Below are positions 1-64,000 of a stretch of DNA of 64,000 nt, piece after piece. The notes below the pieces were generated by a model, which had not been told where the DNA came from, did not search any database, and saw only the letters and a program-made list of their open reading frames with translations. The position numbers and the translations under genes are program-made. The stretch is from Luteolibacter yonseiensis (GTDB lineage: Bacteria; Verrucomicrobiota; Verrucomicrobiia; Verrucomicrobiales; Akkermansiaceae): the NCBI RefSeq assembly GCF_016595465.1, contig NZ_JAENIK010000001.1, positions 186,001 to 250,000 of the forward strand, given 5' to 3'. How positions within the stretch are numbered: position 1 is the stretch's first letter; every line of letters starts with the position of its first letter.

Positions 1-286
1 CGGCGAGTTTCCTGCCGGAATCCGTCAGATCATAGTCCACATGGGCCGGGAGGCCGGGGTGCTCCGTGCGGACCAGCACGCCGAAGACGACGAGCTTGCG
101 CAGGCGTTCGTTCAGCACCTTGGTGGAGATGCCGGGGATGAAGCGTTCCAGTTCTCCTGGACGCTTGATTTCCTGCGCCACGGCGGCGACCACGGAGGAG
201 CTCCACTTGCAGCCGATGACATCCTCGAAGCGGTGGTAGTTCGTGCGGTCGCTCAGCGGGATGAACTTCGGCTTTCCGGATGGCAT
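1..286 (-). CDS. HxlR-family winged-helix transcriptional regulator (partial, C-terminus off the left edge)
   Basis: The visible 95 codons start MPSGKPKFIPLSD and contain the typical HxlR layout: a helix with the CKWSS.VV pattern, a recognition region PGISTKVLNERLRKL, and a wing ending in YDLTDSGRKL. HxlR proteins are small dimeric DNA-binding repressors or activators that sense electrophiles, thiol stress or related signals. I chose the ATG at 284-286 because it precedes the conserved fold and no better start is visible. The gene is divergent from a small CxxC thioredoxin-like gene at 447, which suggests that it controls that gene and itself. The 3' end is missing from the window. Family assignment is fairly sure; the signal sensed is unknown. 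Confidence 0.8.
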   Translation of the reverse strand, partial: MPSGKPKFIPLSDRTNYHRFEDVIGCKWSSSVVAAVAQEIKRPGELERFIPGISTKVLNERLRKLVVFGVLVRTEHPGLPAHVDYDLTDSGRKLA

Positions 287-323
287 GCCACCAGAAGACA
301 GAGGGGAGCGGATGGTGTCGAGA

Positions 324-341
324 GGGAACCTTTTGGTAACC
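324..341. promoter_or_regulatory. Candidate HxlR operator in the divergent intergenic region
   Basis: In the 160-bp gap between the HxlR gene and the thioredoxin-like gene lies an imperfect dyad, GGGAACC-TTTT-GGTAACC, with 5 of 7 paired positions matching. HxlR regulators commonly bind short dyads in the promoter they share with a divergent target. This site fits by position and shape, but the assignment is an inference. Confidence 0.4.
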
Positions 342-446
342 CCCCCGGAGGAAAGTGCCCTGTTCGCGAAAACGGGATGCGGTGGATGATGGCGGCGCGA
401 CACGAAATCCGATCGCGACCCAATAACCGAAAAACAAATCATCATC

Positions 447-683
447 ATGAAAACGACTGCCACCTTCTACCATGCCGGTTGCCCTGTCTGCGTGGAGGCC
501 GAACAAAGTGTCGCCCTCTCGCTGGATCCCGCCCGCTTCGATGTCGAAATCGTCCATCTCGGCGACCAGGCCGGGCGCGTGGGCGAAGCGAAGGCGGCGG
601 GCGTGAAGTCCGTGCCCGCGCTGGTGCTGGGCGGGGTTCCGTTCCACATCAACTTCGGTGCCGCCATCGAGGCGCTGGGCTGA
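447..683 (+). CDS. Small thioredoxin/glutaredoxin-fold protein with CPVC motif
   Basis: The 78-residue protein begins with a beta strand (TATFYHAG) followed by the redox motif CPVC at residues 12-15. It has a cis-proline region, VKSVPALVLGG, near residues 53-63, as in thioredoxin and glutaredoxin folds. No signal peptide is seen, so it is probably cytoplasmic. It is somewhat shorter than E. coli glutaredoxins and thioredoxins. The start ATG follows a run of ATCATC with no strong ribosome binding site. The divergent HxlR gene suggests induction by thiol or electrophile stress. A role in disulphide reduction is inferred from the motif; the substrate is unknown. Confidence 0.75.
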   Translation: MKTTATFYHAGCPVCVEAEQSVALSLDPARFDVEIVHLGDQAGRVGEAKAAGVKSVPALVLGGVPFHINFGAAIEALG

Positions 684-695
684 TGCATCACCGGT

Positions 696-722
696 CCCGT
701 TTCCTCTCCGTGGGGAAACGGG
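696..722. terminator. Hairpin between convergent genes
   Basis: A perfect 9-bp inverted repeat, CCCGTTTCC and GGAAACGGG, with a 9-nt loop lies just after the thioredoxin-like stop codon and before the stop codon of the convergent membrane protein gene. It has no clear U tract, so it may be a weak bidirectional terminator or only an RNA stabilising hairpin. Confidence 0.45.
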
Positions 723-736
723 GCTTGGTGCCGGGG

Positions 737-1894
737 TCACTCGACGACCGGCAGGAATTCCGGCAGGCTCCCGGCCACTCCGGCCAGCCGGGGATTGGCT
801 TCCCAGTTGTCCCGATTGTTGAAAATCCTGCCGAGCAACCGCTCCAGGTAATCTCCACCCGTCCCTGCCGATGGCGTGATCCGCCGCAGCCGGTCTTCCT
901 TGGTCGTGGCGTCCACCACCCACGACGAGGCGAGACGGCTGTCCACCATCCCTTTTTTACTGCCCCATGTGCGGGCCTCCGGCAGGCGCAGGTCCCCGAT
1001 CCACGCGCCCTTCGCGTGGGGGCGTGCGATCCACCAGCCCTGTGTCGCGGCGGCGAGTGTCTTCATCTCGCGCAATTCCGCCACGCCGGCCATGGCTTCC
1101 GTGCTTTTTTGATAGATCGTCCACCGCACCGGATGGTCCGCAGGCTCGAACACGCTGCGGTAACCCACCTGGAATTCGTCGCCACGGTCCAGCACGGACC
1201 GCCACAGGAAGATGTTGAACGGGGTGGGGGACTCCATGCGCCGCACCCATTTCGTTCCACGCCGTGCCAGGTCCGCCTCGAATCCCGCCGACGCACGCCA
1301 CTGCATGCCCGCCGCCAGCAGGGCGTAGCCCGCGCTCAACCCCAGCCCCCAGGCCAGCAGCTTCCGTCGTTTCGATGCGGGTGCGGGGGCTGTTTTCCTG
1401 CCCCGTTTTTTCCCCGGCTTTTCCATGGGCAGGCATGCGAGCCACACCGCGGTGACCACCAGCGGTCCGGAGAACCAGAAGTCCGTCCGATGCAGGATGC
1501 CGAACGCCACCCGGCCGCCGGGAACAGGCCATAAAAACGAGACGCCTTCCACCGTGAACCCATCCACCAGGACATGCGCCCACCACACCGCCAGCACGAA
1601 AAAAGCCGCCTCGGACCGTGAGACCTTCTCCCGTTTCCAAACCTTTTCCAGTCCGCGCGCCGCCCACCATGCGCCCAATCCGGTGATGATCAGCGAATGG
1701 CCCAGCCCGCGCCCGCATGCCAGCTCCCGCGCCGTATCCAGGAATGGAGAAACCAGCAACTCGAACAGCTCGGGAACCAACCCGAACAACGCCCCCCACA
1801 CCAACGCGAGCTTTCCCAGCTTCCTGCCCATCATCATCTCGCCGATGATCGCCCCCAAAGCTGCCTGCGTGATCCAATGCACGCCGCCGACCAT
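737..1894 (-). CDS. YdjM/DUF457-like inner-membrane metal-dependent hydrolase homologue with C-terminal extension
   Basis: The 385-residue protein has an N-terminal membrane domain (to about residue 165) with several hydrophobic segments and the scattered histidine and aspartate motifs GHSL, HVLVDGFT and FGILHRTDFWF. These resemble the YdjM/YbcI family of LexA-regulated inner-membrane proteins annotated as metal-dependent hydrolases. A basic linker (KKRGRKTAPAPASKRRK) and another hydrophobic segment lead into a soluble C-terminal half of about 180 residues, which I do not recognise. The family usually has only the membrane domain, so the extension is unusual. Biochemical function of the family is not established. 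The gene converges on the thioredoxin-like gene. Confidence 0.65.
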   Translation of the reverse strand: MVGGVHWITQAALGAIIGEMMMGRKLGKLALVWGALFGLVPELFELLVSPFLDTARELACGRGLGHSLIITGLGAWWAARGLEKVWKREKVSRSEAAFFVLAVWWAHVLVDGFTVEGVSFLWPVPGGRVAFGILHRTDFWFSGPLVVTAVWLACLPMEKPGKKRGRKTAPAPASKRRKLLAWGLGLSAGYALLAAGMQWRASAGFEADLARRGTKWVRRMESPTPFNIFLWRSVLDRGDEFQVGYRSVFEPADHPVRWTIYQKSTEAMAGVAELREMKTLAAATQGWWIARPHAKGAWIGDLRLPEARTWGSKKGMVDSRLASSWVVDATTKEDRLRRITPSAGTGGDYLERLLGRIFNNRDNWEANPRLAGVAGSLPEFLPVVE

Positions 1895-1996
1895 GCCTGA
1901 ATTTTTTCATTCGGGAACTCCGAAACACGACCGGTCCTCAATTCGGACGGTGGTTTGCGAGGTGTCCTACGGAATCCATGGAACCGATGTCCCGGC

Positions 1997-2782
1997 TCAC
2001 GGGAAAAAGCACCGTTCCGCATTTCCGCGGGTCAGTTCCGCCAGAGCTTCGCCGGACATTCCCAATGATCCTGCCAAGGCCTCGCCGATGGCTGCCAGAT
2101 TCGCCGGGTGGTTGTGGTTTTCCGGCAGCGGATGACTGATGATCTCCGGCGGCGGAAGCATGTCCGGGGCGTCGGTTTCCAGCAGGATGCGGTCCTGTGG
2201 AAGCTGGCGGAAAACCTCGATCACGGCGGATTTCCGAGGTTGGAGGAAATACCCGGAAAATGAAAAGTAGGCCCCCAGCGGGATCAAACGCCGGGCGATC
2301 TCGATGCTGCCGCCGAAGGAATGCATGAGGAAACGCGGCGGAGGCGGATCCTCCTTGAAAATCTCGAAGAGTTCGCCCCATGCCTTCAGGCAATGGATGG
2401 TGACGGCGCGATCCATCTCCCTGCCAAGGCGGAGCTGGTCGATGAAGACGGGCCGCTGGATTTCCAACGGTGGGGTGGAAACCCACTGATCCAGTCCGCA
2501 CTCGCCGATGGACGCCTGCGGATGTTTCTCCAACAGCCCGGCCAGACGATCCTGCCAGCCGGGAGTGGCGGTGTGGGCGTGCCACGGATGGATGCCGAAA
2601 GCGGGCGCGACGAAATCCGGATGCGCGAGGGACAGGGTCTCCACCGCATCCCAGTCGGCCTCGCGGGTGGCGTTGACGATGCAGCGGGCCACGCCGGCGG
2701 CCTTCATCGCCGCGACGACCGGAGCCGCATCGCCCAGCCGGGGATCCTGGAGGTGGTTGTGGGCGTCGGTCCAGAGTGGCAT
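1997..2782 (-). CDS. TatD-family metal-dependent hydrolase
   Basis: The 261-residue protein carries the TatD metal-site signature in order: DAHNHLQD at residue 6, GECGLD near 94, an IHCLKAW histidine near 130, MHSFGGS near 153, and ETDAPDMLPPPE near 203. TatD proteins are cytoplasmic TIM-barrel metalloenzymes described as 3'-5' exonucleases or deoxyribonucleases active on DNA and RNA ends. Length matches the family (about 260). It lies 102 bp upstream, in transcription order, of the YdjM-like gene on the same strand. Whether the substrate is DNA cannot be told from sequence, because the family has diverged. Confidence 0.85.
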   Translation of the reverse strand: MPLWTDAHNHLQDPRLGDAAPVVAAMKAAGVARCIVNATREADWDAVETLSLAHPDFVAPAFGIHPWHAHTATPGWQDRLAGLLEKHPQASIGECGLDQWVSTPPLEIQRPVFIDQLRLGREMDRAVTIHCLKAWGELFEIFKEDPPPPRFLMHSFGGSIEIARRLIPLGAYFSFSGYFLQPRKSAVIEVFRQLPQDRILLETDAPDMLPPPEIISHPLPENHNHPANLAAIGEALAGSLGMSGEALAELTRGNAERCFFP

Positions 2783-2998
2783 GGGCTGGTGGCAGGCTGG
2801 ACCGGGAACGGGCTCCGATCAATGGCGAAGCTGGGAAACGTCAGCGCCACACCCCTTTGGATATTTTATCGTTGTCGGTGATTGTCGGGGTCACGATTTT
2901 GAGGATTCACCTCCAACGCGCCAAGGTCTCGAAGGAGGATGATGGATGAAGCTAGCTTGGGGGCTCAATTTATGGTGTCTGGAAGGATTGCGCGATTA

Positions 2999-3661
2999 TT
3001 ACGGGTTGGTTGTGCTTGATGATCGGAACTTGTCTTGAACAATATGATTTTCGAGTAGGTCGCCAAACATCCGCATCAGTTCAATTGTTTTGGTGGTGAC
3101 GCTTTCTAAATCGCTCATGTCGATCATTATATCCTCACCGTGAGCTATGGAGTTGCGTCGCTTGAGGAGTAATAAGTCGATGAATGTTTCGTGCTCCAAA
3201 AAACTCGCGCTGGATATCCCACAAACTAAGCAAATCGACTCGAAAATTTTAAAATTCAGATTGGATTGGGTGTTGATTAAATCGGAATGGACCCTTTTGA
3301 ATTGCTTGTCGTTCGAATCAAGTATCTCGTCTATGAGCAAGCTGCGTTCCGTAAAGCTGCCCTTTTTTGCGTTCATTGCTGCAAGCGGTGGTAGAAATCG
3401 GTTCCTGGTAAACTGTCTATCAAGTTGATCAAATCTAAGCTTTTTTAATGTTATGTGCTCCATGTATTTGGATGCTGCCGCCTTTACGTAGCCCTCCCAA
3501 TGTGCATAGCACAGAGTTATAAGGCCGCGTAGCAATACTTTCCTTAGGATTGGGTCAGCACGTTTGATAGCGGTCTTCAATTCTCCGATTTCCCGTATTC
3601 TCCAAGTTCTATCATCGGCAAGGATTTGGACGAGATTTTCAATGCTGTAAGGTTTGCTCAT
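2999..3661 (-). CDS. HEPN-domain nuclease-like protein, MAE_28990/MAE_18760 type
   Basis: The 220-residue, largely helical protein contains a WEGYVKAAASKY segment near residue 55 and the HEPN motif RRNSIAHGE near residue 170, which fits the RNase signature R-x4-H. These features match the MAE_28990/MAE_18760-like HEPN proteins, predicted RNases found in toxin-antitoxin and phage defence loci. Its ATG overlaps the stop codon of the upstream DUF262 gene as ATGA (3658-3661), so the two are almost surely translated together. The DNA is clearly AT-richer than its neighbours, which suggests horizontal acquisition. Enzymatic activity is inferred from the motif only. Confidence 0.7.
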   Translation of the reverse strand: MSKPYSIENLVQILADDRTWRIREIGELKTAIKRADPILRKVLLRGLITLCYAHWEGYVKAAASKYMEHITLKKLRFDQLDRQFTRNRFLPPLAAMNAKKGSFTERSLLIDEILDSNDKQFKRVHSDLINTQSNLNFKIFESICLVCGISSASFLEHETFIDLLLLKRRNSIAHGEDIMIDMSDLESVTTKTIELMRMFGDLLENHIVQDKFRSSSTTNP

Positions 3662-4785
3662 GGTGCGAACCAGTTTTTCCCGAAATCAACAGTCCTTTGG
3701 ATTCGGGTGGTTCCCCGTAATCCAAGGGAGGTGAATTTCGATAAATCAGGCTGAGACCAAAATTCTTCAATTCTGCTTCTAACGAAGTCGGCAGGTGATG
3801 GCAGATTGTTTATTCTTTTCAAATTCTTGCCGACTCCGACCGCGATCGCTTCTAAGCCTACAAGGCCAACTTTGCCAGTATGAGATGAGCCGGTGAATTT
3901 TCGTAACGCGTTTTTTCCGGCGGCGTCTTTCAGTAGTTTGTAGGTTTGTGTGATCTGGTTAAATGCCCTAATGCTTGGAATCTTATTCGCTAATTTAACA
4001 ATTCCATCATCAATATATTCCTCCACGTCAAGTTTTCCGTCGTAAGGCATATTAACATGAACAAGAAAGCGGACCGCGAACTCCATGTTTCTTTGTTTTC
4101 TAATTTGTTCCTTTGATACATTCATGACTTCTAGGAAATCCCGCGTCTCTGAAGCGCTTCTGACTGCATCAAAAAAATGTCGATTAGACATTACCATGAT
4201 ACAGTTGCGCAGTTCTTGAGCGTTTGCTTGAGTTCCCCCAGCATTGAGCCTTTGGAAGAGGTCGAACTTTGTTTGATTGTCGCTCGGCCTCTTCAGTATT
4301 TCCACTCCAAGTCGACCTCTTCGAATAGCAAGCTGCGCGGCCTTGTCGAGCGCTATTTGGTCTGATTCATCTATGCCGTCACCTGCAATTTCAGGCGATT
4401 TCTCCCAGACGACATTGTGAAGAGATGGGAGATATTTTGTTCCGTCCAGAATGGAGGGAGTCCTCAATTTTCCGCTCTCATCACGCAGAATGCCCATGAA
4501 TTCGAAAATGGTGGAAATTCTTTGAAGCCCATCGATAAGCTCCCATTCTCCTTCTGCTGTTTCAAATACAAAGATTGAGGGCAAAGGAATGCCTAACAAA
4601 ATTGATTCGATCAGTTTGGATTTTTGGCTGATTTCCCAGCGGAATAAACGTTGGAAATCTGGATCGATTGTGATCTCGTCCCTTTCATACATGCTGACGA
4701 TCTCGCCGATTGACATTTGATATGCATCAGTTCGGACGTGCCTCTGAGCCTTGGTAATTTCGTCGTTTAGCATTGTTACGTTCAT
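3658..4785 (-). CDS. DUF262 (ParB/GmrSD-N-like) domain protein
   Basis: The 375-residue protein has the N-terminal DUF262 pattern: IDPDFQRLFRWE near residue 41, ESILLGIPLP, then IDGLQR near residue 85, a variant of the DGxQR motif of the ParB-like nuclease fold. A second family motif, RLNAGGTQANAQELRN, lies near residues 178-193. DUF262 forms the N-terminal half of GmrSD and BrxU type IV restriction enzymes, where it binds nucleotide and can act with a DUF1524 HNH nuclease. Here no HNH domain follows. The downstream HEPN protein, translationally coupled through ATGA, may supply the effector instead. AT-rich composition points to a transferred defence cassette. The overall pairing is an inference. 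Confidence 0.75.
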   Translation of the reverse strand: MNVTMLNDEITKAQRHVRTDAYQMSIGEIVSMYERDEITIDPDFQRLFRWEISQKSKLIESILLGIPLPSIFVFETAEGEWELIDGLQRISTIFEFMGILRDESGKLRTPSILDGTKYLPSLHNVVWEKSPEIAGDGIDESDQIALDKAAQLAIRRGRLGVEILKRPSDNQTKFDLFQRLNAGGTQANAQELRNCIMVMSNRHFFDAVRSASETRDFLEVMNVSKEQIRKQRNMEFAVRFLVHVNMPYDGKLDVEEYIDDGIVKLANKIPSIRAFNQITQTYKLLKDAAGKNALRKFTGSSHTGKVGLVGLEAIAVGVGKNLKRINNLPSPADFVRSRIEEFWSQPDLSKFTSLGLRGTTRIQRTVDFGKNWFAP

Positions 4786-4985
4786 TTGGAGGGAGGAACT
4801 ATCGTTCCGAGCGCAAATTGCAAGGAAATCCGAGCATGCCGTCAGGGTCTTGGCGATTCCGAATCAGTTTCGGTCAGGCATGAATCCGGTATTTACTCAT
4901 TCGGGTGTTGGACGTGAAACATCGGGGCTGATTGAATCGTTGTCGGAATTCCCTTTTCTCAAAAACCCATCCATCGCCCTGCCAG
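4786..4985. other. Divergent intergenic region upstream of the DUF262 gene and the GH2 gene
   Basis: This 200-bp gap must hold the promoters of the leftward DUF262-HEPN cassette and the rightward glycosidase. It contains no convincing ORF and no clear operator. The composition changes here from AT-rich (left) to GC-rich (right), so the right edge of the presumed acquired segment falls in this gap. Confidence 0.5.
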
Positions 4986-7900
4986 ATGAATCTCCCGAAC
5001 CGCCACCGACTGTTTCTCATCTCCCTGCTCGGGATAACCACCGCCCACGCGGCGGAGACGGAGCTGCTCTATCTCTCCGGCCATGGTCCCAAGGATGCGG
5101 TGCCGTGGGACTTCACCGTGACGAAGGGTCGGCGCGCCGGAGAGGCCACGACCATTCCGGTACCGTCCAACTGGGAGCAACATGGCTTCGGTTCATACAA
5201 TTATGGCGAGAGCCCGGGCGGAAAGGCGGACGAGCACGGCATCTACAAGACCCGCTTCACCGTGCCGGAAAACTGGAAGGGACGGCGCGTCCGCATCGTG
5301 TTCGACGGGGTGATGACGGACGCCGCGGTGAAGGTGAACGGAAAACCGGCGGGGCCGGTGCATCAGGGCGGGTTCTACCGGTTCCGCCATGACATCACCA
5401 AGCTGTTGGAACCCGGGAAGGAGAATGTCCTGGAGGTGGATGTCTCGAAATGTTCGGCGGACCCGCTGACGGAACGCGCGGAACGGAACGCGGACTATTG
5501 GGTGTTCGGCGGGATCTTCCGCCCGGTGTTCCTGGAGGCGGTGCCGGAGCAGCGCATCGAACAGGTGTCGGTGAACGCGACGGCGGACGGGGTGTTCAAG
5601 GCGAACGTGGATTTCGGAAGCCTGCGGGAGTCCGCCCTGCTCGAGGCGCGGCTCTACGATGCGGCGGGCAAGCCGGTGGGGGATGTTTTCTCGGCTGAGA
5701 TTCCGGGAGGCGGTGCCAGCCGGGTGAGCGTGGAGACAAAGGTCCCGCAGCCCGCGCTGTGGACGGCTGAGACGCCGCAGCTTTACACCGTGAAGTTCGC
5801 GTTGAAGAAGGGGGGCTCCGACATTCATGAAGTCACCCAGCGCTTCGGTTTCCGCACCATCGAGGTGAGGAAGGGCGGCGGGATTTTTCTCAATGGCGAA
5901 CGCATCCTGCTCAAGGGAGTCTGCCGCCACAGCTTCCGTCCGGAAACGGCGCGCGCCCTCGACAAGGAGTCCTGCTACGACGACGTGCGGCTGCTGAAAT
6001 CCATGAACATGAACGCGGTCCGGATGAGCCACTATCCGCCGGATGTGGCGTTTCTGGAAGCCTGCGACGAACTCGGATTGTATGTCATCAACGAGCTCAG
6101 CGGCTGGCAGAACGCGCATGGCACGGAGATCGGCCGCAAGCTGGTCCGCGAGATGGTGACGCGGGATGTGAACCACCCGTGCACGCTCTTCTGGGACAAT
6201 GGCAACGAAGGCGGCTGGAACCGCGAATTGGACGGGGACTTCCGGCTTTACGATCCCCAGGACCGCACCGTGCTGCATCCGTGGGAGGCCTTCAATGGCG
6301 TGGACACGAAGCACTACCCATCGTTCGCGGACCTGACAAAACGCCTCGCCGGTCCGAACACGGTGATGCCGACGGAAATGATCCACGGTCTCTTCGACGG
6401 CGGCGCGGGTGCGGGACTGGAGGATTACTGGAAGGCCATCGCCGCGTCACCATTCGGCGGCGGAGGTTTCATCTGGGTGCTGGCGGACGAGGGCATCATG
6501 CGGACGGACCAGGAAAACCGCATCGATGTCTTCAGCACCTACGCGCCGGACGGCATCGTGGGGCCTCGCCATGAGAAGAAGGGGAGCTATCATACCGTGC
6601 GCGATGTCTTTTCGCCCGTCCAGGTAGCCGCACCGGTGCTGGATGCCTCGTTCGATGGCAGGCTCACGGTGAGGAACCGCTATGATTTCCTCTCCCTCGA
6701 GGGCTGTCATTTCGAGTGGCGGTTGTTGCGTTTTCCCAAGGCGTCCGACCGTGGTGGCAAGGAGGAGGTCCTGGGTCATGGGAAGCTGGACGCTCCCGGG
6801 ATTCCCGCTGGGAAAGACGGCGACCTTCAACTGGCCCTGCCCGCCGACTGGCGGAAATCCGATGCGCTCGCGCTGGTGGCCACGGACAGGAACGGCCAGG
6901 AGTTATGGACGTGGACATGGGCGACGCCCGCGCAGGCCGGGGATGGCGCTTCCCAAACGGAGCCATCAGGAAAGGTCGCCGCCGTCACCGGGGACGCCGG
7001 AATTTCGCTCACTGCGGGTGAGGTGACCGCGTCGTTCGACAAGGACGGCCGGCTCGCCAATTTCAGCCGGGACGGCAAGGCCTCGTCGCTGTGCGACGGA
7101 CCGCGCGTGGTGTTCGCAAGACCCGCGAAGGGAGACATCCGGTGGGAGGATGCCAGTCTCACCGCCGGACCGGACGGTGGGATGCTATGGAAACCGGAGA
7201 CTCCCCGGATGCTGAATCTTCTTGAGATCGATCTGGGTCTTCCGAGGCAGATCAACTGGGCGGGATTCAAGTTGGAAATCTCACCCGATGGCGAAAAGTG
7301 GAAGACCATCTACGATGCCACACGCCGCAACAACGACGGCAATGGCTACGAGTTCCCGCCGCAGATGGTGGCGGCCGTGAGGCTTTCTAACTTCCGTCAG
7401 GTGGACGGCGGACAACCTGCGGTCAAGCGGCTGCGCGTGGCCTGGCAGGCGGAACGGTTCCCCGCCGCCGCGACCTCGCCTCCGACGGTGACCACCGGTG
7501 CGGACTGGCTGGAAAGCGTCGCGGCGGATGGTTCGCAGCGTTTCCGCTGGACGTTGGCGGGATCGGGAGACCTCCGGCTGGACTACTCCTACACGCTCGA
7601 CGGCGAGTTCACCTATCATGGCATCACCTTCGATCACGCGGAAGACACCTTCCAATCCGTGAAATGGCTCGGGGAAGGGCCCAGCCGTGTCTGGCAGAAC
7701 CGCCTGCGCGGCACGACACTGGGCGTGTATGAAAAGCAACGGAACGACATCCAGCCGGGCGTGTCGTGGGATTTTCCCGAATTCCAAGGCTTCTTCGCCG
7801 ACATGCGCTGGGCGCGGTTCGAGACATCGGCGGGGCCGCTCACGGTTTCCAGCCCGCAGCCCGGGACCTATCTCCGCATCGGCACCCCGAGGATCAGCCA

Positions 7901-8066
7901 CCCGTTCACGACCGTGGCGTTTCCGGCAGGGGATCTTTCATTCATGAAGGCGATCCCGGCGATCGGTTCGAAGTTCCTCACACCCGCGAACTCCGGCCCC
8001 TCCGGCCAACCCGCGAAGGTGGCGGGGCGGCAGGACGGTTCGCTGGTGTTCCGCTTGGGCGAGTGA
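4986..8066 (+). CDS. Secreted glycoside hydrolase family 2 (beta-galactosidase-like) with a discoidin-like insert
   Basis: From the ATG at 4986 the protein has 1026 residues and starts with a Sec signal peptide (MNLPNRHRLFLISLLGITTA then HAAE); an in-frame ATG 54 bp upstream would precede this signal and is less likely. The order is a GH2 jelly-roll sugar-binding domain (about 30-195), an Ig-like domain (200-300) and a TIM barrel (300-560). The barrel has the acid/base Glu408 in GNEGG and a probable nucleophile Glu464 in PTEMIHG. The C-terminal part holds a discoidin/F5-F8-like segment (about 735-825, NWAGFKLEISPDGEKW) and a beta-galactosidase small-chain-like end (GEGPSRVWQNRLRG). It should hydrolyse beta-galactosides or related glycans in the periplasm or outside the cell. 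Substrate is uncertain. Confidence 0.85.
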   Translation: MNLPNRHRLFLISLLGITTAHAAETELLYLSGHGPKDAVPWDFTVTKGRRAGEATTIPVPSNWEQHGFGSYNYGESPGGKADEHGIYKTRFTVPENWKGRRVRIVFDGVMTDAAVKVNGKPAGPVHQGGFYRFRHDITKLLEPGKENVLEVDVSKCSADPLTERAERNADYWVFGGIFRPVFLEAVPEQRIEQVSVNATADGVFKANVDFGSLRESALLEARLYDAAGKPVGDVFSAEIPGGGASRVSVETKVPQPALWTAETPQLYTVKFALKKGGSDIHEVTQRFGFRTIEVRKGGGIFLNGERILLKGVCRHSFRPETARALDKESCYDDVRLLKSMNMNAVRMSHYPPDVAFLEACDELGLYVINELSGWQNAHGTEIGRKLVREMVTRDVNHPCTLFWDNGNEGGWNRELDGDFRLYDPQDRTVLHPWEAFNGVDTKHYPSFADLTKRLAGPNTVMPTEMIHGLFDGGAGAGLEDYWKAIAASPFGGGGFIWVLADEGIMRTDQENRIDVFSTYAPDGIVGPRHEKKGSYHTVRDVFSPVQVAAPVLDASFDGRLTVRNRYDFLSLEGCHFEWRLLRFPKASDRGGKEEVLGHGKLDAPGIPAGKDGDLQLALPADWRKSDALALVATDRNGQELWTWTWATPAQAGDGASQTEPSGKVAAVTGDAGISLTAGEVTASFDKDGRLANFSRDGKASSLCDGPRVVFARPAKGDIRWEDASLTAGPDGGMLWKPETPRMLNLLEIDLGLPRQINWAGFKLEISPDGEKWKTIYDATRRNNDGNGYEFPPQMVAAVRLSNFRQVDGGQPAVKRLRVAWQAERFPAAATSPPTVTTGADWLESVAADGSQRFRWTLAGSGDLRLDYSYTLDGEFTYHGITFDHAEDTFQSVKWLGEGPSRVWQNRLRGTTLGVYEKQRNDIQPGVSWDFPEFQGFFADMRWARFETSAGPLTVSSPQPGTYLRIGTPRISHPFTTVAFPAGDLSFMKAIPAIGSKFLTPANSGPSGQPAKVAGRQDGSLVFRLGE

Positions 8067-8099
8067 GATCCCGCGGCACCCCGGGGGGCCTCATCTCAC
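8063..8099. terminator. Inverted repeat at convergent gene ends
   Basis: GTGAGAT (8063-8069) pairs with ATCTCAC (8093-8099), enclosing a second GC-rich palindrome with CCCCGGGG. It spans the stop codons of the converging glycosidase and LolA-like genes, which are only 24 bp apart. It has no U tract. It may reduce read-through in both directions; this is inferred from position. Confidence 0.35.
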
Positions 8100-8822
8100 C
8101 CCGCGCGGTGCCACCTTTTTCGGGCTGTCGAAGGCGACATCCGTGATGGAAAGCCTGCGGCCTCCGTTGTTCGGGTCGCAGGTGGCCACCTGCATCTTGC
8201 GGAGGGTCCAGACGTTGTCCGCGACCTTCATCACGTCCTCGACCTGGAATTCCTTCACCAGTCCGCCGTTCTTGTCATGGCCGCGGATGCGCATGAAGGC
8301 TCCGAACTTGGTGTGGACCCAGACGTAGACCACCTCGTAGCGGCCGGAGGCTCCTTTCGGCTTGTCCACCCGCAGCTTGTAACACGGTTGTCCGCCGACG
8401 TCCTCCGTGCCTTCGAGTTTGGGATTCGGCCAATAGAAGAAGCGCAGGGCGAGGTCCTCGTAGGTGAGATCCGTCCCGGCGATGGGCTGGACGATCTTGT
8501 CCGCGGGAAACTCGGTGGTCTTGCCGTTGATGATTTCGAACAGGTTGAAATTCTCATCGCCGATCCGCATGTGGAAGATCCGCCAGGGACCCTTGTTTTC
8601 GGAAAACTGGAACTGGATGTCCTTGCCTTTGAGAAAGAGGGTGATGGGAACGTTCGCACCGCTTTTTTTGAGATTTCCGCTGAGTCCCTCGTCGAGCTTG
8701 GTGAGGGTGGCGGAGATGCGGGCCCCTTCGAGGATCTGCTGCGCGGACGGCTGCTGGGCGGAAGCGCTGGCGACGAGCGAGATGGCGAGCGCCGCGGCAG
8801 GAAAGAATGATTTGAAATTCAT
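8091..8822 (-). CDS. Periplasmic LolA-like outer membrane lipoprotein-sorting family protein
   Basis: The 243-residue protein has a signal peptide (MNFKSFFPAAALAISLVASASA, cut before QQPSAQQ). The mature part alternates short beta strands typical of the LolA/LppX half-barrel. Segments such as KGKDIQFQFSENKGPWRIFH, GTDLTYEDLALRFFYWP, YKLRVDKP and YVWVHTKFGAFMRIRGHDKNG resemble the LolA-like proteins often annotated as outer membrane lipoprotein-sorting proteins. Such proteins carry lipids or lipoproteins across the periplasm. No Lol partner is nearby, so the cargo is unknown. It converges on the glycosidase gene. Confidence 0.7.
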   Translation of the reverse strand: MNFKSFFPAAALAISLVASASAQQPSAQQILEGARISATLTKLDEGLSGNLKKSGANVPITLFLKGKDIQFQFSENKGPWRIFHMRIGDENFNLFEIINGKTTEFPADKIVQPIAGTDLTYEDLALRFFYWPNPKLEGTEDVGGQPCYKLRVDKPKGASGRYEVVYVWVHTKFGAFMRIRGHDKNGGLVKEFQVEDVMKVADNVWTLRKMQVATCDPNNGGRRLSITDVAFDSPKKVAPRGVR

Positions 8823-8990
8823 GGTGACGGGTAAAAGGAATCGCCGGGAAAGACCTGTTTCGCAATGGATTCCTTCAAAAAATCATGGGAATCCCGTATT
8901 AATTTTTAGAATCCGGAGCATTGGGGCTTGCTGACAGGGGGCCGGGCGAATTGGATCACCCCGGAACGAGAACGCCGTTCGAAACCCCCT

Positions 8991-9983
8991 ATGAGCCTTC
9001 GCCAGCAGCTATCAGACATCCTTCCCACACTTCTTCCGGGCAACCCTGCGGATTCCATCAAGGGGACGGAACTGATTCGTTTGACGCGGTTGCAACTGAC
9101 GGGGAATTACTCGGACGCATCACTGCGTTATCATTTTTCCATCATGTCGTGCGATCCGGCCTCGCCCATCGCCAAGGTGGAGAAGGGCCAGGGCTACTAC
9201 CGGCGCAGCGCTCCGCTGCCCGCGCTTTCCGGCGCGCAGGAACTGCTCGCCCTCACCCAGGGACGGCTCGAGGATCTCACCACCGCCGACCAGGATGTGG
9301 TGGATGAAACCATGCTGCGGATCCGGAAGTTCCGTGCGGTGGTGACCCGCTATTTTGAAATCAACGGACGTTTCCCGTTCGCATTCCGCCAGGCTTTCGC
9401 CAAGGACTCGCCGATCAGCAATCTGTGGAAATACCCGGAACTGGTGCTGGTGGATTGGGAAACCGGCGGTTCGCCGGACGAGGAGATGTCGCTGGACGAG
9501 ACGATGCTCGCTTTCAAGCAGAGGCTCGGGATCGCGCCATTCCGCCTCCACGCCGCACGGCTGCGGATCCAGCCGTCCCTGCAGACCTACCGTGAGGATT
9601 TTTTCCAAACCCTCGCCGTCTCGATGTGGGCGCAGGGCGGGGAACTCGTCTATGCCGCGCCCATCGAGGACGAGGCGCTCGCCGACGGCCTGCGGAAAAT
9701 GAGCGCGAACTTCGGTGTGGGCGTCACCTCCTTCGGCCTGACGGCGGACGCCCTCGACGAACTGCCGCGCCCGGCGAACATCCTCAACGCGCATCCGCGT
9801 GAAACGGAAGCCATCATGGCCAAGCTCGACATCAACCGCATTTCCGGCGCCGTCTCCCGTCCCCATCTGGACTGGACCGCGCTCAGCTCGATGCGGAACG
9901 AATCGGAAGAGGCGGAGAAACTCGTGGGGTGGCTGACGCGCTGCATCGACGGACGGCGGGCCGAGGCCTTCAAGGATGAATGA
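8991..9983 (+). CDS. Protein with N-terminal helix-turn-helix and an unrecognised C-terminal domain
   Basis: From ATG 8991 (in-frame upstream codons look non-coding) the protein has 330 residues. The first 75 residues (ELIRLTRLQLTGNYSDASLR, then YHFSIMSCDP and a wing-like KVEKGQGYYRR) look like a winged-helix domain. After a helical linker, residues about 180-265 contain PFRLHAARLRIQPSLQTYR, DFFQTLAVSMWAQGGELVYA and ANFGVGVTSFGLTADAL. That strand-helix pattern resembles, weakly, the C-terminal part of COG2958-type HTH proteins. No signal peptide is seen. It lies 10 bp upstream of the PanE-like gene and may be co-transcribed with it. I do not assign a function. Confidence 0.6.
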   Translation: MSLRQQLSDILPTLLPGNPADSIKGTELIRLTRLQLTGNYSDASLRYHFSIMSCDPASPIAKVEKGQGYYRRSAPLPALSGAQELLALTQGRLEDLTTADQDVVDETMLRIRKFRAVVTRYFEINGRFPFAFRQAFAKDSPISNLWKYPELVLVDWETGGSPDEEMSLDETMLAFKQRLGIAPFRLHAARLRIQPSLQTYREDFFQTLAVSMWAQGGELVYAAPIEDEALADGLRKMSANFGVGVTSFGLTADALDELPRPANILNAHPRETEAIMAKLDINRISGAVSRPHLDWTALSSMRNESEEAEKLVGWLTRCIDGRRAEAFKDE

Positions 9984-9992
9984 CCCGGTGGC

Positions 9993-10922
9993 ATGAGCTG
10001 GACATTTGAAAGCGTCGCGATTGTCGGGTCGGGAGCCATCGGACTTTATTACGGAGGCCGGCTCGCGCAGGCGGGTGAGGACGTGCGTTTCCTCATGCGC
10101 TCGGATTACGAGGCGGTTTCAGAAAAAGGCCTCACGATCGGGAGCGTGCATGGGGACTTCCGCCTTCCTCAGGTGCGGGCCTGCCGCACGCCGCAGGAAA
10201 TCGGGCCGGTGGACCTGGTCATCGTGGCCTGGAAGGCGACGGCGAACCATCAGCTTGCGGAAATCCTGCCACCGCTGCTGCACGCGGGCACCCAGGTGCT
10301 GACCTTGCAGAACGGACTGGGAAACTGCGAGGCGCTGGCGGAAATCGTCGGGGCGGAGCGGGTGCTGGGAGCCCTTTGTTTCGTCTGCATCAACCGGCTT
10401 TCCCCGGGACTCGTCAGCCACACGGCGGGCGGACGGATCACCGTCGGCGAGATGAAGCCGGACGATGCGGGGCGGGCGGCGGAAATCGAAAAACGCTTCA
10501 AGGCCGCGGGGATCCAGGCCTTCGCCGTGGAGAATCTGGAAAAATCCCAGTGGGAGAAACTCGTTTGGAACATCCCCTTCAACGGACTTTCCGTGGCGGA
10601 GGGTGGGGTGACCACGGATGTCCTGCTGGACTCTCCCGAAACGGAAGGTGAGATGCGCGCCCTGATGACGGAGGTCATCACCGCCGCAAACGCCCAAGGG
10701 CTGGGATTGGGCCGGGAACTCATCGATTTCAATATCGACCGCACCCGGCCGATGGGACCTTACCGGACCTCCAGCATGATCGACTTCGTCGAAGGCCGCG
10801 AGGTCGAGGTCGCTCCGATCTGGGAGGAACCGCTGCGCCGCGCCACCGCCGCCGGAGTGGAGATGCCTCGCCTGACGGAACTGCTGGGCAGGATACGCGG
10901 GCGGCTGGCTGAAACGACTTGA
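9993..10922 (+). CDS. 2-dehydropantoate 2-reductase family protein
   Basis: The 309-residue protein begins with an NADPH-binding Rossmann motif, VAIVGSGAIGLYYGGRLA (residues 8-25). It continues with the family features DLVIVAWKATANHQ, LTLQNGLGNCEAL near residue 105 and the lysine-containing KSQWEKLVWNIPFNGLS near residue 185. The C-terminal helical domain includes RPMGPYRTSSMIDFVEGREVEV near residue 255. These are hallmarks of ketopantoate reductase (PanE), which makes pantoate for coenzyme A synthesis in the cytoplasm. Bacteria often carry several paralogues, so the substrate here may differ, and no other pantothenate gene is nearby. Confidence 0.85.
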   Translation: MSWTFESVAIVGSGAIGLYYGGRLAQAGEDVRFLMRSDYEAVSEKGLTIGSVHGDFRLPQVRACRTPQEIGPVDLVIVAWKATANHQLAEILPPLLHAGTQVLTLQNGLGNCEALAEIVGAERVLGALCFVCINRLSPGLVSHTAGGRITVGEMKPDDAGRAAEIEKRFKAAGIQAFAVENLEKSQWEKLVWNIPFNGLSVAEGGVTTDVLLDSPETEGEMRALMTEVITAANAQGLGLGRELIDFNIDRTRPMGPYRTSSMIDFVEGREVEVAPIWEEPLRRATAAGVEMPRLTELLGRIRGRLAETT

Positions 10923-10942
10923 ACGTAGAAATCTCCGCTCTG

Positions 10943-11380
10943 ATGCTGCTCTACTTGGATTGTTGTTGTCTAAATCGTCCTTACGACGATCTCTCCCAGA
11001 TGAGGGTGAGACTGGAAGCGGAGGCGGTGGAGTGGATTTTGGAAGAGTCGCGATCCGGTAGGTTCGAAATCGTGACGAGCGATTATCTGATTTTTGAGCT
11101 AGGCCGGAATCCGGACCTCGTCAAACGGCATCATACTTTGGAAATGACCCGTTATTCATCCCTTCATGTTCCGGCATCACAGTCTTTGTCTGACAGGGCT
11201 TTGAAAATTCAGAGTTTGGGAATGACTCCACTGGATGCCCTCCACATCGCGGTCGCCGAAGAGGTAAGATGTGATTTTTTGGTGACCACGGACGATCGAT
11301 TGCTCAAAAAATCAGCAAGACAACAGGATTATCTGATGGTAAAACTGCTCAACCCGGTCGATCTCGTCGCATTTCCATGA
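10943..11380 (+). CDS. PIN-domain ribonuclease (VapC-like toxin)
   Basis: I place the start at ATG 10943 (MLLYLDCCCLNRP, 145 residues), because the PIN fold begins there. An upstream TTG at 10919 would add 8 residues and overlap the reductase gene by 4 bp. The acidic residues of the PIN active site are visible: D6 in YLD, E in SDYLIFELGRN, D in GMTPLDALH and D in FLVTTDDRLL. PIN toxins of TA systems cleave RNA with Mg2+. The stop codon overlaps the ATG of a small downstream gene (ATGA, 11377-11380), which is the likely antitoxin. Base composition is lower in GC than the flanking genes, consistent with a mobile TA module. Confidence 0.8.
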   Translation: MLLYLDCCCLNRPYDDLSQMRVRLEAEAVEWILEESRSGRFEIVTSDYLIFELGRNPDLVKRHHTLEMTRYSSLHVPASQSLSDRALKIQSLGMTPLDALHIAVAEEVRCDFLVTTDDRLLKKSARQQDYLMVKLLNPVDLVAFP

Positions 11381-11637
11381 CACACGTTGCCGAACTGAAT
11401 AAAAAAGCGAAGGCCATTCTCTTTCGTGAATTGGGCCCGGTAGACTACGCCCGTTTTTTTCAGCAATTCGAGGACGGAGTGGGCAACTACACAACAGATA
11501 GAAGTCAATGGCTTGCGGAGGAGACCGTTCAGGGTTTGCACGAAGAAGTGAAAAGCCTTCTAAAGAGTGGGGAATTGATGAGGCCGACTGGAGCAAGGTT
11601 GTATGATCCCGCTTCGACAGACGGGCCTCGAACCTGA
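11377..11637 (+). CDS. Small protein coupled to the PIN toxin, probable antitoxin
   Basis: The 86-residue protein (MTHVAELNKKAKAILFRELG..) has a conserved-looking core, ELGPVDYARFFQQFEDGVGNYT, followed by an acidic helix. I recall similar short proteins (RELGPVD..RFL..F..G.GDYT) beside PIN-domain genes in cyanobacteria and other bacteria. No HTH, ribbon-helix-helix or AbrB-like DNA-binding N-terminus is obvious, so autoregulation by this protein alone is uncertain. It overlaps the toxin stop codon by 4 bp. The toxin-first gene order is the reverse of most VapBC operons. Antitoxin function is an inference from position and recalled pairing. Confidence 0.65.
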   Translation: MTHVAELNKKAKAILFRELGPVDYARFFQQFEDGVGNYTTDRSQWLAEETVQGLHEEVKSLLKSGELMRPTGARLYDPASTDGPRT

Positions 11638-11838
11638 CCTCCGTTGCCGGACATATTATCATTGGGCGATACCCGGTTCGTGCGGCCGTGCGCATGACTG
11701 AGCAACTGACAGGAGGCGGTCATCGCCACAAACCCGCTTGTGGATGCCCGAATCTCGGCGATAATCGGCTGGAACTCCCGGCCCCGATTTGGGAGGTTCT
11801 GTCATTCGTTGCAGATCCGGTGCGCCGGTTGATTCCTC

Positions 11839-14490
11839 ATGCCTCCTCCATCCAGTCCGCCCCACTCGAAAGTTGTCATTCCGGAAGCCCTCAGGCTTCA
11901 GTTGGACGACTTCCGGCGTCATCTGTGGCGGGCGAAAATCATGGAAGCGGTGGCGGCGGGTTTCATCGGCCTGCTGGTTTCGTTCCTCCTGGTTTATGTG
12001 CTGGACCGCTTTTGGCAGACGCCGGGCTGGGCGCGGCTGGGGATCCTGCTCGCGGGTATCTCGTTGTTCACCGTTTTCGCGCCCTACTGGCTGCACCGCT
12101 GGGTTTGGAAACAGCGGCGGGAGGCGCAACTGGCGAGACTCATTGCCAAACGATACCCCGGACTGGGAGACCGGTTGCTGGGCGTCATCGAGCTGCAGAA
12201 TCAGGAAGGGAACGCGGACACCTTCTCGCCCCGGCTGCGCGAGGCGGCGATGGAGGCCGTGGCGGCGGAAACGGGGCGGCGTAAATTGGAGGAGGCGCTT
12301 CCGGGCCGGTTCCACCGCCGCTGGACCCTGGTCGCGCTGGCGCTGGCCGGGTTGTCCTCCGCCGCCTTCGTCCTGACCCCGCGCGCCGGCTACAACGCCA
12401 TGCAGCGATGGATCATGCCATTGTCCGACACCCAGCGCTACACCTTCGCCCGTCTGGAGAATCCGCCGGTCTACCAGGCGGTGCCGTTCGGCGAGGCGTT
12501 CGAGGTCAGGTTGAAGCTTTCCAAGGATTCGGAACAGCGGCCGGCCGAGGCATCCGGGCGATACGGCCTCCAGGCCGAGGTCGCAGCGGCCCTCAAGGGA
12601 GACACCTATCGCTTCACATTTCCCGGACAGCAGGATCCGGGAACCATCGTTTTCCGCATCGGTGACCTTCAGCACAGCCTGCGCGTCGATCCGGTCCAGC
12701 GGCCGGGCGTCGAGCATGCGACGGCCACGGTCACTCCGCCCGCCTATTTGAAAATCCCGGAGAAAACCGTGGATCTCAAGAGCGGTGGCATCCCGGCGGT
12801 GGAAGGCAGCAAGATCCGCATCGACCTGACCAGCAACCGTCCGCTCGCGGGGGGCGGCTTCGGTCCGACAAGGACGCAGGTCATCGAGACGCCGCAGGAG
12901 GGGGTGCCGGGGCATGTGCCGGCCGAGGGGCAGCTCGCGATTTCAGGGCTGGTGGCGAGCACTCCGGTGCTGGATGTGGGAGCCGTACCGTTTGAAATTC
13001 CCTTTACCTGGAAGGACCAGCTGGGGCTCGTGGGGGAGACCGGATTCAAGGTGCGGGTGGACGCGCTCAAGGACGCCGCTCCAAGCTGCTACCTGCAGGG
13101 CATCGACCGGCAGAAGGTGATGCTGCCGGAGGAGACGGTGGATTTCGAAGTGCTGGCGGAGGATGATTTCGGCGTCCGGTTGGCCGGCATCGAGTGGTCC
13201 GGCCAGTTGAGCCGCCCGACGGACGAGCCGCCGGCCAAGGGGGAGATCAAGCTTACGGACGGAGGCCCCGAGCGGAACCGTGTCAGCACCGCCGCCTCGT
13301 TTTCCCCCGCCGCCTTCGGCATCACGCCGCAGAAGATCACGCTGCGGGGTTTCAGCGCGGATTATTTTCCGGAGCGCGGCCGCGCGTACTCGGAACCGGT
13401 CGTCATCTACGTGCTCACCCGTGACGAACACGCGCAGATGCTGAAGACCAAGTTCGACCGCGTCCTCACGGAGTTCGAAGACCTCGCCCGCCGCGAACAG
13501 GATCTGCTCGACGAGAACCAGCGGCTCGAACGCCTGGATGGCGGGGAACTCCAGCAGGAGGAGAACGCCAAGCGGCTCGAGGCCCAGGAAGCCGCCGAGG
13601 CGGAGAGCAACCGGCGCATGCAGGAACTCACCGAGCGCATGGAGAGCCTCATGAAGGACGCCGCGAGGAATGGCGACATCGCGAAGGAAACACTCAGGAA
13701 AATGGCCGAGTCGCTCAAGCCCATGCAGGAGCTTTCCCAGCAGGATCTCCCCAAGGTCCAGGAAAATCTCGGCGACTCCCGGGAGCCGTCGAACACTCCG
13801 GAAAAATCCCAACAGGATGTGGCGAAGGCCGTCGAGGAGCAGAAGAAGGCAGTGGAGAAAATGCGCGAGGCCATCGCCCGGGCGAACGACGCGAACCGCC
13901 AGTTCGAAGCCGGGACTTTCGCGAACCGCCTGAAGAAGGCCGCGAGCGAGGAAAACGGCATCGTCACCACGCTCGTCGGCATCTTCGAGCGGATCCTCGG
14001 GAAGAAACATTCGGTCCTCGATCCTTCCGACCAGCGGCGGCTCGGTGAGGTGGGCGGCCAGCAGGCGAACACCGCTTCGGACATCCGCTGGCTGCAGGAG
14101 GATCTCGGCAACTATTTCACCCGTACCAAGGCCGAGGCGTTCAAGCAGATCCTTGATGAAATGCGGGAATCCGAGATCGACAACGGGCTCGCGAAGGTCC
14201 GCAACCTTCTCGCCGCGAACCAATCCTACCTCGCCACCGAGAGTGCGAAGGACTGGGCGGACAAACTCAGCGGCTGGGCGAAGAAGCTTGAGGACGAGAA
14301 AAACAAGGACGGCTCCGGTGGCGGTGCGGGTGAGGGAGGCCAGCCGGATCCCGAGGATGAGGACTTTGAATTCATGCTGCGCGTGATGAAACTCATCCAG
14401 CAGGAGCAGGACATCCGCGCCCAGACCCGTGCCCTTGAACAACTCCGCCGCAGCGGCGGAGAAGAATCCACCGATCCCGAAACACCATGA
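11839..14490 (+). CDS. Large membrane-anchored coiled-coil protein (DUF4175-like)
   Basis: The 883-residue protein has two N-terminal transmembrane segments (about 36-56 and 64-84) and a third near 157-177. These are followed by a long extracytoplasmic part with beta-rich segments (about 200-530, including RFTFPG and TVTPPAYLKIPEKTVDLKSG). A charged coiled coil follows (about 540-720, with RLEAQEAAEAESNRRMQELTE). The C-terminus is glycine- and acid-rich. The layout resembles DUF4175-type proteins that follow MoxR/BatA-like genes in Verrucomicrobiota and Planctomycetota, but no MoxR is visible here. It heads a run of six overlapping genes and probably organises an envelope complex with their products. 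Function is unknown. Confidence 0.7.
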   Translation: MPPPSSPPHSKVVIPEALRLQLDDFRRHLWRAKIMEAVAAGFIGLLVSFLLVYVLDRFWQTPGWARLGILLAGISLFTVFAPYWLHRWVWKQRREAQLARLIAKRYPGLGDRLLGVIELQNQEGNADTFSPRLREAAMEAVAAETGRRKLEEALPGRFHRRWTLVALALAGLSSAAFVLTPRAGYNAMQRWIMPLSDTQRYTFARLENPPVYQAVPFGEAFEVRLKLSKDSEQRPAEASGRYGLQAEVAAALKGDTYRFTFPGQQDPGTIVFRIGDLQHSLRVDPVQRPGVEHATATVTPPAYLKIPEKTVDLKSGGIPAVEGSKIRIDLTSNRPLAGGGFGPTRTQVIETPQEGVPGHVPAEGQLAISGLVASTPVLDVGAVPFEIPFTWKDQLGLVGETGFKVRVDALKDAAPSCYLQGIDRQKVMLPEETVDFEVLAEDDFGVRLAGIEWSGQLSRPTDEPPAKGEIKLTDGGPERNRVSTAASFSPAAFGITPQKITLRGFSADYFPERGRAYSEPVVIYVLTRDEHAQMLKTKFDRVLTEFEDLARREQDLLDENQRLERLDGGELQQEENAKRLEAQEAAEAESNRRMQELTERMESLMKDAARNGDIAKETLRKMAESLKPMQELSQQDLPKVQENLGDSREPSNTPEKSQQDVAKAVEEQKKAVEKMREAIARANDANRQFEAGTFANRLKKAASEENGIVTTLVGIFERILGKKHSVLDPSDQRRLGEVGGQQANTASDIRWLQEDLGNYFTRTKAEAFKQILDEMRESEIDNGLAKVRNLLAANQSYLATESAKDWADKLSGWAKKLEDEKNKDGSGGGAGEGGQPDPEDEDFEFMLRVMKLIQQEQDIRAQTRALEQLRRSGGEESTDPETP

Positions 14491-15101
14491 AACACCACCT
14501 CGCCGCAGCCGGTTTCTTCCTGCTCATGCCCTGCCTCGCCATGGCCGGGGAGGAGGTTGTCGAGAAACACCGCGAGGGCTCCAACAAGGTGGCCGACAAG
14601 CAGGACGAACTCGCCGCGGATGTCCAGCAACTGGTCATCGAGCAGACCGTCCCGCAGGTCATCGAAATGCTCAACGAGGTGGAGAAGATCATGGACGAGG
14701 CCACCGACCAGCTCGCCGAAGCCGACACCGGTGGCAATACCATCGCCGCCCAGACGGAGATCATCGAAAAGATCCATGCCGCGGCGAAGGAGAAGCAGAA
14801 ACAGCAGGGCGGCGGCCAATCCAGCGAAGCCATGATGGACATGATGGAGCGCATGATGGGCAAGAAGCCGGATGGCGAGAAGAAGGCGAACGGCAAGAAC
14901 GGCGAGGCCAGCGACGAAGGGAGCTACGGCCTCACCGGCGAATCCGATTCCGCGAACGATAACGATGCGGGCATCACCGGCGGGAAAACCGAAACACGGC
15001 GTGTTCCCAAAGCCGGCGGCGGCGCGGGCGCTGCCCTGCCTGAGGAGTTCCGCAAGGCCATGGACGCCTACAACCGTGGCGTGGAAAGGAAAGTGAAGTG
15101 A
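14487..15101 (+). CDS. Secreted charged protein of the DUF4175-like operon
   Basis: The 204-residue product starts with a signal peptide (MKHHLAAAGFFLLMPCLAMA, cut before GEEVVEKH). It continues with helical, strongly charged sequence (DVQQLVIEQTVPQVIEMLNEVEKIM near residues 48-72) and low-complexity methionine- and lysine-rich stretches. It overlaps the upstream gene by 4 bp (ATGA at 14487) and the downstream GTG start by 4 bp. The helical pattern suggests that it binds the coiled coil of the upstream protein in the periplasm, but that is a guess. I recognise no family. Confidence 0.65.
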   Translation: MKHHLAAAGFFLLMPCLAMAGEEVVEKHREGSNKVADKQDELAADVQQLVIEQTVPQVIEMLNEVEKIMDEATDQLAEADTGGNTIAAQTEIIEKIHAAAKEKQKQQGGGQSSEAMMDMMERMMGKKPDGEKKANGKNGEASDEGSYGLTGESDSANDNDAGITGGKTETRRVPKAGGGAGAALPEEFRKAMDAYNRGVERKVK

Positions 15102-16126
15102 CCATGGTGGGCGCGCGTCATCCGTTGATGGTGAAAACGTCCGTCAGGCTGCTGGCTTCCCTGGTGCTCCTGGCATCCTTTCCGGCCGCGACGGCGCAGG
15201 AGGTGCCGGGCCGTCCGGAAGAAACCATTCCCGCCCAGGTGGAGCTGATGTACGAGCGCGGCCTGCAATACCTCGCGAAGAGCCAGAACGAAAAAGGCTC
15301 CTGGAACGACCCCGTGGGTGGGGAGCCCGGCGTCGTGGGCCTCTGTGTGGCTGCGTTCCTCGCCCACGGCGAGGATGCCAACAACGGGCGCTATGCGAAG
15401 AACATCCGCCTCGGCATCGACTACATCCTTTCCCAGCAGAACGACAAGAACGGCTACATCGGTTCCAGCATGTACAACCACGGCTTCGCCACCAAGGCGC
15501 TGGCCGAGTGCTACGGCGTGCTGGACAATCCGAAGATCGCCCCGGCGCTGAAGAAGGCGGTGGACCTCATCATCAGCGCGCAAAAACGCAACCGGTTCAA
15601 CGCCTGGCGCTACACTCCGGACAGCCACGATGCGGACACCACGGTCACGGGTTGCCAGATGGTCACGCTGTTCGCCGCGAGAAACGCGGGCATCGGCGTG
15701 CCGGACGAGGTGATCAAGAAGGGGCTCGCCTATCTGGCCACCTGCCGAGGCAAGGATGGCGACTATGGTTACACCTCTTCCTCGGGTGGCAAGCCGACCC
15801 TGACGGCGATCGGATCGCTCTGCTATTCCCTCGCGAAGGAAAAGGAGTCCAAGGGCTATCAGGCAAGCCTCGCCTACTTGAAAAAGAACATGGATTACCG
15901 GGACCGCTACTATCCGTATTATTACGAATACTACATGGCCCAGGCGCTGTTCCATGCGGACGAGGCTGCATGGCGCGAATGGAACACCCGCAACATCCGC
16001 TACATGTCCACCATCCAGTCGCAGGACGGCTCGTTCCCCGGAAACCAGGGGCCGTCGTTCAACACCGCCGGCGCGCTGCTGTCGTTCGCGCTCAACTACC
16101 GCTATCTGCCGATTTACGAAAAATGA
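15098..16126 (+). CDS. Secreted squalene-cyclase/prenyltransferase-like alpha/alpha-barrel protein
   Basis: The 342-residue protein has a hydrophobic N-terminal signal (SVRLLASLVLLASFPAATA) and repeated QW-like blocks. These include GLQYLAKSQNEKGSWND, YILSQQNDKNGYIG, KKGLAYLATCRGKDGDYGYT and YMSTIQSQDGSFPG. The repeats form the alpha/alpha barrel of terpene cyclases and of many secreted verrucomicrobial and planctomycetal proteins that have no known cyclase activity. The cyclase DXDD acid motif is not evident; the nearest is SHDADTTVTG. The GTG start overlaps the previous stop codon, and ATG 15104 is a possible alternative. It probably acts as a binding or structural protein in the periplasm, together with its operon partners. 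Confidence 0.75.
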   Translation: MTMVGARHPLMVKTSVRLLASLVLLASFPAATAQEVPGRPEETIPAQVELMYERGLQYLAKSQNEKGSWNDPVGGEPGVVGLCVAAFLAHGEDANNGRYAKNIRLGIDYILSQQNDKNGYIGSSMYNHGFATKALAECYGVLDNPKIAPALKKAVDLIISAQKRNRFNAWRYTPDSHDADTTVTGCQMVTLFAARNAGIGVPDEVIKKGLAYLATCRGKDGDYGYTSSSGGKPTLTAIGSLCYSLAKEKESKGYQASLAYLKKNMDYRDRYYPYYYEYYMAQALFHADEAAWREWNTRNIRYMSTIQSQDGSFPGNQGPSFNTAGALLSFALNYRYLPIYEK

Positions 16127-17634
16127 TCCGCCTCCTCGCCATATCATGGATGACCGGCCTGCTGGTCCTGCATGCCGCCGAACCGCACGACCTGCTGCGA
16201 TTCGGGAACGGCGACCAGCTCCATGGGAAATTCATGGGCATCAAGGAGGGACCGCAGGTCGTCTGGCAGCGCGGGGATGTCACCGCCCCGGTGGAGTTCA
16301 AGACGGACCAGCTCCGCCACATCGTGCTCAATGGCGGCCGCCCGAAGCGCGGGCTCGCCGCCCTGTCCCACGTCGCCCTGGTGAACGGGGACCGCATTCC
16401 TGGAACGGTGGCCTCGATGGATGAGAAGGGGATCACGCTTGAGACCACCTACGCCGGTTCCCTGAGGATCCCGCGTGAGCAGGTGGCCATGCTCGCGCCG
16501 GCTCCGCTCGGCGGGCGGCTCCACTACCACGGTCCCTTCATCGAGGATGAGTGGAAAATGGCGGACGCGTCATCCCCGGAAGGCATTCCCGCCTCCAGGG
16601 ATGAAAAGGACCAAGGTGGGGAGAATTCCGGGCGCTGGCAGTTTTCCGGGTCCGCGTGGTACTGGCCGGGCAAGCTGTCCGGCACCGCTTTGCTGAAGGA
16701 GAACACCATGCCGGACCGGGCGATCCTGCGCTTCGACGTCGCATGGAGGAACCGGCTCTCGCTCGCGATCGGATTTCATGCGGATTTCAAGAAGCCGGAG
16801 AAGAAACCCGCGGACGGGAATGAACCGGAGGCCCAGCCCCGCAGGCAGAACGGATTCTCCCCCGGCGATTCCAGCGTTTTTCCCACGTTGTTCGGCAATG
16901 CCTACGTGCTGCAGATCTTCTCCACCCACATGATGTTGTTCCGCGTTTCGGCGGACGGCACCGCCCGCGTCCCGGTCGAGCGGATCCCGAACAACGGCGC
17001 TTCCATCCGCCTTGGGGAATCCGGCACGGCGACGGTTGAGATCCGCTGCAGCCGGATTTCCGGGGAGATCGCCGTTTTCATCAATGGAGACTCCGCGGCC
17101 CGGTGGAGCGAGCAGGATGGAACTCCGCCGGATGCCGCGCGCTACTCGGGGAAGGGGAATGGTTTCGGATTCGTCGTGCAGACGGAGGAATCCCCCGTGC
17201 GGATCTCGGATATCATGACGGCGGAGTGGAACGGCATGCCGGACGCCGCCCGCAGCATGCAAACCGACGAGCAGGACATCGTGCTGCTGGCAAACGGCAC
17301 GGATCGTTTCTCCGGGAAAGTCGGTGGTTTCAGCGACGGCAGGATCTTGATGGAGAACAAATACGGGCGTTTCCAGTTCGAACTGGATGACATCGCGGAG
17401 ATCCGCTTCGCACGGAACAAGCTCGCCACGGAGAGCGAGCCCGCCGCAGGCTCCGTCATGGTCCGCATGGGGCCGCTCGGCCGGATTTCCGGCAAGCCCG
17501 TGTCCGGAAACGCGGACGGCATCCGCCTGCTGAATCCCATCTGCGGGGAAATGAACTTCAATCTGGAATCCGCGGTCATGCTCGATTTCCAAAACACCAA
17601 CAACATCATCGACGACTGGGATGCCGAGTTTTGA
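16123..17634 (+). CDS. Secreted NGD-repeat / ConA-like protein, paralogue 1
   Basis: The start is ATG 16123 (ATGA overlap with the previous stop), giving 503 residues with a signal peptide (MIRLLAISWMTGLLVLHAA). It contains two N-terminal beta repeats (LRFGNGDQLHGKFMG and ALVNGDRIPGTVASMDEKG). A lectin/LamG-like beta-sandwich follows (about 130-365, AWYWPGKLSGTALLKENTM). Two more repeats come at the end (LANGTDRFSGKV and PLGRISGKPVSGNADG). The NGD..G repeats look like small SH3- or Sm-like beta barrels. Two further genes with the same layout follow directly, so this is a tandem paralogue family of envelope or secreted proteins. No enzymatic motif was seen. Confidence 0.7.
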   Translation: MIRLLAISWMTGLLVLHAAEPHDLLRFGNGDQLHGKFMGIKEGPQVVWQRGDVTAPVEFKTDQLRHIVLNGGRPKRGLAALSHVALVNGDRIPGTVASMDEKGITLETTYAGSLRIPREQVAMLAPAPLGGRLHYHGPFIEDEWKMADASSPEGIPASRDEKDQGGENSGRWQFSGSAWYWPGKLSGTALLKENTMPDRAILRFDVAWRNRLSLAIGFHADFKKPEKKPADGNEPEAQPRRQNGFSPGDSSVFPTLFGNAYVLQIFSTHMMLFRVSADGTARVPVERIPNNGASIRLGESGTATVEIRCSRISGEIAVFINGDSAARWSEQDGTPPDAARYSGKGNGFGFVVQTEESPVRISDIMTAEWNGMPDAARSMQTDEQDIVLLANGTDRFSGKVGGFSDGRILMENKYGRFQFELDDIAEIRFARNKLATESEPAAGSVMVRMGPLGRISGKPVSGNADGIRLLNPICGEMNFNLESAVMLDFQNTNNIIDDWDAEF

Positions 17635-18961
17635 TCCAAGACCCTGGCTGGGTTTGCTGCTTTTCGCCGGCCCGCCCGCAAACGCCGACGAACTGACGCT
17701 GGCCGGCGACGCCCGCCTGACGGGCGACGTCCGTTCCATCGACGGGAACGGCGTGGTCGAGCTTGTTTCCCCGCTCTCGCCGGATCCGCTGAAGCTCGTG
17801 CCCGGTGCCGTCAGCGAGGTGCGGTTCAGCGCGTCCGGCACGGCCGGCAGCCCGCCCGGTGCGATCGTGGAACTGGCGAACGGAGATCTGCTTCCCGGCA
17901 CGATCAGCGGCCTGGACGACAAGAATCTTTCCGTCACCACTCCTTATTCCGGAGAGGTCACGATCCCCCGGGCGGTCGTGAACTCGCTGCAGTTCGGCGT
18001 CCGCACGCGCAGGGTGATCTATTCCGGTCCCAAGAACCTCGGCGAGTGGAACCATGACGGCGGTGGCGCGGAGAACTGGACCTTCTCCAAGAAATCCTTG
18101 TCCGCGAACGGTCCGGCGCGCGCTTCGAAAAATTTCGAAACACCACGCCAGTTCATCCTGAAATTCTCGCTCGAGTGGCAGCGGAACCCGAATTTCCTGA
18201 TTTATTTCGCCGATCCGCTGGAGCCCGGATCCGACGCTGTCGATCGATATCACTTCCAGTTCAATGGCGCGGGGATGGAAATCAAGCGTCATTCCACCAA
18301 GGGGCCCAAGACCCGCACGGTGATGCAGCTTCCCCGCACCCCGGACAAGTACGAGGCGAACCAACTGGAGGTGGAGATCCGCGTGGACCGGAACGCCTCA
18401 CGCATCCAGTTGTTTCTCAATGGCGAGCCGGAGGGATCCGGAGTGGACGTGATGCCGGAACCTCCATCGGGCGGTGGCGTGACGCTCGCGAACGCCTCAC
18501 CCAACGGAAGCCCGGTGCAGGTCCGGAACATCGAGATCGCCGAGTTCGACAACACCCGCGTGCGTCACCGGGCCGAAGACCGCGGGGACACCCGGAACGA
18601 CAGCCTCATCAGCCGCGATGACGACCGCTGGGGAGGACATCTCATCGGTATCCAAAAAAGGCCGGAGGGCAGCGTGTTTTCCTTCAAGAGCGATTTCCAG
18701 GATGAGGCGCTCGAACTTCTGGAGTCCGAGGTTTCCACCCTGTTTTTCGCCAAGGCCGGAGACGCCCCCGTGGAACAGGCCAAGCCCGCTTTCGTGCTCC
18801 GCCTGCGGGACGAAGGCTCGCTGCGGCTGTCGTCCTGCGTGTTCGCGGACGATGGCGTCACCGCGGAGCATCCGTTGCTCGGCACCTTGAAAATCGGCCG
18901 GCAAGGCGTCGCCGCGATCGAACGCGCCGTCGCAGAACCCTTGGACAAGACCGGAGAATGA
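17621..18961 (+). CDS. Secreted NGD-repeat / ConA-like protein, paralogue 2
   Basis: The 446-residue protein has a short signal-like N-terminus (WLGLLLFAGPPANA). It has two repeats (LAGDARLTGDVRSIDGNG and ELANGDLLPGTISGLDDKN), a ConA-like sandwich (about 125-310, with a YSGPKNLGEWNHDGGGAENW entry strand) and two degenerate C-terminal repeats. Its ATG lies inside the end of the preceding gene (14-bp overlap) and its stop overlaps the next start as ATGA. The domain order matches the genes on both sides. No catalytic residues are obvious, so a binding role on the cell surface or a shared substrate scaffold is the simplest guess. Confidence 0.7.
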   Translation: MPSFDPRPWLGLLLFAGPPANADELTLAGDARLTGDVRSIDGNGVVELVSPLSPDPLKLVPGAVSEVRFSASGTAGSPPGAIVELANGDLLPGTISGLDDKNLSVTTPYSGEVTIPRAVVNSLQFGVRTRRVIYSGPKNLGEWNHDGGGAENWTFSKKSLSANGPARASKNFETPRQFILKFSLEWQRNPNFLIYFADPLEPGSDAVDRYHFQFNGAGMEIKRHSTKGPKTRTVMQLPRTPDKYEANQLEVEIRVDRNASRIQLFLNGEPEGSGVDVMPEPPSGGGVTLANASPNGSPVQVRNIEIAEFDNTRVRHRAEDRGDTRNDSLISRDDDRWGGHLIGIQKRPEGSVFSFKSDFQDEALELLESEVSTLFFAKAGDAPVEQAKPAFVLRLRDEGSLRLSSCVFADDGVTAEHPLLGTLKIGRQGVAAIERAVAEPLDKTGE

Positions 18962-20331
18962 AAGCCCGCCTCACCGCTTCCTTTCTCGGCATGACGCTCC
19001 TCCTTGCGGCGGAGGAGACCGTTTCGACCGTCCGCTTCGCCAACGATGACCAACTGCCGGGCACCCTCGAATCCCTCTCGCCGGAGGCGCTGGTATGGAA
19101 ATCCCCGATCCTGGACAAGCCCGCTTCCTTTTTCCTCAAGGACGTCCTGGAACTCGGTCTGACGCCGGAACATCCGGAGGGAACCGCCCGCCACGAGGCC
19201 TCCGTTTCCCTCACCAATGGCGACATCCTCCGCGGGCAGCTCGCGTCCGTGGGGGACGAGGTTGTCGAACTGGACACCTGGTTCGCAGGCCGAATGAAAC
19301 TCAACCGGCTGATGATCTCTGACATCAGCATCTCCGGACGGCCGGACCTGCTCTATCGCGGACCCACCGGGCTGGATGACTGGAAACAATCCGGCGACAA
19401 GCCGGCATGGAATTATCAGAACGGCGGCTTCCGGTCGTCGGCGCCGGGAAGCATCGCCCGTGACATGAAACTTCCGGACGAGTGCAGCATTTCCTTCGAC
19501 GCCGCCTGGCGCGACTCTTTCAGCCTGGACTTGAATTTTTTCGCGGGCGAGCCCGGGAGCGCACGGTCGGCCGATGGCTACGTCCTCACCTTCAGGAACC
19601 GCTACCTTTCGCTGCGCTCTGGCAGGAATCCGCAGAACCTCGGCAACAGCGCCACCGCCGAGGCGCTCCAGGAAAACGAGAAGGCCCGCATCGAGGTCCG
19701 GGCCAGCCTGAAGACCGGCAAGGTCTGCATTTTCGTGGATGGCGAGATCATCGATGTCTGGACCGATCCGGATGTCGCGAAGCTGAAGGTCGGACGCTGG
19801 TTGCATTTTGTTTCATCCAGCATTTCACCGGTGCAGGTCTCGCGCATCGAGATCGCCGCATGGGATGGCGAGGTGGAGCAGATGCCGGACCCGAAGGTGG
19901 GGAACGGCCTGCTGGACGAGGAGGAGCCCGATCCCTTGGAAGCTCCGCCCAAGGAGGAGAAACCGAAGGCAGGGCGGATGGAACTGCGGAATGGCGACTC
20001 GCTGGATGGAGAGGTCCTTTCCATCACCGAGGGCATGATCTCGATCAAGACGCCTTTCCGCGAGGTGAAGCTGCCCATCGAGGTCCTGCGTTCCCTCGCC
20101 CTGAAGCCTGCCGAGCTGGAACGCTGCAAACGCGAGAACGGCGATGTCCGCGGATGGTTCCCGGACGGCTCGTCCGTCGTCTTCCGGCTGGAGGAAGTGA
20201 AACCCGGAGTCCTCTCGGGCAGCAGCCAGAACTTCGGCAACGCGGATTTCAAGACCGCCGCCTTCAACCGCATCGAGTTCAATATCTACGACCCGGAATA
20301 CGAGGAACTCCGCGCGGCGGAAAAGTGGTGA
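18958..20331 (+). CDS. Secreted NGD-repeat / ConA-like protein, paralogue 3
   Basis: The 457-residue protein starts with a signal peptide (MKARLTASFLGMTLLLAAEE). It has two N-terminal repeats (RFANDDQLPGTLESLSPE and SLTNGDILRGQLASVGDE), a ConA-like domain (about 115-310, entering with YRGPTGLDDWKQSGDKPAW) and two C-terminal repeats, one of which is ELRNGDSLDGEVLSITEG. It ends the run of overlapping genes begun at 11839 and converges on the next gene with a 22-bp gap. The short gap to an opposite-strand gene suggests a shared end of transcription, but I see no clear terminator. Confidence 0.7.
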   Translation: MKARLTASFLGMTLLLAAEETVSTVRFANDDQLPGTLESLSPEALVWKSPILDKPASFFLKDVLELGLTPEHPEGTARHEASVSLTNGDILRGQLASVGDEVVELDTWFAGRMKLNRLMISDISISGRPDLLYRGPTGLDDWKQSGDKPAWNYQNGGFRSSAPGSIARDMKLPDECSISFDAAWRDSFSLDLNFFAGEPGSARSADGYVLTFRNRYLSLRSGRNPQNLGNSATAEALQENEKARIEVRASLKTGKVCIFVDGEIIDVWTDPDVAKLKVGRWLHFVSSSISPVQVSRIEIAAWDGEVEQMPDPKVGNGLLDEEEPDPLEAPPKEEKPKAGRMELRNGDSLDGEVLSITEGMISIKTPFREVKLPIEVLRSLALKPAELERCKRENGDVRGWFPDGSSVVFRLEEVKPGVLSGSSQNFGNADFKTAAFNRIEFNIYDPEYEELRAAEKW

Positions 20332-20353
20332 GAGGGTGCGCCGCGCTTGGGGA

Positions 20354-21667
20354 TCACTTGTCTCCGGACTCGTCTTCGGACCCGTCTTCAGACCCGTCCT
20401 CCCCGATGTCGATGCCGTGTTGCTCCGCGAATGCCCTGGCGGCGGCTCGGGAGGTGTCATCGGTTTCCGGCCAGTTCTGGAAGATGGTCCGGAGCGTGCC
20501 GTCGCGCCGTTCGCCGGGTGGCAGCATCATCGCCCATTTTTCGGCATCGAGGGGACGGCCTTGCGAGAGGATTTCGGCGTAGGCTTGGATGGAGGTATTC
20601 CGGGTGGATCCTTCGGGCTGGGCATCCAACCATTCCCCGGCGGCCCGGTAGTCGCTGATCGCCCACCCTCGGAACAGTTCCCTGATTTTCCCGTCTCCCG
20701 CACCCTCCGGCAGGGTCCTGTCGATCCATTCGATCCAACGCCGGTTATCCTTGAGGTTGTCCTCCTCCACTCCTCCGACGAACGCCTGGAGTTCGGACGG
20801 GTCGAGCTTCGCCGAATGGATCCACTCCTCCGCGTCCGGGAAATCCTGGTAGCTGATGCTTCGGGCGAGCGATGAAATTCCGTTCCGCAACAATCCGTCG
20901 TCTCCATCGGGATCACGATTTTTGGAAAAGGCGCGCAATTCCGCCAACCCTTCCAGCCGGGATTCCGGTCGGATGGAACCCATGATTTGTGACACGGATC
21001 CGGCAGGGAGGCCGAGTTCCCCGAGTATCCTGAAGGCGGTGGCGGGGGACTTGAGGGAGACGCCGGAGAGGAGGAAATTTTTCGCCTCGGGAGACGAGAA
21101 GAGGGGAGACTTGTCCTTGTGCCTACGATACCACTCGAGGGCGGCTTCCGGATCTTCGCGGCTCCACATGAAAATCGATCCATTGATGACATTCTGGTTT
21201 CCTACCCCTCCTGTGTCGGGCAGTTCGAGAGGAGACTTGGCGAGGAACTCAAGAATGCCGCGGGGATGGATTCTCGAAAAGGAGTAGAACACGGTGTCCA
21301 GGCCGTCTTCCGGACATTTTTCCGAACGCAGTGCGGCGATCAGTTCGATGAATTCGGCCGGGCTCAAGGCGGACAAGGATTCGAGCCGTTCGTCCGCGAC
21401 AGATGCCCTCTCCCCGGCGGGCATGCGGAAACAATCCGCCAGGCTCGCGGCGAGCGCGCGTATGTCCTGCCGTTCTTTGTCACGCGGACGTTTGGTGGCT
21501 GCCTTGCTCGTGTTCGGTCCGGTGTCCGCCGGGATTCCCGCGCGTGCCATATCGGCCAGCAGGCGGGCACGGGCTTCCCTTGCCGTCCGGATGTGTTGTT
21601 CCCCGGCGTGACCCAGCCAGGCTGCAAACGCGAGGATCGCCACGGAAATGCTGATGGAGGTTTTCAT
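20354..21667 (-). CDS. Secreted helical-repeat protein with acidic tail
   Basis: The 437-residue product has a signal peptide (MKTSISISVAILAFAAWLGHAG). It continues with helical repeat units of about 35-40 residues such as AEKWAMMLPPGERRDGTLRT and AGEWLDAQPEGSTRNTSIQA. The tail is acidic and encoded by short tandem DNA repeats (EDGSEDGSEDESGDK). Its ATG overlaps the stop of the upstream gene (ATGA), a paralogue of the same general type. A third relative lies at 47483. I recall many such uncharacterised proteins per genome in Verrucomicrobiota. The fold suggests a TPR- or HEAT-like solenoid for protein binding outside the cytoplasm. Function is unknown. Confidence 0.6.
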   Translation of the reverse strand: MKTSISISVAILAFAAWLGHAGEQHIRTAREARARLLADMARAGIPADTGPNTSKAATKRPRDKERQDIRALAASLADCFRMPAGERASVADERLESLSALSPAEFIELIAALRSEKCPEDGLDTVFYSFSRIHPRGILEFLAKSPLELPDTGGVGNQNVINGSIFMWSREDPEAALEWYRRHKDKSPLFSSPEAKNFLLSGVSLKSPATAFRILGELGLPAGSVSQIMGSIRPESRLEGLAELRAFSKNRDPDGDDGLLRNGISSLARSISYQDFPDAEEWIHSAKLDPSELQAFVGGVEEDNLKDNRRWIEWIDRTLPEGAGDGKIRELFRGWAISDYRAAGEWLDAQPEGSTRNTSIQAYAEILSQGRPLDAEKWAMMLPPGERRDGTLRTIFQNWPETDDTSRAAARAFAEQHGIDIGEDGSEDGSEDESGDK

Positions 21668-22863
21668 TCGCTTTCGAGCCAGTCCAACATGCCCTTCCGG
21701 CTTTCCTCATCCACGATTTTCCCGGCCAGTTGCCGCGCTTCGGACGGGTGGCCAAGCCATTCCGAATTACGGATGAAGGAAATCAGGATCTCGTCACTGC
21801 CTGTTTTTTCGTGGAAATACGCCGCAAGGTCGGCAGCTCCGGTGTAGTCGTTACCGCTGATGTTCGCCAACGCTCCTCCGGTTGCCCGGTCGGTCGCGGA
21901 TGGAGCTTGGCTGCCCACCCAGGCCCGTAGTTCCTCAACGTCTCCGGCGTTGATTTTTGCCGTCCACGTCCGTGAATACAGGATCCGCCTCGCGCAGTAT
22001 TCAACGCAGGCTTCCCGTTCTTCGGGAGTCGCGCCGATGCGTGTGAAGTAGTCGCTCGCCGCCTGATAGCCGCCCTGTGCGGCAACTTCGGCACATTGGC
22101 TATTGATCAGATTCCGAGCGGATTGGGCGGGCAGCAGCTCCCGCACCATGCGGGCGAAGGCGATCTGCTTCTCTTCCGAAAGTTTCTCTTGCGCGTGAGG
22201 ATGGAGGAATTTCGCACGATCCTCCTCATTGATGGCGGAAAGACGTTTCACCGCCATCTCAGGCGCGCTGGATAATAATGCGGAAATGAGGGCGGGTTCC
22301 ATCTTATGTTTCAGCACGCTCATACCGTCGAGCCTCTTGCTGGCGAAGGTCCCTTTTTCCAACTGTTCGTCGAACCATGCGGCGGCGGCTTCCGGCGAGG
22401 CCAGAGCCCAGTTCTTCATTCCCTCCGCCAGGAAATGGGAGCGGTCTTCCGGCAGCTTGCCGGTCAGGAGATCCAGTGCGAATCCGGGGTCCTTTTCAAG
22501 CAGGGCTTTGACGAGCATCTCCCGGAGAATCTCCTCCGCCCCGAAATTTGATTTCGAAAGCTCATCCAGGGAGGCGGCGAGCTCCTCCCGCGACATCGCG
22601 TTGAAGCGCTTTTTCAACGCCAGTCCGCCGAAGCCCGTCCAGTTGTATTTCAATGCCTGGCTGGAAAGTGTTTTCCATTCCGCCGGTGTGGCCGGCTTCG
22701 GACTTGCGATATCGTCGGCGGTTCCGCTTTGATGGGTCCGCAGTTTCTCGCGGTAGGTGGAGTTTTCTTTTTCAATCCCGCTCAGAACCTGCCGGCGGAA
22801 GCCGAGCCAGCCACCCGCGACAACAAGCGCGATGACCGGTGGGAGGAAAGACTTCAGCTTCAA
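21664..22863 (-). CDS. Membrane-anchored helical-repeat protein (TTG start)
   Basis: The 399-residue protein begins at TTG 22863. I chose it because a GGAGG ribosome binding site sits 2-3 bases upstream and the first residues (MKLKSFLPPVIALVVAGGWL) form a signal anchor. It continues as amphipathic helices with repeat-like units (EAAAAWFDEQLEKGTFASKR, ELRAWVGSQAPSATDRATGG). The stop overlaps the start of the downstream paralogue by 4 bp, so both are probably made together. No catalytic motif is visible. A scaffold role in the periplasm is inferred from the solenoid-like pattern. Confidence 0.6.
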   Translation of the reverse strand: MKLKSFLPPVIALVVAGGWLGFRRQVLSGIEKENSTYREKLRTHQSGTADDIASPKPATPAEWKTLSSQALKYNWTGFGGLALKKRFNAMSREELAASLDELSKSNFGAEEILREMLVKALLEKDPGFALDLLTGKLPEDRSHFLAEGMKNWALASPEAAAAWFDEQLEKGTFASKRLDGMSVLKHKMEPALISALLSSAPEMAVKRLSAINEEDRAKFLHPHAQEKLSEEKQIAFARMVRELLPAQSARNLINSQCAEVAAQGGYQAASDYFTRIGATPEEREACVEYCARRILYSRTWTAKINAGDVEELRAWVGSQAPSATDRATGGALANISGNDYTGAADLAAYFHEKTGSDEILISFIRNSEWLGHPSEARQLAGKIVDEESRKGMLDWLESE

Positions 22864-22996
22864 TGCCTCCTATTCAGTCAGTGACGGAGATGGGTGTCAA
22901 CGCCGCATGCCGTTAGGAAGGGGTGGCGAATGGCGTGTGGTTAGGACCGGCTAAGTTCCGCAACCCCTCCGGGGTGTCAGAATGTGACGAAATCGC

Positions 22997-23060
22997 TCTT
23001 AACCACGTGATCTCTTAACCATGTGATCTCTTAACCATGTGATCTCTTAACCACGTGACA
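22997..23060. repeat. Four tandem 16-bp repeats with E-box-like cores
   Basis: Four contiguous copies of TCTTAACCAyGTGATC start at 22997, 23013, 23029 and 23045; the last is 14 of 16 identical. The core is the palindrome CACGTG in copies 1 and 4 and CATGTG in copies 2 and 3. They lie in the 281-bp gap upstream of the TTG-start gene and beyond the stop of the PPC gene, where I see no ORF. They may be binding sites for a dimeric regulator or a slipped-strand repeat. Confidence 0.75.
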
Positions 23061-23144
23061 TTTGGAGGGCACGTCGCTGCCGCCCTCTTTAATTTTCGTC
23101 GGCCTGAATAGCGAAAACAAGGTTGCCCTCTTCACGTGTCGGCA

Positions 23145-25547
23145 TCACTTCGCCCGTTGGCGAAGTTGCTCCAAACGCGAGAGCGGCTTTTCGGCCTGGG
23201 CCTGCGGGTCGGCGGGTTTTTCCGGGGCTGCGGGAGGCGCGTCGGCTTTCGCGACGGGAGCGGGCGGCGGGGCGTCGATGCGCAGCGTGCTGTTCATCGC
23301 GGTCTGATGGAGGATGGTGGTGCCGTTCTGGGGAATCAACACCCGGCAGAAGACGGCGTTGTGCTTGCCGACGGTGGCGTCCGCCGCGATGGCGACGGGG
23401 AAGGTGAGTTCGGTCTGATCCTTGGTGAAATTCTGCGGAGGGCAGGAAGCGCCGTGAGGCAGCCCGAAGAGCTCGACGGTGGCGGTGCCTTCGAAGGGGT
23501 GGAGCTGTTCGATCTTCGCGACCATGGAGGTCGCCTTGTTCTGCTCGGTGGCGGCGAGATCGAGCGCCATGCCCACGAACGGCTCGGCGATCTTCAAGGT
23601 CGTCAGCGCGGAGGAAACGAGCACGGTCCCTTGCGGGGTGTTCGCCTCGGCCAGCACGCAGACCTGCCAATCGCCGGTGGCGGCGTCGTTGTTGGCGTTG
23701 AGTTCGTAGAGGATCTCGGATTGGTCGCCGGGGATGTCGAGGGTGACGGGCGCGCTGATGCCGGGAGGATTCCACAGGAAACGCACGGTGATTTTCTCGG
23801 CGTAGCCTTCCTTGCGGGTGGCGCGGACCTTGAGTGGGAGGGTGCCGTTTTTCACGATGGGAACGGCGGGTGTTTCGAGGTCGATCTTGAAAGGCGCTTC
23901 CTGAATGACGGCGGTGGCGACGCGGTTGACCGTGACGGAGTGGTACGCTCCCTGGTTGTTCACATCCACATGGTGGATCGTGTCCGCCAGTCCTCCGGTG
24001 AGCGGGACGTCTCCGGTGGCCTTGATGGAAAACGGAACCAGCCCGCCCGCCAGCGGGGCGTCGGGCGCGGCCTCGAAGACGACGGGAAAGGTGGTGATGG
24101 ATTTGGGAACCGGCGGAGCCGTCATGGTGATGCCCGCGGGAAGCTGCCCGGCCTCGAAGGTGGAATCGCAGGCGATGTTTTCCCGGACGACATTGACGAC
24201 TGCGGCGTAGCGGTTGCCGCGCGGGACGGAGAAGGTTTTCCACTTCTGGCTGTTCACCCGCTCGACGGTGGGAAGGTTCGCGGCGATGGAGGGCTTTTTC
24301 TCGGTGATTTCCATCCGGTAGGTGAAGTCCCCGTCGGTGCGGTCGAGCTGGTCGCGGACCCGCAGGCAATATTCGCCATCGGCGGGGCAGGTCCAGTTGA
24401 TGATGCTGTCGGGCGAGCCCTGGTCGTCGTTCGCCGCGATCTGTTTTCCGTCCATCTGATGAAGGGAGAGGATGGAATCGAGAGGAGACCGATGGCTGCG
24501 GGCCAGCACGCGGAGGACGAGGTTCTGGTCCTTCTTCGCGGTGAATTTGAACCAGTCCATCTTGTTCTCCCCGTCGAGGATGCCGTGCATGGCGCAGGGA
24601 ACCGGCGGCACCGGCGTGGCGGATGCAGGGTCCTTGTTGATGCCGGACTCATTGACGGCCTCCAGCGGGGAGACGGTGATCCAGTGGGGCGAGGGGGCGG
24701 AGAGTCCGTCATGGACGGGGAAAACCGGGAAGCTGGCGGCCTCTTCGGCAGGCAGGGTGATGGACTGCTTGATCGGCCCCGAGGGATCGCCAATGAAGGT
24801 GAACTCGATGGTTTCGCCCGGTTTGCCACCGGTGGGGAAGACCGCCTTGGGGCGGGGGAAGGTCCCGATGTGCAGGCGGTACTGGCTGTCCGGGGTGCCT
24901 TCATAGGCGGCCTCGTGCACCACGATGCGGTAGTCGCCGTCCTCGGGGGCGATGATGGAGGCGAAGGCGTCGTTGCGGAGCAGGGGCGCGTCGTCACAGG
25001 TCGCGAGCTCGAATTTTTTCGGATCGAGGATGGCGACATAGGCGTCGAACATCAGGCGTCCGAGCCGCATGGCCTCGACCTCGACGGACAGGCGCTGGCC
25101 CTTCTTCAAACTACAGACATAGTAGTCATCGTCCTCGTCGCCCGCCACGCCCTGCACGGTGGTGTTCGGCTCGACCCGCTGGGCCTGGTCGAAGGTGGCG
25201 TTCGGCTCCGCTTCCATCACCGTGGGGAACTGCCCGACCCAGAACGAACGGAGTTCGGAAATCCCTCCGGCGGTGCGGACGCGGACCGAGTGCTCGCCGA
25301 GCGGCGCGTCCGGGGCGATGGTGAGCCTGGCGGTGGATTCGTTCTCCGCCTTGTTCGTGATGTTGGCGACCGCCAGCCCGGGTTCGTAAAAAAGGATTTC
25401 GCTGGTTTCCTCCAGCCGCTTGCCGAGAAAGCGGATCTCCATCTCCGTCCCCCGCCGTCCCCCGCGCGGCTCGATGAGATGCAGCTCGGGCGAGAATGCC
25501 GGCAGCGGGGTGGAGAGGGCGAGGAGGAGGAAGAGAGGTTTGAACAT
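23145..25547 (-). CDS. Secreted protein with IPT/TIG-like and pre-peptidase C-terminal (PPC) domains
   Basis: I set the start at ATG 25547 (MFKPLFLLLALSTPLPAFS, 800 residues). An ATG 21 bp upstream lies inside an interspersed repeat arm and is less credible. The mature protein begins with an IPT/TIG-like segment (HLIEPRGGRRGTEMEIRFLG). Two PPC beta-sandwiches follow, marked by EAEPNATFDQAQRVEPN near residue 112 and MDWFKFTAKKDQNLVLRVLA near 328, each with a DSQYRLHIG- or DYRIVVHE-like strand. The rest is Ig-like, and the tail is rich in Pro, Ala and Glu with a basic end. PPC proteins in this phylum often pair with a DUF1501 gene, as here. No protease domain is present. Confidence 0.75.
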   Translation of the reverse strand: MFKPLFLLLALSTPLPAFSPELHLIEPRGGRRGTEMEIRFLGKRLEETSEILFYEPGLAVANITNKAENESTARLTIAPDAPLGEHSVRVRTAGGISELRSFWVGQFPTVMEAEPNATFDQAQRVEPNTTVQGVAGDEDDDYYVCSLKKGQRLSVEVEAMRLGRLMFDAYVAILDPKKFELATCDDAPLLRNDAFASIIAPEDGDYRIVVHEAAYEGTPDSQYRLHIGTFPRPKAVFPTGGKPGETIEFTFIGDPSGPIKQSITLPAEEAASFPVFPVHDGLSAPSPHWITVSPLEAVNESGINKDPASATPVPPVPCAMHGILDGENKMDWFKFTAKKDQNLVLRVLARSHRSPLDSILSLHQMDGKQIAANDDQGSPDSIINWTCPADGEYCLRVRDQLDRTDGDFTYRMEITEKKPSIAANLPTVERVNSQKWKTFSVPRGNRYAAVVNVVRENIACDSTFEAGQLPAGITMTAPPVPKSITTFPVVFEAAPDAPLAGGLVPFSIKATGDVPLTGGLADTIHHVDVNNQGAYHSVTVNRVATAVIQEAPFKIDLETPAVPIVKNGTLPLKVRATRKEGYAEKITVRFLWNPPGISAPVTLDIPGDQSEILYELNANNDAATGDWQVCVLAEANTPQGTVLVSSALTTLKIAEPFVGMALDLAATEQNKATSMVAKIEQLHPFEGTATVELFGLPHGASCPPQNFTKDQTELTFPVAIAADATVGKHNAVFCRVLIPQNGTTILHQTAMNSTLRIDAPPPAPVAKADAPPAAPEKPADPQAQAEKPLSRLEQLRQRAK

Positions 25548-25726
25548 CGGACATCGAACGTTAAACATGGAACATCGAAGGAAAGAGGTGGAGTCAATGG
25601 GTTGATCGGTGGGAAATGAAAGGTTGCCCCAGGGTTCCAGAACGCGGTGACACCGTCATGCGCGTCGCGAACGTCTTCTTTTCTTTCCTTCGATGTTGAA
25701 TGTCCGGCGTTGGATGTCCGATGTTC
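25542..25726. repeat. 45-bp imperfect inverted repeat of the GAACATCG family
   Basis: Arm 1 (25542-25586) and the reverse complement of arm 2 (25682-25726) agree at 38 of 45 positions. This includes a perfect 16-bp outer block (AACATCGAAGGAAAGA) and a 14-bp inner block (GAACATCGGACATC). A 95-bp loop separates them. Arm 1 covers the start of the PPC gene and arm 2 ends just before the DUF1501 stop codon. Similar GAACATCG repeats are, from memory, scattered between genes in Verrucomicrobiota. Confidence 0.8.
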
Positions 25727-25728
25727 CC

Positions 25729-27060
25729 CTATGCTTTCTTCGCGAGCAGCGCGTCGAGGACCTGACCTCCGTCCACGATCTCGATCGGCCTGTTCCCCGG
25801 TGACATGAGTTCGGAATCCGAGTTGATGCCGATCTGGTGATAGATGGTGGTGGCGAGGTCCGCGACGCCGACGCCGTCGGTATCCACCTCTCCGCCGAGG
25901 GAGTCGGACGCGCCATGGACGTAGCCTTGTTTCATGCCGCCGCCCGCGAGCATGGTGGAGAAAACGCGCGGCCAGTGGTCGCGGCCGCCGGTGGCGTTGA
26001 TCTTCGGGGTGCGGCCGAACTCGCTGGTGACCATGACCAGCGTCGAGTCCAGCATGCCGCGCCGGTCGAGGTCGCGGATGAGCGCGGCGATGGCCTTGTC
26101 GGTGGGCGGAAGCTCTTTCTGGATGCCCGCCTTGAGATTGTCATGGTGGTCCCAGCCGCCGGCGGTGAGGGAGACGAAACGCACGCCACCCTCGATGAGG
26201 CGGCGGGCGAGGAGCATGCGCTGGCCCGCGGCGGTGCGGCCGTACTCGTCCTTGAGCGCGTCCGGCTCGGCCTTGAGGTCGAAGGCCTCGCGGGCTTTCT
26301 GAGAGGAAATGAGCTGGTAGGCGTGTTGGTAGAAGGCGTCCATCGAGTCGATGGCGTCGGATTCCTCGAGCGTGCGGAAATGGTGGTCCACGGTTTCCAA
26401 CAGGGACCGGCGTTTCGCGAAGCGGGCGTCGTCCACGCCTTTCGGCAGGTTGAGATCGCGGACCTGGAAGTTGCCTTGGGCGGGATCCGCGCCGAGGGCG
26501 AAGGGGCCGAAGGCGGAGGAAAGGTAGCCGGAGTTCGCGTATTCGTTCGGCACGGAGGGCACGCAGACATACGGCGGGAGGTCGTTTCTCGAACCGAGTT
26601 CGTGGGAGATCACCGAGCCGATGGACGGATACTCCAGCGCGGGCGACGGGCGGTAGCCGGTGAACATGTTGTGGGTGCCGCGCTCGTGGGCGGCCTCGCC
26701 GTGGGACATGGAGCGGATGATGGTGACCTTGTCGGCGATCTGCGCCGTCTCCTTCATGAACTCGCTGAACTGGATACCCGGGATTTTGGTGTCGATGGCT
26801 CCGAATGGCCCCCGGTATTCGGCGGGTGCGAAGGGTTTCGGATCGAACGACTCCTGGTGTGCGATGCCGCCGGGCAGGAAAATGTGGATGATCCCCTGGG
26901 CGACGGCGTCGTGCCTGCCGTAGGTTTTCGTCGCGGCCCGTGCCTGGTTGCTGAGGAACTGCGGCAGCGTGAGGCCGAGTCCGCCGAGCAGGCCGACGTA
27001 GAAAAATTCGCGGCGTGAGGAATAGCGCTCAAGGGGATTTCCCGGGCATTTGTGCTTCAT
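25729..27060 (-). CDS. DUF1501 family Tat-exported protein
   Basis: From ATG 27060 (MKHKCPGNPLERYSSRREF) the protein has 443 residues. It carries a twin-arginine signal (SSRREFFYVGLLGGLGLTL) followed by the DUF1501 features DAVAQGIIHIFLPGGIAHQESFD and ERGTHNMFTGYRPSP. Later motifs are FVSLTAGGWDHHDN near residue 298 and MVTSEFGRTPKINATGGRDH near 337. These resemble the alkaline phosphatase/sulfatase fold, with Asp and His metal ligands (GGWDHH, GGRDHWP). DUF1501 genes are abundant in Planctomycetota and Verrucomicrobiota, usually beside a DUF1549/DUF1553 cytochrome-like gene. Here the partner is a PPC-domain gene instead. Function is unproven. Confidence 0.85.
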   Translation of the reverse strand: MKHKCPGNPLERYSSRREFFYVGLLGGLGLTLPQFLSNQARAATKTYGRHDAVAQGIIHIFLPGGIAHQESFDPKPFAPAEYRGPFGAIDTKIPGIQFSEFMKETAQIADKVTIIRSMSHGEAAHERGTHNMFTGYRPSPALEYPSIGSVISHELGSRNDLPPYVCVPSVPNEYANSGYLSSAFGPFALGADPAQGNFQVRDLNLPKGVDDARFAKRRSLLETVDHHFRTLEESDAIDSMDAFYQHAYQLISSQKAREAFDLKAEPDALKDEYGRTAAGQRMLLARRLIEGGVRFVSLTAGGWDHHDNLKAGIQKELPPTDKAIAALIRDLDRRGMLDSTLVMVTSEFGRTPKINATGGRDHWPRVFSTMLAGGGMKQGYVHGASDSLGGEVDTDGVGVADLATTIYHQIGINSDSELMSPGNRPIEIVDGGQVLDALLAKKA

Positions 27061-27170
27061 GGCGGACGAGGGTGGATCGGCTCGACAGGCGGATACGCGG
27101 ACGGGTTTCACATCATTTCAAAAATGAGCCGCCGCCACCTTAAAGGTTGGCGCGGAGTGCCGCGTGTTTT

Positions 27171-29738
27171 ATGAATCGTGCGATGGATGTGCCACGAGTG
27201 GAAGGACTGAAGCCGAAGAACCTGATTGGCCACGGCGGGTGCGGGCGCGTTTACCGCGCTGAGGATGAGTCGGCGGGAGAATGCGCGGTGAAGATTTTCG
27301 AAAGGCCGTCCATTTCTCCGGAGCTTCTGAAACGTGCGACCGAGCGGCTGGAAACCGGCGGCTGGCCTGCCGGGGTCATGCGGGTGCTCGCCGCGGATCT
27401 GGAGGAGATGCCGCCGTTCTGGGTGATGCCGCTGCTGGTGGACCCCGTGGACGGAAAACCCCGGAGCATGCAGGTGTCGCTGGACGACCACCTTGGCACA
27501 CGCTCGTGGAAACTCGTCAGATCGATCGGACGGGCCTTGGCAGCGATGCACGAGAGGCGGGTGGCGCACGGGAACCTGAAGCCGGGAAATGTGTTTTTCG
27601 ACGAAAGGGGAGAGGTGCTGCTCAGCGACTGGGCGATCGGGAACATGCCGGGTGCCCAGGAGTTTCATTTCACCGACGCCGTGCTTTACCAAGCGCCCGA
27701 GCAGCTCCGGAACAAGGAGGGCTATCTGGAGGACGCCGGTTACCGGTGGGATGTCTTTTCCTTCGGGGTGTTGGCCTACCGGATCCTGACAGGCCGGTTT
27801 CCCCGCTGCCATGACACGTTCCACTTCGTCGCCCCCCCCGCGGGTGGGACGACGAAAAAGGGCATGCAGGCGGATCTCGGGAAAATCGCGAAAAACCTCG
27901 AGGCCGATGATTCCGTGACCTGGCCGGATGCGGCGAAGAACGACGTGGAGAAGGGATTCCGGGAATGGATCGAACGCTGCCTGCGCCTGGATGTCTCCCG
28001 GCGGCCCATGACGATGCTGGAGGTGGTGGCGGGATTCGTTGCTGCGGAAAACAAGGCGGCCCCGGTCGTGGAACCAAGAAAAGCGGAGCCTCCACGGCGG
28101 GCAGCCGAACGCACGGACGGGCGGCCTGACGGCAGAGTGTGGGGGTTGTTGTTTCTCGCCGGAGGAGCCGCGCTGGTATTCGCGGTGCTGTGGCGGAGCT
28201 CGGATGCGCAACTTTCCAAGGAGCGCGAGGAAAGGCGGAATGATGCGGCGTTGCTCAAGTCTTCCGACGACTCGGCCGCGACCGCGCGGGCGGACGCGGA
28301 GAAGGGGCGCGCCGAAGCGGAAACGCGGCGTGCCGAAGCGGAACAGGCGCTTTCCTACGAAAGGGAGCTGGGCATCGCCCGCTTGGAGGCCTCCCGCCTC
28401 ATCGGCGACCAGCTTTTCACCTGGGCCATGGAAAAGGGAAACCGCAGCCTGCCGCCGCTCGATGGCCGGGAACTGCGGTTGAGGCGGCTGGAGCGTTATT
28501 TCACCGATTTCCTCGCCCGGACCGTGGATGTCCGGACGCTGGCGGACGAGCGCGCGCGGGTGATCATCCAGCTTTCGGAAATCTCCCTCGCCGCAGGAGA
28601 CGCGTCGACAGCCGGCGCGCGGCTGAGGGAAGCGCTGAAGGCATGGGATACGATGCCGATGGATGCGGCGATGAAACTCCGCATGGCCACCAACTCCCTT
28701 CTCCTCGCCCTGCTGCATGGTGCGAACGGGGACCCCGGTGCCGGGGCGTCGTTCGTCGCCGCGCGCGCCGCTCTCACCGCCGTGCCCCAGGCCGAGGTCG
28801 ACGCGGACCGGCTGAACCAACTGCTGGCGGTCCTTGATTTCCACGAGGCGAAACTGCTCGCCGCGAAGGGCGATGACGCGAAGGCCCTCCAGCAGCTCCT
28901 CCACGCGACCGAGACCCTGAACCGCATCGCCGACCTGCGGCCGGATGCCGCGGTCCTGAGGTCCGAGCTGGCGAACTGCTATCTCTCGTCCGCCACGATT
29001 CTCGAGGGCATGGGGAAATCCGGCGACGCCCGCGAGGTGCGCATGCTCGCATCGGTGGAGCTGGTGAAGCTCTTGAAAAACTCGCCGGACGACTTCGCCC
29101 TGCGCCTCGACCTGGCGGGCTGCTACAGCGCGATGGCGGAGTCCGCCGTGCTTTCCGGCGACATCGTCGGAGCGGAATCGATTTCCAAGGAAGCGATGAA
29201 GCTGCTGGACCGGCTGGTCGTCGAACAACCGGGCAATGCGGAAGCCGTTTCGCGGAAGGCCTCGCAGCTCGGACTGAGGGCGGGCATCCAGCGAGACAAG
29301 GGATTCGCCGCCGAGGCGATGAAAGGCTACGAAGAGGGGATCCGGATGTTGGAGGCCCTGCGCGCGTCATCGCCGGACAACGGGATGGCCGCCTATCGCC
29401 TGGCCCAGCTCTGGTGGCAGCAGGGGCGCATGCTGGGAATGTCCAACAAGCGCGGCGAGGAAATCGTGCTCATCGGCCAAGCGAGGGAATTGTTGGAAAA
29501 ACTGGAATCCACCCCGGCGGCCAACGGCCCGCGTCCCGAGCAGTTGCGGAGCACGGCGGCCTACCTGTCCGGTGATCTCGGGCACGCGCTCCAGCTCGCG
29601 GGTCGCAAGGAGGAGGCCCGCGCCACGTTTTCACAGGCGGTCACGCTCTGGGACAATCTCTTGAAATCCCGCCCCCAAAGCGAGGAATACAGCGAAGGCC
29701 TCGCCTGGTGCCGGCAACGGCTGGATGATTTGAAATAA
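27171..29738 (+). CDS. Membrane pseudokinase (Ser/Thr kinase-like) with TPR-like sensor
   Basis: From ATG 27171 (an upstream TTG at 27147 is less likely) the protein has 855 residues. The kinase lobe has the P-loop GHGGCGRV (20-27) and VAIK-like Lys41 (CAVKIF). The catalytic loop reads HGNLKPGN (133-140), so the HRD aspartate is replaced by Asn135, while Asp153 of the DFG-like DWA is kept. This suggests a pseudokinase or a very weak kinase. A transmembrane segment (LLFLAGGAALVFAVLW, about residue 325) leads to an outer part with an alanine/glutamate-rich coiled coil and TPR-like helices. It is divergent from the DUF1501 gene. It likely transmits an envelope signal by binding rather than phosphorylation. 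Confidence 0.75.
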   Translation: MNRAMDVPRVEGLKPKNLIGHGGCGRVYRAEDESAGECAVKIFERPSISPELLKRATERLETGGWPAGVMRVLAADLEEMPPFWVMPLLVDPVDGKPRSMQVSLDDHLGTRSWKLVRSIGRALAAMHERRVAHGNLKPGNVFFDERGEVLLSDWAIGNMPGAQEFHFTDAVLYQAPEQLRNKEGYLEDAGYRWDVFSFGVLAYRILTGRFPRCHDTFHFVAPPAGGTTKKGMQADLGKIAKNLEADDSVTWPDAAKNDVEKGFREWIERCLRLDVSRRPMTMLEVVAGFVAAENKAAPVVEPRKAEPPRRAAERTDGRPDGRVWGLLFLAGGAALVFAVLWRSSDAQLSKEREERRNDAALLKSSDDSAATARADAEKGRAEAETRRAEAEQALSYERELGIARLEASRLIGDQLFTWAMEKGNRSLPPLDGRELRLRRLERYFTDFLARTVDVRTLADERARVIIQLSEISLAAGDASTAGARLREALKAWDTMPMDAAMKLRMATNSLLLALLHGANGDPGAGASFVAARAALTAVPQAEVDADRLNQLLAVLDFHEAKLLAAKGDDAKALQQLLHATETLNRIADLRPDAAVLRSELANCYLSSATILEGMGKSGDAREVRMLASVELVKLLKNSPDDFALRLDLAGCYSAMAESAVLSGDIVGAESISKEAMKLLDRLVVEQPGNAEAVSRKASQLGLRAGIQRDKGFAAEAMKGYEEGIRMLEALRASSPDNGMAAYRLAQLWWQQGRMLGMSNKRGEEIVLIGQARELLEKLESTPAANGPRPEQLRSTAAYLSGDLGHALQLAGRKEEARATFSQAVTLWDNLLKSRPQSEEYSEGLAWCRQRLDDLK

Positions 29739-29757
29739 TTCCTGGCTGATGAATATA

Positions 29758-29780
29758 GGTCCTATGGGACCCATAGGACC
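29758..29780. repeat. Palindrome of the GGTCCTATGGG type
   Basis: Two 11-bp arms, GGTCCTATGGG and CCCATAGGACC, are perfectly complementary around a single A. The element lies between the convergent pseudokinase and TerC genes, together with a second hairpin. A related perfect palindrome, GTCCTATAGGAC, occurs at 43948-43959 beside recQ. Interspersed palindromes of this kind could act as regulatory or mobile non-coding repeats. Confidence 0.7.
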
Positions 29781-29790
29781 CATGACCTCC

Positions 29791-29811
29791 GCTCCGCCGT
29801 AACAGCGGAGC
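29791..29811. terminator. Hairpin between convergent pseudokinase and TerC genes
   Basis: GCTCCGC and GCGGAGC form a perfect 7-bp stem with a 7-nt loop. It stands 16 bp before the TerC stop codon on the other strand and 53 bp after the pseudokinase stop. There is no strong U tract. Position favours a bidirectional terminator or RNA end stabiliser. Confidence 0.4.
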
Positions 29812-29826
29812 TTCCTATCCACAGGA

Positions 29827-30642
29827 TCAGATCTGGGCGGCAGGAGGCGGCGGGGTTTTCCCGCGCAGCTTCAGGTTCAGCAGTTCCACGGCGAGCGAGA
29901 ATGCCATGGAGAAGTAGATGTAGCCCTTGGGGATATGGAAATGCAGGCCCTCCGCCATCAGCGCGGTGCCGATGAGGATCAGGAACGAAAGCGCCAGCAT
30001 CTTCACCGACGGATGCCTCGAGACAAAGGCGCTGATCGCCCCCGAGGCAAGCATCATGACGCCGATGGAGATCACCACCGCGACCATCATCAGCGAAACC
30101 CGCGACGGGTCGTTCACCATGCCGACGGCGGTGATGACGGAGTCCAGCGAGAAAATGATGTCGATCATCGCGATCTGGACCAGCACCGCGCCGAAGCTGG
30201 CCTTCGTCCGGCCGGCCGCGTGGGACTCCTCGTCGCCCTCCAGCTTTTCGTGGATTTCCTTCGTCGACTTCCAGATCAGGAAAAAGCCGCCGCCGAGAAG
30301 GATGAGATCCTTCATCGAGATACCGAGCATGCCGCCATGAGCCTGCGCGGTGGGCATCATGTCCCACAGCGCCGGATGGACGGGTATGGAAAACAGCGCG
30401 TTTTTCAAGCTCATGATCCATGAGATGGAAAGCAGCAGGAGCATGCGCGCGCCCATGGCCAGCGACAGTCCGATGAGCCGTCCCTTCGCCCGTTGTTCCT
30501 CGGGCAGGCGGTCCACGAGGATGGAGATGAACACGATGTTGTCGATGCCGAGCACGATCTCCAACAACGACAGCGTCAGCAGGGCGCCCCATGCCTGGGG
30601 ATCGTGCAGCCAGTTGAACTCAAGCAATGAGGCGAGGATCAT
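29827..30642 (-). CDS. TerC/Alx-family integral membrane protein
   Basis: The 271-residue protein has seven or so transmembrane segments and the TerC signatures LEIVLGIDNIVFISIL near residue 27 and MIDIIFSLDSVITAVGM near 157. The acidic residues in these motifs (Glu28, Asp34, Asp159, Asp166) mark metal transport or binding in TerC and Alx. Family members export manganese in E. coli and Bacillus subtilis or confer tellurite resistance. Its ATG overlaps the stop of the sufE gene (ATGA at 30639-30642), so SufE and TerC are made together. A link to metal or iron-sulphur homeostasis is inferred from the pair. Confidence 0.85.
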   Translation of the reverse strand: MILASLLEFNWLHDPQAWGALLTLSLLEIVLGIDNIVFISILVDRLPEEQRAKGRLIGLSLAMGARMLLLLSISWIMSLKNALFSIPVHPALWDMMPTAQAHGGMLGISMKDLILLGGGFFLIWKSTKEIHEKLEGDEESHAAGRTKASFGAVLVQIAMIDIIFSLDSVITAVGMVNDPSRVSLMMVAVVISIGVMMLASGAISAFVSRHPSVKMLALSFLILIGTALMAEGLHFHIPKGYIYFSMAFSLAVELLNLKLRGKTPPPPAAQI

Positions 30643-31058
30643 GACGGTAGGGAAAAGGACAGGGCGCGTTGTTTCATCTGGTTCGCCATGAGGTTGAGGG
30701 CGTTCGCCCGCGTCGGCGCGAGGTGCTCCTTCAGGCCGGTGCGGTCGATGAAGCTCATGTCGGCGGTGAGGATGTCATCCGGCGTCTCGTCATCCAGCAC
30801 ATGGACGAAGAGCGCGATCATGCCCTTGGTGATGAGGGAATCCGAGTCCGCGACGTAGCGGACTTTCCCGTCCTCCAGTTTCGCATCCAGCCAGACCTGG
30901 GATTGGCAGCCCTTGATGAGGTGCTCGGCATTCTTCGAAGCGTCCTCCATCGGTGCCAGCTTCTTGCCGAGGCTGATGACGTATTCGTAGCGTTCCGTCC
31001 AATCCTGGAAAAAGCCCAGTTCCTCGAGGAGGAGTGCCTGTTTGTCTGCGATGCTCAT
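30639..31058 (-). CDS. sufE: SufE-family cysteine desulfurase activator
   Basis: The 139-residue protein begins MSIADKQALLLEELGFF. It has the SufE fold motifs YEYVISLGKKL and AEHLIKGCQSQVWL, where the cysteine (Cys49) is the persulphide acceptor, and the C-terminal GLKEHLAPTRANAL. SufE takes sulphur from SufS and raises its activity for iron-sulphur cluster assembly in the cytoplasm. I chose ATG 31058 because it precedes the fold directly. No other suf gene lies beside it. It overlaps the TerC gene by 4 bp. Confidence 0.9.
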   Translation of the reverse strand: MSIADKQALLLEELGFFQDWTERYEYVISLGKKLAPMEDASKNAEHLIKGCQSQVWLDAKLEDGKVRYVADSDSLITKGMIALFVHVLDDETPDDILTADMSFIDRTGLKEHLAPTRANALNLMANQMKQRALSFSLPS

Positions 31059-31102
31059 GTGGGACAAGTGGAGCGTGGGAAGCGATCCGCCGCAAGCCTG
31101 GA

Positions 31103-32035
31103 TCAGGTCGCGGGAGCGAGCCGCTGCAGAAGGAGGGCTGAAACAAAGGCGATGATGGGGATCAACATGCACGCGAAGGCCCATGGATTGAGGAAATCCG
31201 CCGAACCCTGGAAGAGCATCGCTGAAACGGGCAGCAGCGTGATGGCGTCCACGAGAGGAATTCCCGCCAGCAGCCGGGAGACCAGAACCGGGATCGGTTT
31301 CCGCCAGATCCGCAAAGACAGGCTCGTCCAGAGAAGGTAAGGAAGCACTCCGGCGACATTCGGGGCGAACTCCACGAACTGCTTCTTGTTTCCCCACACC
31401 ACCAGCACCGCCACCCCCAGCAGCAGTCCGCGGGACATCACGCCGATCCATTTGGGTGGCTCCGCGAGGGATTCATACCTCGCGGTGAGTGACAGCCCGA
31501 CGATGTAGCAGAACAACGCCGCCGCGGCGGGCCAGACATAATCCAGATAAGGAAACAGGGCGACGCTCCCCATGAGAGGGAGAAGCGCCCTGCAAAGTCC
31601 CATCGGGATGACCCCCCACGTGGTGCGTTTGTGAACCAGCGTGTAGATGATGATGGAGAAGGCAATCCCCATCGCGACCCAGCCGCTGGGGTGGCTGGCT
31701 GCGAAAGCCGAGGCGAGTCCGAGGGTTGCCAACAAGGCCGCGGTGGCGGCATAGAGAGTCGGAGAGAACAGCCGCCGGGGCAAGGCGCGTTCCGGACGGT
31801 GGGTTTCATCCCATTTCCGGTCCATCCAGTCGTTGAAAAAGTTTCCACTCAGATAGAGGAAAACGCCGGCCAGGGGCAGGAGCAGCAGGCCTTGCCGCGG
31901 CAGGGGAGTGAAATGGTCGGACTGGTAGCGCAGCATTCCCAGGATCACCCCCACCCACACATTGCTCACCACGCTCGGGACATTCGCCACCCGGGCGGTG
32001 GACAGCAGGGCGTGGAGTTTTCCTTCTCGGTTCAT
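31103..32035 (-). CDS. UbiA-family prenyltransferase
   Basis: The 310-residue integral membrane protein carries the first aspartate-rich UbiA motif, NFFNDWMDRKWDE, at residues 65-77, followed by RPERALPRR. It has eight or nine transmembrane segments, which matches the family length of about 300. A second aspartate motif is less clear (VGLSLTARYESLAEPPK near 190). UbiA enzymes transfer isoprenyl chains to aromatic or sugar-like acceptors in quinone, haem, chlorophyll or ether-lipid synthesis. The neighbourhood gives no hint about the acceptor; the EboC branch is one possibility. It is transcribed with sufE and terC (44-bp gap) and is divergent from the lipoate ligase-like gene. Confidence 0.8.
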   Translation of the reverse strand: MNREGKLHALLSTARVANVPSVVSNVWVGVILGMLRYQSDHFTPLPRQGLLLLPLAGVFLYLSGNFFNDWMDRKWDETHRPERALPRRLFSPTLYAATAALLATLGLASAFAASHPSGWVAMGIAFSIIIYTLVHKRTTWGVIPMGLCRALLPLMGSVALFPYLDYVWPAAAALFCYIVGLSLTARYESLAEPPKWIGVMSRGLLLGVAVLVVWGNKKQFVEFAPNVAGVLPYLLWTSLSLRIWRKPIPVLVSRLLAGIPLVDAITLLPVSAMLFQGSADFLNPWAFACMLIPIIAFVSALLLQRLAPAT

Positions 32036-32119
32036 CGGCGGACTCAGAATGAGCGGATTTCCATCCGGGGCGAAATGTTTTGTTTTCAGAATGCCGATTT
32101 CAGCGGGAGAATGGCGCGG

Positions 32120-32794
32120 ATGGTGGTGTTTGAAAAACTACAGCTATGGGTGGACCCGGTGAAACGCCCGGGTCCCGAGGCGATGGCGGTGGACGAGTGG
32201 CTGCTGGAGACCGCCCGGTCGCCCGTGCTGCGGGTTTACGAATGGTCGGGGGATTGGGCGAGCGTCGGATACTTCGGCAGGATCGCGGAGGCGCGGGTGG
32301 CGTTTCCCGGTGTCGACATCGTCCGGCGCTGGACCGGCGGCGGGATGGTGGACCATCGGGCGGACTGGACCTACACGCTCGTCGCACCGCAGGGCGAACC
32401 GCTGGCGGGATGGCGCGGGGCGGAAAGCTACCGGCGCATCCACGCGGTGCTGGCGGAGGTTTTGACCGCCGAGGGGATTCCCGCCCGGCTGGGTTCGGGG
32501 GAGGGGGAAACCGGAGCCGCGCTCTGTTTCGAGAATCCGGTGAATCACGACCTGCTGGGAGCGGACGGCCGCAAGCTCGCTGGCGCCGGTCAGAGGAGAT
32601 CCCGGACCGGATTGCTGCATCAGGGGTCGGTTGCCGTCGGTGCGGGGACAGACGGCATGCGGCGGCGTGCTGAAAGTCTGGCGGCCAGGCTTGGTTCCCG
32701 TTGGGATGAATTTTCCAATTTTCCGGATCGGGAGTATCTCAATGCGAGATGCGCCATGCGTTATTCCAGACAGGAGTGGCGGGAGCGCCGTTGA
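32120..32794 (+). CDS. Lipoate-protein ligase A family protein
   Basis: From ATG 32120 the protein has 224 residues. A GGGAGA ribosome binding site at 32105-32110 favours this start over ATG 32111. The biotin/lipoate ligase fold shows the motif RRWTGGGMVDH near residue 71, as in LplA (RR.GGG.V.H), and GRKLAGAGQRRSRTGLLHQGS near residue 155. The second motif holds the conserved Lys that contacts lipoyl-AMP. It lacks the C-terminal accessory domain of E. coli LplA, like LipM, LipL and archaeal LplA-N proteins. It could attach lipoate or octanoate to E2 or GcvH. No lipoyl-domain gene is nearby. Confidence 0.8.
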   Translation: MVVFEKLQLWVDPVKRPGPEAMAVDEWLLETARSPVLRVYEWSGDWASVGYFGRIAEARVAFPGVDIVRRWTGGGMVDHRADWTYTLVAPQGEPLAGWRGAESYRRIHAVLAEVLTAEGIPARLGSGEGETGAALCFENPVNHDLLGADGRKLAGAGQRRSRTGLLHQGSVAVGAGTDGMRRRAESLAARLGSRWDEFSNFPDREYLNARCAMRYSRQEWRERR

Positions 32795-32839
32795 AAGGGT
32801 GATGTGATCCCGCAGATTTTAATGGGTTGCCTGTAAGAT

Positions 32840-32868
32840 TTGCGCGGTATTTGTTAGGATAGGATAAT
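32840..32868 (+). promoter_or_regulatory. Possible sigma-70-type promoter
   Basis: TTGCGC (32840-32845) and GATAAT (32863-32868) are separated by 17 bp, in an AT-rich stretch just upstream of the small RNA. It is an alternative or additional promoter for that RNA. The -10 box differs from consensus at one position and the -35 at three. Confidence 0.35.
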
Positions 32869-32920
32869 TTTGATTTTCATAAATCGCTATTGTTGAGCTG
32901 TTTGTTATATTTTTAACAGG

Positions 32921-32937
32921 TTGGCACAGATGGTGCC
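32921..32937 (+). promoter_or_regulatory. Strong sigma-54 (RpoN) promoter candidate
   Basis: TTGGCACAGATGGTGCC fits the consensus YTGGCACGRNNNTTGCW. The GG (32923-32924) and GC (32935-32936) are 12 bp apart, the spacing that defines -24/-12 promoters, and the TTGGCAC block is complete. A transcript would start near 32948, just before three stacked hairpins. An NtrC-type activator gene lies at 38415. The match is direct; promoter activity is inferred. Confidence 0.65.
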
Positions 32938-32947
32938 ATGTATACCA

Positions 32948-33029
32948 ACGTTCTCCGGGGGGAGAAAACAGGAGCTTCGGCTCCACCAAATCGCCAGTCT
33001 GTTAAGTTTACTTAGCGGACTGGCTTTTT
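32948..33029 (+). ncRNA. Candidate sigma-54-dependent small RNA of about 82 nt
   Basis: Downstream of the -24/-12 match three hairpins follow at once. They are TTCTCC-GGGG-GGAGAA (32951-32966), GGAGC-TTCG-GCTCC (32971-32984) and a long terminator stem (32993-33024) with a U5 tract. No ORF with a ribosome binding site spans the region. The closely packed structures and the precise end are what a discrete small RNA looks like. It could instead be a leader with an attenuator, but the next gene starts 350 bp later. Function is unknown; control by the NtrC-like regulator next door is a hypothesis. Confidence 0.6.
32993..33029 (+). terminator. Strong rho-independent terminator
   Basis: GCCAGTCTGTTAAG (32993-33006) pairs with CTTAGCGGACTGGC (33011-33024) as a 14-bp stem with two G-U pairs and a TTTA loop. 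TTTTT follows at 33025-33029. This is the clearest intrinsic terminator in the window. Confidence 0.85.
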
Positions 33030-33283
33030 CCTTTTCGGGCACTTGGAAGAATCAACGGATCACGGCGATTCTACTGGTATGGAGCGAAGGCTCTGGTGAG
33101 AATTCCGCCGGACAATCTGATCGGCAACGCGTGTACGCCCACCCCACCAACGGTCACCTCCGGGACCGACCCCTAGAGCGATTCGAAATCACCCGGCTGC
33201 AGTTTCCTGCCGCCCGGATTTCCTGTCTTGCCTTCATCGGATTCCGCGCGCGCCCGCAGGCCGGGAAGGAATGCTCCCGCCAT

Positions 33284-33331
33284 GGCTCCAGCCCCGGCTC
33301 CAGCCTCGGCTTCAGCCTCGGCTTCAGCCGC
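33284..33331. repeat. Four tandem 12-bp repeats
   Basis: Four contiguous units of GGCTyCAGCCyC run from 33284 to 33331, differing by one or two bases. They sit 50 bp before the kinase start. They look like simple slippage repeats and would be read as Ala-Ser or Gln-Pro runs if translated, so I keep them outside the gene. Confidence 0.7.
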
Positions 33332-33381
33332 AGGTGTTTTTCCGGGCGGAGGATACGACCTGTCAACAACCCGCGCCGAGC

Positions 33382-36300
33382 ATGACCAAGAGACCTCTGC
33401 GCCTGCTGCTGGCTGAAGAAAACGATGCGTCCTCCGCACGGATCCTGGAGGCGCTCGCACGCCAGGGGCATGAGCCGGAGTGTGTGCGCGTCTCGAAGGC
33501 CGGGGATTTCCTGGTGGCGCTGGACGAGGGGGATTTCGAAATCATCCTGTGCGGTTATGTCATGTCCGAGTTCGATGTTTTCGTGGCTCTCGAAATTCTC
33601 AAGGCCACGGGGAAGGACATCCCGCTGATCGCGATTTCCGGAAACTTCGGTGAGGAAATAGCGGTGGAGGCCATCCGCCGGGGAGCGGCCGACTATCTGT
33701 TGAAGGACAACCTCACGCGCCTCGGTGCCGCGGTGGAGCGCGAGATCGGCCTGGCGGCGGAGCGGAGGAAAACCGCTGAGAAGCTCCATGCGAGCGAGAC
33801 CCTCCTGCGCATCGCCAGCAATGCCGCGCACATCGGCGGGTGGACCATTGATTTTCCGGAGAACCGCATCACCTGGTCGGACGAGGTCTGTGCGATCCAC
33901 GAGGTGCCTCCCGGGACCTCGCCCGGGATCGAGCAGGCGCTGGATTTCTACGCATCCGAATGGCGTGGGAAGGTGGCGACCGCTTTTGAAAAATGCTTGT
34001 TCGAGGGAGCGCCGTTCGATGACGAGATGGAGATCGTCACCGCCCTCGGGCGGCGCATCTGGGTGCGGACCATCGGCGAGGGGATCCGGGATTCCGCGGG
34101 CGTCGTCACGCGGATCCAGGGCGCGCTGCAGGACATCACCGAAAAGAGGCGGGCCAAGGAGGAGGCCGAGCGGATGGCCCTGCGCCTGAGCACCACCCTG
34201 GAGAGTCTGACAGACGCGTTTTTCACCGTGGATCACGACTGGCGGTTCACCTACATGAACGCACAGGCCGAGCGGATGTTGGGGAGGACCCGCCAGGATC
34301 TGTTGGGGAAGGTGCTGTGGGATGAAATTCCCTGTCCGGCGGAAGATGGTTTCGGCGCGGCATGCCGCCGCGCGATGGCGGAGCAGGTCCCGGTCGAGCT
34401 GGTGGATTTCTATGTTTCCCGCGGCCGGTGGTTCGAGCTCCACGCCCATCCTTCGGTCGAAGGCCTCGCGGTGAGTTTCCACGATGTGACGGAGCGGTTG
34501 CAGTCGGAGGAGCAGCTCAGGATTCTTGAGAACTGCGTCTCCTGCATCAACGACATCGTCATCATCACGGAGGTCAGGCAGCCGGAGGAGGGCGGGCCGC
34601 GCGTGCTGTTCGTGAACGACGCCTTCGTCCGGCACATGGGCTACAGCCGTGCGGAGGTTCTGGGGATATCGCCCCGTTTCCTGCTCGGGCCGCGGACCCA
34701 GGAGGACAGGATCCAGCTCATCCGCGAAGCGGTGGAAAACGGCGAATCCATCCGCACCGAGCTCATCAACTACAAGAAAAACGGCGAGGAGATCTGTCTG
34801 GAGATCGAGATGGTGCCGGTGCTGGACGCCGATGGAAAGCTGACCCATCTCGTGGCGGTCGAGCGGGATGTGACTCAGCGGAAGGCGGAGGAGGAGGCGA
34901 ACCGCGCCGATGAGCTGCGCTACCTCGTCCAGCGCAACGCGCTCATCGCTCTGACGAAAAGCAATGCGAACGACAGTTCGGCGATCCTCACCGCCTTCCG
35001 CCAGATCACCGAGACCTCGGCCAAGACGCTGAACGTCGCGCGGGTGAGCATCTGGCGGTTCACCGAGGACCGGGGAGCCCTCGAGTGCATGGATCTTTTC
35101 CAACTGGATTCCAACGAACACTCGTCCGGGATGGTTCTGGCGGCGGCGGACTACCCGGTTTATTTCAACGGGATCGCCTGCATGGAGCCGATCACCGCCG
35201 TGGACGCGCACACGGACCCCTACACCCGGGATTTTTCAAAGAACTATCTGTCACCGCTGGGCATCGGCGCGATGATGGACGTGCCCATCCACTACAAGAA
35301 CTCGGTCAACCACGTGCTCTGCCTGGAGCATGTCGGTTCGTTCCGGCATTGGACGGATGACGAGAAGACCTTTTCCGTGGCGATCGGAAACCTCATCTCG
35401 CTCGCGCTCGAAAGCACGGAACGCGCCCGCGTGCAGCATGATTTCCTGATGAGCCACCACCGCTTCCAGTCGGTGGCGGCGGCGACCGACGACACGATCT
35501 GGGACTGGAACATCGAGTCGGACACCTTCTGGTGGAACGACGGCCTTTCCAGATTGTTCGGCTGGGAGGAGTCCAACAGCAACCAGTCCACCCAGGTGTG
35601 GATCCGGCAGATCCATCCGGAAGACAGGGACCGTGTCGTGGAGGGGCTGGATGCGGTCATCGCGAACGGGGAGAACCATTGGAAGGACGAGTACCGCTTC
35701 ATCAGCCGGGAGGGGAAGACGTCCTATGTCCTGGACTACGGCCAGGTCATCCGCGACGCGTCGGGCAAGGCCGTCCGGATGGTGGGGGGGATGACGGACC
35801 TCACCGCCAGCAAGGCCGCGCAATGGGAGCTCGACCGCTCCCACCGGGCATTGAGGATGCTGAGCTCGTGCAATGAGATGCTGATCCGCGCCACGTCGGA
35901 AAAGGCGTTGCTTCAGGACGCCTGCCGCATCGCCGTGGAGATCGGCCGCTACCGCATGGCATGGGTGGGCTATGCGATGGATGATGAGAAAAAAACGATT
36001 TTCCCGCTCGCGCATGTCGGTGACGAGTCGGACTACCTGTCGGAAGTGACGCTGACCTGGGCCGGCGGGCACTCGCCGGACAGTGGTCCGGTGGGTCAGG
36101 CGATCCGCAGCGGAGAGCTTGTGGTGGTGGATGACATTCTGGAGAACCCGTCGTTCGACCATTGGCTGGAACCTGCGAAAAAACGCGGTTACCGCAGCGT
36201 GATCTGTCTTCCGCTGCGTGACGGGACCAGGGTCTTCGGCGCGCTCTGCCTCTACGGCACCGAACGGCATCCGGAGGTGGCGGACGAGCTCAAGCTGCTG

Positions 36301-38343
36301 CTGGACATGGCGAACGACCTCGCCTTCGGCATCGGCAACATCCGCAACCGCGAGGAACGCCAGCGCACGCAGGAGGTCGTGGTCAAGGTGGCCCAGGCGG
36401 TCTCGAGCGGGACGGGCGCGGAGTTTTTCAAACTGCTCACGCACAACATGGTCGAGGCGCTGGGTGCGAAATGCGGGCTGATCGGACGACATAACGCGAA
36501 CGAGAACTCGATCGAAACCCTGTCTTATGTGTTTGAAGGCCGGCTGGAGGACAACTTCCGCTACGACCTCGACGGGACGCCCTGCGAGAATGTCGCGGAG
36601 GGTGAGATCTGCGTGATCGAAAAAGACGTGCAGGGATTGTTTCCAATGGACCACGTCCTGGTGGAGCTTGGCATCGAATCCTATGCCGGGATTCCCTTGT
36701 TCCACCAGTCCGGGCAGGTGGCCGGCATCATGATGGTGATGTTTTCCAATCCGCTGGAGGATACCGCGCTGGTGCAGTCGACCCTGCAGATCTTCGCCGC
36801 GCGGGCCGCTTCGGAACTGGACCGCCAGCAGGCGGATGCCCGGATCCGCGAGCAGGCCTCGCTGCTGGACAAGGCGCAGGACGCCATCCTCGTGCGGAAC
36901 CTCGATCACAAGATCACCTTCTGGAACAAGAGCGCGGAGCGATTGTATGGCTGGACCGCGGAAGAGGCGGTCGGACGGCCGGTGCAGGAACTGCATTTCA
37001 AGGACCAGGCGGCGTTCCTCAAGGCCCACGAACAAACCCTGAGACTGGGCGAGTGGGTGGGGGAGATCACCCAGGTGGACAAGTCCGGCCGCGATCTCAC
37101 CATCGAGGGCCGCTGGACGCTGGTTCGCGACGCCAACGGCGAGCCGGAAAGCGTCTTCGTCATCAACACCGACATTTCGGAACACCGCAAGCTGGAGCAG
37201 CAGTTCCTCCGCGCCCAGCGGCTGGAAAGCATCGGGACGCTCGCCGGCGGGATCGCCCACGACCTGAACAACATCCTCGCACCCATCTCGATGGCCGCCG
37301 AACTGTTGAAGATGTCCGTCTCCGACCCGCGCTCCGCGGAGCTGCTCAGGACCATCGCCAGCAGCGCCAAGCGCGGCGCGGACATGGTGGGCCAGGTCCT
37401 GTCGTTCTCCCGTGGCATGGACAGCCAGCGGGTGGAGGTCCATCCGCGCAAGCTCATCCTCGAGGTCGAGGCGATCCTCCGGGACACCTTCCTCAAGCGC
37501 ATCCGGCTCGAGGCCGTCGCCCCCCGCGAGCTCTGGACCATCCATGGAGACCAGACGCAGCTCCACCAGGTCATCCTCAACCTCTGTCTCAACGCGCGCG
37601 ACGCCATCGCCGGGAGCGGGAGGATTTCCATCCGGGCGGACAATGTCATCATCGATGAAAGCTTCGCCGCCATGAATCTGGAGGCGAAGGAGGGGGCGCA
37701 TGTCTGCATCCAGGTGGAGGATTCGGGAGCCGGCATTCCTCCGGAAATCCTGGAAAAGATCTTCGATCCGTTCTTCACCACCAAATCCGTCGGCAAGGGA
37801 ACCGGACTCGGACTCTCCACCTCGCTGGCGATCGTCAGGAGCCACGGCGGGTTCATCCGGACGGTGAGCCAGCCGGGCGAGGGGACCACCATGAAGGTCT
37901 ATCTGCCGGCGCGGCAGGACCTGGACGACTCCGTGCTTGCGGTGAACCATTCCGAACAACCGCGCGGCCATGGAGAGATGGTCCTCATCGTGGACGACGA
38001 GATGTCCATCCGCCAGATCACCCAGCAGACCCTTGAAACCTTCGGCTACCGCACGTTGCTCGCCGAGAATGGAGATGAGGCGATTTCCGAATACGCCCTC
38101 CACCAGTCCGAGATCAGCGTGGTTCTCACGGACATGATGATGCCGGTCATGGATGGTTCCGCCACCATCGAGCTGCTCATGAGGATCAACCCCTCGGTCC
38201 GGATCATCGCCACCAGCGGCATCACCGCGAACCGCGAGCTCGCGGCCACCGCGGGTGCGGGCGTGAGGGATTTCCTGCAGAAGCCCTATTCCGCCGAGAC
38301 CTTGCTGAAGTGCCTGAAGCGCGTGTTGTCGGAGGTGGATTGA
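33382..38343 (+). CDS. Giant hybrid sensor histidine kinase with five PAS, three GAF and two receiver domains
   Basis: The start ATG 33382 (MTKRPLRLLLAEEND) gives 1653 residues with no membrane segment. The order is: a receiver-like domain (1-125) whose phosphoacceptor position reads CGY (Gly58 in place of Asp), three PAS domains (about 145-500), GAF (520-690), PAS (700-815), two GAF domains (830-1150) and PAS (1155-1270). HisKA follows with the H-box GGIAHDLNNIL (His1293), then a HATPase domain and a C-terminal receiver with intact Asp1584 (LTDMMMP). It should sense cytoplasmic ligands or redox state and pass phosphate to its own C-terminal receiver and to the NtrC-like regulator 71 bp downstream. 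Domain borders are approximate. Confidence 0.85.
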   Translation: MTKRPLRLLLAEENDASSARILEALARQGHEPECVRVSKAGDFLVALDEGDFEIILCGYVMSEFDVFVALEILKATGKDIPLIAISGNFGEEIAVEAIRRGAADYLLKDNLTRLGAAVEREIGLAAERRKTAEKLHASETLLRIASNAAHIGGWTIDFPENRITWSDEVCAIHEVPPGTSPGIEQALDFYASEWRGKVATAFEKCLFEGAPFDDEMEIVTALGRRIWVRTIGEGIRDSAGVVTRIQGALQDITEKRRAKEEAERMALRLSTTLESLTDAFFTVDHDWRFTYMNAQAERMLGRTRQDLLGKVLWDEIPCPAEDGFGAACRRAMAEQVPVELVDFYVSRGRWFELHAHPSVEGLAVSFHDVTERLQSEEQLRILENCVSCINDIVIITEVRQPEEGGPRVLFVNDAFVRHMGYSRAEVLGISPRFLLGPRTQEDRIQLIREAVENGESIRTELINYKKNGEEICLEIEMVPVLDADGKLTHLVAVERDVTQRKAEEEANRADELRYLVQRNALIALTKSNANDSSAILTAFRQITETSAKTLNVARVSIWRFTEDRGALECMDLFQLDSNEHSSGMVLAAADYPVYFNGIACMEPITAVDAHTDPYTRDFSKNYLSPLGIGAMMDVPIHYKNSVNHVLCLEHVGSFRHWTDDEKTFSVAIGNLISLALESTERARVQHDFLMSHHRFQSVAAATDDTIWDWNIESDTFWWNDGLSRLFGWEESNSNQSTQVWIRQIHPEDRDRVVEGLDAVIANGENHWKDEYRFISREGKTSYVLDYGQVIRDASGKAVRMVGGMTDLTASKAAQWELDRSHRALRMLSSCNEMLIRATSEKALLQDACRIAVEIGRYRMAWVGYAMDDEKKTIFPLAHVGDESDYLSEVTLTWAGGHSPDSGPVGQAIRSGELVVVDDILENPSFDHWLEPAKKRGYRSVICLPLRDGTRVFGALCLYGTERHPEVADELKLLLDMANDLAFGIGNIRNREERQRTQEVVVKVAQAVSSGTGAEFFKLLTHNMVEALGAKCGLIGRHNANENSIETLSYVFEGRLEDNFRYDLDGTPCENVAEGEICVIEKDVQGLFPMDHVLVELGIESYAGIPLFHQSGQVAGIMMVMFSNPLEDTALVQSTLQIFAARAASELDRQQADARIREQASLLDKAQDAILVRNLDHKITFWNKSAERLYGWTAEEAVGRPVQELHFKDQAAFLKAHEQTLRLGEWVGEITQVDKSGRDLTIEGRWTLVRDANGEPESVFVINTDISEHRKLEQQFLRAQRLESIGTLAGGIAHDLNNILAPISMAAELLKMSVSDPRSAELLRTIASSAKRGADMVGQVLSFSRGMDSQRVEVHPRKLILEVEAILRDTFLKRIRLEAVAPRELWTIHGDQTQLHQVILNLCLNARDAIAGSGRISIRADNVIIDESFAAMNLEAKEGAHVCIQVEDSGAGIPPEILEKIFDPFFTTKSVGKGTGLGLSTSLAIVRSHGGFIRTVSQPGEGTTMKVYLPARQDLDDSVLAVNHSEQPRGHGEMVLIVDDEMSIRQITQQTLETFGYRTLLAENGDEAISEYALHQSEISVVLTDMMMPVMDGSATIELLMRINPSVRIIATSGITANRELAATAGAGVRDFLQKPYSAETLLKCLKRVLSEVD

Positions 38344-38414
38344 TTTTCCGGAACAAGTTCAATCTTGCTTACTCCGCCGGTTCCTCTGAAATTCGTCCGC
38401 AGCTTCCCTTCCTG

Positions 38415-39776
<1,362 letters not shown>

Positions 39777-41981
39777 TTAGCCCTTCTTCCTGGTGATCGC
39801 CACGGCGCATGCCTTGTAGTTCGGCTGGCGCGAGTGGGGGTCGAACGCGGAGTGCGTGAGCTGGTTCACCTGTCTGTAGTGCATCGGCATGAACACCTGG
39901 CCGCGCTGGACCGTCGGTGCGACATAGACGGCCGCCTCGATGTCGCCGCGCCGCGAGCGGATGTTCACAACATCTCCATCCTTCACCCCGAGCTTGCGGG
40001 CGTCCGCGGGATGGATCTCCAGGTAGATATGCTCGGGGTAGAGCTTTCTCAGGATGTCGGATTTTCCGGTCCGCGTCTGGGTGTGCCACTGGCTGCTGGT
40101 GCCCCGTCCGGTGAGCAGCGTGTAAGGGAACTCGAAGTCCGGCGGCTCGGGCAGGTCGGCGGGTGGCGAGAAAAGGAGCCTGGCCTTCTTGTCAGGAGTG
40201 TGGAAAACGCCATCCTCGAACAAACGGCGCGATTGCAGGTTCGCGACCTGGGAAACCTCCGATCCTTTCGGAAAGGGCCACTGCACGCCGCCGAGCCTGT
40301 CGATCATGGCATAATCCTCGATGCCGGTGATGTCGCAGGGACGATCCTTGGTGAGATCGCGCAGGAGCTTGAAGGCGGCTTCCGGATGGGTCCACTCCGA
40401 GAACAGATCGCCACAACCCCACGAATGGGCGATGAGGCGGAAGATCCGGAAATCCGAGAGGGCCAGGCCCGGAGCCCTTCTCACCGCCTTCAGCGTGCCG
40501 ATCCTTCGTTCCGAGTTGATGAAGCATCCATCCTTCTCGCCCCAGCCCGCGGCCGGCAGCACCAGGTCCGCGACCTGCGCGCTCTCGGTGGTGCGGTACA
40601 TGTCCTGCACCACCAGGAATTCCAGCTTCTCGCGCAGGGCGGCGAGGCGTCCGGAGTTGATCCACGAGTGGAAGGGATTCGTGGCGACGATCCACAGGCC
40701 CTTGATTTTTCCCGATTCCGCGGCGGCCAGGATTTCATCATACGCCATCGAGTATTCGGACGGGATGTTTTCGACGGGAATGCCCAGTCCTTGCGCAACC
40801 TTTTCGCGGTGTGCGGCGTTTGAGAAATCATGTCCGCCGACCAGCGAGGTCGTGTTGGAGAACAGGCGGGAGCCCATCGCGTTGCATTGGCCGGTGATCG
40901 AGTTCGGGCCGGTGCCGGGCTTGCCGATGTTTCCCGTGATGAGGCACAGGTTGATAATCGCCTGCGCGGTCCTGACTCCTTCGTGGGATTGGTTCACTCC
41001 CATGGTCCACCACCAGGATACCCGCTTGTCGGGATCCGACACGGTGCGGGCGAGGGCTTCGATCGTCTCCACCGTCTGGCCGGTGCGCCCGGCCATGGCG
41101 GCGGGGGAGTAGTCCTTGAGGAATCCGGCGAACTCCGCGAAGCCCTCGGTATTCGCCAGTGATTTCTCATCCACCCGCCCGTCGCGGATGATGCAGTGGG
41201 CGAGCGCGTAAAGCAGTGCCAGATCGCCCTTCGGCTTGAGCGCGATGTGCCGGGTCGCCGCCTGGGCGGTTTCCGTCGCCCGGGGGTCGATGACGATGAT
41301 GTCCGGGTTCCGCTGGTTCCGCATCACCCGCTGCCACAGGATGGGATGGGCGATGCACAGATTCGCCCCGACGAGCACGATGACGTCTGACTCCTCGAAA
41401 TCCGCATAAGTGGCGGGTGGCGCGTCGAAGCCGAAGGATTGTTTGTAGGCCGTCACCGCCGTGGCCATGCACTGGCGGGTGTTCGCATCGCAATGCAGGA
41501 AGCCCATCCCGAACTTGAACAGGCAGCCGAGCAGGGACATTTCCTCGAAAGGGATCTGCCCGGTGGAAAGGAACGCCACCGAATCGCGTCCGTGCTTTTC
41601 CCGGATGCCCTTCAGCCGTGTGGTGAAGGTGTCCAGCGCCGTCGCCCAATCCGTCTCGACGAGATTTCCCGCGGCGTCGCGCAGGAGCGGAGCGGTCGCG
41701 CGGTCCGGGGAATCCAGCGGGTCGAGCGCCTGCCAGCCTTTCGGGCAGGCCATGCCGAGGTTCACCGGGTATCCCGCCTGCGGACTCAGGTTGATGGCTT
41801 CGCCGTTTTCGTCCAAGTGGATCTTCAACTGGCAGCCGGTCGCGCAGTAGCCGCAGATGGAGGTGGCCGCGGAGCTCGGCATCAGGCGCGAGGGGATTTT
41901 CCCCAGGCCGAAGTGGCCGGGTTCCTGCACCAGGTCGCGGGTGAGGGGACCGGTGTGTTGCTTGAGAAATCGCGTGAGCAT
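39777..41981 (-). CDS. nasA: Assimilatory nitrate reductase catalytic subunit (NasA/NarB type)
   Basis: From ATG 41981 the protein has 734 residues. The [4Fe-4S] cysteines are Cys43, Cys46, Cys50 and Cys79 ([16 protein letters not shown]). The molybdenum-binding region shows the nitrate reductase signature [17 protein letters not shown], where the cysteine is the likely Mo ligand. There are typical molybdopterin segments [13 protein letters not shown] and [17 protein letters not shown]. No signal peptide and no C-terminal [2Fe-2S] domain are present, which fits a cytoplasmic ferredoxin- or flavodoxin-linked enzyme. It reduces nitrate to nitrite for assimilation. No nitrite reductase or transporter is in the window. 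Regulation by the convergent NtrC-type system is a reasonable guess. Confidence 0.85.
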
Positions 41982-42185
41982 CAGGAAAACAATGGGAGCC
42001 GGACGCAGGATAGCATGCGGCGTGCGAACTCCCACGATCAATCCGGCCCCGGTCCCGGAGATTTCTCATGAATGGCATGAAATCCGTTCACTGCGGAATC
42101 CGCCCGCTGCGGCGGACCGGCATCGTCGCATCCGGATGAATCAATCTTTGACGTGTGGTGTGGGTTCGGCAGGATTCGGTTGTCG

Positions 42186-43490
42186 ATGACTCCCACCTCC
42201 CGTCTGCTGTTGCTTTCCTCGTTGTGGCTTTTGCTGGCGGCGGTGGCCTCCGCGCTGCCCGTTCTGACGGGGCCGTGGCTGTGGCTCGGGGTGGCCGGGG
42301 CGGCGGTGGTGCTGGTGGACGGAGGCCTGGCCTGGTTGCGGAAACCCTTGGAAATCCGGCGGCGGCTGCCGGGACGCTTCGCGCTTGGCGAGGCCGGCGA
42401 GGTCAGGATCACCCTGAGAAACGACAGCCGCTCCGCCGCGAAGCTGGAGATCCATGACGGCATCCCGCAGAAGTCGGCGGCTCCATCGCTGCCTTGGACG
42501 GGCGTGGTGCCGGCCAATCGCGAGATCCGGGTGTTTTATCCCGTCACCCTGACGGAACGCGGGATGGTGGTTTTCACCAGGCTTCATGCCCGCCGTTTCT
42601 CCCCGCTCGGCTTCTGGACGCGGCGGTCCCTGCACCTGGCGGACGAGCCGGTGAAGGTGTATCCCAACTACGAGCCGGTGATCCGCTTCGCCCTGCTGGC
42701 GATGAAGCATCGGGAAAATCCCATGGGAATCGTGCGACGCCCCAGGGCGGGTTCCAGCCGGGACTTCCATCAGCTGCGGGATTACCGGGACGGCGATCCG
42801 CTGGGGCAGATCGATTGGAAGGCATCCTCGCGGCGGCAGATGCTGATCAGCCGGGACTATCAGGAGCAGAGGAACCAGTCGGTGGTGTTCCTGCTGGATA
42901 CCGGACGGCGGATGCGTGCCATGGACGGCGATCTGCCGCAGTTCGACCACGTGTTGAACGCCATCCTGCTCGTCGCGCATGTGGCGTTGAAACAGGGCGA
43001 CCATGTGGCGGTGAAATCCTTCGGCGGCTCGGACCGCTGGCTGGCACCGGTCAAGGGAGCCCATGCCATGCCGGTCCTCCTCAACCATTTGTATGATTAT
43101 CAAACCACGGCCGCTCCGAGCGACTTCGCCGGAGCGGTGGAGAAACTGATGGCGCGGCAACGCCGCCGGTCGCTGGTGATCCTGCTGACCAACCTGCGGG
43201 GTGAGGACGGCAAGGAGCTGGTGCCCGCCTTGCAGGTTCTGAAATCCAAGCACCTCGTGATGCTGGCGAGCATGCGGGAGCGGGTGGTGGAGGACATCGC
43301 AGCCACACCGGTGGAATCGTTCTCCTCTGCGCTTCAGTTCCTTGCGACGGATCGCTACATGCAGGAACGGCGGGAAATCCTCGCCACCCTGGGCTCGCTC
43401 GGCGTGCTCACGCTGGACTCCACCGCGCAGGAACTCGCCGTGGCGCTGGCGAACTCCTATTTCGACATCAAGGCGGCGGGCAGGATCTGA
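42186..43490 (+). CDS. DUF58 domain protein
   Basis: From ATG 42186 the protein has 434 residues with two N-terminal transmembrane segments (LLLLSSLWLLLAAVASALPV and LWLGVAGAAVVLVDG). The DUF58 core follows, with the signature GSSRDFHQLRDYRDGDPLGQIDWKASSRR near residue 195. A vWA-like domain with VVFLLDTGRRM (MIDAS-like DxGxx) comes after it. DUF58 proteins usually sit beside MoxR AAA+ ATPases and BatA proteins and may act in envelope complex maturation. No MoxR gene is adjacent here, so this is an orphan or works with genes elsewhere. It is divergent from nasA. Confidence 0.8.
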   Translation: MTPTSRLLLLSSLWLLLAAVASALPVLTGPWLWLGVAGAAVVLVDGGLAWLRKPLEIRRRLPGRFALGEAGEVRITLRNDSRSAAKLEIHDGIPQKSAAPSLPWTGVVPANREIRVFYPVTLTERGMVVFTRLHARRFSPLGFWTRRSLHLADEPVKVYPNYEPVIRFALLAMKHRENPMGIVRRPRAGSSRDFHQLRDYRDGDPLGQIDWKASSRRQMLISRDYQEQRNQSVVFLLDTGRRMRAMDGDLPQFDHVLNAILLVAHVALKQGDHVAVKSFGGSDRWLAPVKGAHAMPVLLNHLYDYQTTAAPSDFAGAVEKLMARQRRRSLVILLTNLRGEDGKELVPALQVLKSKHLVMLASMRERVVEDIAATPVESFSSALQFLATDRYMQERREILATLGSLGVLTLDSTAQELAVALANSYFDIKAAGRI

Positions 43491-43502
43491 TCTGAAAAGA
43501 TC

Positions 43503-43633
43503 ACGCGATCACGGAATGGCAATATCGCCGCCATCTGCCAGGATCTCCTTCGTAAGGGATAGCAACAACAGCCCCCCCCATAGGGCACGCGGGCGTCGGA
43601 GTTAAGGGACCGACGCCCGCGTTCATTTTCAGG
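43503..43633. repeat. Structured 132-bp repeat, copy A
   Basis: It begins ACGCGATCACGG and ends CATTTTCAGG. A perfect 11-bp hairpin (43589-43620, GCGGGCGTCGG and CCGACGCCCGC, loop AGTTAAGGGA) lies in the 3' part, after the blocks CGTAAGGGATAGCA and ACAACAGCCCCCC. Copy B shares these blocks exactly. The paired stem and conserved loop suggest an RNA or a single-stranded DNA recognition element. Confidence 0.8.
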
Positions 43634-43712
43634 CCTGTCATCCCGTTTGCGACCGGCGTTGTTGGTCCCTGAACACCTGCCGGAAACGGGGTGTATACGT
43701 AAAATGAGGCCT

Positions 43713-43844
43713 ACGCGATCGCGGTATGGCGGAATGTCGAAATCGTGCCACGATATTTCTCGTAAGGGATAGCACAACAACAGCCCCCCAAAGGGCCACC
43801 GCGGGCGTCGGAGTTAAGGGACCGACGCCCGTGGTCATTTTCAG
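43713..43844. repeat. Structured 132-bp repeat, copy B
   Basis: The same element as at 43503: ACGCGATCGCGG at the start, CGTAAGGGATAGCA and ACAACAGCCCCCC in the middle, hairpin CGGGCGTCGG/CCGACGCCCG at 43802-43831, TCATTTTCAG at the end. The first 55 bases diverge from copy A while the hairpin half is nearly identical. Confidence 0.8.
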
Positions 43845-43947
43845 CCCCTGACGGCAGGTTTTTCAAGATCTTCACGGTCAGTGGATTGCCTTCGTAGAAG
43901 CCGTGACCCGGGTGGCGGTGTTCCGCCGACAGCTTTCGATTTTATAA

Positions 43948-43959
43948 GTCCTATAGGAC
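43948..43959. repeat. Perfect 12-bp palindrome next to recQ
   Basis: GTCCTATAGGAC is a perfect palindrome immediately after the recQ stop codon. It resembles the longer palindrome at 29758-29780. Confidence 0.6.
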
Positions 43960-46113
43960 CTATCCTTGTCGATATTTCTTCCACCCCTGGATGGTTTCCA
44001 GGAACGGCTTCGCGTAGCGCTGGACCTTTGCCTCGCCGATGCCCGGGATGAGCAGGGCCTCCGCCTTGTTGGTGGGTTGGTAGCGGACGAGGGCTTCGAG
44101 GGTCTTGTTTCCGAAGACGACGTAGGTGGGGACGTCATCGCGTTTGGCGAGTTTTTCACGGATGTCGCGCAGCATGGAGTAGAGCTGGGCGTCGTAGCCG
44201 TGGTCGCGGAGGGCGGGTTCGTTTTTCCCGGCGTTGCTTTCCGGCCAGACGAGCTGGAACTTCGAGGTGCCGCGCATCACCCGGTCGCCGAGCGGGGTGA
44301 GGGTGAGCAGGGGGAATTCGCCGGGCACGGTCTGCACGAGTCCGGCGTCCGAGAGGGAGCGCATGAGGGCGTTCAGGTAGCCCGCGCCCTTGTCTTTCAG
44401 GATGCCGTAGGTGGAAAGCTGGTCGAGTCTGGCACCGAGGATTTCCTGCGATCGGCTGCCCGCGAGCATCTGGACGATGCGGCCGCGGCCGAATTTGCCT
44501 TCCCACCCGGTCGCCGTGCGGCGGGACATCCGTGCGACACCGCTGAGGGCCTTCTTCACGATGATCTCCTCCTCGGCGTCCGGCGGCCGCATGATGCCGG
44601 AGCCTTCGTCGCGGCAGACATCGCAGGTGCCGCAGGTGGCGGCGTGCGCCTCGCCGAAGTACATGAGGATCCACTGCTGGCGGCAGATGCGCGAGTAGCA
44701 CATCTCGACCATGGCCTTGAGTTTCTCGCGGTCGCGGCGGTCCTTTTCCTCGATGGCGGTTTCGTCCAGCCTGAGGTCGCGGGAAAGCACGTCCGGCTTG
44801 AGCAGGCGGGTGCCCTTCATGCGCTTGCGCGGGATGTCGAAGCGCTCGATGTAGCCGCTGCGGGCGAGGATCGCCAGCGCGCTGCCGACGGACATGGAGT
44901 TTTTCACATCGGAGTTCTCCGCGATCTCCTCAAGCGTGCGGTGGACTTCGAAGTCCTTGTCCGCCTCGTTCTGCAGGTACTGGTAGATGGTGCGGATGGT
45001 GGTGGCGTTCGGGTTCGCGCCATCGATGAAAAACTCCTGCGTCCGGGTGTCGGCGTAGTTGAAGAGCATTTCGCAGACGGAGCTCTCCCCGTCCCGGCCG
45101 GCGCGCCCGGCTTCCTGATAGTAGGCTTCCACGCTGCCGGGGACCTCGTAGTGGACGACGAACCGCACGTCCGAGCGGTCGATGCCCATGCCGAAGGCGT
45201 TGGTGGCCACGGCGACGTCCGCCTTGCGGGTGATGAAGATTTCCTGCGCGCGCTCGCGTTCCTGGTCGCTCATGCCGCCGTGGTAGGCCACGCATTTCAC
45301 GCCCCAGCTCGCGAGGGTTTCTGAAACGGCGTCCACCTTCTTGCGGGTGGCGCAATAGACGATGCCGGTCTTGTGCGCGGCGATGACCGATCTCATGCGG
45401 TCGTCCTTCTGAGCGGCCTTGTCCGTGGGGGTGATGTTCAGCGAGAGGTTCGGCCGGGAAAATCCGCTGACGTGTTCGAACGGGGAACGCAGCGCGAGCA
45501 CGCTGGAAATGTCGTTCCGGACGATGGGGGTGGCGGTGGCCGTCAGCGCGACACACTGCGGCCTGCCGATTTTTTCCAACGCCCTCCCGAGTCTCAGGTA
45601 GTCCGGCCGGAAGTCGTGTCCCCACTGGCTGAGGCAGTGCGCCTCGTCCACGGCGAAAAGGGAGATCTCGATACCGCTGAGGGCGTTGAGGAAGCTTTCC
45701 GCCCGGAAGCGTTCCGGGGCCACATAGACGAGCTTCCATTTTCCCGAGCGCATGCCGTCGAGGCGTTCCTTCTGCTCCGGCCAGGAAAGGGTGGAGTTGA
45801 TCAGAGTCGCCGGGATGTCACGGGCGACGAGTGCGTCCACCTGGTCCTTCATCAGCGCGATGAGCGGGGAGATCACCAGCGTCACGCCGCGGAAACAAAG
45901 CGCCGGGATTTGGAAACAAAGCGATTTTCCGCCGCCGGTGGGCATGACGACGAGGCCGTCCTGGCCGCTGGTGATGTCACTGATCACCTCCTCCTGGCCG
46001 TCCAGGAATCCGCTGAAGCCGAAATACCGCCGCAGCGCCTCATGGGGCGTCATGACGAGCGTTTTGGAATCGGAGCGGGCAGGGGACATTTCTTCGGGGG
46101 GAATGAACGGCAT
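43960..46113 (-). CDS. recQ: RecQ-family ATP-dependent DNA helicase
   Basis: I place the start at ATG 46113 (717 residues). An ATG at 46191 would overlap the divergent gene, and MSPARSD at 46089 or MTPHEAL at 46053 are also possible. Walker [19 protein letters not shown] box [15 protein letters not shown], motif [13 protein letters not shown] and a four-cysteine zinc site ([17 protein letters not shown]) follow in order. A winged helix and a C-terminal HRDC domain ([21 protein letters not shown]) complete the fold. RecQ unwinds recombination and replication intermediates in the cytoplasm with 3'-5' polarity. Length is normal for bacterial RecQ with one HRDC domain. Confidence 0.9.
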
Positions 46114-46173
46114 CCGGTGCGCGGTGGTCAACCCCTGCGGCGGGCGAAGTGAAGATTTAGATTTCCGAAATAA

Positions 46174-46911
46174 ATGATCGATGCTATTCATTCCGGCGTG
46201 AAATCCCTGCGCTGGCTCCTACCCTTCGGCCTGTTGGCATTCGTTTGCCTCCAGTGCCGTCCCATCGGGCCGCCGCCGGGCAGGCAGGACCGCTACCGGC
46301 CGAGCCCGTCGGGCAGCCAGCCGTCCGGCGGCAAATCGGTTTCAGCGATGCTGAGATCGGTGAACCTCAAGACGGATATGGTGAGGAAAGGCACCCATGG
46401 CCGGAAGGTCGTGCGCCCCATGACACCCCGCTACATCACCATCCACAGCACCCAGAATTACACGGCGGGGGCGGAAAGGCACTCGGAGGCATTGAAAAAC
46501 GGGGCGCTGCGCTCGCCGAAGACCCGTTACGGGAACCGCATCGGCTACCTGATCTGGCATTTCACCGTGGACCAGCGCGTGGCCATCCAGCACATGCCGA
46601 CCAACGAACAGGGCGAGCACGCGGACTTCGGTGGCCCCGGCAACCGGCTTTCCATCGGCATCGAGATGTGTGAGAACCGTGGCAACAGCCGTCTGGCCAC
46701 CACCGAGCGCACCGCCCGGCTGACCGCCGTGCTGATGAAAAAGAACGGAATTCCCTTGCGCAACGTGGTTCCCCATTATCACTGGCCCCGCCGGGGAAAA
46801 CACCCGCCGAACAAGAACTGCCCGCATTTCCTCATGGACAACGGCCGCCCCGGCAAGAAGTGGCGCGCCTTCCTCGGACGGGTGAATTATTACTACCAGC
46901 AGCTCCAGTGA
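46174..46911 (+). CDS. N-acetylmuramoyl-L-alanine amidase (Amidase_2/PGRP type)
   Basis: The 245-residue protein has an N-terminal hydrophobic signal ([17 protein letters not shown], possibly a lipobox) and the Amidase_2 zinc ligands: His in YITIHSTQN near residue 91, His in [13 protein letters not shown] near 198 and Cys in NKNCPHF near 213. This fold cleaves the amide between MurNAc and L-alanine in peptidoglycan in the periplasm. GTG 46198 is an alternative start that shortens the leader. It is divergent from recQ and overlaps nothing downstream (1-bp gap to the YkgJ-like gene). Confidence 0.8.
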
Positions 46912-46912
46912 C

Positions 46913-47305
46913 ATGACTTTCCTTCGGGACAACCACGGCAGTCCGGGAAACCGCGACGTGATGCTCGAGCCGGACGTCTTCTATGTCTGCCAGCGCTGCA
47001 CCGCCTGTTGCAAATGGCCGGGCGACGTCCGTCTGGAGGAGAATGAGATCGCGCCCATCGCGGAATTCCTCGGTCTGGCGGAACAGGACTTCCTCGACAC
47101 CTTCACCCGCCTGCGCACGAACCGCCAGGGGCTGTCGCTCATCGAGAAGGAGAACCACGAGTGCGTCATGCTGGAGGGGAATGCCTGCCGCATCCACCCG
47201 GTGAAGCCGGAGCAGTGCGCGGGATTTCCCAACAAGTGGAACTTTCCCGGCTGGCGGCAGGTCTGCGAGGCCGTTCCGGTGCAGGTTGCGGAGATCCTCA
47301 CGTGA
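46913..47305 (+). CDS. YkgJ-family cysteine-cluster protein
   Basis: The 130-residue protein contains CQRCTACC near residue 26, CVMLEGNACRIHPVKPEQC at about 84-102, and a terminal VCEAV cysteine, the layout of the YkgJ Fe-S or zinc-binding family. The ATG follows the previous stop codon after one base, so it is probably translated with the amidase. The family has no firmly established function; the cysteines suggest a metal cluster. No signal peptide is present. Confidence 0.8.
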   Translation: MTFLRDNHGSPGNRDVMLEPDVFYVCQRCTACCKWPGDVRLEENEIAPIAEFLGLAEQDFLDTFTRLRTNRQGLSLIEKENHECVMLEGNACRIHPVKPEQCAGFPNKWNFPGWRQVCEAVPVQVAEILT

Positions 47306-47436
47306 CGACCTTGTGAAGCCGGGGGGGCGTCGCTCGTGGATTCCGCTGCTGATCTTGAGTGGATGCCGGATGACCTGAATCCGCATCATTGGAGACAAAA
47401 TCGAACGCGCGGGGTTTTTTTGATTTGGAAAAAAGC

Positions 47437-47466
47437 CTTGAGCGGCAATGAACCGCTGCCTTGGCC
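47437..47466 (+). promoter_or_regulatory. Shared upstream block, copy 1
   Basis: CTTGAGCGGCAATGAACCGC and the ten bases after it match 23 of 30 positions of a block at 49002-49031. Both lie 16-22 bp before the start of an unrelated gene and both contain TTGAGC with TTGGCC or TAGGCC 17 bp further on. It may be a promoter or leader element. Confidence 0.3.
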
Positions 47467-47482
47467 CCATCATCGATCGACC

Positions 47483-48628
47483 TTGATTTTGAAAAAAAGC
47501 CCCTACAAGCATGCGATTGCGTTTCTGGCGGTATGTGCTTTGGCAGGCGTGACCTATCACCTGGTACGGCCGGATGAGGGAAAGAGGAATGCTTTGCTTC
47601 CGCCAAGCCGGGTTGGGATGAAATCATCGGGCGATCGGGTTGATAACGAGCGCGAAGTCCGCGAGGAAAGATTGAAAACGATCAAGACGCTCAGATTGAA
47701 ACTGTCTGGAGAAGATCCGGATGAGTTGCTGGCTTCACTGATCGCCCTTCGCGAAACGGGCGGACTCCGAAGGGAGGATATTGAAAAAAAATTAATTTAC
47801 TCACTGGATGAATTCAGCCCGGCCCAACTTGGCGTGATGGTCGATGCGATCGGGGATGAACCTGAATGCAGCCGCTTGATAAGCGAAGTTGGCCAAGTCG
47901 TGTCGGAGTATGAGAACATTGATGACTTGTGTGAGTTCCTAAAGCTTTCCGTGTCGAATCAGAAGCATGCTTATGACGGTGTGATGGAAAAGGTCGGAAA
48001 AAGGTCCGCTCTGTTCACGCCGGAAGCCATCGGCCGTTCGCTAGAGCGGATGACGGGATTCGACCTGACCCAACTGGGGATCGGGTTGGAGCAGCGCATG
48101 AGACTGACTGATGAAAAGGCGCGGACCGAATCGTTGCGCCTGTATTTCGCCGTGGTTGACAAACCGGCGATAACCGGCCCCCTGACCAGGTCGTGGGTGG
48201 AGACCGAACTGGAATCACGGCCGGGATCCGCATCGCAAGTCGTGGACTGGGTTTTGTCACAGAATCCGGAACTGGTTCGATACGCCGATAGGATCACATC
48301 AGCCGAGTTGGCAAAAAGAGATACCCGGCAAGCTCTCAGGTTTGTGAACGGTCTGATAGAGTCCGGCCAGAACGACCGGGCTTCACGGGCGGCATTGGCA
48401 TTTGCCGAGCAATATCGGATCAAGGATCCTGTTGCCGCTTACGAGTGGTCCATGGGGCTGCCTGACACATTTCCGGATAAAAGACAGGCCATAGTCAGTT
48501 CTTTTCTGACATTCGCCCGGAGGGATGGTGAGGGTGCCATGAAAATTGCTGGAAATATCGCTGATCCGAAGCTGAAGGAACTGCTTGTGAGGATGCGCCT
48601 CGAAGAGATGGAGCGTAAGAAGAAATGA
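47483..48628 (+). CDS. Membrane-anchored helical-repeat protein, relative of the 20354/21664 genes
   Basis: I choose TTG 47483 as start (381 residues). The codons before it, from GTG 47336, look unlike protein, and the signal anchor (KHAIAFLAVCALAGVTYHLV) begins shortly after it. No good ribosome binding site is visible, so the start is uncertain. The body consists of charged amphipathic helices. The C-terminal unit (AYEWSMGLPDTFPDKRQA) is reminiscent of the repeats in the proteins at 20354-22863. The DNA is AT-richer than the flanking genes. Function is unknown. Confidence 0.5.
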   Translation: MILKKSPYKHAIAFLAVCALAGVTYHLVRPDEGKRNALLPPSRVGMKSSGDRVDNEREVREERLKTIKTLRLKLSGEDPDELLASLIALRETGGLRREDIEKKLIYSLDEFSPAQLGVMVDAIGDEPECSRLISEVGQVVSEYENIDDLCEFLKLSVSNQKHAYDGVMEKVGKRSALFTPEAIGRSLERMTGFDLTQLGIGLEQRMRLTDEKARTESLRLYFAVVDKPAITGPLTRSWVETELESRPGSASQVVDWVLSQNPELVRYADRITSAELAKRDTRQALRFVNGLIESGQNDRASRAALAFAEQYRIKDPVAAYEWSMGLPDTFPDKRQAIVSSFLTFARRDGEGAMKIAGNIADPKLKELLVRMRLEEMERKKK

Positions 48629-48829
48629 TTTGATGGATGACCGGTGAGGATGGGTTGCCTGCCCGTCAAGCTTGAGGAAATTATAGGAGTGATCCTGTTG
48701 TGACGCGGTTCTGGGAAATCCGGACATCCGTCGTGTGTCAGGAATTTCCATATATGTGTGTGGAAGTGTTTTAACACGGGTTCCGGAACATTTGCCCATA
48801 CCAAATGATTTTGAGGAAAGACGTCGGGT

Positions 48830-48863
48830 CGTCCCGATTCCTCCGCACGGGTCGGGACGTTTT
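48830..48863 (+). terminator. Candidate rho-independent terminator
   Basis: CGTCCCGA (48830-48837) and TCGGGACG (48852-48859) form a perfect 8-bp stem, followed by TTTT. It lies about 200 bp after the helical-repeat gene, so it may end a long 3' UTR or a separate short transcript. Confidence 0.55.
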
Positions 48864-49001
48864 GGAATGGAGACGGTTTGAGCGCGGTTTCGAGGGGGGC
48901 TGGTCCGGTCGTGGGTTTCGGGGCGGATGCCGGAGGGATTGAATTCGAAGGATTTGAAACAATTGGAATGGTTGGTTACGTTTTCTAATCCAGAGAAAGG
49001 A

Positions 49002-49031
49002 CTTGAGCGGCGATGGAACGCCCCTTAGGCC
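49002..49031 (+). promoter_or_regulatory. Shared upstream block, copy 2
   Basis: CTTGAGCGGCGATGGAACGC and the next ten bases match the block at 47437-47466 at 23 of 30 positions. It lies 22 bp upstream of the mprF start codon. Confidence 0.3.
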
Positions 49032-49053
49032 GTTGTGTGGTTCTTGCTGACAA

Positions 49054-51618
49054 ATGGATCTGTTGAATAAAAATGGGGTTTTAAAAGCGCGGATCTCCTC
49101 GCTCCAACCGTTTGTCTGGGTGGCGTTGTTCGCCCTCGCCGTCTATTTGCTCGGAAAGGAATGGGGGGGATTTCATCTGGATGAGCTGGACGACGCGCTG
49201 CGGCGCATCGGGCCGTGGCACATTCTGGCAGCCCTGGGGCTGACGGCGGCCAGCCTGCTTTGCAATGCCTCGCTGGATCTCGTCGCGCTGCGCTGGCTTC
49301 GGAAAGAGCTGCCGGCGGGCAAGGTGCTGGGGACTGCATTGATCGCCGGATCCTTCAGCATGAATGGAGGCGGCACCATCCTCGGCGGCGGGGCGATCCG
49401 CATGCGTTTCTACGGGCAATACGGTCTCGGAGGAGGTGAGATCGCGAAGATCACCGGTTTCCTGATGGTCGCGGGCTGGCTGGGGCACGCGCTGCTGGCG
49501 GGGGCGCTGTTATGCGTCTCGCCGCCGGATGTGGGTTGGTTTTCTCCCATGGTGGGACGGGGGATCGGGGTGCTGTTGTTGTTTTCCTGCGGGGGAATCT
49601 GCCTGCTGTCGGCCTTCGGCTTCCGGGGGAAACCGGTGCCCTTTCTTCCTCCCTGGCGCTTGCTTTTGGGAGCGATGGTCATCTCGTGCTTCGACTGGTT
49701 GTTCGCCGGGCTGACGCTGCGGGTGTTCCTGCCGGAGCAGATCCCGACGGTGTCGTTCCTCGCGGCGACGGCGGTGGGTCAGGCGGTCGGAGCGGCGAGC
49801 CATGTGCCGGGCGGAGTGGGGGTGATGGAGCTGTTCATTACAAAGCTCTCGGCAGGCATGGTGACACAGCCGGTCATGGTCGGCGCGCTTCTGACCTACC
49901 GGCTGACGTATTATTTCATCCCGTTCGTGTTCGCCGTCGCGGCGGTGGCGGGACGGGAAATCTGGGCGAGGCGGCATTGGGCGAAGGTGACGGTGGACAG
50001 CACGGGCATGGCATGGTCCGCCATCGCCCCGCGCCTGGCCGGCATGAGCGCGCTGGCGGGCGGCTTCGTCCTGATGCTTTCGGCGACGACGCCGATGGAG
50101 TCGTCACGGCGGGAGCTGTTGGAAAAATTCGTGCCGCTGCCCTTCGTCGAGGCCTCGCACTTCCTGTCGAGCATCGCGGGCACGGTGATGATCATCGTGG
50201 CCAGCGGGCTGCTGCGGCGGGTGCGGGCGGCGTGGTGGGTGGCCGTGCTGATGGCGGCGGGAGGCATGGTTTTCTCACTGCTGAAGGGTTTCGATTGGGA
50301 GGAGGCGCTGGTGCTGGCGGTTTTCCTGGCGTCGCTGCTGCCGTTCAAAGAAAAATTCCACCGGCATGCGGGCATCTGGACGCGCCGCTTCTCCCTGCAG
50401 TGGTGGGCGGTGATTCTCAGCATCATCGGACTGGCGATCTGGTTCGGCTTCTACACCAGCCGGGATGTGGGGTATGAGAACCACCTCTGGTGGGAGTATT
50501 CATTCGATGACGACGCCTCCCGCCTGCTGCGCGGCATGGCGGGCAGCGTGTTCATCCTGGTGTCCGTGGCCTTGCTCCAGTACTTCCGCCCCGCGCCGCC
50601 GAGGAAACGCGAACCCCAGCCGGAGTTCGGGAAAATCATGGAGATGGTTTCCAACACCGCGCGCTGTGCCAGTTCGCTCGCGCTGGTGGGGGACAAGGAA
50701 TTCCTCTTCAACTTCGAGCAGAACGCGTTCCTGATGTATGGCGACCAGGGCAGGACCCGTGTCGCGATGGCGGACCCGGTGGGGGATGAGGACAAGTTCG
50801 AGGGGCTCTACTGGCGCTTCATGGAGCAGGCGAACGACGAAGGCATGCGCGTCGCATTCTACCAGGTGGGGGCCGCGATGATTCCCGTCTGCGTGGAAAT
50901 GGGCCTGCGGATCTACAAGCTGGGCGAGGAGGCGATGGTCCCGCTGGACGACTTCGACCTCGCGGGATCGGACTACAAGAAGTTCCGCAAGGTGATGAAC
51001 CGCATGGAACGCGAGGGGTGGTTGTTTGAAATCTGGCAGCCCGGGGTGGTCGCCGCCCGCCTGGAGGAATTGCGCGCCGTTTCCGACGCATGGCTGTCGC
51101 ACCACAGCGCGCGGGAGAAGGGGTTTTCACTGGGGCGCTTCGACGACGATTACCTGCGCCGCCTGCCGGTCGCGGTGATTCTGGTGGAGGGGAAGGTGGT
51201 CGCGTTCGGAAACATCTGGCCGGGCAACGGCCGGGACGAGCTTTCCACCGATCTCATGCGCCACCTCCCGGACGCGCCGAACGGCGTGATGGACTGCCTG
51301 TTCATCAGCCTGATGCTGTGGGGGCGGGAAAAGGGCTACCGCTGGTTCGACCTCGGGATGGCACCGCTCTCCGGCCTGACGGACCACCAGTTCGCGCCGC
51401 TCTGGAGCCGTATCGGCGGCCTCATCTACGACAAGGGCGAGGCGTTCTACAACTTCAACGGACTGCGGGCGTGGAAGTGCAAGTTCAATCCCGTGTGGCA
51501 GCCGCGCTACCTGGCCATTTCAAAGGCATGGGATCTCCCCGCCGCCATCCTCGACATCACCACGCTCATCGGAAAAGGGCCCGCCCGCCCGCGTGGGGAG
51601 ACCGTGTCCACCGATTGA
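49054..51618 (+). CDS. mprF: MprF: phosphatidylglycerol lysyltransferase/flippase
   Basis: The 854-residue protein has about a dozen transmembrane segments in its first 510 residues, matching the MprF flippase domain (with GGGTILGGGAIRMRFYGQYG near 105 and ASHVPGGVGVMEL near 248). A cytoplasmic DUF2156/GNAT-like synthase domain follows (about 520-850), with LALVGDKEFLFNFEQNAFLMYGDQGRTRVAMADP and YRWFDLGMAPLSGLTDHQFAPL. MprF transfers lysine (or alanine) from tRNA to phosphatidylglycerol and flips the product outward, which lowers the negative surface charge and raises resistance to cationic peptides. Length agrees with the family (about 840-860). The next gene, 6 bp downstream, is a probable hydrolase of the same lipid. 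Confidence 0.85.
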   Translation: MDLLNKNGVLKARISSLQPFVWVALFALAVYLLGKEWGGFHLDELDDALRRIGPWHILAALGLTAASLLCNASLDLVALRWLRKELPAGKVLGTALIAGSFSMNGGGTILGGGAIRMRFYGQYGLGGGEIAKITGFLMVAGWLGHALLAGALLCVSPPDVGWFSPMVGRGIGVLLLFSCGGICLLSAFGFRGKPVPFLPPWRLLLGAMVISCFDWLFAGLTLRVFLPEQIPTVSFLAATAVGQAVGAASHVPGGVGVMELFITKLSAGMVTQPVMVGALLTYRLTYYFIPFVFAVAAVAGREIWARRHWAKVTVDSTGMAWSAIAPRLAGMSALAGGFVLMLSATTPMESSRRELLEKFVPLPFVEASHFLSSIAGTVMIIVASGLLRRVRAAWWVAVLMAAGGMVFSLLKGFDWEEALVLAVFLASLLPFKEKFHRHAGIWTRRFSLQWWAVILSIIGLAIWFGFYTSRDVGYENHLWWEYSFDDDASRLLRGMAGSVFILVSVALLQYFRPAPPRKREPQPEFGKIMEMVSNTARCASSLALVGDKEFLFNFEQNAFLMYGDQGRTRVAMADPVGDEDKFEGLYWRFMEQANDEGMRVAFYQVGAAMIPVCVEMGLRIYKLGEEAMVPLDDFDLAGSDYKKFRKVMNRMEREGWLFEIWQPGVVAARLEELRAVSDAWLSHHSAREKGFSLGRFDDDYLRRLPVAVILVEGKVVAFGNIWPGNGRDELSTDLMRHLPDAPNGVMDCLFISLMLWGREKGYRWFDLGMAPLSGLTDHQFAPLWSRIGGLIYDKGEAFYNFNGLRAWKCKFNPVWQPRYLAISKAWDLPAAILDITTLIGKGPARPRGETVSTD

Positions 51619-51624
51619 TCCATC

Positions 51625-52446
51625 ATGAAAACGCCCATCCGAACCATCATCCGGCGCGTGTTTTTCATCGTCCAGATGCTGTTGCTGATCCCGATCGTCT
51701 GGTTCATCTGCCATCTCGTCGTTCCAAGGGACTACACCAGCGCGAAGGCGGAGGTGCTGCCGCTGGAGCTGTCGAGCGGACCATTCCAGACATTGTATTA
51801 CGCGGCGGAGCATCCCAAGGGCATCATCATCGTGGCGACGGGTGACGGCGGTTGGTCCGGCCAGTGGGAGGAACCGGTCGCGCTCCACGCCGCCGCGGCG
51901 GGCTATGCGGTCGGCGGATGGGATTGCCGGAAATTCGCCGACACCCGGACTTTCGACCACGCGAAACTGGTGGAGGCGTTCAACGCCGCCGTGGCCGCTG
52001 TCAGGAAACGGGCGGGCCTTCCGCCGGACACGCCGGTGTGGTTCACCGGCTGGTCCACCGGCGCGGAGTGGGCGGTGGCGGCGGCCGCGGGTCCGGAGAG
52101 GGAGAAACACCTGGTGGGCGTCCTGTCGGCGGCGCCGGGTGACCGCAGCCGCTACGGACTGACGAAAAGCGACCTCCTCGGCATGCAGCCGCAGGGGCCG
52201 GACACCTACGCCTTGTCTGACATGGCCGCCGCGTTGCAAGGCGTGAAGCTCGTGCAGTTCGCCGGTGATCTCGATGTGCTGGACGACACGGAATGGATTT
52301 CAAAAATGGATCCCCGCACGCCGCACAAGCTCGTGACGCTGCCCGCCACCCCGCACGACATGGGCGGCGCGAACAAGCGCTTCCTCTCCGAATTCGACAT
52401 GGCGATCCAGTGGACCTTGGACACGTCGCATACCATCGGACAATGA
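51625..52446 (+). CDS. AcvB/VirJ-like hydrolase, probable lysyl-phosphatidylglycerol hydrolase
   Basis: The 273-residue protein has a signal anchor (VFFIVQMLLLIPIVWFICHLV) and the alpha/beta-hydrolase layout of VirJ/AcvB: GIIIVATGDGGWSGQWEE near residue 71 (GDGGW) and the nucleophile elbow FTGWSTGAEW near 140. Late Asp and His candidates are FAGDLDVLDD near 217 and TPHDMGG near 243. In Agrobacterium, AcvB degrades lysyl-phosphatidylglycerol and is encoded next to the MprF-type lpiA gene. The 6-bp gap to mprF gives the same pairing here. The acidic and histidine catalytic residues are my best guesses. Confidence 0.75.
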   Translation: MKTPIRTIIRRVFFIVQMLLLIPIVWFICHLVVPRDYTSAKAEVLPLELSSGPFQTLYYAAEHPKGIIIVATGDGGWSGQWEEPVALHAAAAGYAVGGWDCRKFADTRTFDHAKLVEAFNAAVAAVRKRAGLPPDTPVWFTGWSTGAEWAVAAAAGPEREKHLVGVLSAAPGDRSRYGLTKSDLLGMQPQGPDTYALSDMAAALQGVKLVQFAGDLDVLDDTEWISKMDPRTPHKLVTLPATPHDMGGANKRFLSEFDMAIQWTLDTSHTIGQ

Positions 52447-52473
52447 CAGGTCCGATAGGTTCGGCAGGTCCCG

Positions 52474-55400
52474 TCACCCCTTCGATTTTTCGAAGAACTT
52501 CTGGTAAAGGAACGACGCGATGAATGCGATCACCGCCACGCCGACCAGCGCGCCGATGCGGAAGATGTTCTGGATGGCCGCGAGATCGTGGAGGAACACC
52601 TTCAACAGCGTCACCACCAGCAATCCTACCGCCGCGAAGCGGGCGTGCTCCGAGCCGCTCCGGAACCCGAGTCCCAGCAGGCCGAGCGAGAAGAGCCCCC
52701 ACGCGATGCTGTAGGTCATGTCACGGGCGAAGTTTCCTCCAAAGTTGAAGGCCACGCAGCGGTCGCCCGGGGCGGTGAAGTAGTCGGCGATCTCGATGTT
52801 CAGCAGCAGGAACAACAGGATCCCGCCCAGTGCGAGCAAGGTGCCGCGCGGCTTGAACCGCCGCAGTGGTTCGTGCGGATCAGCCAGCCATGTCGCTCCG
52901 AGGAAATGGGCCGCCGCCACCAGGCCGTAGGCATAGAGATGCCAGTTCAGGATGGGCGTGCCGCCACGCGCGTAATCGGTGAACACCACCGGATTGAGCG
53001 CGAGCCGGACGAACGAGGTGAGCAACAGCGCCAGCCCGGTGAACTGGAGTCCCGGGTGCGGCACGCGCCGGAACAACCAGAGCAGGAGCGCGCCCTCGAT
53101 CGCCCAGCTCACCGTGATCCACTGGCGCTCGAACTGGATCGGGAAAACGAGCGTGATGAAAAGCAAGGCCACCCCGCCGAACCACGCGAGCCGGCTTTGC
53201 TGGCGGGCATCCATTCCCGGGAACCATTTCCAGATGGCATACATTCCGATGAGGGAAGGCACCGCGAACGCCGCCGGGACGAGTCCCATGAAGTCGTTGG
53301 GGAACGACTGTTTCACCAACGAATGGACCAGAAGGAAATGCGCCACTCCGGACAGCGCGGCCGCGATCCATGTTTCGGGGAGATCCGCGCAGCGCTTCCG
53401 CAGGATGAACGGCACCAGCAGGAACAGCGAATAAAAGCCCAGGAACCATGCGAGGGGAATGCCCGGCGCAGGGTTTTTGAAATGATTCAAATACCAGATT
53501 CCCTCGACCGCGAACGTGCCGGTCAATGCGACCAGCATCAGCTTGCCCTGCTTTCCGGAGATGCCCAGGAACGTGAGCAGTCCGGTCATGAGCAGGGCCA
53601 CGAGGAAGACCGGAGTGGGCACCGGGACGGGAAGCTTCCCGAGGGCGAGCAGCAGCAGGACGAATGGCAGCACGGCCGCCGTGATGACCACGTCCGGCGT
53701 CGCTCCTTCTTCCTTTCCGCGATACAACCATTTTCCGGCGATGGTGAAGAGTGCGGAGAAACCGGTGATCACTCCGAGGAACGGCATCAGCGATGTGATG
53801 TCGGCGGGAGCCTTGAACAACCAAGCCCCGGCCACGCCCATGGTCAGCAGAAGGGAAACCAGCACCGGCAAAAGAGCGCCTGACGCGATGGCCAGCACGA
53901 TGACCAGCAGGTCAGCCATCAGAACCGCCCCCCAGAACAGCGGGGGAACCGCAGGCAGGTGGAAAATGGGGATGAGCATCATCACCAGCACCAGAGGGGC
54001 GAACCAGGGGCCGGATCGCTGCGGCAGCATTGCCAGCCGCGCGGGTTGGTAGCGGGCGACCAGCACGGGAACCACCGCGTGCAACGCGCCGAAGACCAGA
54101 CAAGCTCCGAGCAGCCAATGAAGGTTTTCGTCGGTGAGATGGTATTGGGTCCAACAGGCGAGGTGGAGGAAGCCCAGCAGTGCCGTGATGAATTGAGCGA
54201 TCCCCAGGGCCGGGCGAGCCAGCACGGTGGCGATGACTCCGAGATGGACGAGCAGCAGGAAGCCATACAAGAGAACCAGCCGTTCCGCGACCGATTCGTG
54301 GCCCAGCATGACGAACGAGAACAGCACGGCCACGGCGGACAGTCCGAAAACCGAACAGGCGGCATGGAGGTCCGGTCTGGGCCGCTTGATCCATCCGCCG
54401 ACCAGAAACAGGGCGATGAATCCCAGTTGGATTCCCATCGGGATCAGAATTAGGTTGTCATGGGCATACCCACCGTATGAGAAGAATTTGACGAACCAAC
54501 CGATCTGCGTCAGGGCCGTGCCCGCCGCCGCGCACGGAACGAGGAAGTGCCAGCGGTTGTGGCGGGAAACGGCCAGCAGCCCGGCATCCAACAGGGCGAT
54601 GTAGCCGAAGAGTCCCAGCACCTGGTCCTGTCCGGTCGAGAGCAGCACCGGCGTCATGAAACCGCCCAGCATCCCGAGGACCGCCACCACCAGCGCGTTC
54701 AGGCGGACCGAGATGAAAAACGCCGCGCAGGTGATGCAGGCCATCAGGGAGAAGGTCTGGATCGTCCCGAACAACGGGAAGTGATAGATGGCGTGTGCGG
54801 CGAAACTCACCCCGTAGAGGATCAGCACGCCCGTCGCGCAAAAGGCCTGCGCCAGCACGCGATAGCGCGGCAGCCGGTGGGTGAATAGCCCGCCTGCCAG
54901 CAGTCCGGTTCCGGTGAGGAAGCCAAGGATGATCCGGGTGGAAGGTGAGATCAGATTGTTCTCAAAGGCATACTTCACGAAGAAGATCACGCCGAAGAAC
55001 ATCGCCACGCCGCCAAGCCATGCGAAGAGCTTCACGCCCATGAATTTCTCCAGAGAGAAGGGTTCCGCCGGTTCCTTCGCCACGGCGGGTTCCACCGGGA
55101 CAGGGGCTTTTTCCGGGACGGCTTTCTCCGGTGGACCGTCATCTCCGTAGTCGATGAGCTTCCGCCGCTTGGCTGCCGTGGGCAGCGGGGGAGGGAGCGG
55201 GTGGTGTTCCGCACCGGTTCCGACGTCCGGAAGGGAAACCCTTACGGTCACACGCTCTGGTTCGATGTCCGGCCCACGCCCTGCCAATGGCGGTTCGAAC
55301 CGGGGAAGGTTTTCCTCGACGCGCGGGATGTCGGATTTGACCGTTCTTCCCTGCGGAATCACCGCCCGCTCCTCCGGTTTGGGAGCACGGCCCCCGAGGT

Positions 55401-55566
55401 GGGACATCTCGTTTTCCAACTGTCCGATGCGGGCCAGCGCGTCCTGGAGGTCGGTCCGTGCCTGCCTGGCCTCGCTTCTGGCATCGGACGCTCTCGCCAG
55501 GGCGACGAAGGGGGCGATGACGAACCAGATCAGAACGAGTACTGCGATGATGATGATGCCTTCCAT
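52474..55566 (-). CDS. DUF2339 giant membrane protein
   Basis: From ATG 55566 the protein has 1030 residues. It begins with a transmembrane segment (MEGIIIIAVLVLIWFVIAPF) and a short coiled coil (SDARSEARQARTDLQDALARIG). A low-complexity linker with PLPPPLP follows. The rest is a long series of more than 20 predicted transmembrane helices with the DUF2339 start FMGVKLFAWLGGVAMFFGVIFFVKYAFE near residue 170. Members are found in many Gram-negative bacteria; function is unknown. It converges on the mprF-acvB operon with a 27-bp gap. Confidence 0.8.
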   Translation of the reverse strand: MEGIIIIAVLVLIWFVIAPFVALARASDARSEARQARTDLQDALARIGQLENEMSHLGGRAPKPEERAVIPQGRTVKSDIPRVEENLPRFEPPLAGRGPDIEPERVTVRVSLPDVGTGAEHHPLPPPLPTAAKRRKLIDYGDDGPPEKAVPEKAPVPVEPAVAKEPAEPFSLEKFMGVKLFAWLGGVAMFFGVIFFVKYAFENNLISPSTRIILGFLTGTGLLAGGLFTHRLPRYRVLAQAFCATGVLILYGVSFAAHAIYHFPLFGTIQTFSLMACITCAAFFISVRLNALVVAVLGMLGGFMTPVLLSTGQDQVLGLFGYIALLDAGLLAVSRHNRWHFLVPCAAAGTALTQIGWFVKFFSYGGYAHDNLILIPMGIQLGFIALFLVGGWIKRPRPDLHAACSVFGLSAVAVLFSFVMLGHESVAERLVLLYGFLLLVHLGVIATVLARPALGIAQFITALLGFLHLACWTQYHLTDENLHWLLGACLVFGALHAVVPVLVARYQPARLAMLPQRSGPWFAPLVLVMMLIPIFHLPAVPPLFWGAVLMADLLVIVLAIASGALLPVLVSLLLTMGVAGAWLFKAPADITSLMPFLGVITGFSALFTIAGKWLYRGKEEGATPDVVITAAVLPFVLLLLALGKLPVPVPTPVFLVALLMTGLLTFLGISGKQGKLMLVALTGTFAVEGIWYLNHFKNPAPGIPLAWFLGFYSLFLLVPFILRKRCADLPETWIAAALSGVAHFLLVHSLVKQSFPNDFMGLVPAAFAVPSLIGMYAIWKWFPGMDARQQSRLAWFGGVALLFITLVFPIQFERQWITVSWAIEGALLLWLFRRVPHPGLQFTGLALLLTSFVRLALNPVVFTDYARGGTPILNWHLYAYGLVAAAHFLGATWLADPHEPLRRFKPRGTLLALGGILLFLLLNIEIADYFTAPGDRCVAFNFGGNFARDMTYSIAWGLFSLGLLGLGFRSGSEHARFAAVGLLVVTLLKVFLHDLAAIQNIFRIGALVGVAVIAFIASFLYQKFFEKSKG

Positions 55567-55722
55567 GGGAATTGCCAGAATACTATCCCGGGAACTTCCA
55601 CTGGCCACCTGAAATTGATAGTGACAAGGCGGACACACTCCATGGTCCGGCGGCCCGGTGTTAGAGTTCGCCGTGTCAATCGTCTCCCATGTTCATCCGC
55701 GGTGGAAAATCCGACCGCGCCG

Positions 55723-57033
55723 TCATTCGTCGCTGTATCCCACGACGCCCTTGGGAAATCCATTCTTGTGCAACTCCTCCGCACGCCGGATCTGGGTGTC
55801 GATTCCGCGATAGAGCTCCGCCGGATCGTAGGGCGTGATTTCCGCCGGACTCATGCCGACTCCCTCGATGCCCTTCCCTCCATTGAAGCGCGCCTTGTTG
55901 GAAAAAACGGAGTAATACACGCTGAACAAACCGCTGGGCACCGCGACCTTCGTTTTCTGCGATGACATGCCCGCCGTCGGCGTGTCTCCGATGGTATAGG
56001 CGCGGCCACCGTCTTCCTTGAACATGCCCGCGATGGTCTCGCCCGCGGAACGGATCCCCGCGTCATAGATCACCACCATGGGACCGTCGTAGGGATTGGG
56101 ACCCTGGCTGGTGGCGTTGGCCCATCGTTTGCCAGCGGGAAGGAAGCGGCCCATCACCGCCTCATGATCGCAACCTCCGCCACCGTTCGCCCGCAGGTCG
56201 AGGATGAGGCCGGGGACGTTGCCGAGTTCTCCGAGCATCTTGTCGAGTTGTTCGGGGAGCTTGCCGGGGATGTCCCGCAGGTGGATGTAACCGTATCCGT
56301 CCGGAGTTTTTCCATAGGACTGCCTTCCCTCGGATTTCAGGTCCTTCGGCGGCACCGCGGGACCAAAAGGCGCGAAGTTCGGGCCTCCCCGGCGGGTGAT
56401 GGTGATTTTTTCGATCTTGTCCGCATCCGGTGCCTTCACTTCGAACGCGATCTCCGTTCCCTCCCAATCCGCAAGCCCCCAGTGGCAGGCCGAATAGAGT
56501 GCCATCTGGTCGGTGGAAAAACCGGAGGTGTCCCGCATTTCCGCCATCTTGCGGTCAAGCCACTGGCGTGCGGGCGTGCCATCGATGGCGACCACTTCCT
56601 GCCCGGGCTTGATCCCGGATTCCAGCGATGGGCCGAAGGAGGTCCGCACATAAACCTTGTCTCCCACCACCAGCAGATGGACGCGGGGTCCCGTCCAGCG
56701 TCTGCCCTGCGACTCATCCGGCCAAGGCACCTTCACGTCCCGCAGCGAGGCGTGGCCGTCCTTGAGCCGGGCCAGCAGGCGTCCGCAGAGCTTCACGTGC
56801 TCGCTGTCGGTTTTCACCGATTTCACCGCCTCGCGGAATTCCGTCTTCACCGCCTCCCAGTCGATCTTCTTGTTTTCGAAAAAGATGCCCGCCCGCTTCG
56901 GCAGTTCCTCCAACAGGAACTCCACATCCTTGGCATAGGTGGCGGGATCCGTCCCGCCGGCACGGGCGGCACCCCGGGCGGCCAGCAGGCAGAGGGTGCA
57001 AACACCGGTTTTCAAAAATGAGCGGAGTTTCAT
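55723..57033 (-). CDS. Secreted S41-family (C-terminal processing) peptidase
   Basis: The 436-residue protein has a signal peptide (LKTGVCTLCLLAARGAARA). It has an N-terminal helical part, a PDZ-like segment (YVRTSFGPSLESGIKPGQEVVAIDGTPAR near residue 128) and the S41 catalytic fold. That fold begins GYIHLRDIPGKLPEQLDKML, continues GLILDLRANGGGG, and has the probable nucleophile Ser in YDAGIRSAGETIAGM near 325. The usual second-site Lys is probably in TAGMSSQKTKVAVP. Such proteases cleave C-termini of exported proteins. It is transcribed in the same direction as the BlaR-like locus upstream, 22 bp from its last gene. Confidence 0.75.
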   Translation of the reverse strand: MKLRSFLKTGVCTLCLLAARGAARAGGTDPATYAKDVEFLLEELPKRAGIFFENKKIDWEAVKTEFREAVKSVKTDSEHVKLCGRLLARLKDGHASLRDVKVPWPDESQGRRWTGPRVHLLVVGDKVYVRTSFGPSLESGIKPGQEVVAIDGTPARQWLDRKMAEMRDTSGFSTDQMALYSACHWGLADWEGTEIAFEVKAPDADKIEKITITRRGGPNFAPFGPAVPPKDLKSEGRQSYGKTPDGYGYIHLRDIPGKLPEQLDKMLGELGNVPGLILDLRANGGGGCDHEAVMGRFLPAGKRWANATSQGPNPYDGPMVVIYDAGIRSAGETIAGMFKEDGGRAYTIGDTPTAGMSSQKTKVAVPSGLFSVYYSVFSNKARFNGGKGIEGVGMSPAEITPYDPAELYRGIDTQIRRAEELHKNGFPKGVVGYSDE

Positions 57034-57055
57034 GACCGGATGGAGGGTGAGGGGT

Positions 57056-57622
57056 TCACTCCTTGTCGAGGAAGTTGACCAGGAGCTCGCCGCGGTGGTC
57101 GGTCGCGGTCGCGTAGTCCTTGCGGATCTCCTCCATCAGCTTCTTCGCTTTCGCGGCGTCGCCCCGCTGCTTCTCCTTCCCGGCCAGCAGGAGCCTCGCC
57201 CAGCCTCCCACGGAAGTACCATTGAGATAGTAGCAATCGCTGTATTCCTTGATGGCCATTTCCAGATATTCGCGCGATTCGTCCGGATCACGGGAAAACT
57301 GGCCGATGTAACACGCGGCGCAGCCCGCGCGGTTCGACTTCGGATACTTCTCGATGACCTGCTTGAGCAACTCCTGGTTCTCCGGCGTGCGGGGATTCTC
57401 GTTCGCCTTCTGGTAGAGCCCCTCCATGGATTCCAGCTCGTCGCCCTTGAGTTTTTTCCCGTCCTTCTGCCAGGCATCGCGGGCCTTGTCCTTGTTTTCC
57501 TCCGCCGCCCGTTCGCGCTGGCGTTCGGTCGCCTTGCCCTTGTCGGACGGTTCGTCCTTGGCGGACAGTGGAGCGGTGGCGAGGGCGGGCAACGCCAGCA
57601 GGAGCAGCCATTTCGTGTTCAT
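57056..57622 (-). CDS. Secreted companion protein sharing the C-terminal domain of the adjacent M56 sensor
   Basis: The 188-residue protein has a signal peptide (MNTKWLLLLALPALATAPLSA), a charged coiled-coil stretch (KATERQRERAAEENKDKA) and a C-terminal domain with YPKSNRAGCAACYIG and YSDCYYLNGTSVGGWARLLLA. The same pattern, YPRSNRTGCAKLF and SGDCYYLDGTSVGGVARLILA, ends the M56 sensor encoded 35 bp upstream. The two conserved cysteines and the DG(T)SVGG turn suggest a TPR-like pair with a disulphide. It may compete with or imitate the sensor domain in the periplasm. No database family is known to me. Confidence 0.7.
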   Translation of the reverse strand: MNTKWLLLLALPALATAPLSAKDEPSDKGKATERQRERAAEENKDKARDAWQKDGKKLKGDELESMEGLYQKANENPRTPENQELLKQVIEKYPKSNRAGCAACYIGQFSRDPDESREYLEMAIKEYSDCYYLNGTSVGGWARLLLAGKEKQRGDAAKAKKLMEEIRKDYATATDHRGELLVNFLDKE

Positions 57623-57657
57623 TGTGTTTTTTCAGGGTTGTGGGTTGAACAAAATTC

Positions 57658-59238
57658 TCAGAGGCCGGCCCGCAGTTCGCGCGCGGCGTCTTCCAGCGGA
57701 TTTCCCTCGTGGTCGAGATAACCGGCGAAGTCCTTTTCAAGCTCATCCAGCCATTTCCCCGCCTCATCCGTCCTGCCCGCCGCCACCAGATCCTGCGCCA
57801 GGATCAGCCGCGCGACCCCGCCCACCGATGTCCCATCGAGATAATAGCAATCGCCCGATTCCGCGATGACCTCCCGCAGCTTCCGCTCGCGGACTGTGCC
57901 GGACGCCGCACGGGCGGAGAAAAGCTTCGCGCAGCCGGTCCGGTTCGAGCGCGGGTATCTGGCGGACAACTCCGCATAGACCTCTTCCTTTTCCGCTGTG
58001 GTCAGCTTCCTGCGTGCCTCCTGATAGATCGTCTCGATGGCGTTGCGCTGCTCGGCATCATAGACGTTGGCGTCCTCGGCCTGTCTTGCGGAAGCCCGCC
58101 GCTGGTTGAGTTCCACGCGTTCCTCGCGGTCGCTTTTCTTTTGCAGCCGTCCTTCGAGATCCGTCACCCGCGCTTCCAACCGCTGGATTTCCCCGTGTGC
58201 CGCGACTTCCCCGGCGAACCCGCCACGGAAGCTGGGCAGCAGGAGCAGCAGCGCCAGCAGCACGGCGGCGGTCATGGCCGACGACTGGCGCAGCGGAGCG
58301 ATGCCCCGCAGCAACCAGCGCATCCGCCAGCGCGCCGTCCGCCCCTCAAGGCTGAGGCCCGGCATCATCGCCCGATTGAACGAAACCCGGGACTGGGCAC
58401 GCTCCACCAGCGACAGGAATCCGGTGGCGGATTCCTTCGGCAGAATGCCCGTCACCCGCACGGCGGATTCATCGCAGGCACGCTCGCGCAGGGCCGAGGC
58501 CGCGATGCCGGCCACCCACACGGCGGGATTGAAAAAACAAAGAAGCGCGCACGCCGCCTGTGCCAGCGAGACGGCCCAGTCGCCATGGCGCAGGTGCGAA
58601 ACCTCGTGAGCCAGCGTCCACCGGAGCTGTGGCTGGCTGAGTTTTTCCGCAAGGCCGGTGGGAAGGATGACACAAGGCTTGCGCCCGCCCCATGCGGCGG
58701 GGGAGGAAAGCTCGTCGCTTTCACGCAGACCTGTTCCGGCGAGATCGAGGCGTGTGACCCAATCGGCATCCAGTCCCAGATCCGCGGCTTCCACCGTCCG
58801 GGCGTCCCTGACAAGCCGCCACGTTCTCCATGCGCGCAGGCCTGACAGGCCGGCTCCCACCGCCACGACACCGGACCACATGACGAAGAGCCATCCCTTC
58901 GTCCCGATGGAAAACGGCTCATGCCCTTGCTCGGAGGCGGAAACCATCAGAGAGCGTTCGTCCATCATTTCGGGATGATCTGCGGAAACATCCGCCAGGG
59001 GTGATGACGTCTCCTTGAAACGGGCGGCATCCCAGCCGGGCATCGCCACCGGAGTGGGGATCAGCGACTTCGCCATCACCAGCAAAAACAACCACATGCC
59101 CCAGCGCGCGGGGATCACCTTGCGGAACAACATCCACAGAATCCCGGCGACCAGCAACGCCAGCGTCCCGTCCGCCAGGGCGCCGATCGCCCACACCGAC
59201 CAAGGATCCGACAGGGAACGGATGGTTTCCGCGATCAT
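57658..59238 (-). CDS. BlaR1/M56-family zinc metallopeptidase sensor
   Basis: The 526-residue protein has four or five transmembrane segments and a cytoplasmic zinc-protease core with HEVSH near residue 214 and the downstream glutamate in ALRERACDESAVR near 250. The extracytoplasmic C-terminal half carries a coiled coil (EIQRLEARVTDLEGRLQKK) and a TPR-like domain, but no beta-lactam-binding penicillin-binding-protein domain. BlaR1-type proteins cut their BlaI repressor when the sensor domain binds its ligand. The ATG overlaps the BlaI stop codon by 4 bp (ATGA). The sensor domain matches the separate protein encoded next, so the ligand is probably not a beta-lactam. Confidence 0.8.
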   Translation of the reverse strand: MIAETIRSLSDPWSVWAIGALADGTLALLVAGILWMLFRKVIPARWGMWLFLLVMAKSLIPTPVAMPGWDAARFKETSSPLADVSADHPEMMDERSLMVSASEQGHEPFSIGTKGWLFVMWSGVVAVGAGLSGLRAWRTWRLVRDARTVEAADLGLDADWVTRLDLAGTGLRESDELSSPAAWGGRKPCVILPTGLAEKLSQPQLRWTLAHEVSHLRHGDWAVSLAQAACALLCFFNPAVWVAGIAASALRERACDESAVRVTGILPKESATGFLSLVERAQSRVSFNRAMMPGLSLEGRTARWRMRWLLRGIAPLRQSSAMTAAVLLALLLLLPSFRGGFAGEVAAHGEIQRLEARVTDLEGRLQKKSDREERVELNQRRASARQAEDANVYDAEQRNAIETIYQEARRKLTTAEKEEVYAELSARYPRSNRTGCAKLFSARAASGTVRERKLREVIAESGDCYYLDGTSVGGVARLILAQDLVAAGRTDEAGKWLDELEKDFAGYLDHEGNPLEDAARELRAGL

Positions 59239-59642
59239 GGCTCCTTGTCCCCGGCGGGTGGTTGATCCTCCGCTTCCGCCAGCACCCTCCTCAGCTCCGC
59301 CACGTCGTCCACGCCGAGACGGGTTTTCCCGATCATGTAGGCAAGCAGCGGGCCTCCGAGGGAGCCCGGCATCTTGTCGAGCAGGTGATCCGCCGCCTCA
59401 CGCAGGCTGGCGGACATGCTGGTCTTCGGCTCGTAGAGGAAGCTGTTGCCGATCCGCGTCGCCTTCAACCGCTTCTTCTCCACCAGCCGTGCGAGATAGG
59501 TCTTCGTCGTGGTGGCCGCCCAACCGTGGCGCTCCTCCGCGAGCTTTGAAGCATCGCGCGCGGCGCAACGTTTCAACTCCCAGACGATGTTCATCAGGAG
59601 CCATTCGTTGTCGGTGAGGGAACTGGAGGATCTGCCGGCCAT
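59235..59642 (-). CDS. BlaI/MecI-family transcriptional repressor
   Basis: The 135-residue protein starts LTDNEWLLMNIVWEL, the standard BlaI/MecI helix pattern. A recognition helix follows (GWAATTTKTYLARLVEKKRLK), then a winged strand (ATRIGNSFLYEPKTS). The C-terminal dimerisation helices are present (REAADHLLDKMPGSLG). BlaI dimers repress their own operon until the sensor protease cuts them. The gene precedes the M56 sensor with a 4-bp overlap, the normal arrangement. A possible operator lies at 59669-59684. Confidence 0.85.
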   Translation of the reverse strand: MAGRSSSSLTDNEWLLMNIVWELKRCAARDASKLAEERHGWAATTTKTYLARLVEKKRLKATRIGNSFLYEPKTSMSASLREAADHLLDKMPGSLGGPLLAYMIGKTRLGVDDVAELRRVLAEAEDQPPAGDKEP

Positions 59643-59668
59643 CGGGAAACTAAATTGATTAGTTGAAC

Positions 59669-59684
59669 GACTACAACATTAGTC
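59669..59684. promoter_or_regulatory. Candidate BlaI operator
   Basis: GACTA-CAACAT-TAGTC is a perfect inverted repeat with 5-bp arms, 27 bp upstream of the blaI start codon. It contains ACTACA and TTAGTC elements of the kind expected for BlaI/MecI half-sites. The assignment is inferred from position and symmetry. Confidence 0.45.
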
Positions 59685-59766
59685 ATTCTATCCGATGTGG
59701 CAAGAAGATTTACGGCGGATTTCCTCCGAGGGCTCTATACGACCTATACGCAGGCCGCTGGAAAAC

Positions 59767-61806
59767 TCACCAGATCTTCACCCGGTCCTCCGGTTTCACG
59801 TAAAGCTTGTCACCGGGCTTGATGTCGAAGGCCTCGTACCAGGCGTCGATGTTTCTAACAATGCCATTGACGCGGGCGATGGCCGGGGAATGCGGGTCGG
59901 AGTGGATCTGCTTGAGCAGCATCTCGTCGCGGACCTTCTGCCGCCACACCTGCGCCCAGCCAAGGAACACCCGCTGGACGCCCGTGGTGCCGTCGATGAC
60001 CGGGGCGGGTTGTCCCTTGAGCGATGCCAGGTAGGCGTCGAGGGCGAGGTTCAGTCCGCCCAGATCGCCGATATTCTCGCCCATGGTGAGCTGCCCGTTG
60101 ATGCGCTGGCCGGGCATGATCTCGATTTCCTCATACTGCTTGCCAAGCCGTTCCGCGCGCTCGGCGAATTTTCCCGCGTCCTCGTCGGTCCACCAGTCCT
60201 GGAGGACTCCGTCCCCGTTGGACTTGCGGCCCTGGTCGTCGAAGCCGTGGCTGATCTCATGGCCGATGACCCCGCCGATGCCGCCGTAGTTGATGGCCGG
60301 GTCCGCCTTGGGGTCGAAGAACGGCGGCTGGAGGATGGCGGCGGGGAAGACAATCTCGTTCATCGTCGAGTTATAATAGGCGTTCACCGTCTGCGGCGGC
60401 ATTCCCCATTCCTTGCGGTCCACCGGTTCGTCGAGGCGGTCCAGCTCCTCTTTCCATGAAACAGCCGAGGCCCGGACCACGTTGCCGTAGAGGTCGTCGG
60501 GCTTTATTTCCAAGGCGGAGTAGTCCTTCCATTTGTCGGGATAGCCGATCTTCACGGTGAACTTGGCGAGCTTGTCCTGTGCCGCCTTCTTGGTGGCGTC
60601 GCCCATCCATTCCAGGCCGTTGATGCGGATGGCCAGGGCGGCCCGCACGTTGTTGACCAGATCCAGCATCTGTTGCTTGGATTCCTCGGGGAAGTAGCGT
60701 TTCACGTAGATCCGGCCGACCTCCTCGCCGAGGGTCTTGTTGGTCACATCGACGCCGCGTTTCCAGCGGTCCATCTGCTCGGGTTGTCCGGAAAGGGTCT
60801 TGTTGTTGAACTCGAAGCTGGCATCGACAAAAGCCTTCGACAGGAACGGTGCGGACGCGCTGGCCAGCCCGCAGGCGGTCCACGCCTTCAGCAGGTCCAA
60901 GGGAGTCTCCGCGAAGATCGCCGCCTTCGCGGGAAAGGCGGTGTTGTCGGTGACGATCACGTTGCCCACCTTGGAAAGTCCCTTGCCACCCAGGAGCTTT
61001 GCGAAATCGAATCCCGGAGCATACTCCGCCAGGGCGGAGGGAGTCATGGGGTTGTAGGTCTTGTCGCGGTTCCGCCGCTCGGCGCGCTCCCATGTTTTTT
61101 CCGCCAGCCGGGTCTCGAACGCGATGATCTCCTTCGCCGTTGCCGCGGGCTCGGGCCACTCGATCAGGGTCAGCAGTGTGGCGAGATAAGTCTCATACTT
61201 GGTGCGGATCGCCGCGAATTCAGGCTTCAGGTAATAGTTCTTGTCCGGCAGCCCGAGTCCGCCGGAACTGACATAAACCGTGTATTTCGCGGGATTCTTC
61301 GCATCCGCACCGATTCCCGCCTCGAAAACCCCGCGACCGAAGATCTCCGGCGAGGCCGTGATGGCGACCAGTTCCTCGCGGCTGGCTGCGTTGCGGATCT
61401 TCGCCAGGTCTCCGGCGAGTGGCGTGGCTCCGAGTTTTTCGACCGCCGCCTCATCCATGAAGGAGCGGTAGAACTCCCCGATCTTCCGGGTTTCCGCCGT
61501 CGGACTCTTGACCGCCTCATCGAGGATCCCCCGGACACGGGCTTCCGAGAGGATCGCCAGCGCGTCGAAGTTGCCGAAGCGGGCGCGATCCGCCGGGATG
61601 GTGGTGTTGTCCAGATAGGTTCCGTTCGTGTAGTTGAAAAAGTCGTCGCCGGGCTTCACGGACTCCTTGCGGCCTGCGAGGTCGAATCCCCAGGTGCCGA
61701 AGCGTGGGGCTGCCGTGGATTCGCCGGTTTGTGCGACCGCTTCCGATGCGAGGGCGGCGAGTGCGAGCAAGGTCGAGAGGGCGGCGTGGGAAAGGCGGGT
61801 GTTCAT
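59767..61806 (-). CDS. Secreted M13-family metalloendopeptidase (neprilysin/PepO type)
   Basis: The 679-residue protein has a signal peptide (SHAALSTLLALAALASEAVA), the substrate-binding motif NAYYNSTMNEIVFPAAILQ near residue 475 and the zinc motif IGHEISHGFDDQG near 517. The third ligand motif, MGENIGDLGGLNLALDAY, lies near 575. A terminal DPHSPAIARVNGIVRNID motif completes the M13 signature. These enzymes cleave short peptides outside the cytoplasm. Length matches the family (about 670-700). It lies downstream of the BlaI locus on the same strand but 125 bp away. Confidence 0.85.
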   Translation of the reverse strand: MNTRLSHAALSTLLALAALASEAVAQTGESTAAPRFGTWGFDLAGRKESVKPGDDFFNYTNGTYLDNTTIPADRARFGNFDALAILSEARVRGILDEAVKSPTAETRKIGEFYRSFMDEAAVEKLGATPLAGDLAKIRNAASREELVAITASPEIFGRGVFEAGIGADAKNPAKYTVYVSSGGLGLPDKNYYLKPEFAAIRTKYETYLATLLTLIEWPEPAATAKEIIAFETRLAEKTWERAERRNRDKTYNPMTPSALAEYAPGFDFAKLLGGKGLSKVGNVIVTDNTAFPAKAAIFAETPLDLLKAWTACGLASASAPFLSKAFVDASFEFNNKTLSGQPEQMDRWKRGVDVTNKTLGEEVGRIYVKRYFPEESKQQMLDLVNNVRAALAIRINGLEWMGDATKKAAQDKLAKFTVKIGYPDKWKDYSALEIKPDDLYGNVVRASAVSWKEELDRLDEPVDRKEWGMPPQTVNAYYNSTMNEIVFPAAILQPPFFDPKADPAINYGGIGGVIGHEISHGFDDQGRKSNGDGVLQDWWTDEDAGKFAERAERLGKQYEEIEIMPGQRINGQLTMGENIGDLGGLNLALDAYLASLKGQPAPVIDGTTGVQRVFLGWAQVWRQKVRDEMLLKQIHSDPHSPAIARVNGIVRNIDAWYEAFDIKPGDKLYVKPEDRVKIW

Positions 61807-61917
61807 GATGGTTCGTGCGGGAAAGCGGAAGGCGGGCCAAGGTGGGGCGGAAAATTCCGATGTTCAAGCGTCACGGGCGGAGGGAGACGTCTGTGAAATG
61901 CCGCCGTTGCGGACGAT

Positions 61918-62781
61918 TCATTCACCGCCGATCTCCCGCAGGGCGTCGCCCACCGCCTGTGGATCGGTCTGCAGGATCTGGTTGTGTCCGCCGGTGGGGA
62001 GTTCGATGAGTTTCACCACGTCCTTTCCGGTCTCCGCGAGCCGGCGGCTCATCGAGATGGGAATGATCGCATCATCCTCGCTGTGAAGGATGACGACCTT
62101 TCCCGGACCCCGGGCGGCGAGTTCGGCAAGACGCGCCGAATTGTCGAAGCGGTGCCAGACGAGGAACCCGAGCGGAAGCCCGGTGACCTGGCGGCTCATG
62201 TCCATGGTGCTGGTGAAGGGGGAGAGCAGGATGCCGCGCTGGATCTTGAATTCGCTGGCCCCCATCATGCAGGCGGCCGCTCCCAGGCTGTGGCCGAAAA
62301 ACCGGAGTTTACCGGGATCCGGTTCGCCGCCGAGGCCGCAGGCCTGCCATGCGAGTGGCACGGCGGTCTTCAGATTCTCGCGGATCCTGTCAGGGTTCGG
62401 CTTTCCTTCACAATCTCCATAGCCGGGAAAATCGACCAGCAGCCAGGCGTCCTCCTTCGGCGCGTGTGCGGCGATCCAGTCCGACCAATCCAGCGCGACG
62501 GTGCCGTTCCCGCCACAGAGGATCCACAGGTTGCGCGGTGATTTGAGATTCCCTTGGAGAAACGCGCGCTGCCTGCCTTGGGAGGTGGTGAAATCGACCG
62601 TTTTCCCCGAAGTGTCCTTCTGCCATTGCTCCACCATGCCCGTGCCATACGGTCTCGGAAAATAGATGAGGCTCGACTGGCAGCCCACGAGCGACAGCAC
62701 GGGAATCAACAGGATGATTCCGAACAACAAGAGAAGCCGCCGGAACCAGACCCGAAGGGAGGACGAATCGTCGGAGAACAT
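61918..62781 (-). CDS. Alpha/beta hydrolase lipoprotein
   Basis: The 287-residue protein has a lipoprotein signal with lipobox LSLVGC (lipid on Cys34) after a hydrophobic stretch (LLLLFGIILLIPV). The hydrolase core shows the oxyanion strand NLWILCGGNG, nucleophile elbow FFGHSLGAAA near residue 166, an Asp in HSEDDAIIP near 239 and a His in PTGGHNQ near 265. It is probably anchored in the outer or inner membrane and hydrolyses an ester or amide bond. Substrate is not evident. It lies 10 bp downstream of the serine hydrolase gene and is likely co-transcribed. Confidence 0.75.
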   Translation of the reverse strand: MFSDDSSSLRVWFRRLLLLFGIILLIPVLSLVGCQSSLIYFPRPYGTGMVEQWQKDTSGKTVDFTTSQGRQRAFLQGNLKSPRNLWILCGGNGTVALDWSDWIAAHAPKEDAWLLVDFPGYGDCEGKPNPDRIRENLKTAVPLAWQACGLGGEPDPGKLRFFGHSLGAAACMMGASEFKIQRGILLSPFTSTMDMSRQVTGLPLGFLVWHRFDNSARLAELAARGPGKVVILHSEDDAIIPISMSRRLAETGKDVVKLIELPTGGHNQILQTDPQAVGDALREIGGE

Positions 62782-62791
62782 GACAGGGCGG

Positions 62792-63904
62792 TCAGTTTCC
62801 GGAGGTGAGGAATTTTCCGATGAGGAAGCTCACCGCGTCATCGCAGGCCTTCGAACCCAGGTCGGAGTCGATGTTGCAGGCGGCGACGGCGGCGAATTTC
62901 TTATCGGGTGCCAGCCACATCACGGCGAAGTTCATCGTGTTCGTGCCGTTGTGGTTGAGGGCGGTGCCACCGGCCCACGGGCGCTGGACCACCACCCAGC
63001 CGACGGCGTAGTTTTCCGATGGCGGGACGATGGTGTGGAGGAACTTCAGGGAATCCGCCTTCAGCGGCGGATTGTCCGCCACGCCCAGATGGAAATTCGC
63101 ATATTTCGCGAAATCGACGATGGAGAGATGGACCCGCCCGGCGGGGGTGATGGCGGGAGGATTGTCCGCATCGAGCCCGGCGGGGATGGGAAACGGCTCG
63201 CCTTCGCGCAGGATGTGGCCGTAGGGCTGGTCCACCTTGTCGGAAGTGGCGGTTGCTCCGAATCCGGCGCTGTCCATCTTGAGCGGCTTGAAAAGGCGGG
63301 TGCGGATGAGTTCCTGATAGGTCATCCCGCCGACCTTCTCCAACATGGCTCCCGCGATGGTGAAGCCGCCGTTGGAATAGACATTCTTGCTCCCCGGCGG
63401 ATAGGCGGGCGGACTGGTTAGCAGGGCACGAACGAGGTTCGCGCGCTGCGAGGTCTCCGATTTATCGCGATCCTCAACGGTCTTTTTCCATAACTCCGGC
63501 GGCATGTCGCCCGGCACGCCGCCGGTGTTCGAGCAGAGCTGGAGAAGGGTGGCTTTCTTGAAGTCCTCATGGATCTTCATCTTGGGGAAAATCTCCTCCA
63601 CCGTGGTGGACCACTTGATCTTTCCATCCGCCACCAGCATCGCGGCGAGCGAGCCGGTCATGGACTTGGTGCACGAGCCGATGTGGAACTTGTCCCCGAC
63701 CGTGACGGCCGTCTTGTCGCCGGATTTCCGCACACCGGTCGCTCCCGTGGCGATGATCCTGCCATTCAGCACCGCCGCCGCGACCAGCGCGGGGACCTTG
63801 CCGTCCCTGGTGAATTTCGCGAGATCGGCGGAAACGTCCGCAGGTGCCGCGGCAAGAGGACCGGTGAGAACGACGCCGAGGATGAGACGGGTGATGCGGT
63901 TCAT
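62792..63904 (-). CDS. Secreted serine hydrolase of the beta-lactamase (class C/PBP) fold
   Basis: The 370-residue protein has a signal peptide (RITRLILGVVLTGPLAAA) and the three active-site motifs: SCTK near residue 77 (Ser-x-x-Lys), YSN near 177 (Tyr-x-Asn) and HNG near 318 (in place of KTG). This pattern belongs to the EstB, AmpC and D-aminopeptidase branch, whose members are esterases, peptidases or carboxypeptidases as often as beta-lactamases. The enzyme should act in the periplasm. It is the first gene of a pair with the alpha/beta hydrolase lipoprotein. Confidence 0.8.
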   Translation of the reverse strand: MNRITRLILGVVLTGPLAAAPADVSADLAKFTRDGKVPALVAAAVLNGRIIATGATGVRKSGDKTAVTVGDKFHIGSCTKSMTGSLAAMLVADGKIKWSTTVEEIFPKMKIHEDFKKATLLQLCSNTGGVPGDMPPELWKKTVEDRDKSETSQRANLVRALLTSPPAYPPGSKNVYSNGGFTIAGAMLEKVGGMTYQELIRTRLFKPLKMDSAGFGATATSDKVDQPYGHILREGEPFPIPAGLDADNPPAITPAGRVHLSIVDFAKYANFHLGVADNPPLKADSLKFLHTIVPPSENYAVGWVVVQRPWAGGTALNHNGTNTMNFAVMWLAPDKKFAAVAACNIDSDLGSKACDDAVSFLIGKFLTSGN

Positions 63905-64000
63905 GGGTTTGATGTCAGCTCGAAATAAATTGCAAAAGCGGCGGGAGGCATTGCGAGCAAAGCCAGGCTTGCCACCAAAAGCGGTCTTTTCCCTATCCCG

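Follow-up and report, generated by a model that had tools for sequence, protein, structure and literature searches.

A BlaR1-like M56 protease of Luteolibacter yonseiensis shares its C-terminal TPR domain with the protein encoded beside it

Introduction

What does it mean for a membrane-bound sensor protease that its C-terminal domain also occurs as a separate protein, encoded by the next gene? In BlaR1, the outer domain is reported to act as the sensor, and BlaI to be cleaved directly (PMC9834060). This sensor domain is described as structurally homologous to class D beta-lactamases (PMC5957439; PMC7593790). We analyzed a stretch of 64,000 nucleotides from the 5.7-Mb genome of Luteolibacter yonseiensis (contig NZ_JAENIK010000001.1, positions 186,001 to 250,000), here called the window, in which a BlaR1-like M56 protein ends in a domain that recurs in an adjoining protein of 188 residues. 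This domain is termed X, the fusion protein M56-X, and the separate protein free X. An earlier note on this DNA had suggested that the separate copy could be a co-receptor, decoy, or ligand of the M56 protein.

Results

The two proteins share a homologous domain

The features of the locus are as follows, in coordinates of the window:

59669..59684, no strand: palindrome GACTA-N6-TAGTC, 26 bases ahead of blaI, a candidate operator at which the BlaI-like repressor may bind
59235..59642, minus strand: BlaI/MecI/CopY-type repressor of 135 residues (PF03965 Penicillinase_R, 1.7e-20, 74 bits, cut-off 22.6)
57658..59238, minus strand: M56 (BlaR1-like) membrane metalloprotease with C-terminal X, 526 residues, HEVSH (PF05569, 5.3e-23, 82.1 bits, cut-off 31)
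58144..58188, minus strand: heptad (coiled-coil-like) stretch at about residues 351-365 of the M56 protein (IQRLEARVTDL), between the last hydrophobic segment and X
57676..58137, minus strand: X domain of the M56 protein, residues 368-521 (HMM 2.8e-62; the model alignment includes the same sequence)
57056..57622, minus strand: free X, 188 residues, signal peptide by eye (HMM 2e-69; the sequence itself is in the model)
55723..57033, minus strand: S41 peptidase of 436 residues, secreted as judged by eye (PF03572, 6.3e-17, 62.1 bits, cut-off 24)

The M56 and 188-residue reading frames lie on the minus strand where the earlier note had placed them, and the two motifs that it had quoted are present in both proteins (YPRSNRTGCA/YPKSNRAGCA and CYYLDGTSVGG/CYYLNGTSVGG). 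The M56 C-terminus and the 188-residue protein are homologous, with 51 of 143 aligned residues identical (36%; BLASTP 85.5 bits, E 5e-24). When both motifs were masked in both sequences, the local alignment score was still 102, which none of 2000 shuffles equaled (mean 33.6, standard deviation 5.4, maximum 57), and a chance likeness limited to the motifs is thus ruled out. A search of the whole genome with free X returned itself and the M56 C-terminus alone (E <= 0.01). X therefore certainly also occurs as a free protein adjoining its M56 fusion. The separate copy lies in the same gene row and, judged by a signal peptide recognized by eye, looks secreted.

X is a small TPR domain

X comprises about 150 residues with a TPR fold. 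There is no dedicated Pfam family for it, and Pfam returned weak TPR matches only. Of 42 X domains scanned singly, 30 matched TPR_6 at E <= 0.01. AlphaFold2 predicted free X with a pLDDT of 91.1 and a pTM of 0.80, and the M56 C-terminus with 96.3 and 0.86, the models resting on 41 and 38 sequences, respectively. In both models, paired helices follow each other in series, and a loop with the motif DCYYxxGxxVG lies between two helices. X has about two to three TPRs, and no lipobox was recognized by eye. In an alignment of eight X domains, N-R-x-G-C-A and G-x-x-V-G were invariant; in an alignment of 42, this held for D22, G68, C69, G103, and L114. A disulfide between the two motif cysteines is not favored, as the second cysteine is Ala or Ser in several copies.

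The best PDB sequence matches of X were CpoB (1.9e-4) and YbgF (0.015). Among the folds compared by structure, the TPR domain of YbgF (2xev) was the top row for free X (Z 12.0, 2.0 A over 111 residues), and Foldseek gave no match for X at E <= 0.001. As other TPR proteins followed 2xev within one Z, the TPR identity of X is secure by these models, whereas for CpoB the comparison suggests a possible kinship. The CpoB/YbgF family model TIGR02795 scored 21.1 bits with X, below its cut-off of 90.1.

The M56 protein is of the BlaR1 type apart from its sensor domain

HExxH and RE-x-x-CD are present in all four aligned M56-X proteins. The protein of the window has hydrophobic segments at residues 15-44, 48-66, 116-134, 222-250, and 316-343, and in the model, one helix of 52 residues (341-392) joins the last of these to the TPR fold. 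By analogy to BlaR1 and MecR1, the C-terminal domain would be placed outside. In agreement with the earlier note, X occupies the position that a penicillin-binding domain has in classical BlaR1, as the M56-X C-terminus had no match to a penicillin-binding family in Pfam at E <= 1. The model blaR1_generic covered residues 33-261 only, with 51.6 bits where 400 are needed; assignment as a classical BlaR1 was rejected on account of the sensor domain.

None of the six other M56 proteins of the same genome ends in X, and none of their C-termini resembles a neighboring protein (BLASTP E <= 0.01, up to five reading frames on each side). By eye, one of these C-termini is penicillin-binding-like, two are alike, and one is almost missing. 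As the C-termini are thus of several kinds, exchange of the outer domain is ordinary in M56 proteins, and the unusual part is a domain shared with a neighbor. The penicillin-binding-like C-terminus belongs to locus L177 (G000:C4:168000-179000, reading frame 3678-6476, minus strand), and no BlaI-like gene was found among the checked neighbors of this M56 protein. The two similar proteins (L178 and L179, G000:C4) are encoded about 22 kb apart and resemble each other by eye at both the N- and C-termini, as paralogs would.

A repressor and a peptidase gene belong to the same unit

The unit is larger than first noted, as it also includes a BlaI-like repressor and an S41 peptidase. On the minus strand, the order in the direction of transcription is BlaI-like repressor, M56-X, free X, S41 peptidase. 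The blaI and M56 reading frames share 4 bases, the gap between M56 and free X is 35 bases, and that between free X and S41 is 22 bases. The genes 3' of M56 on the same strand encode X, S41, and a DUF2339 protein, and no beta-lactamase or PBP gene was found among the same-strand genes behind M56. Ahead of the unit, the minus strand also holds an M13 peptidase gene (59767-61806), which stops 124 bases short of blaI; no homolog of this peptidase was found in the X loci L059-L095. A promoter scan of positions 55000-60000 found none, and terminator-like sites in this region numbered 6, with 4.6 expected.

GACTA-N6-TAGTC also precedes blaI by 20 bases in genome G166 (locus L069) and by 37 bases in G062 (L061). 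It was thus found ahead of blaI in each of the three genomes where BlaI, M56-X, and free X were detected together, although this count is not an independent test, the palindrome having been found by comparing these same upstream regions. The window contains one exact match, and 100 shuffles contained none. Genome-wide, there is one exact site each in L. yonseiensis, G062, and G166, every one at the BlaI/M56-X operon. As a control with the reversed motif gave 3 sites in L. yonseiensis and 2 each in G166 and G062 (as well as 2 in G122 and 11 in G217), a single-site count is weak evidence, and it is the position before blaI that counts. G122 has one exact site on a different contig, at the end of an unrelated-looking reading frame, and G217, which contains two BlaI/M56-X operons without free X, has none. 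Judged by the sites, these data suggest that the BlaI-like repressor acts mainly on its own operon. The dyad TACA-N4-TGTA, taken for comparison, had no match in the window.

X is patchily distributed and fused to several regulators

X occurs patchily in Verrucomicrobiota and Planctomycetota. Including the genome of L. yonseiensis in each case, it was found in 6 of 99 relatives, in at least 12 of 288 genomes of the order (E <= 1e-8), and in at least 25 of 387 genomes of the phylum (E <= 1e-6); in two families of the order, 1 of 68 and 3 of 13 genomes had it. A species collection yielded 40 X loci, namely 8 from Planctomycetota (one of which, Adhaeretor, was assigned by taxonomy), 28 whose titles name Verrucomicrobia, Kiritimatiellae, Lentisphaerae, or their families, and 4 without such a name; as the query was built from free forms, fusions are under-sampled in this collection. 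No match to X was found in a plasmid collection.

The free form is the more common one (28 of 41 X carrier proteins). Beyond that of the window, M56-X fusions were found in L061, L069, L071, and L158 (by Pfam) and in L070 and L086 (by similarity to the M56 protein of the window). The L086 protein (1151-8467, minus strand) has 2438 residues, an M56-like N-terminus, and two tandem X domains. Locus L139 contains an M56 protein without X (3481-5733, minus strand), and the opposite strand encodes free X at a distance of about 1 kb.

X is also the C-terminal part of other regulators, namely a sigma-70 factor (L068), a HAAS protein encoded behind PadR (L136), and Ser/Thr kinases (L141, L089). These regulators differ from M56-X in their inner halves, and an adjoining free X is probable for the sigma fusion only. 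In L136 (6156-7441, plus strand), the PadR repressor is followed by the HAAS protein ending in X, so that X is found with another repressor system as well. Further partners of X are lectin, FGE, Big_5, carboxypeptidase-regulatory, and HEAT domains (the last in L158, and in L073 below the cut-off).

Free X is repeatedly followed by an S41 peptidase

The order BlaI, M56-X, X, S41 is found in the window and in G166. G062 has BlaI, M56-X, and X, followed by a transposase-like reading frame; in this locus (L061, 11417-12682, plus strand), the frame, recognized by eye, overlaps the end of free X at the usual place of S41. G156 has X and S41 and no match to M56 or BlaI. As in the window, S41 homologs lie directly 3' of free X in L067, L069, and L066, so that S41 follows free X directly in all four searched genomes of the order that have both matches.

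S41 homologs (E <= 1e-30) occur in at least 17 of the 288 genomes of the order, at least 4 of which also have X, and most genomes having the S41 homolog are without X. No X was found among the genes printed around 11 S41 loci of genomes without X (G144 and G114 excluded), so S41 does not need X. G062 and G085 have an X of the paired clade described below and no S41 match. A single clade of the X-linked S41 proteins was rejected (AU p 2.5e-65), and the link therefore either persisted while it was lost in other genomes or arose more than once. In G098 and G196 (loci L121 and L124), neither of which has an X match, a stop interrupts the S41 homolog or the homolog is spread over two frames.

The serine of S-[AS]-G-E and the DGH motif are present in all 13 aligned S41 proteins. 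A methionine aligns with the mutated lysine position of the Prc chain used, in which alanine presumably replaces the dyad lysine by mutation, and a lysine follows four residues on. As S41 thus seems to have no lysine at the dyad position of Prc, the analogy to adaptors of CTP-type proteases is loose.

In G122, sigma-X is encoded close to the end of a contig of 4437 bases. A frame with an obvious signal peptide starts 57 bases behind its stop codon and is cut short by the contig end; a further contig begins within free X, which is followed by S41. The two contigs share no overlap, so adjoining is rated as probable; a sigma factor thus probably replaces M56/BlaI before X and S41 in G122.

The M56 protein is probably the borrower of the domain

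A tree built from 50 X domains grouped M56-X of the window, G062, and G166 with the sigma copy of G122 (98/91). This clade is nested in one of ten that also holds the free X of the same genomes and of G156 and G085 (96/91). The branches concerned are long, and the tree model may pull them together. That sigma-X and all tested M56 fusions form a single clade was rejected (AU p 1.6e-8). Sisterhood of the two copies of one genome was rejected in G166 (p 4e-5) and G062 (p 0.0013), and not for the pair of the window (p 0.23). Free forms are widespread in the tree and M56 fusions occur at scattered places, so that the sensor probably took its domain from the secreted protein.

A heptad stretch precedes X in 7 of the 9 M56 and sigma fusion rows, both misses being the two X domains of L086, and in none of the 10 other fusion rows (two duplicates are included in the fusion rows). 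None of the six free X rows of the paired clade showed it (the L067 row is without its N-terminus), and it was present in 54 of the 57 other free rows (12 duplicates; 42 of 45 distinct proteins). It thus looks as though the regulators had acquired the secreted protein in its full mature length, and as though their free partners had lost the stretch.

Discussion

A repressor/sensor pair of the BlaR1/BlaI type is known, and what differs here is a TPR sensor domain shared with a product protein. As in BlaR1/BlaI and MecR1/MecI, an M56 protease with HExxH is joined to a BlaI-family repressor, with a palindrome before the operon. The differences are that a TPR domain replaces the penicillin-binding domain and that, instead of a beta-lactamase or PBP2a, the genes behind it encode a TPR protein and an S41 peptidase. 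A sensor fold in common with the proteins that deal with the ligand is itself reported for BlaR1, whose sensor resembles ligand-destroying enzymes, the class D beta-lactamases (PMC5957439). No publication on X or on an M56 protein with a TPR ectodomain was among the matches listed in a search of the open-licence literature.

The computed homology, fold, gene order, common palindrome, and S41 linkage lead us to propose a BlaI/M56 operon that regulates itself. Its sensor domain would have been borrowed from X, a secreted TPR protein, and its products would be X and S41; we favor this reading tentatively and rate it a little short of an even chance. X would recognize a polypeptide client in the periplasm and serve as its adaptor, free X handing the client to the S41 peptidase. 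As M56 carries X on a membrane-anchored helix, a rise in free client would occupy the sensor as well; the inner M56 protease would then become active and cleave BlaI, freeing the putative operator upstream of blaI, and more X and S41 would be made until S41 had removed the client. This would be the logic of BlaR1, with a pair of TPR proteins instead of a pair that binds beta-lactams. TPR adaptors that pair with S41 proteases are reported for NlpI-Prc (PMC5686067) and LbcA-CtpA (PMC8764530), which are likewise combinations of a periplasmic TPR protein with an S41 protease. NlpI and LbcA are described as lipoproteins with 4 and 11 TPRs (PMC8764530, PMC5686067), whereas X is smaller and seemingly no lipoprotein, and its putative pairing with S41 is drawn from gene linkage. 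S41 of the window, unlike Prc and CtpA, does not clearly belong to the Ser-Lys CTPs. Three observations argue against the loop: both M56-X operons of G217 have neither the palindrome nor free X, most genomes with the S41 homolog are without X, and G062 and G085 have X and no S41 match. The non-rejected sisterhood of the window pair leaves room for a recent origin of this pair.

The main rival is that free X is a partner of the M56 ectodomain through X-X contact, as co-receptor, ligand, or feedback inhibitor, with S41 acting on the sensor or on X. The same conserved core in both domains and their place in one gene row fit this reading, as does the free X beside all four members of the regulator clade (window, G062, G166, and probably G122). 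However, the free X proteins of the paired clade are without the heptads that most of the M56 and sigma fusion rows have, so that joining the sensor through a common coiled coil is unlikely, and no free X was seen in the stretches retrieved around the M56-X fusions of L070, L071, and L158. We consider this partnership somewhat unlikely. The list of co-receptor, decoy, and ligand also omitted the linked S41 peptidase; with it taken into account, a role as product or adaptor would fit free X better. An unlikely reading, next after the X-X partnership, is that X is a CpoB-like envelope scaffold for cell wall synthesis, that the regulators monitor the wall, and that S41 is incidental or serves wall maintenance downstream. 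The N-terminus of CpoB is a coiled coil, and most free X proteins share with CpoB/YbgF the succession of a heptad stretch and a TPR domain. CpoB is reported to be a trimer (PMC4458516), and a peptidoglycan fragment has been reported as a trigger of the BlaR system of B. licheniformis (PMC3305447). CpoB and YbgF were also the best sequence matches in the PDB and 2xev the top structural row, but the near-tie of the rows below it and the low TIGR02795 score weaken this kinship, no tol-pal genes were recognized by eye among the printed neighbors of X, and the link to S41 is a repeated one. X further differs from CpoB/YbgF in its conserved loop between the repeats and in its fusion to several regulators.

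That the M56 protein merely took the domain of its neighbor in a local duplication, with no common function, appears very improbable. X is promiscuous, given its many partners, and the window pair taken by itself would fit such an event, but G062 and G166 have such a pair as well, with the same palindrome, and in both genomes sisterhood of the two copies was rejected. Returning to the autoregulated loop, its wider form would be that X serves the Planctomycetota and Verrucomicrobiota generally as a periplasmic read-out. Unrelated inner machines (M56/BlaI, PadR/HAAS, kinases, and a tethered sigma factor) would each have captured the domain of one secreted TPR protein and would read the state of this protein; in one order, the sensor, free X, and S41 would make up a closed proteostasis loop, with sensor and product competing for one client. 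We regard this generalization as possible, though doubtful.

To our knowledge, few signals have been described for M56/BlaI systems that act outside beta-lactam resistance. When sensor and probably induced protein have the outer domain in common, the search for the signal narrows to the ligands of that domain and comes within reach of direct tests. If true, the probable swap of a sigma factor for M56/BlaI would be a natural rewiring experiment, in which the transmembrane circuit was changed and input and output were kept.
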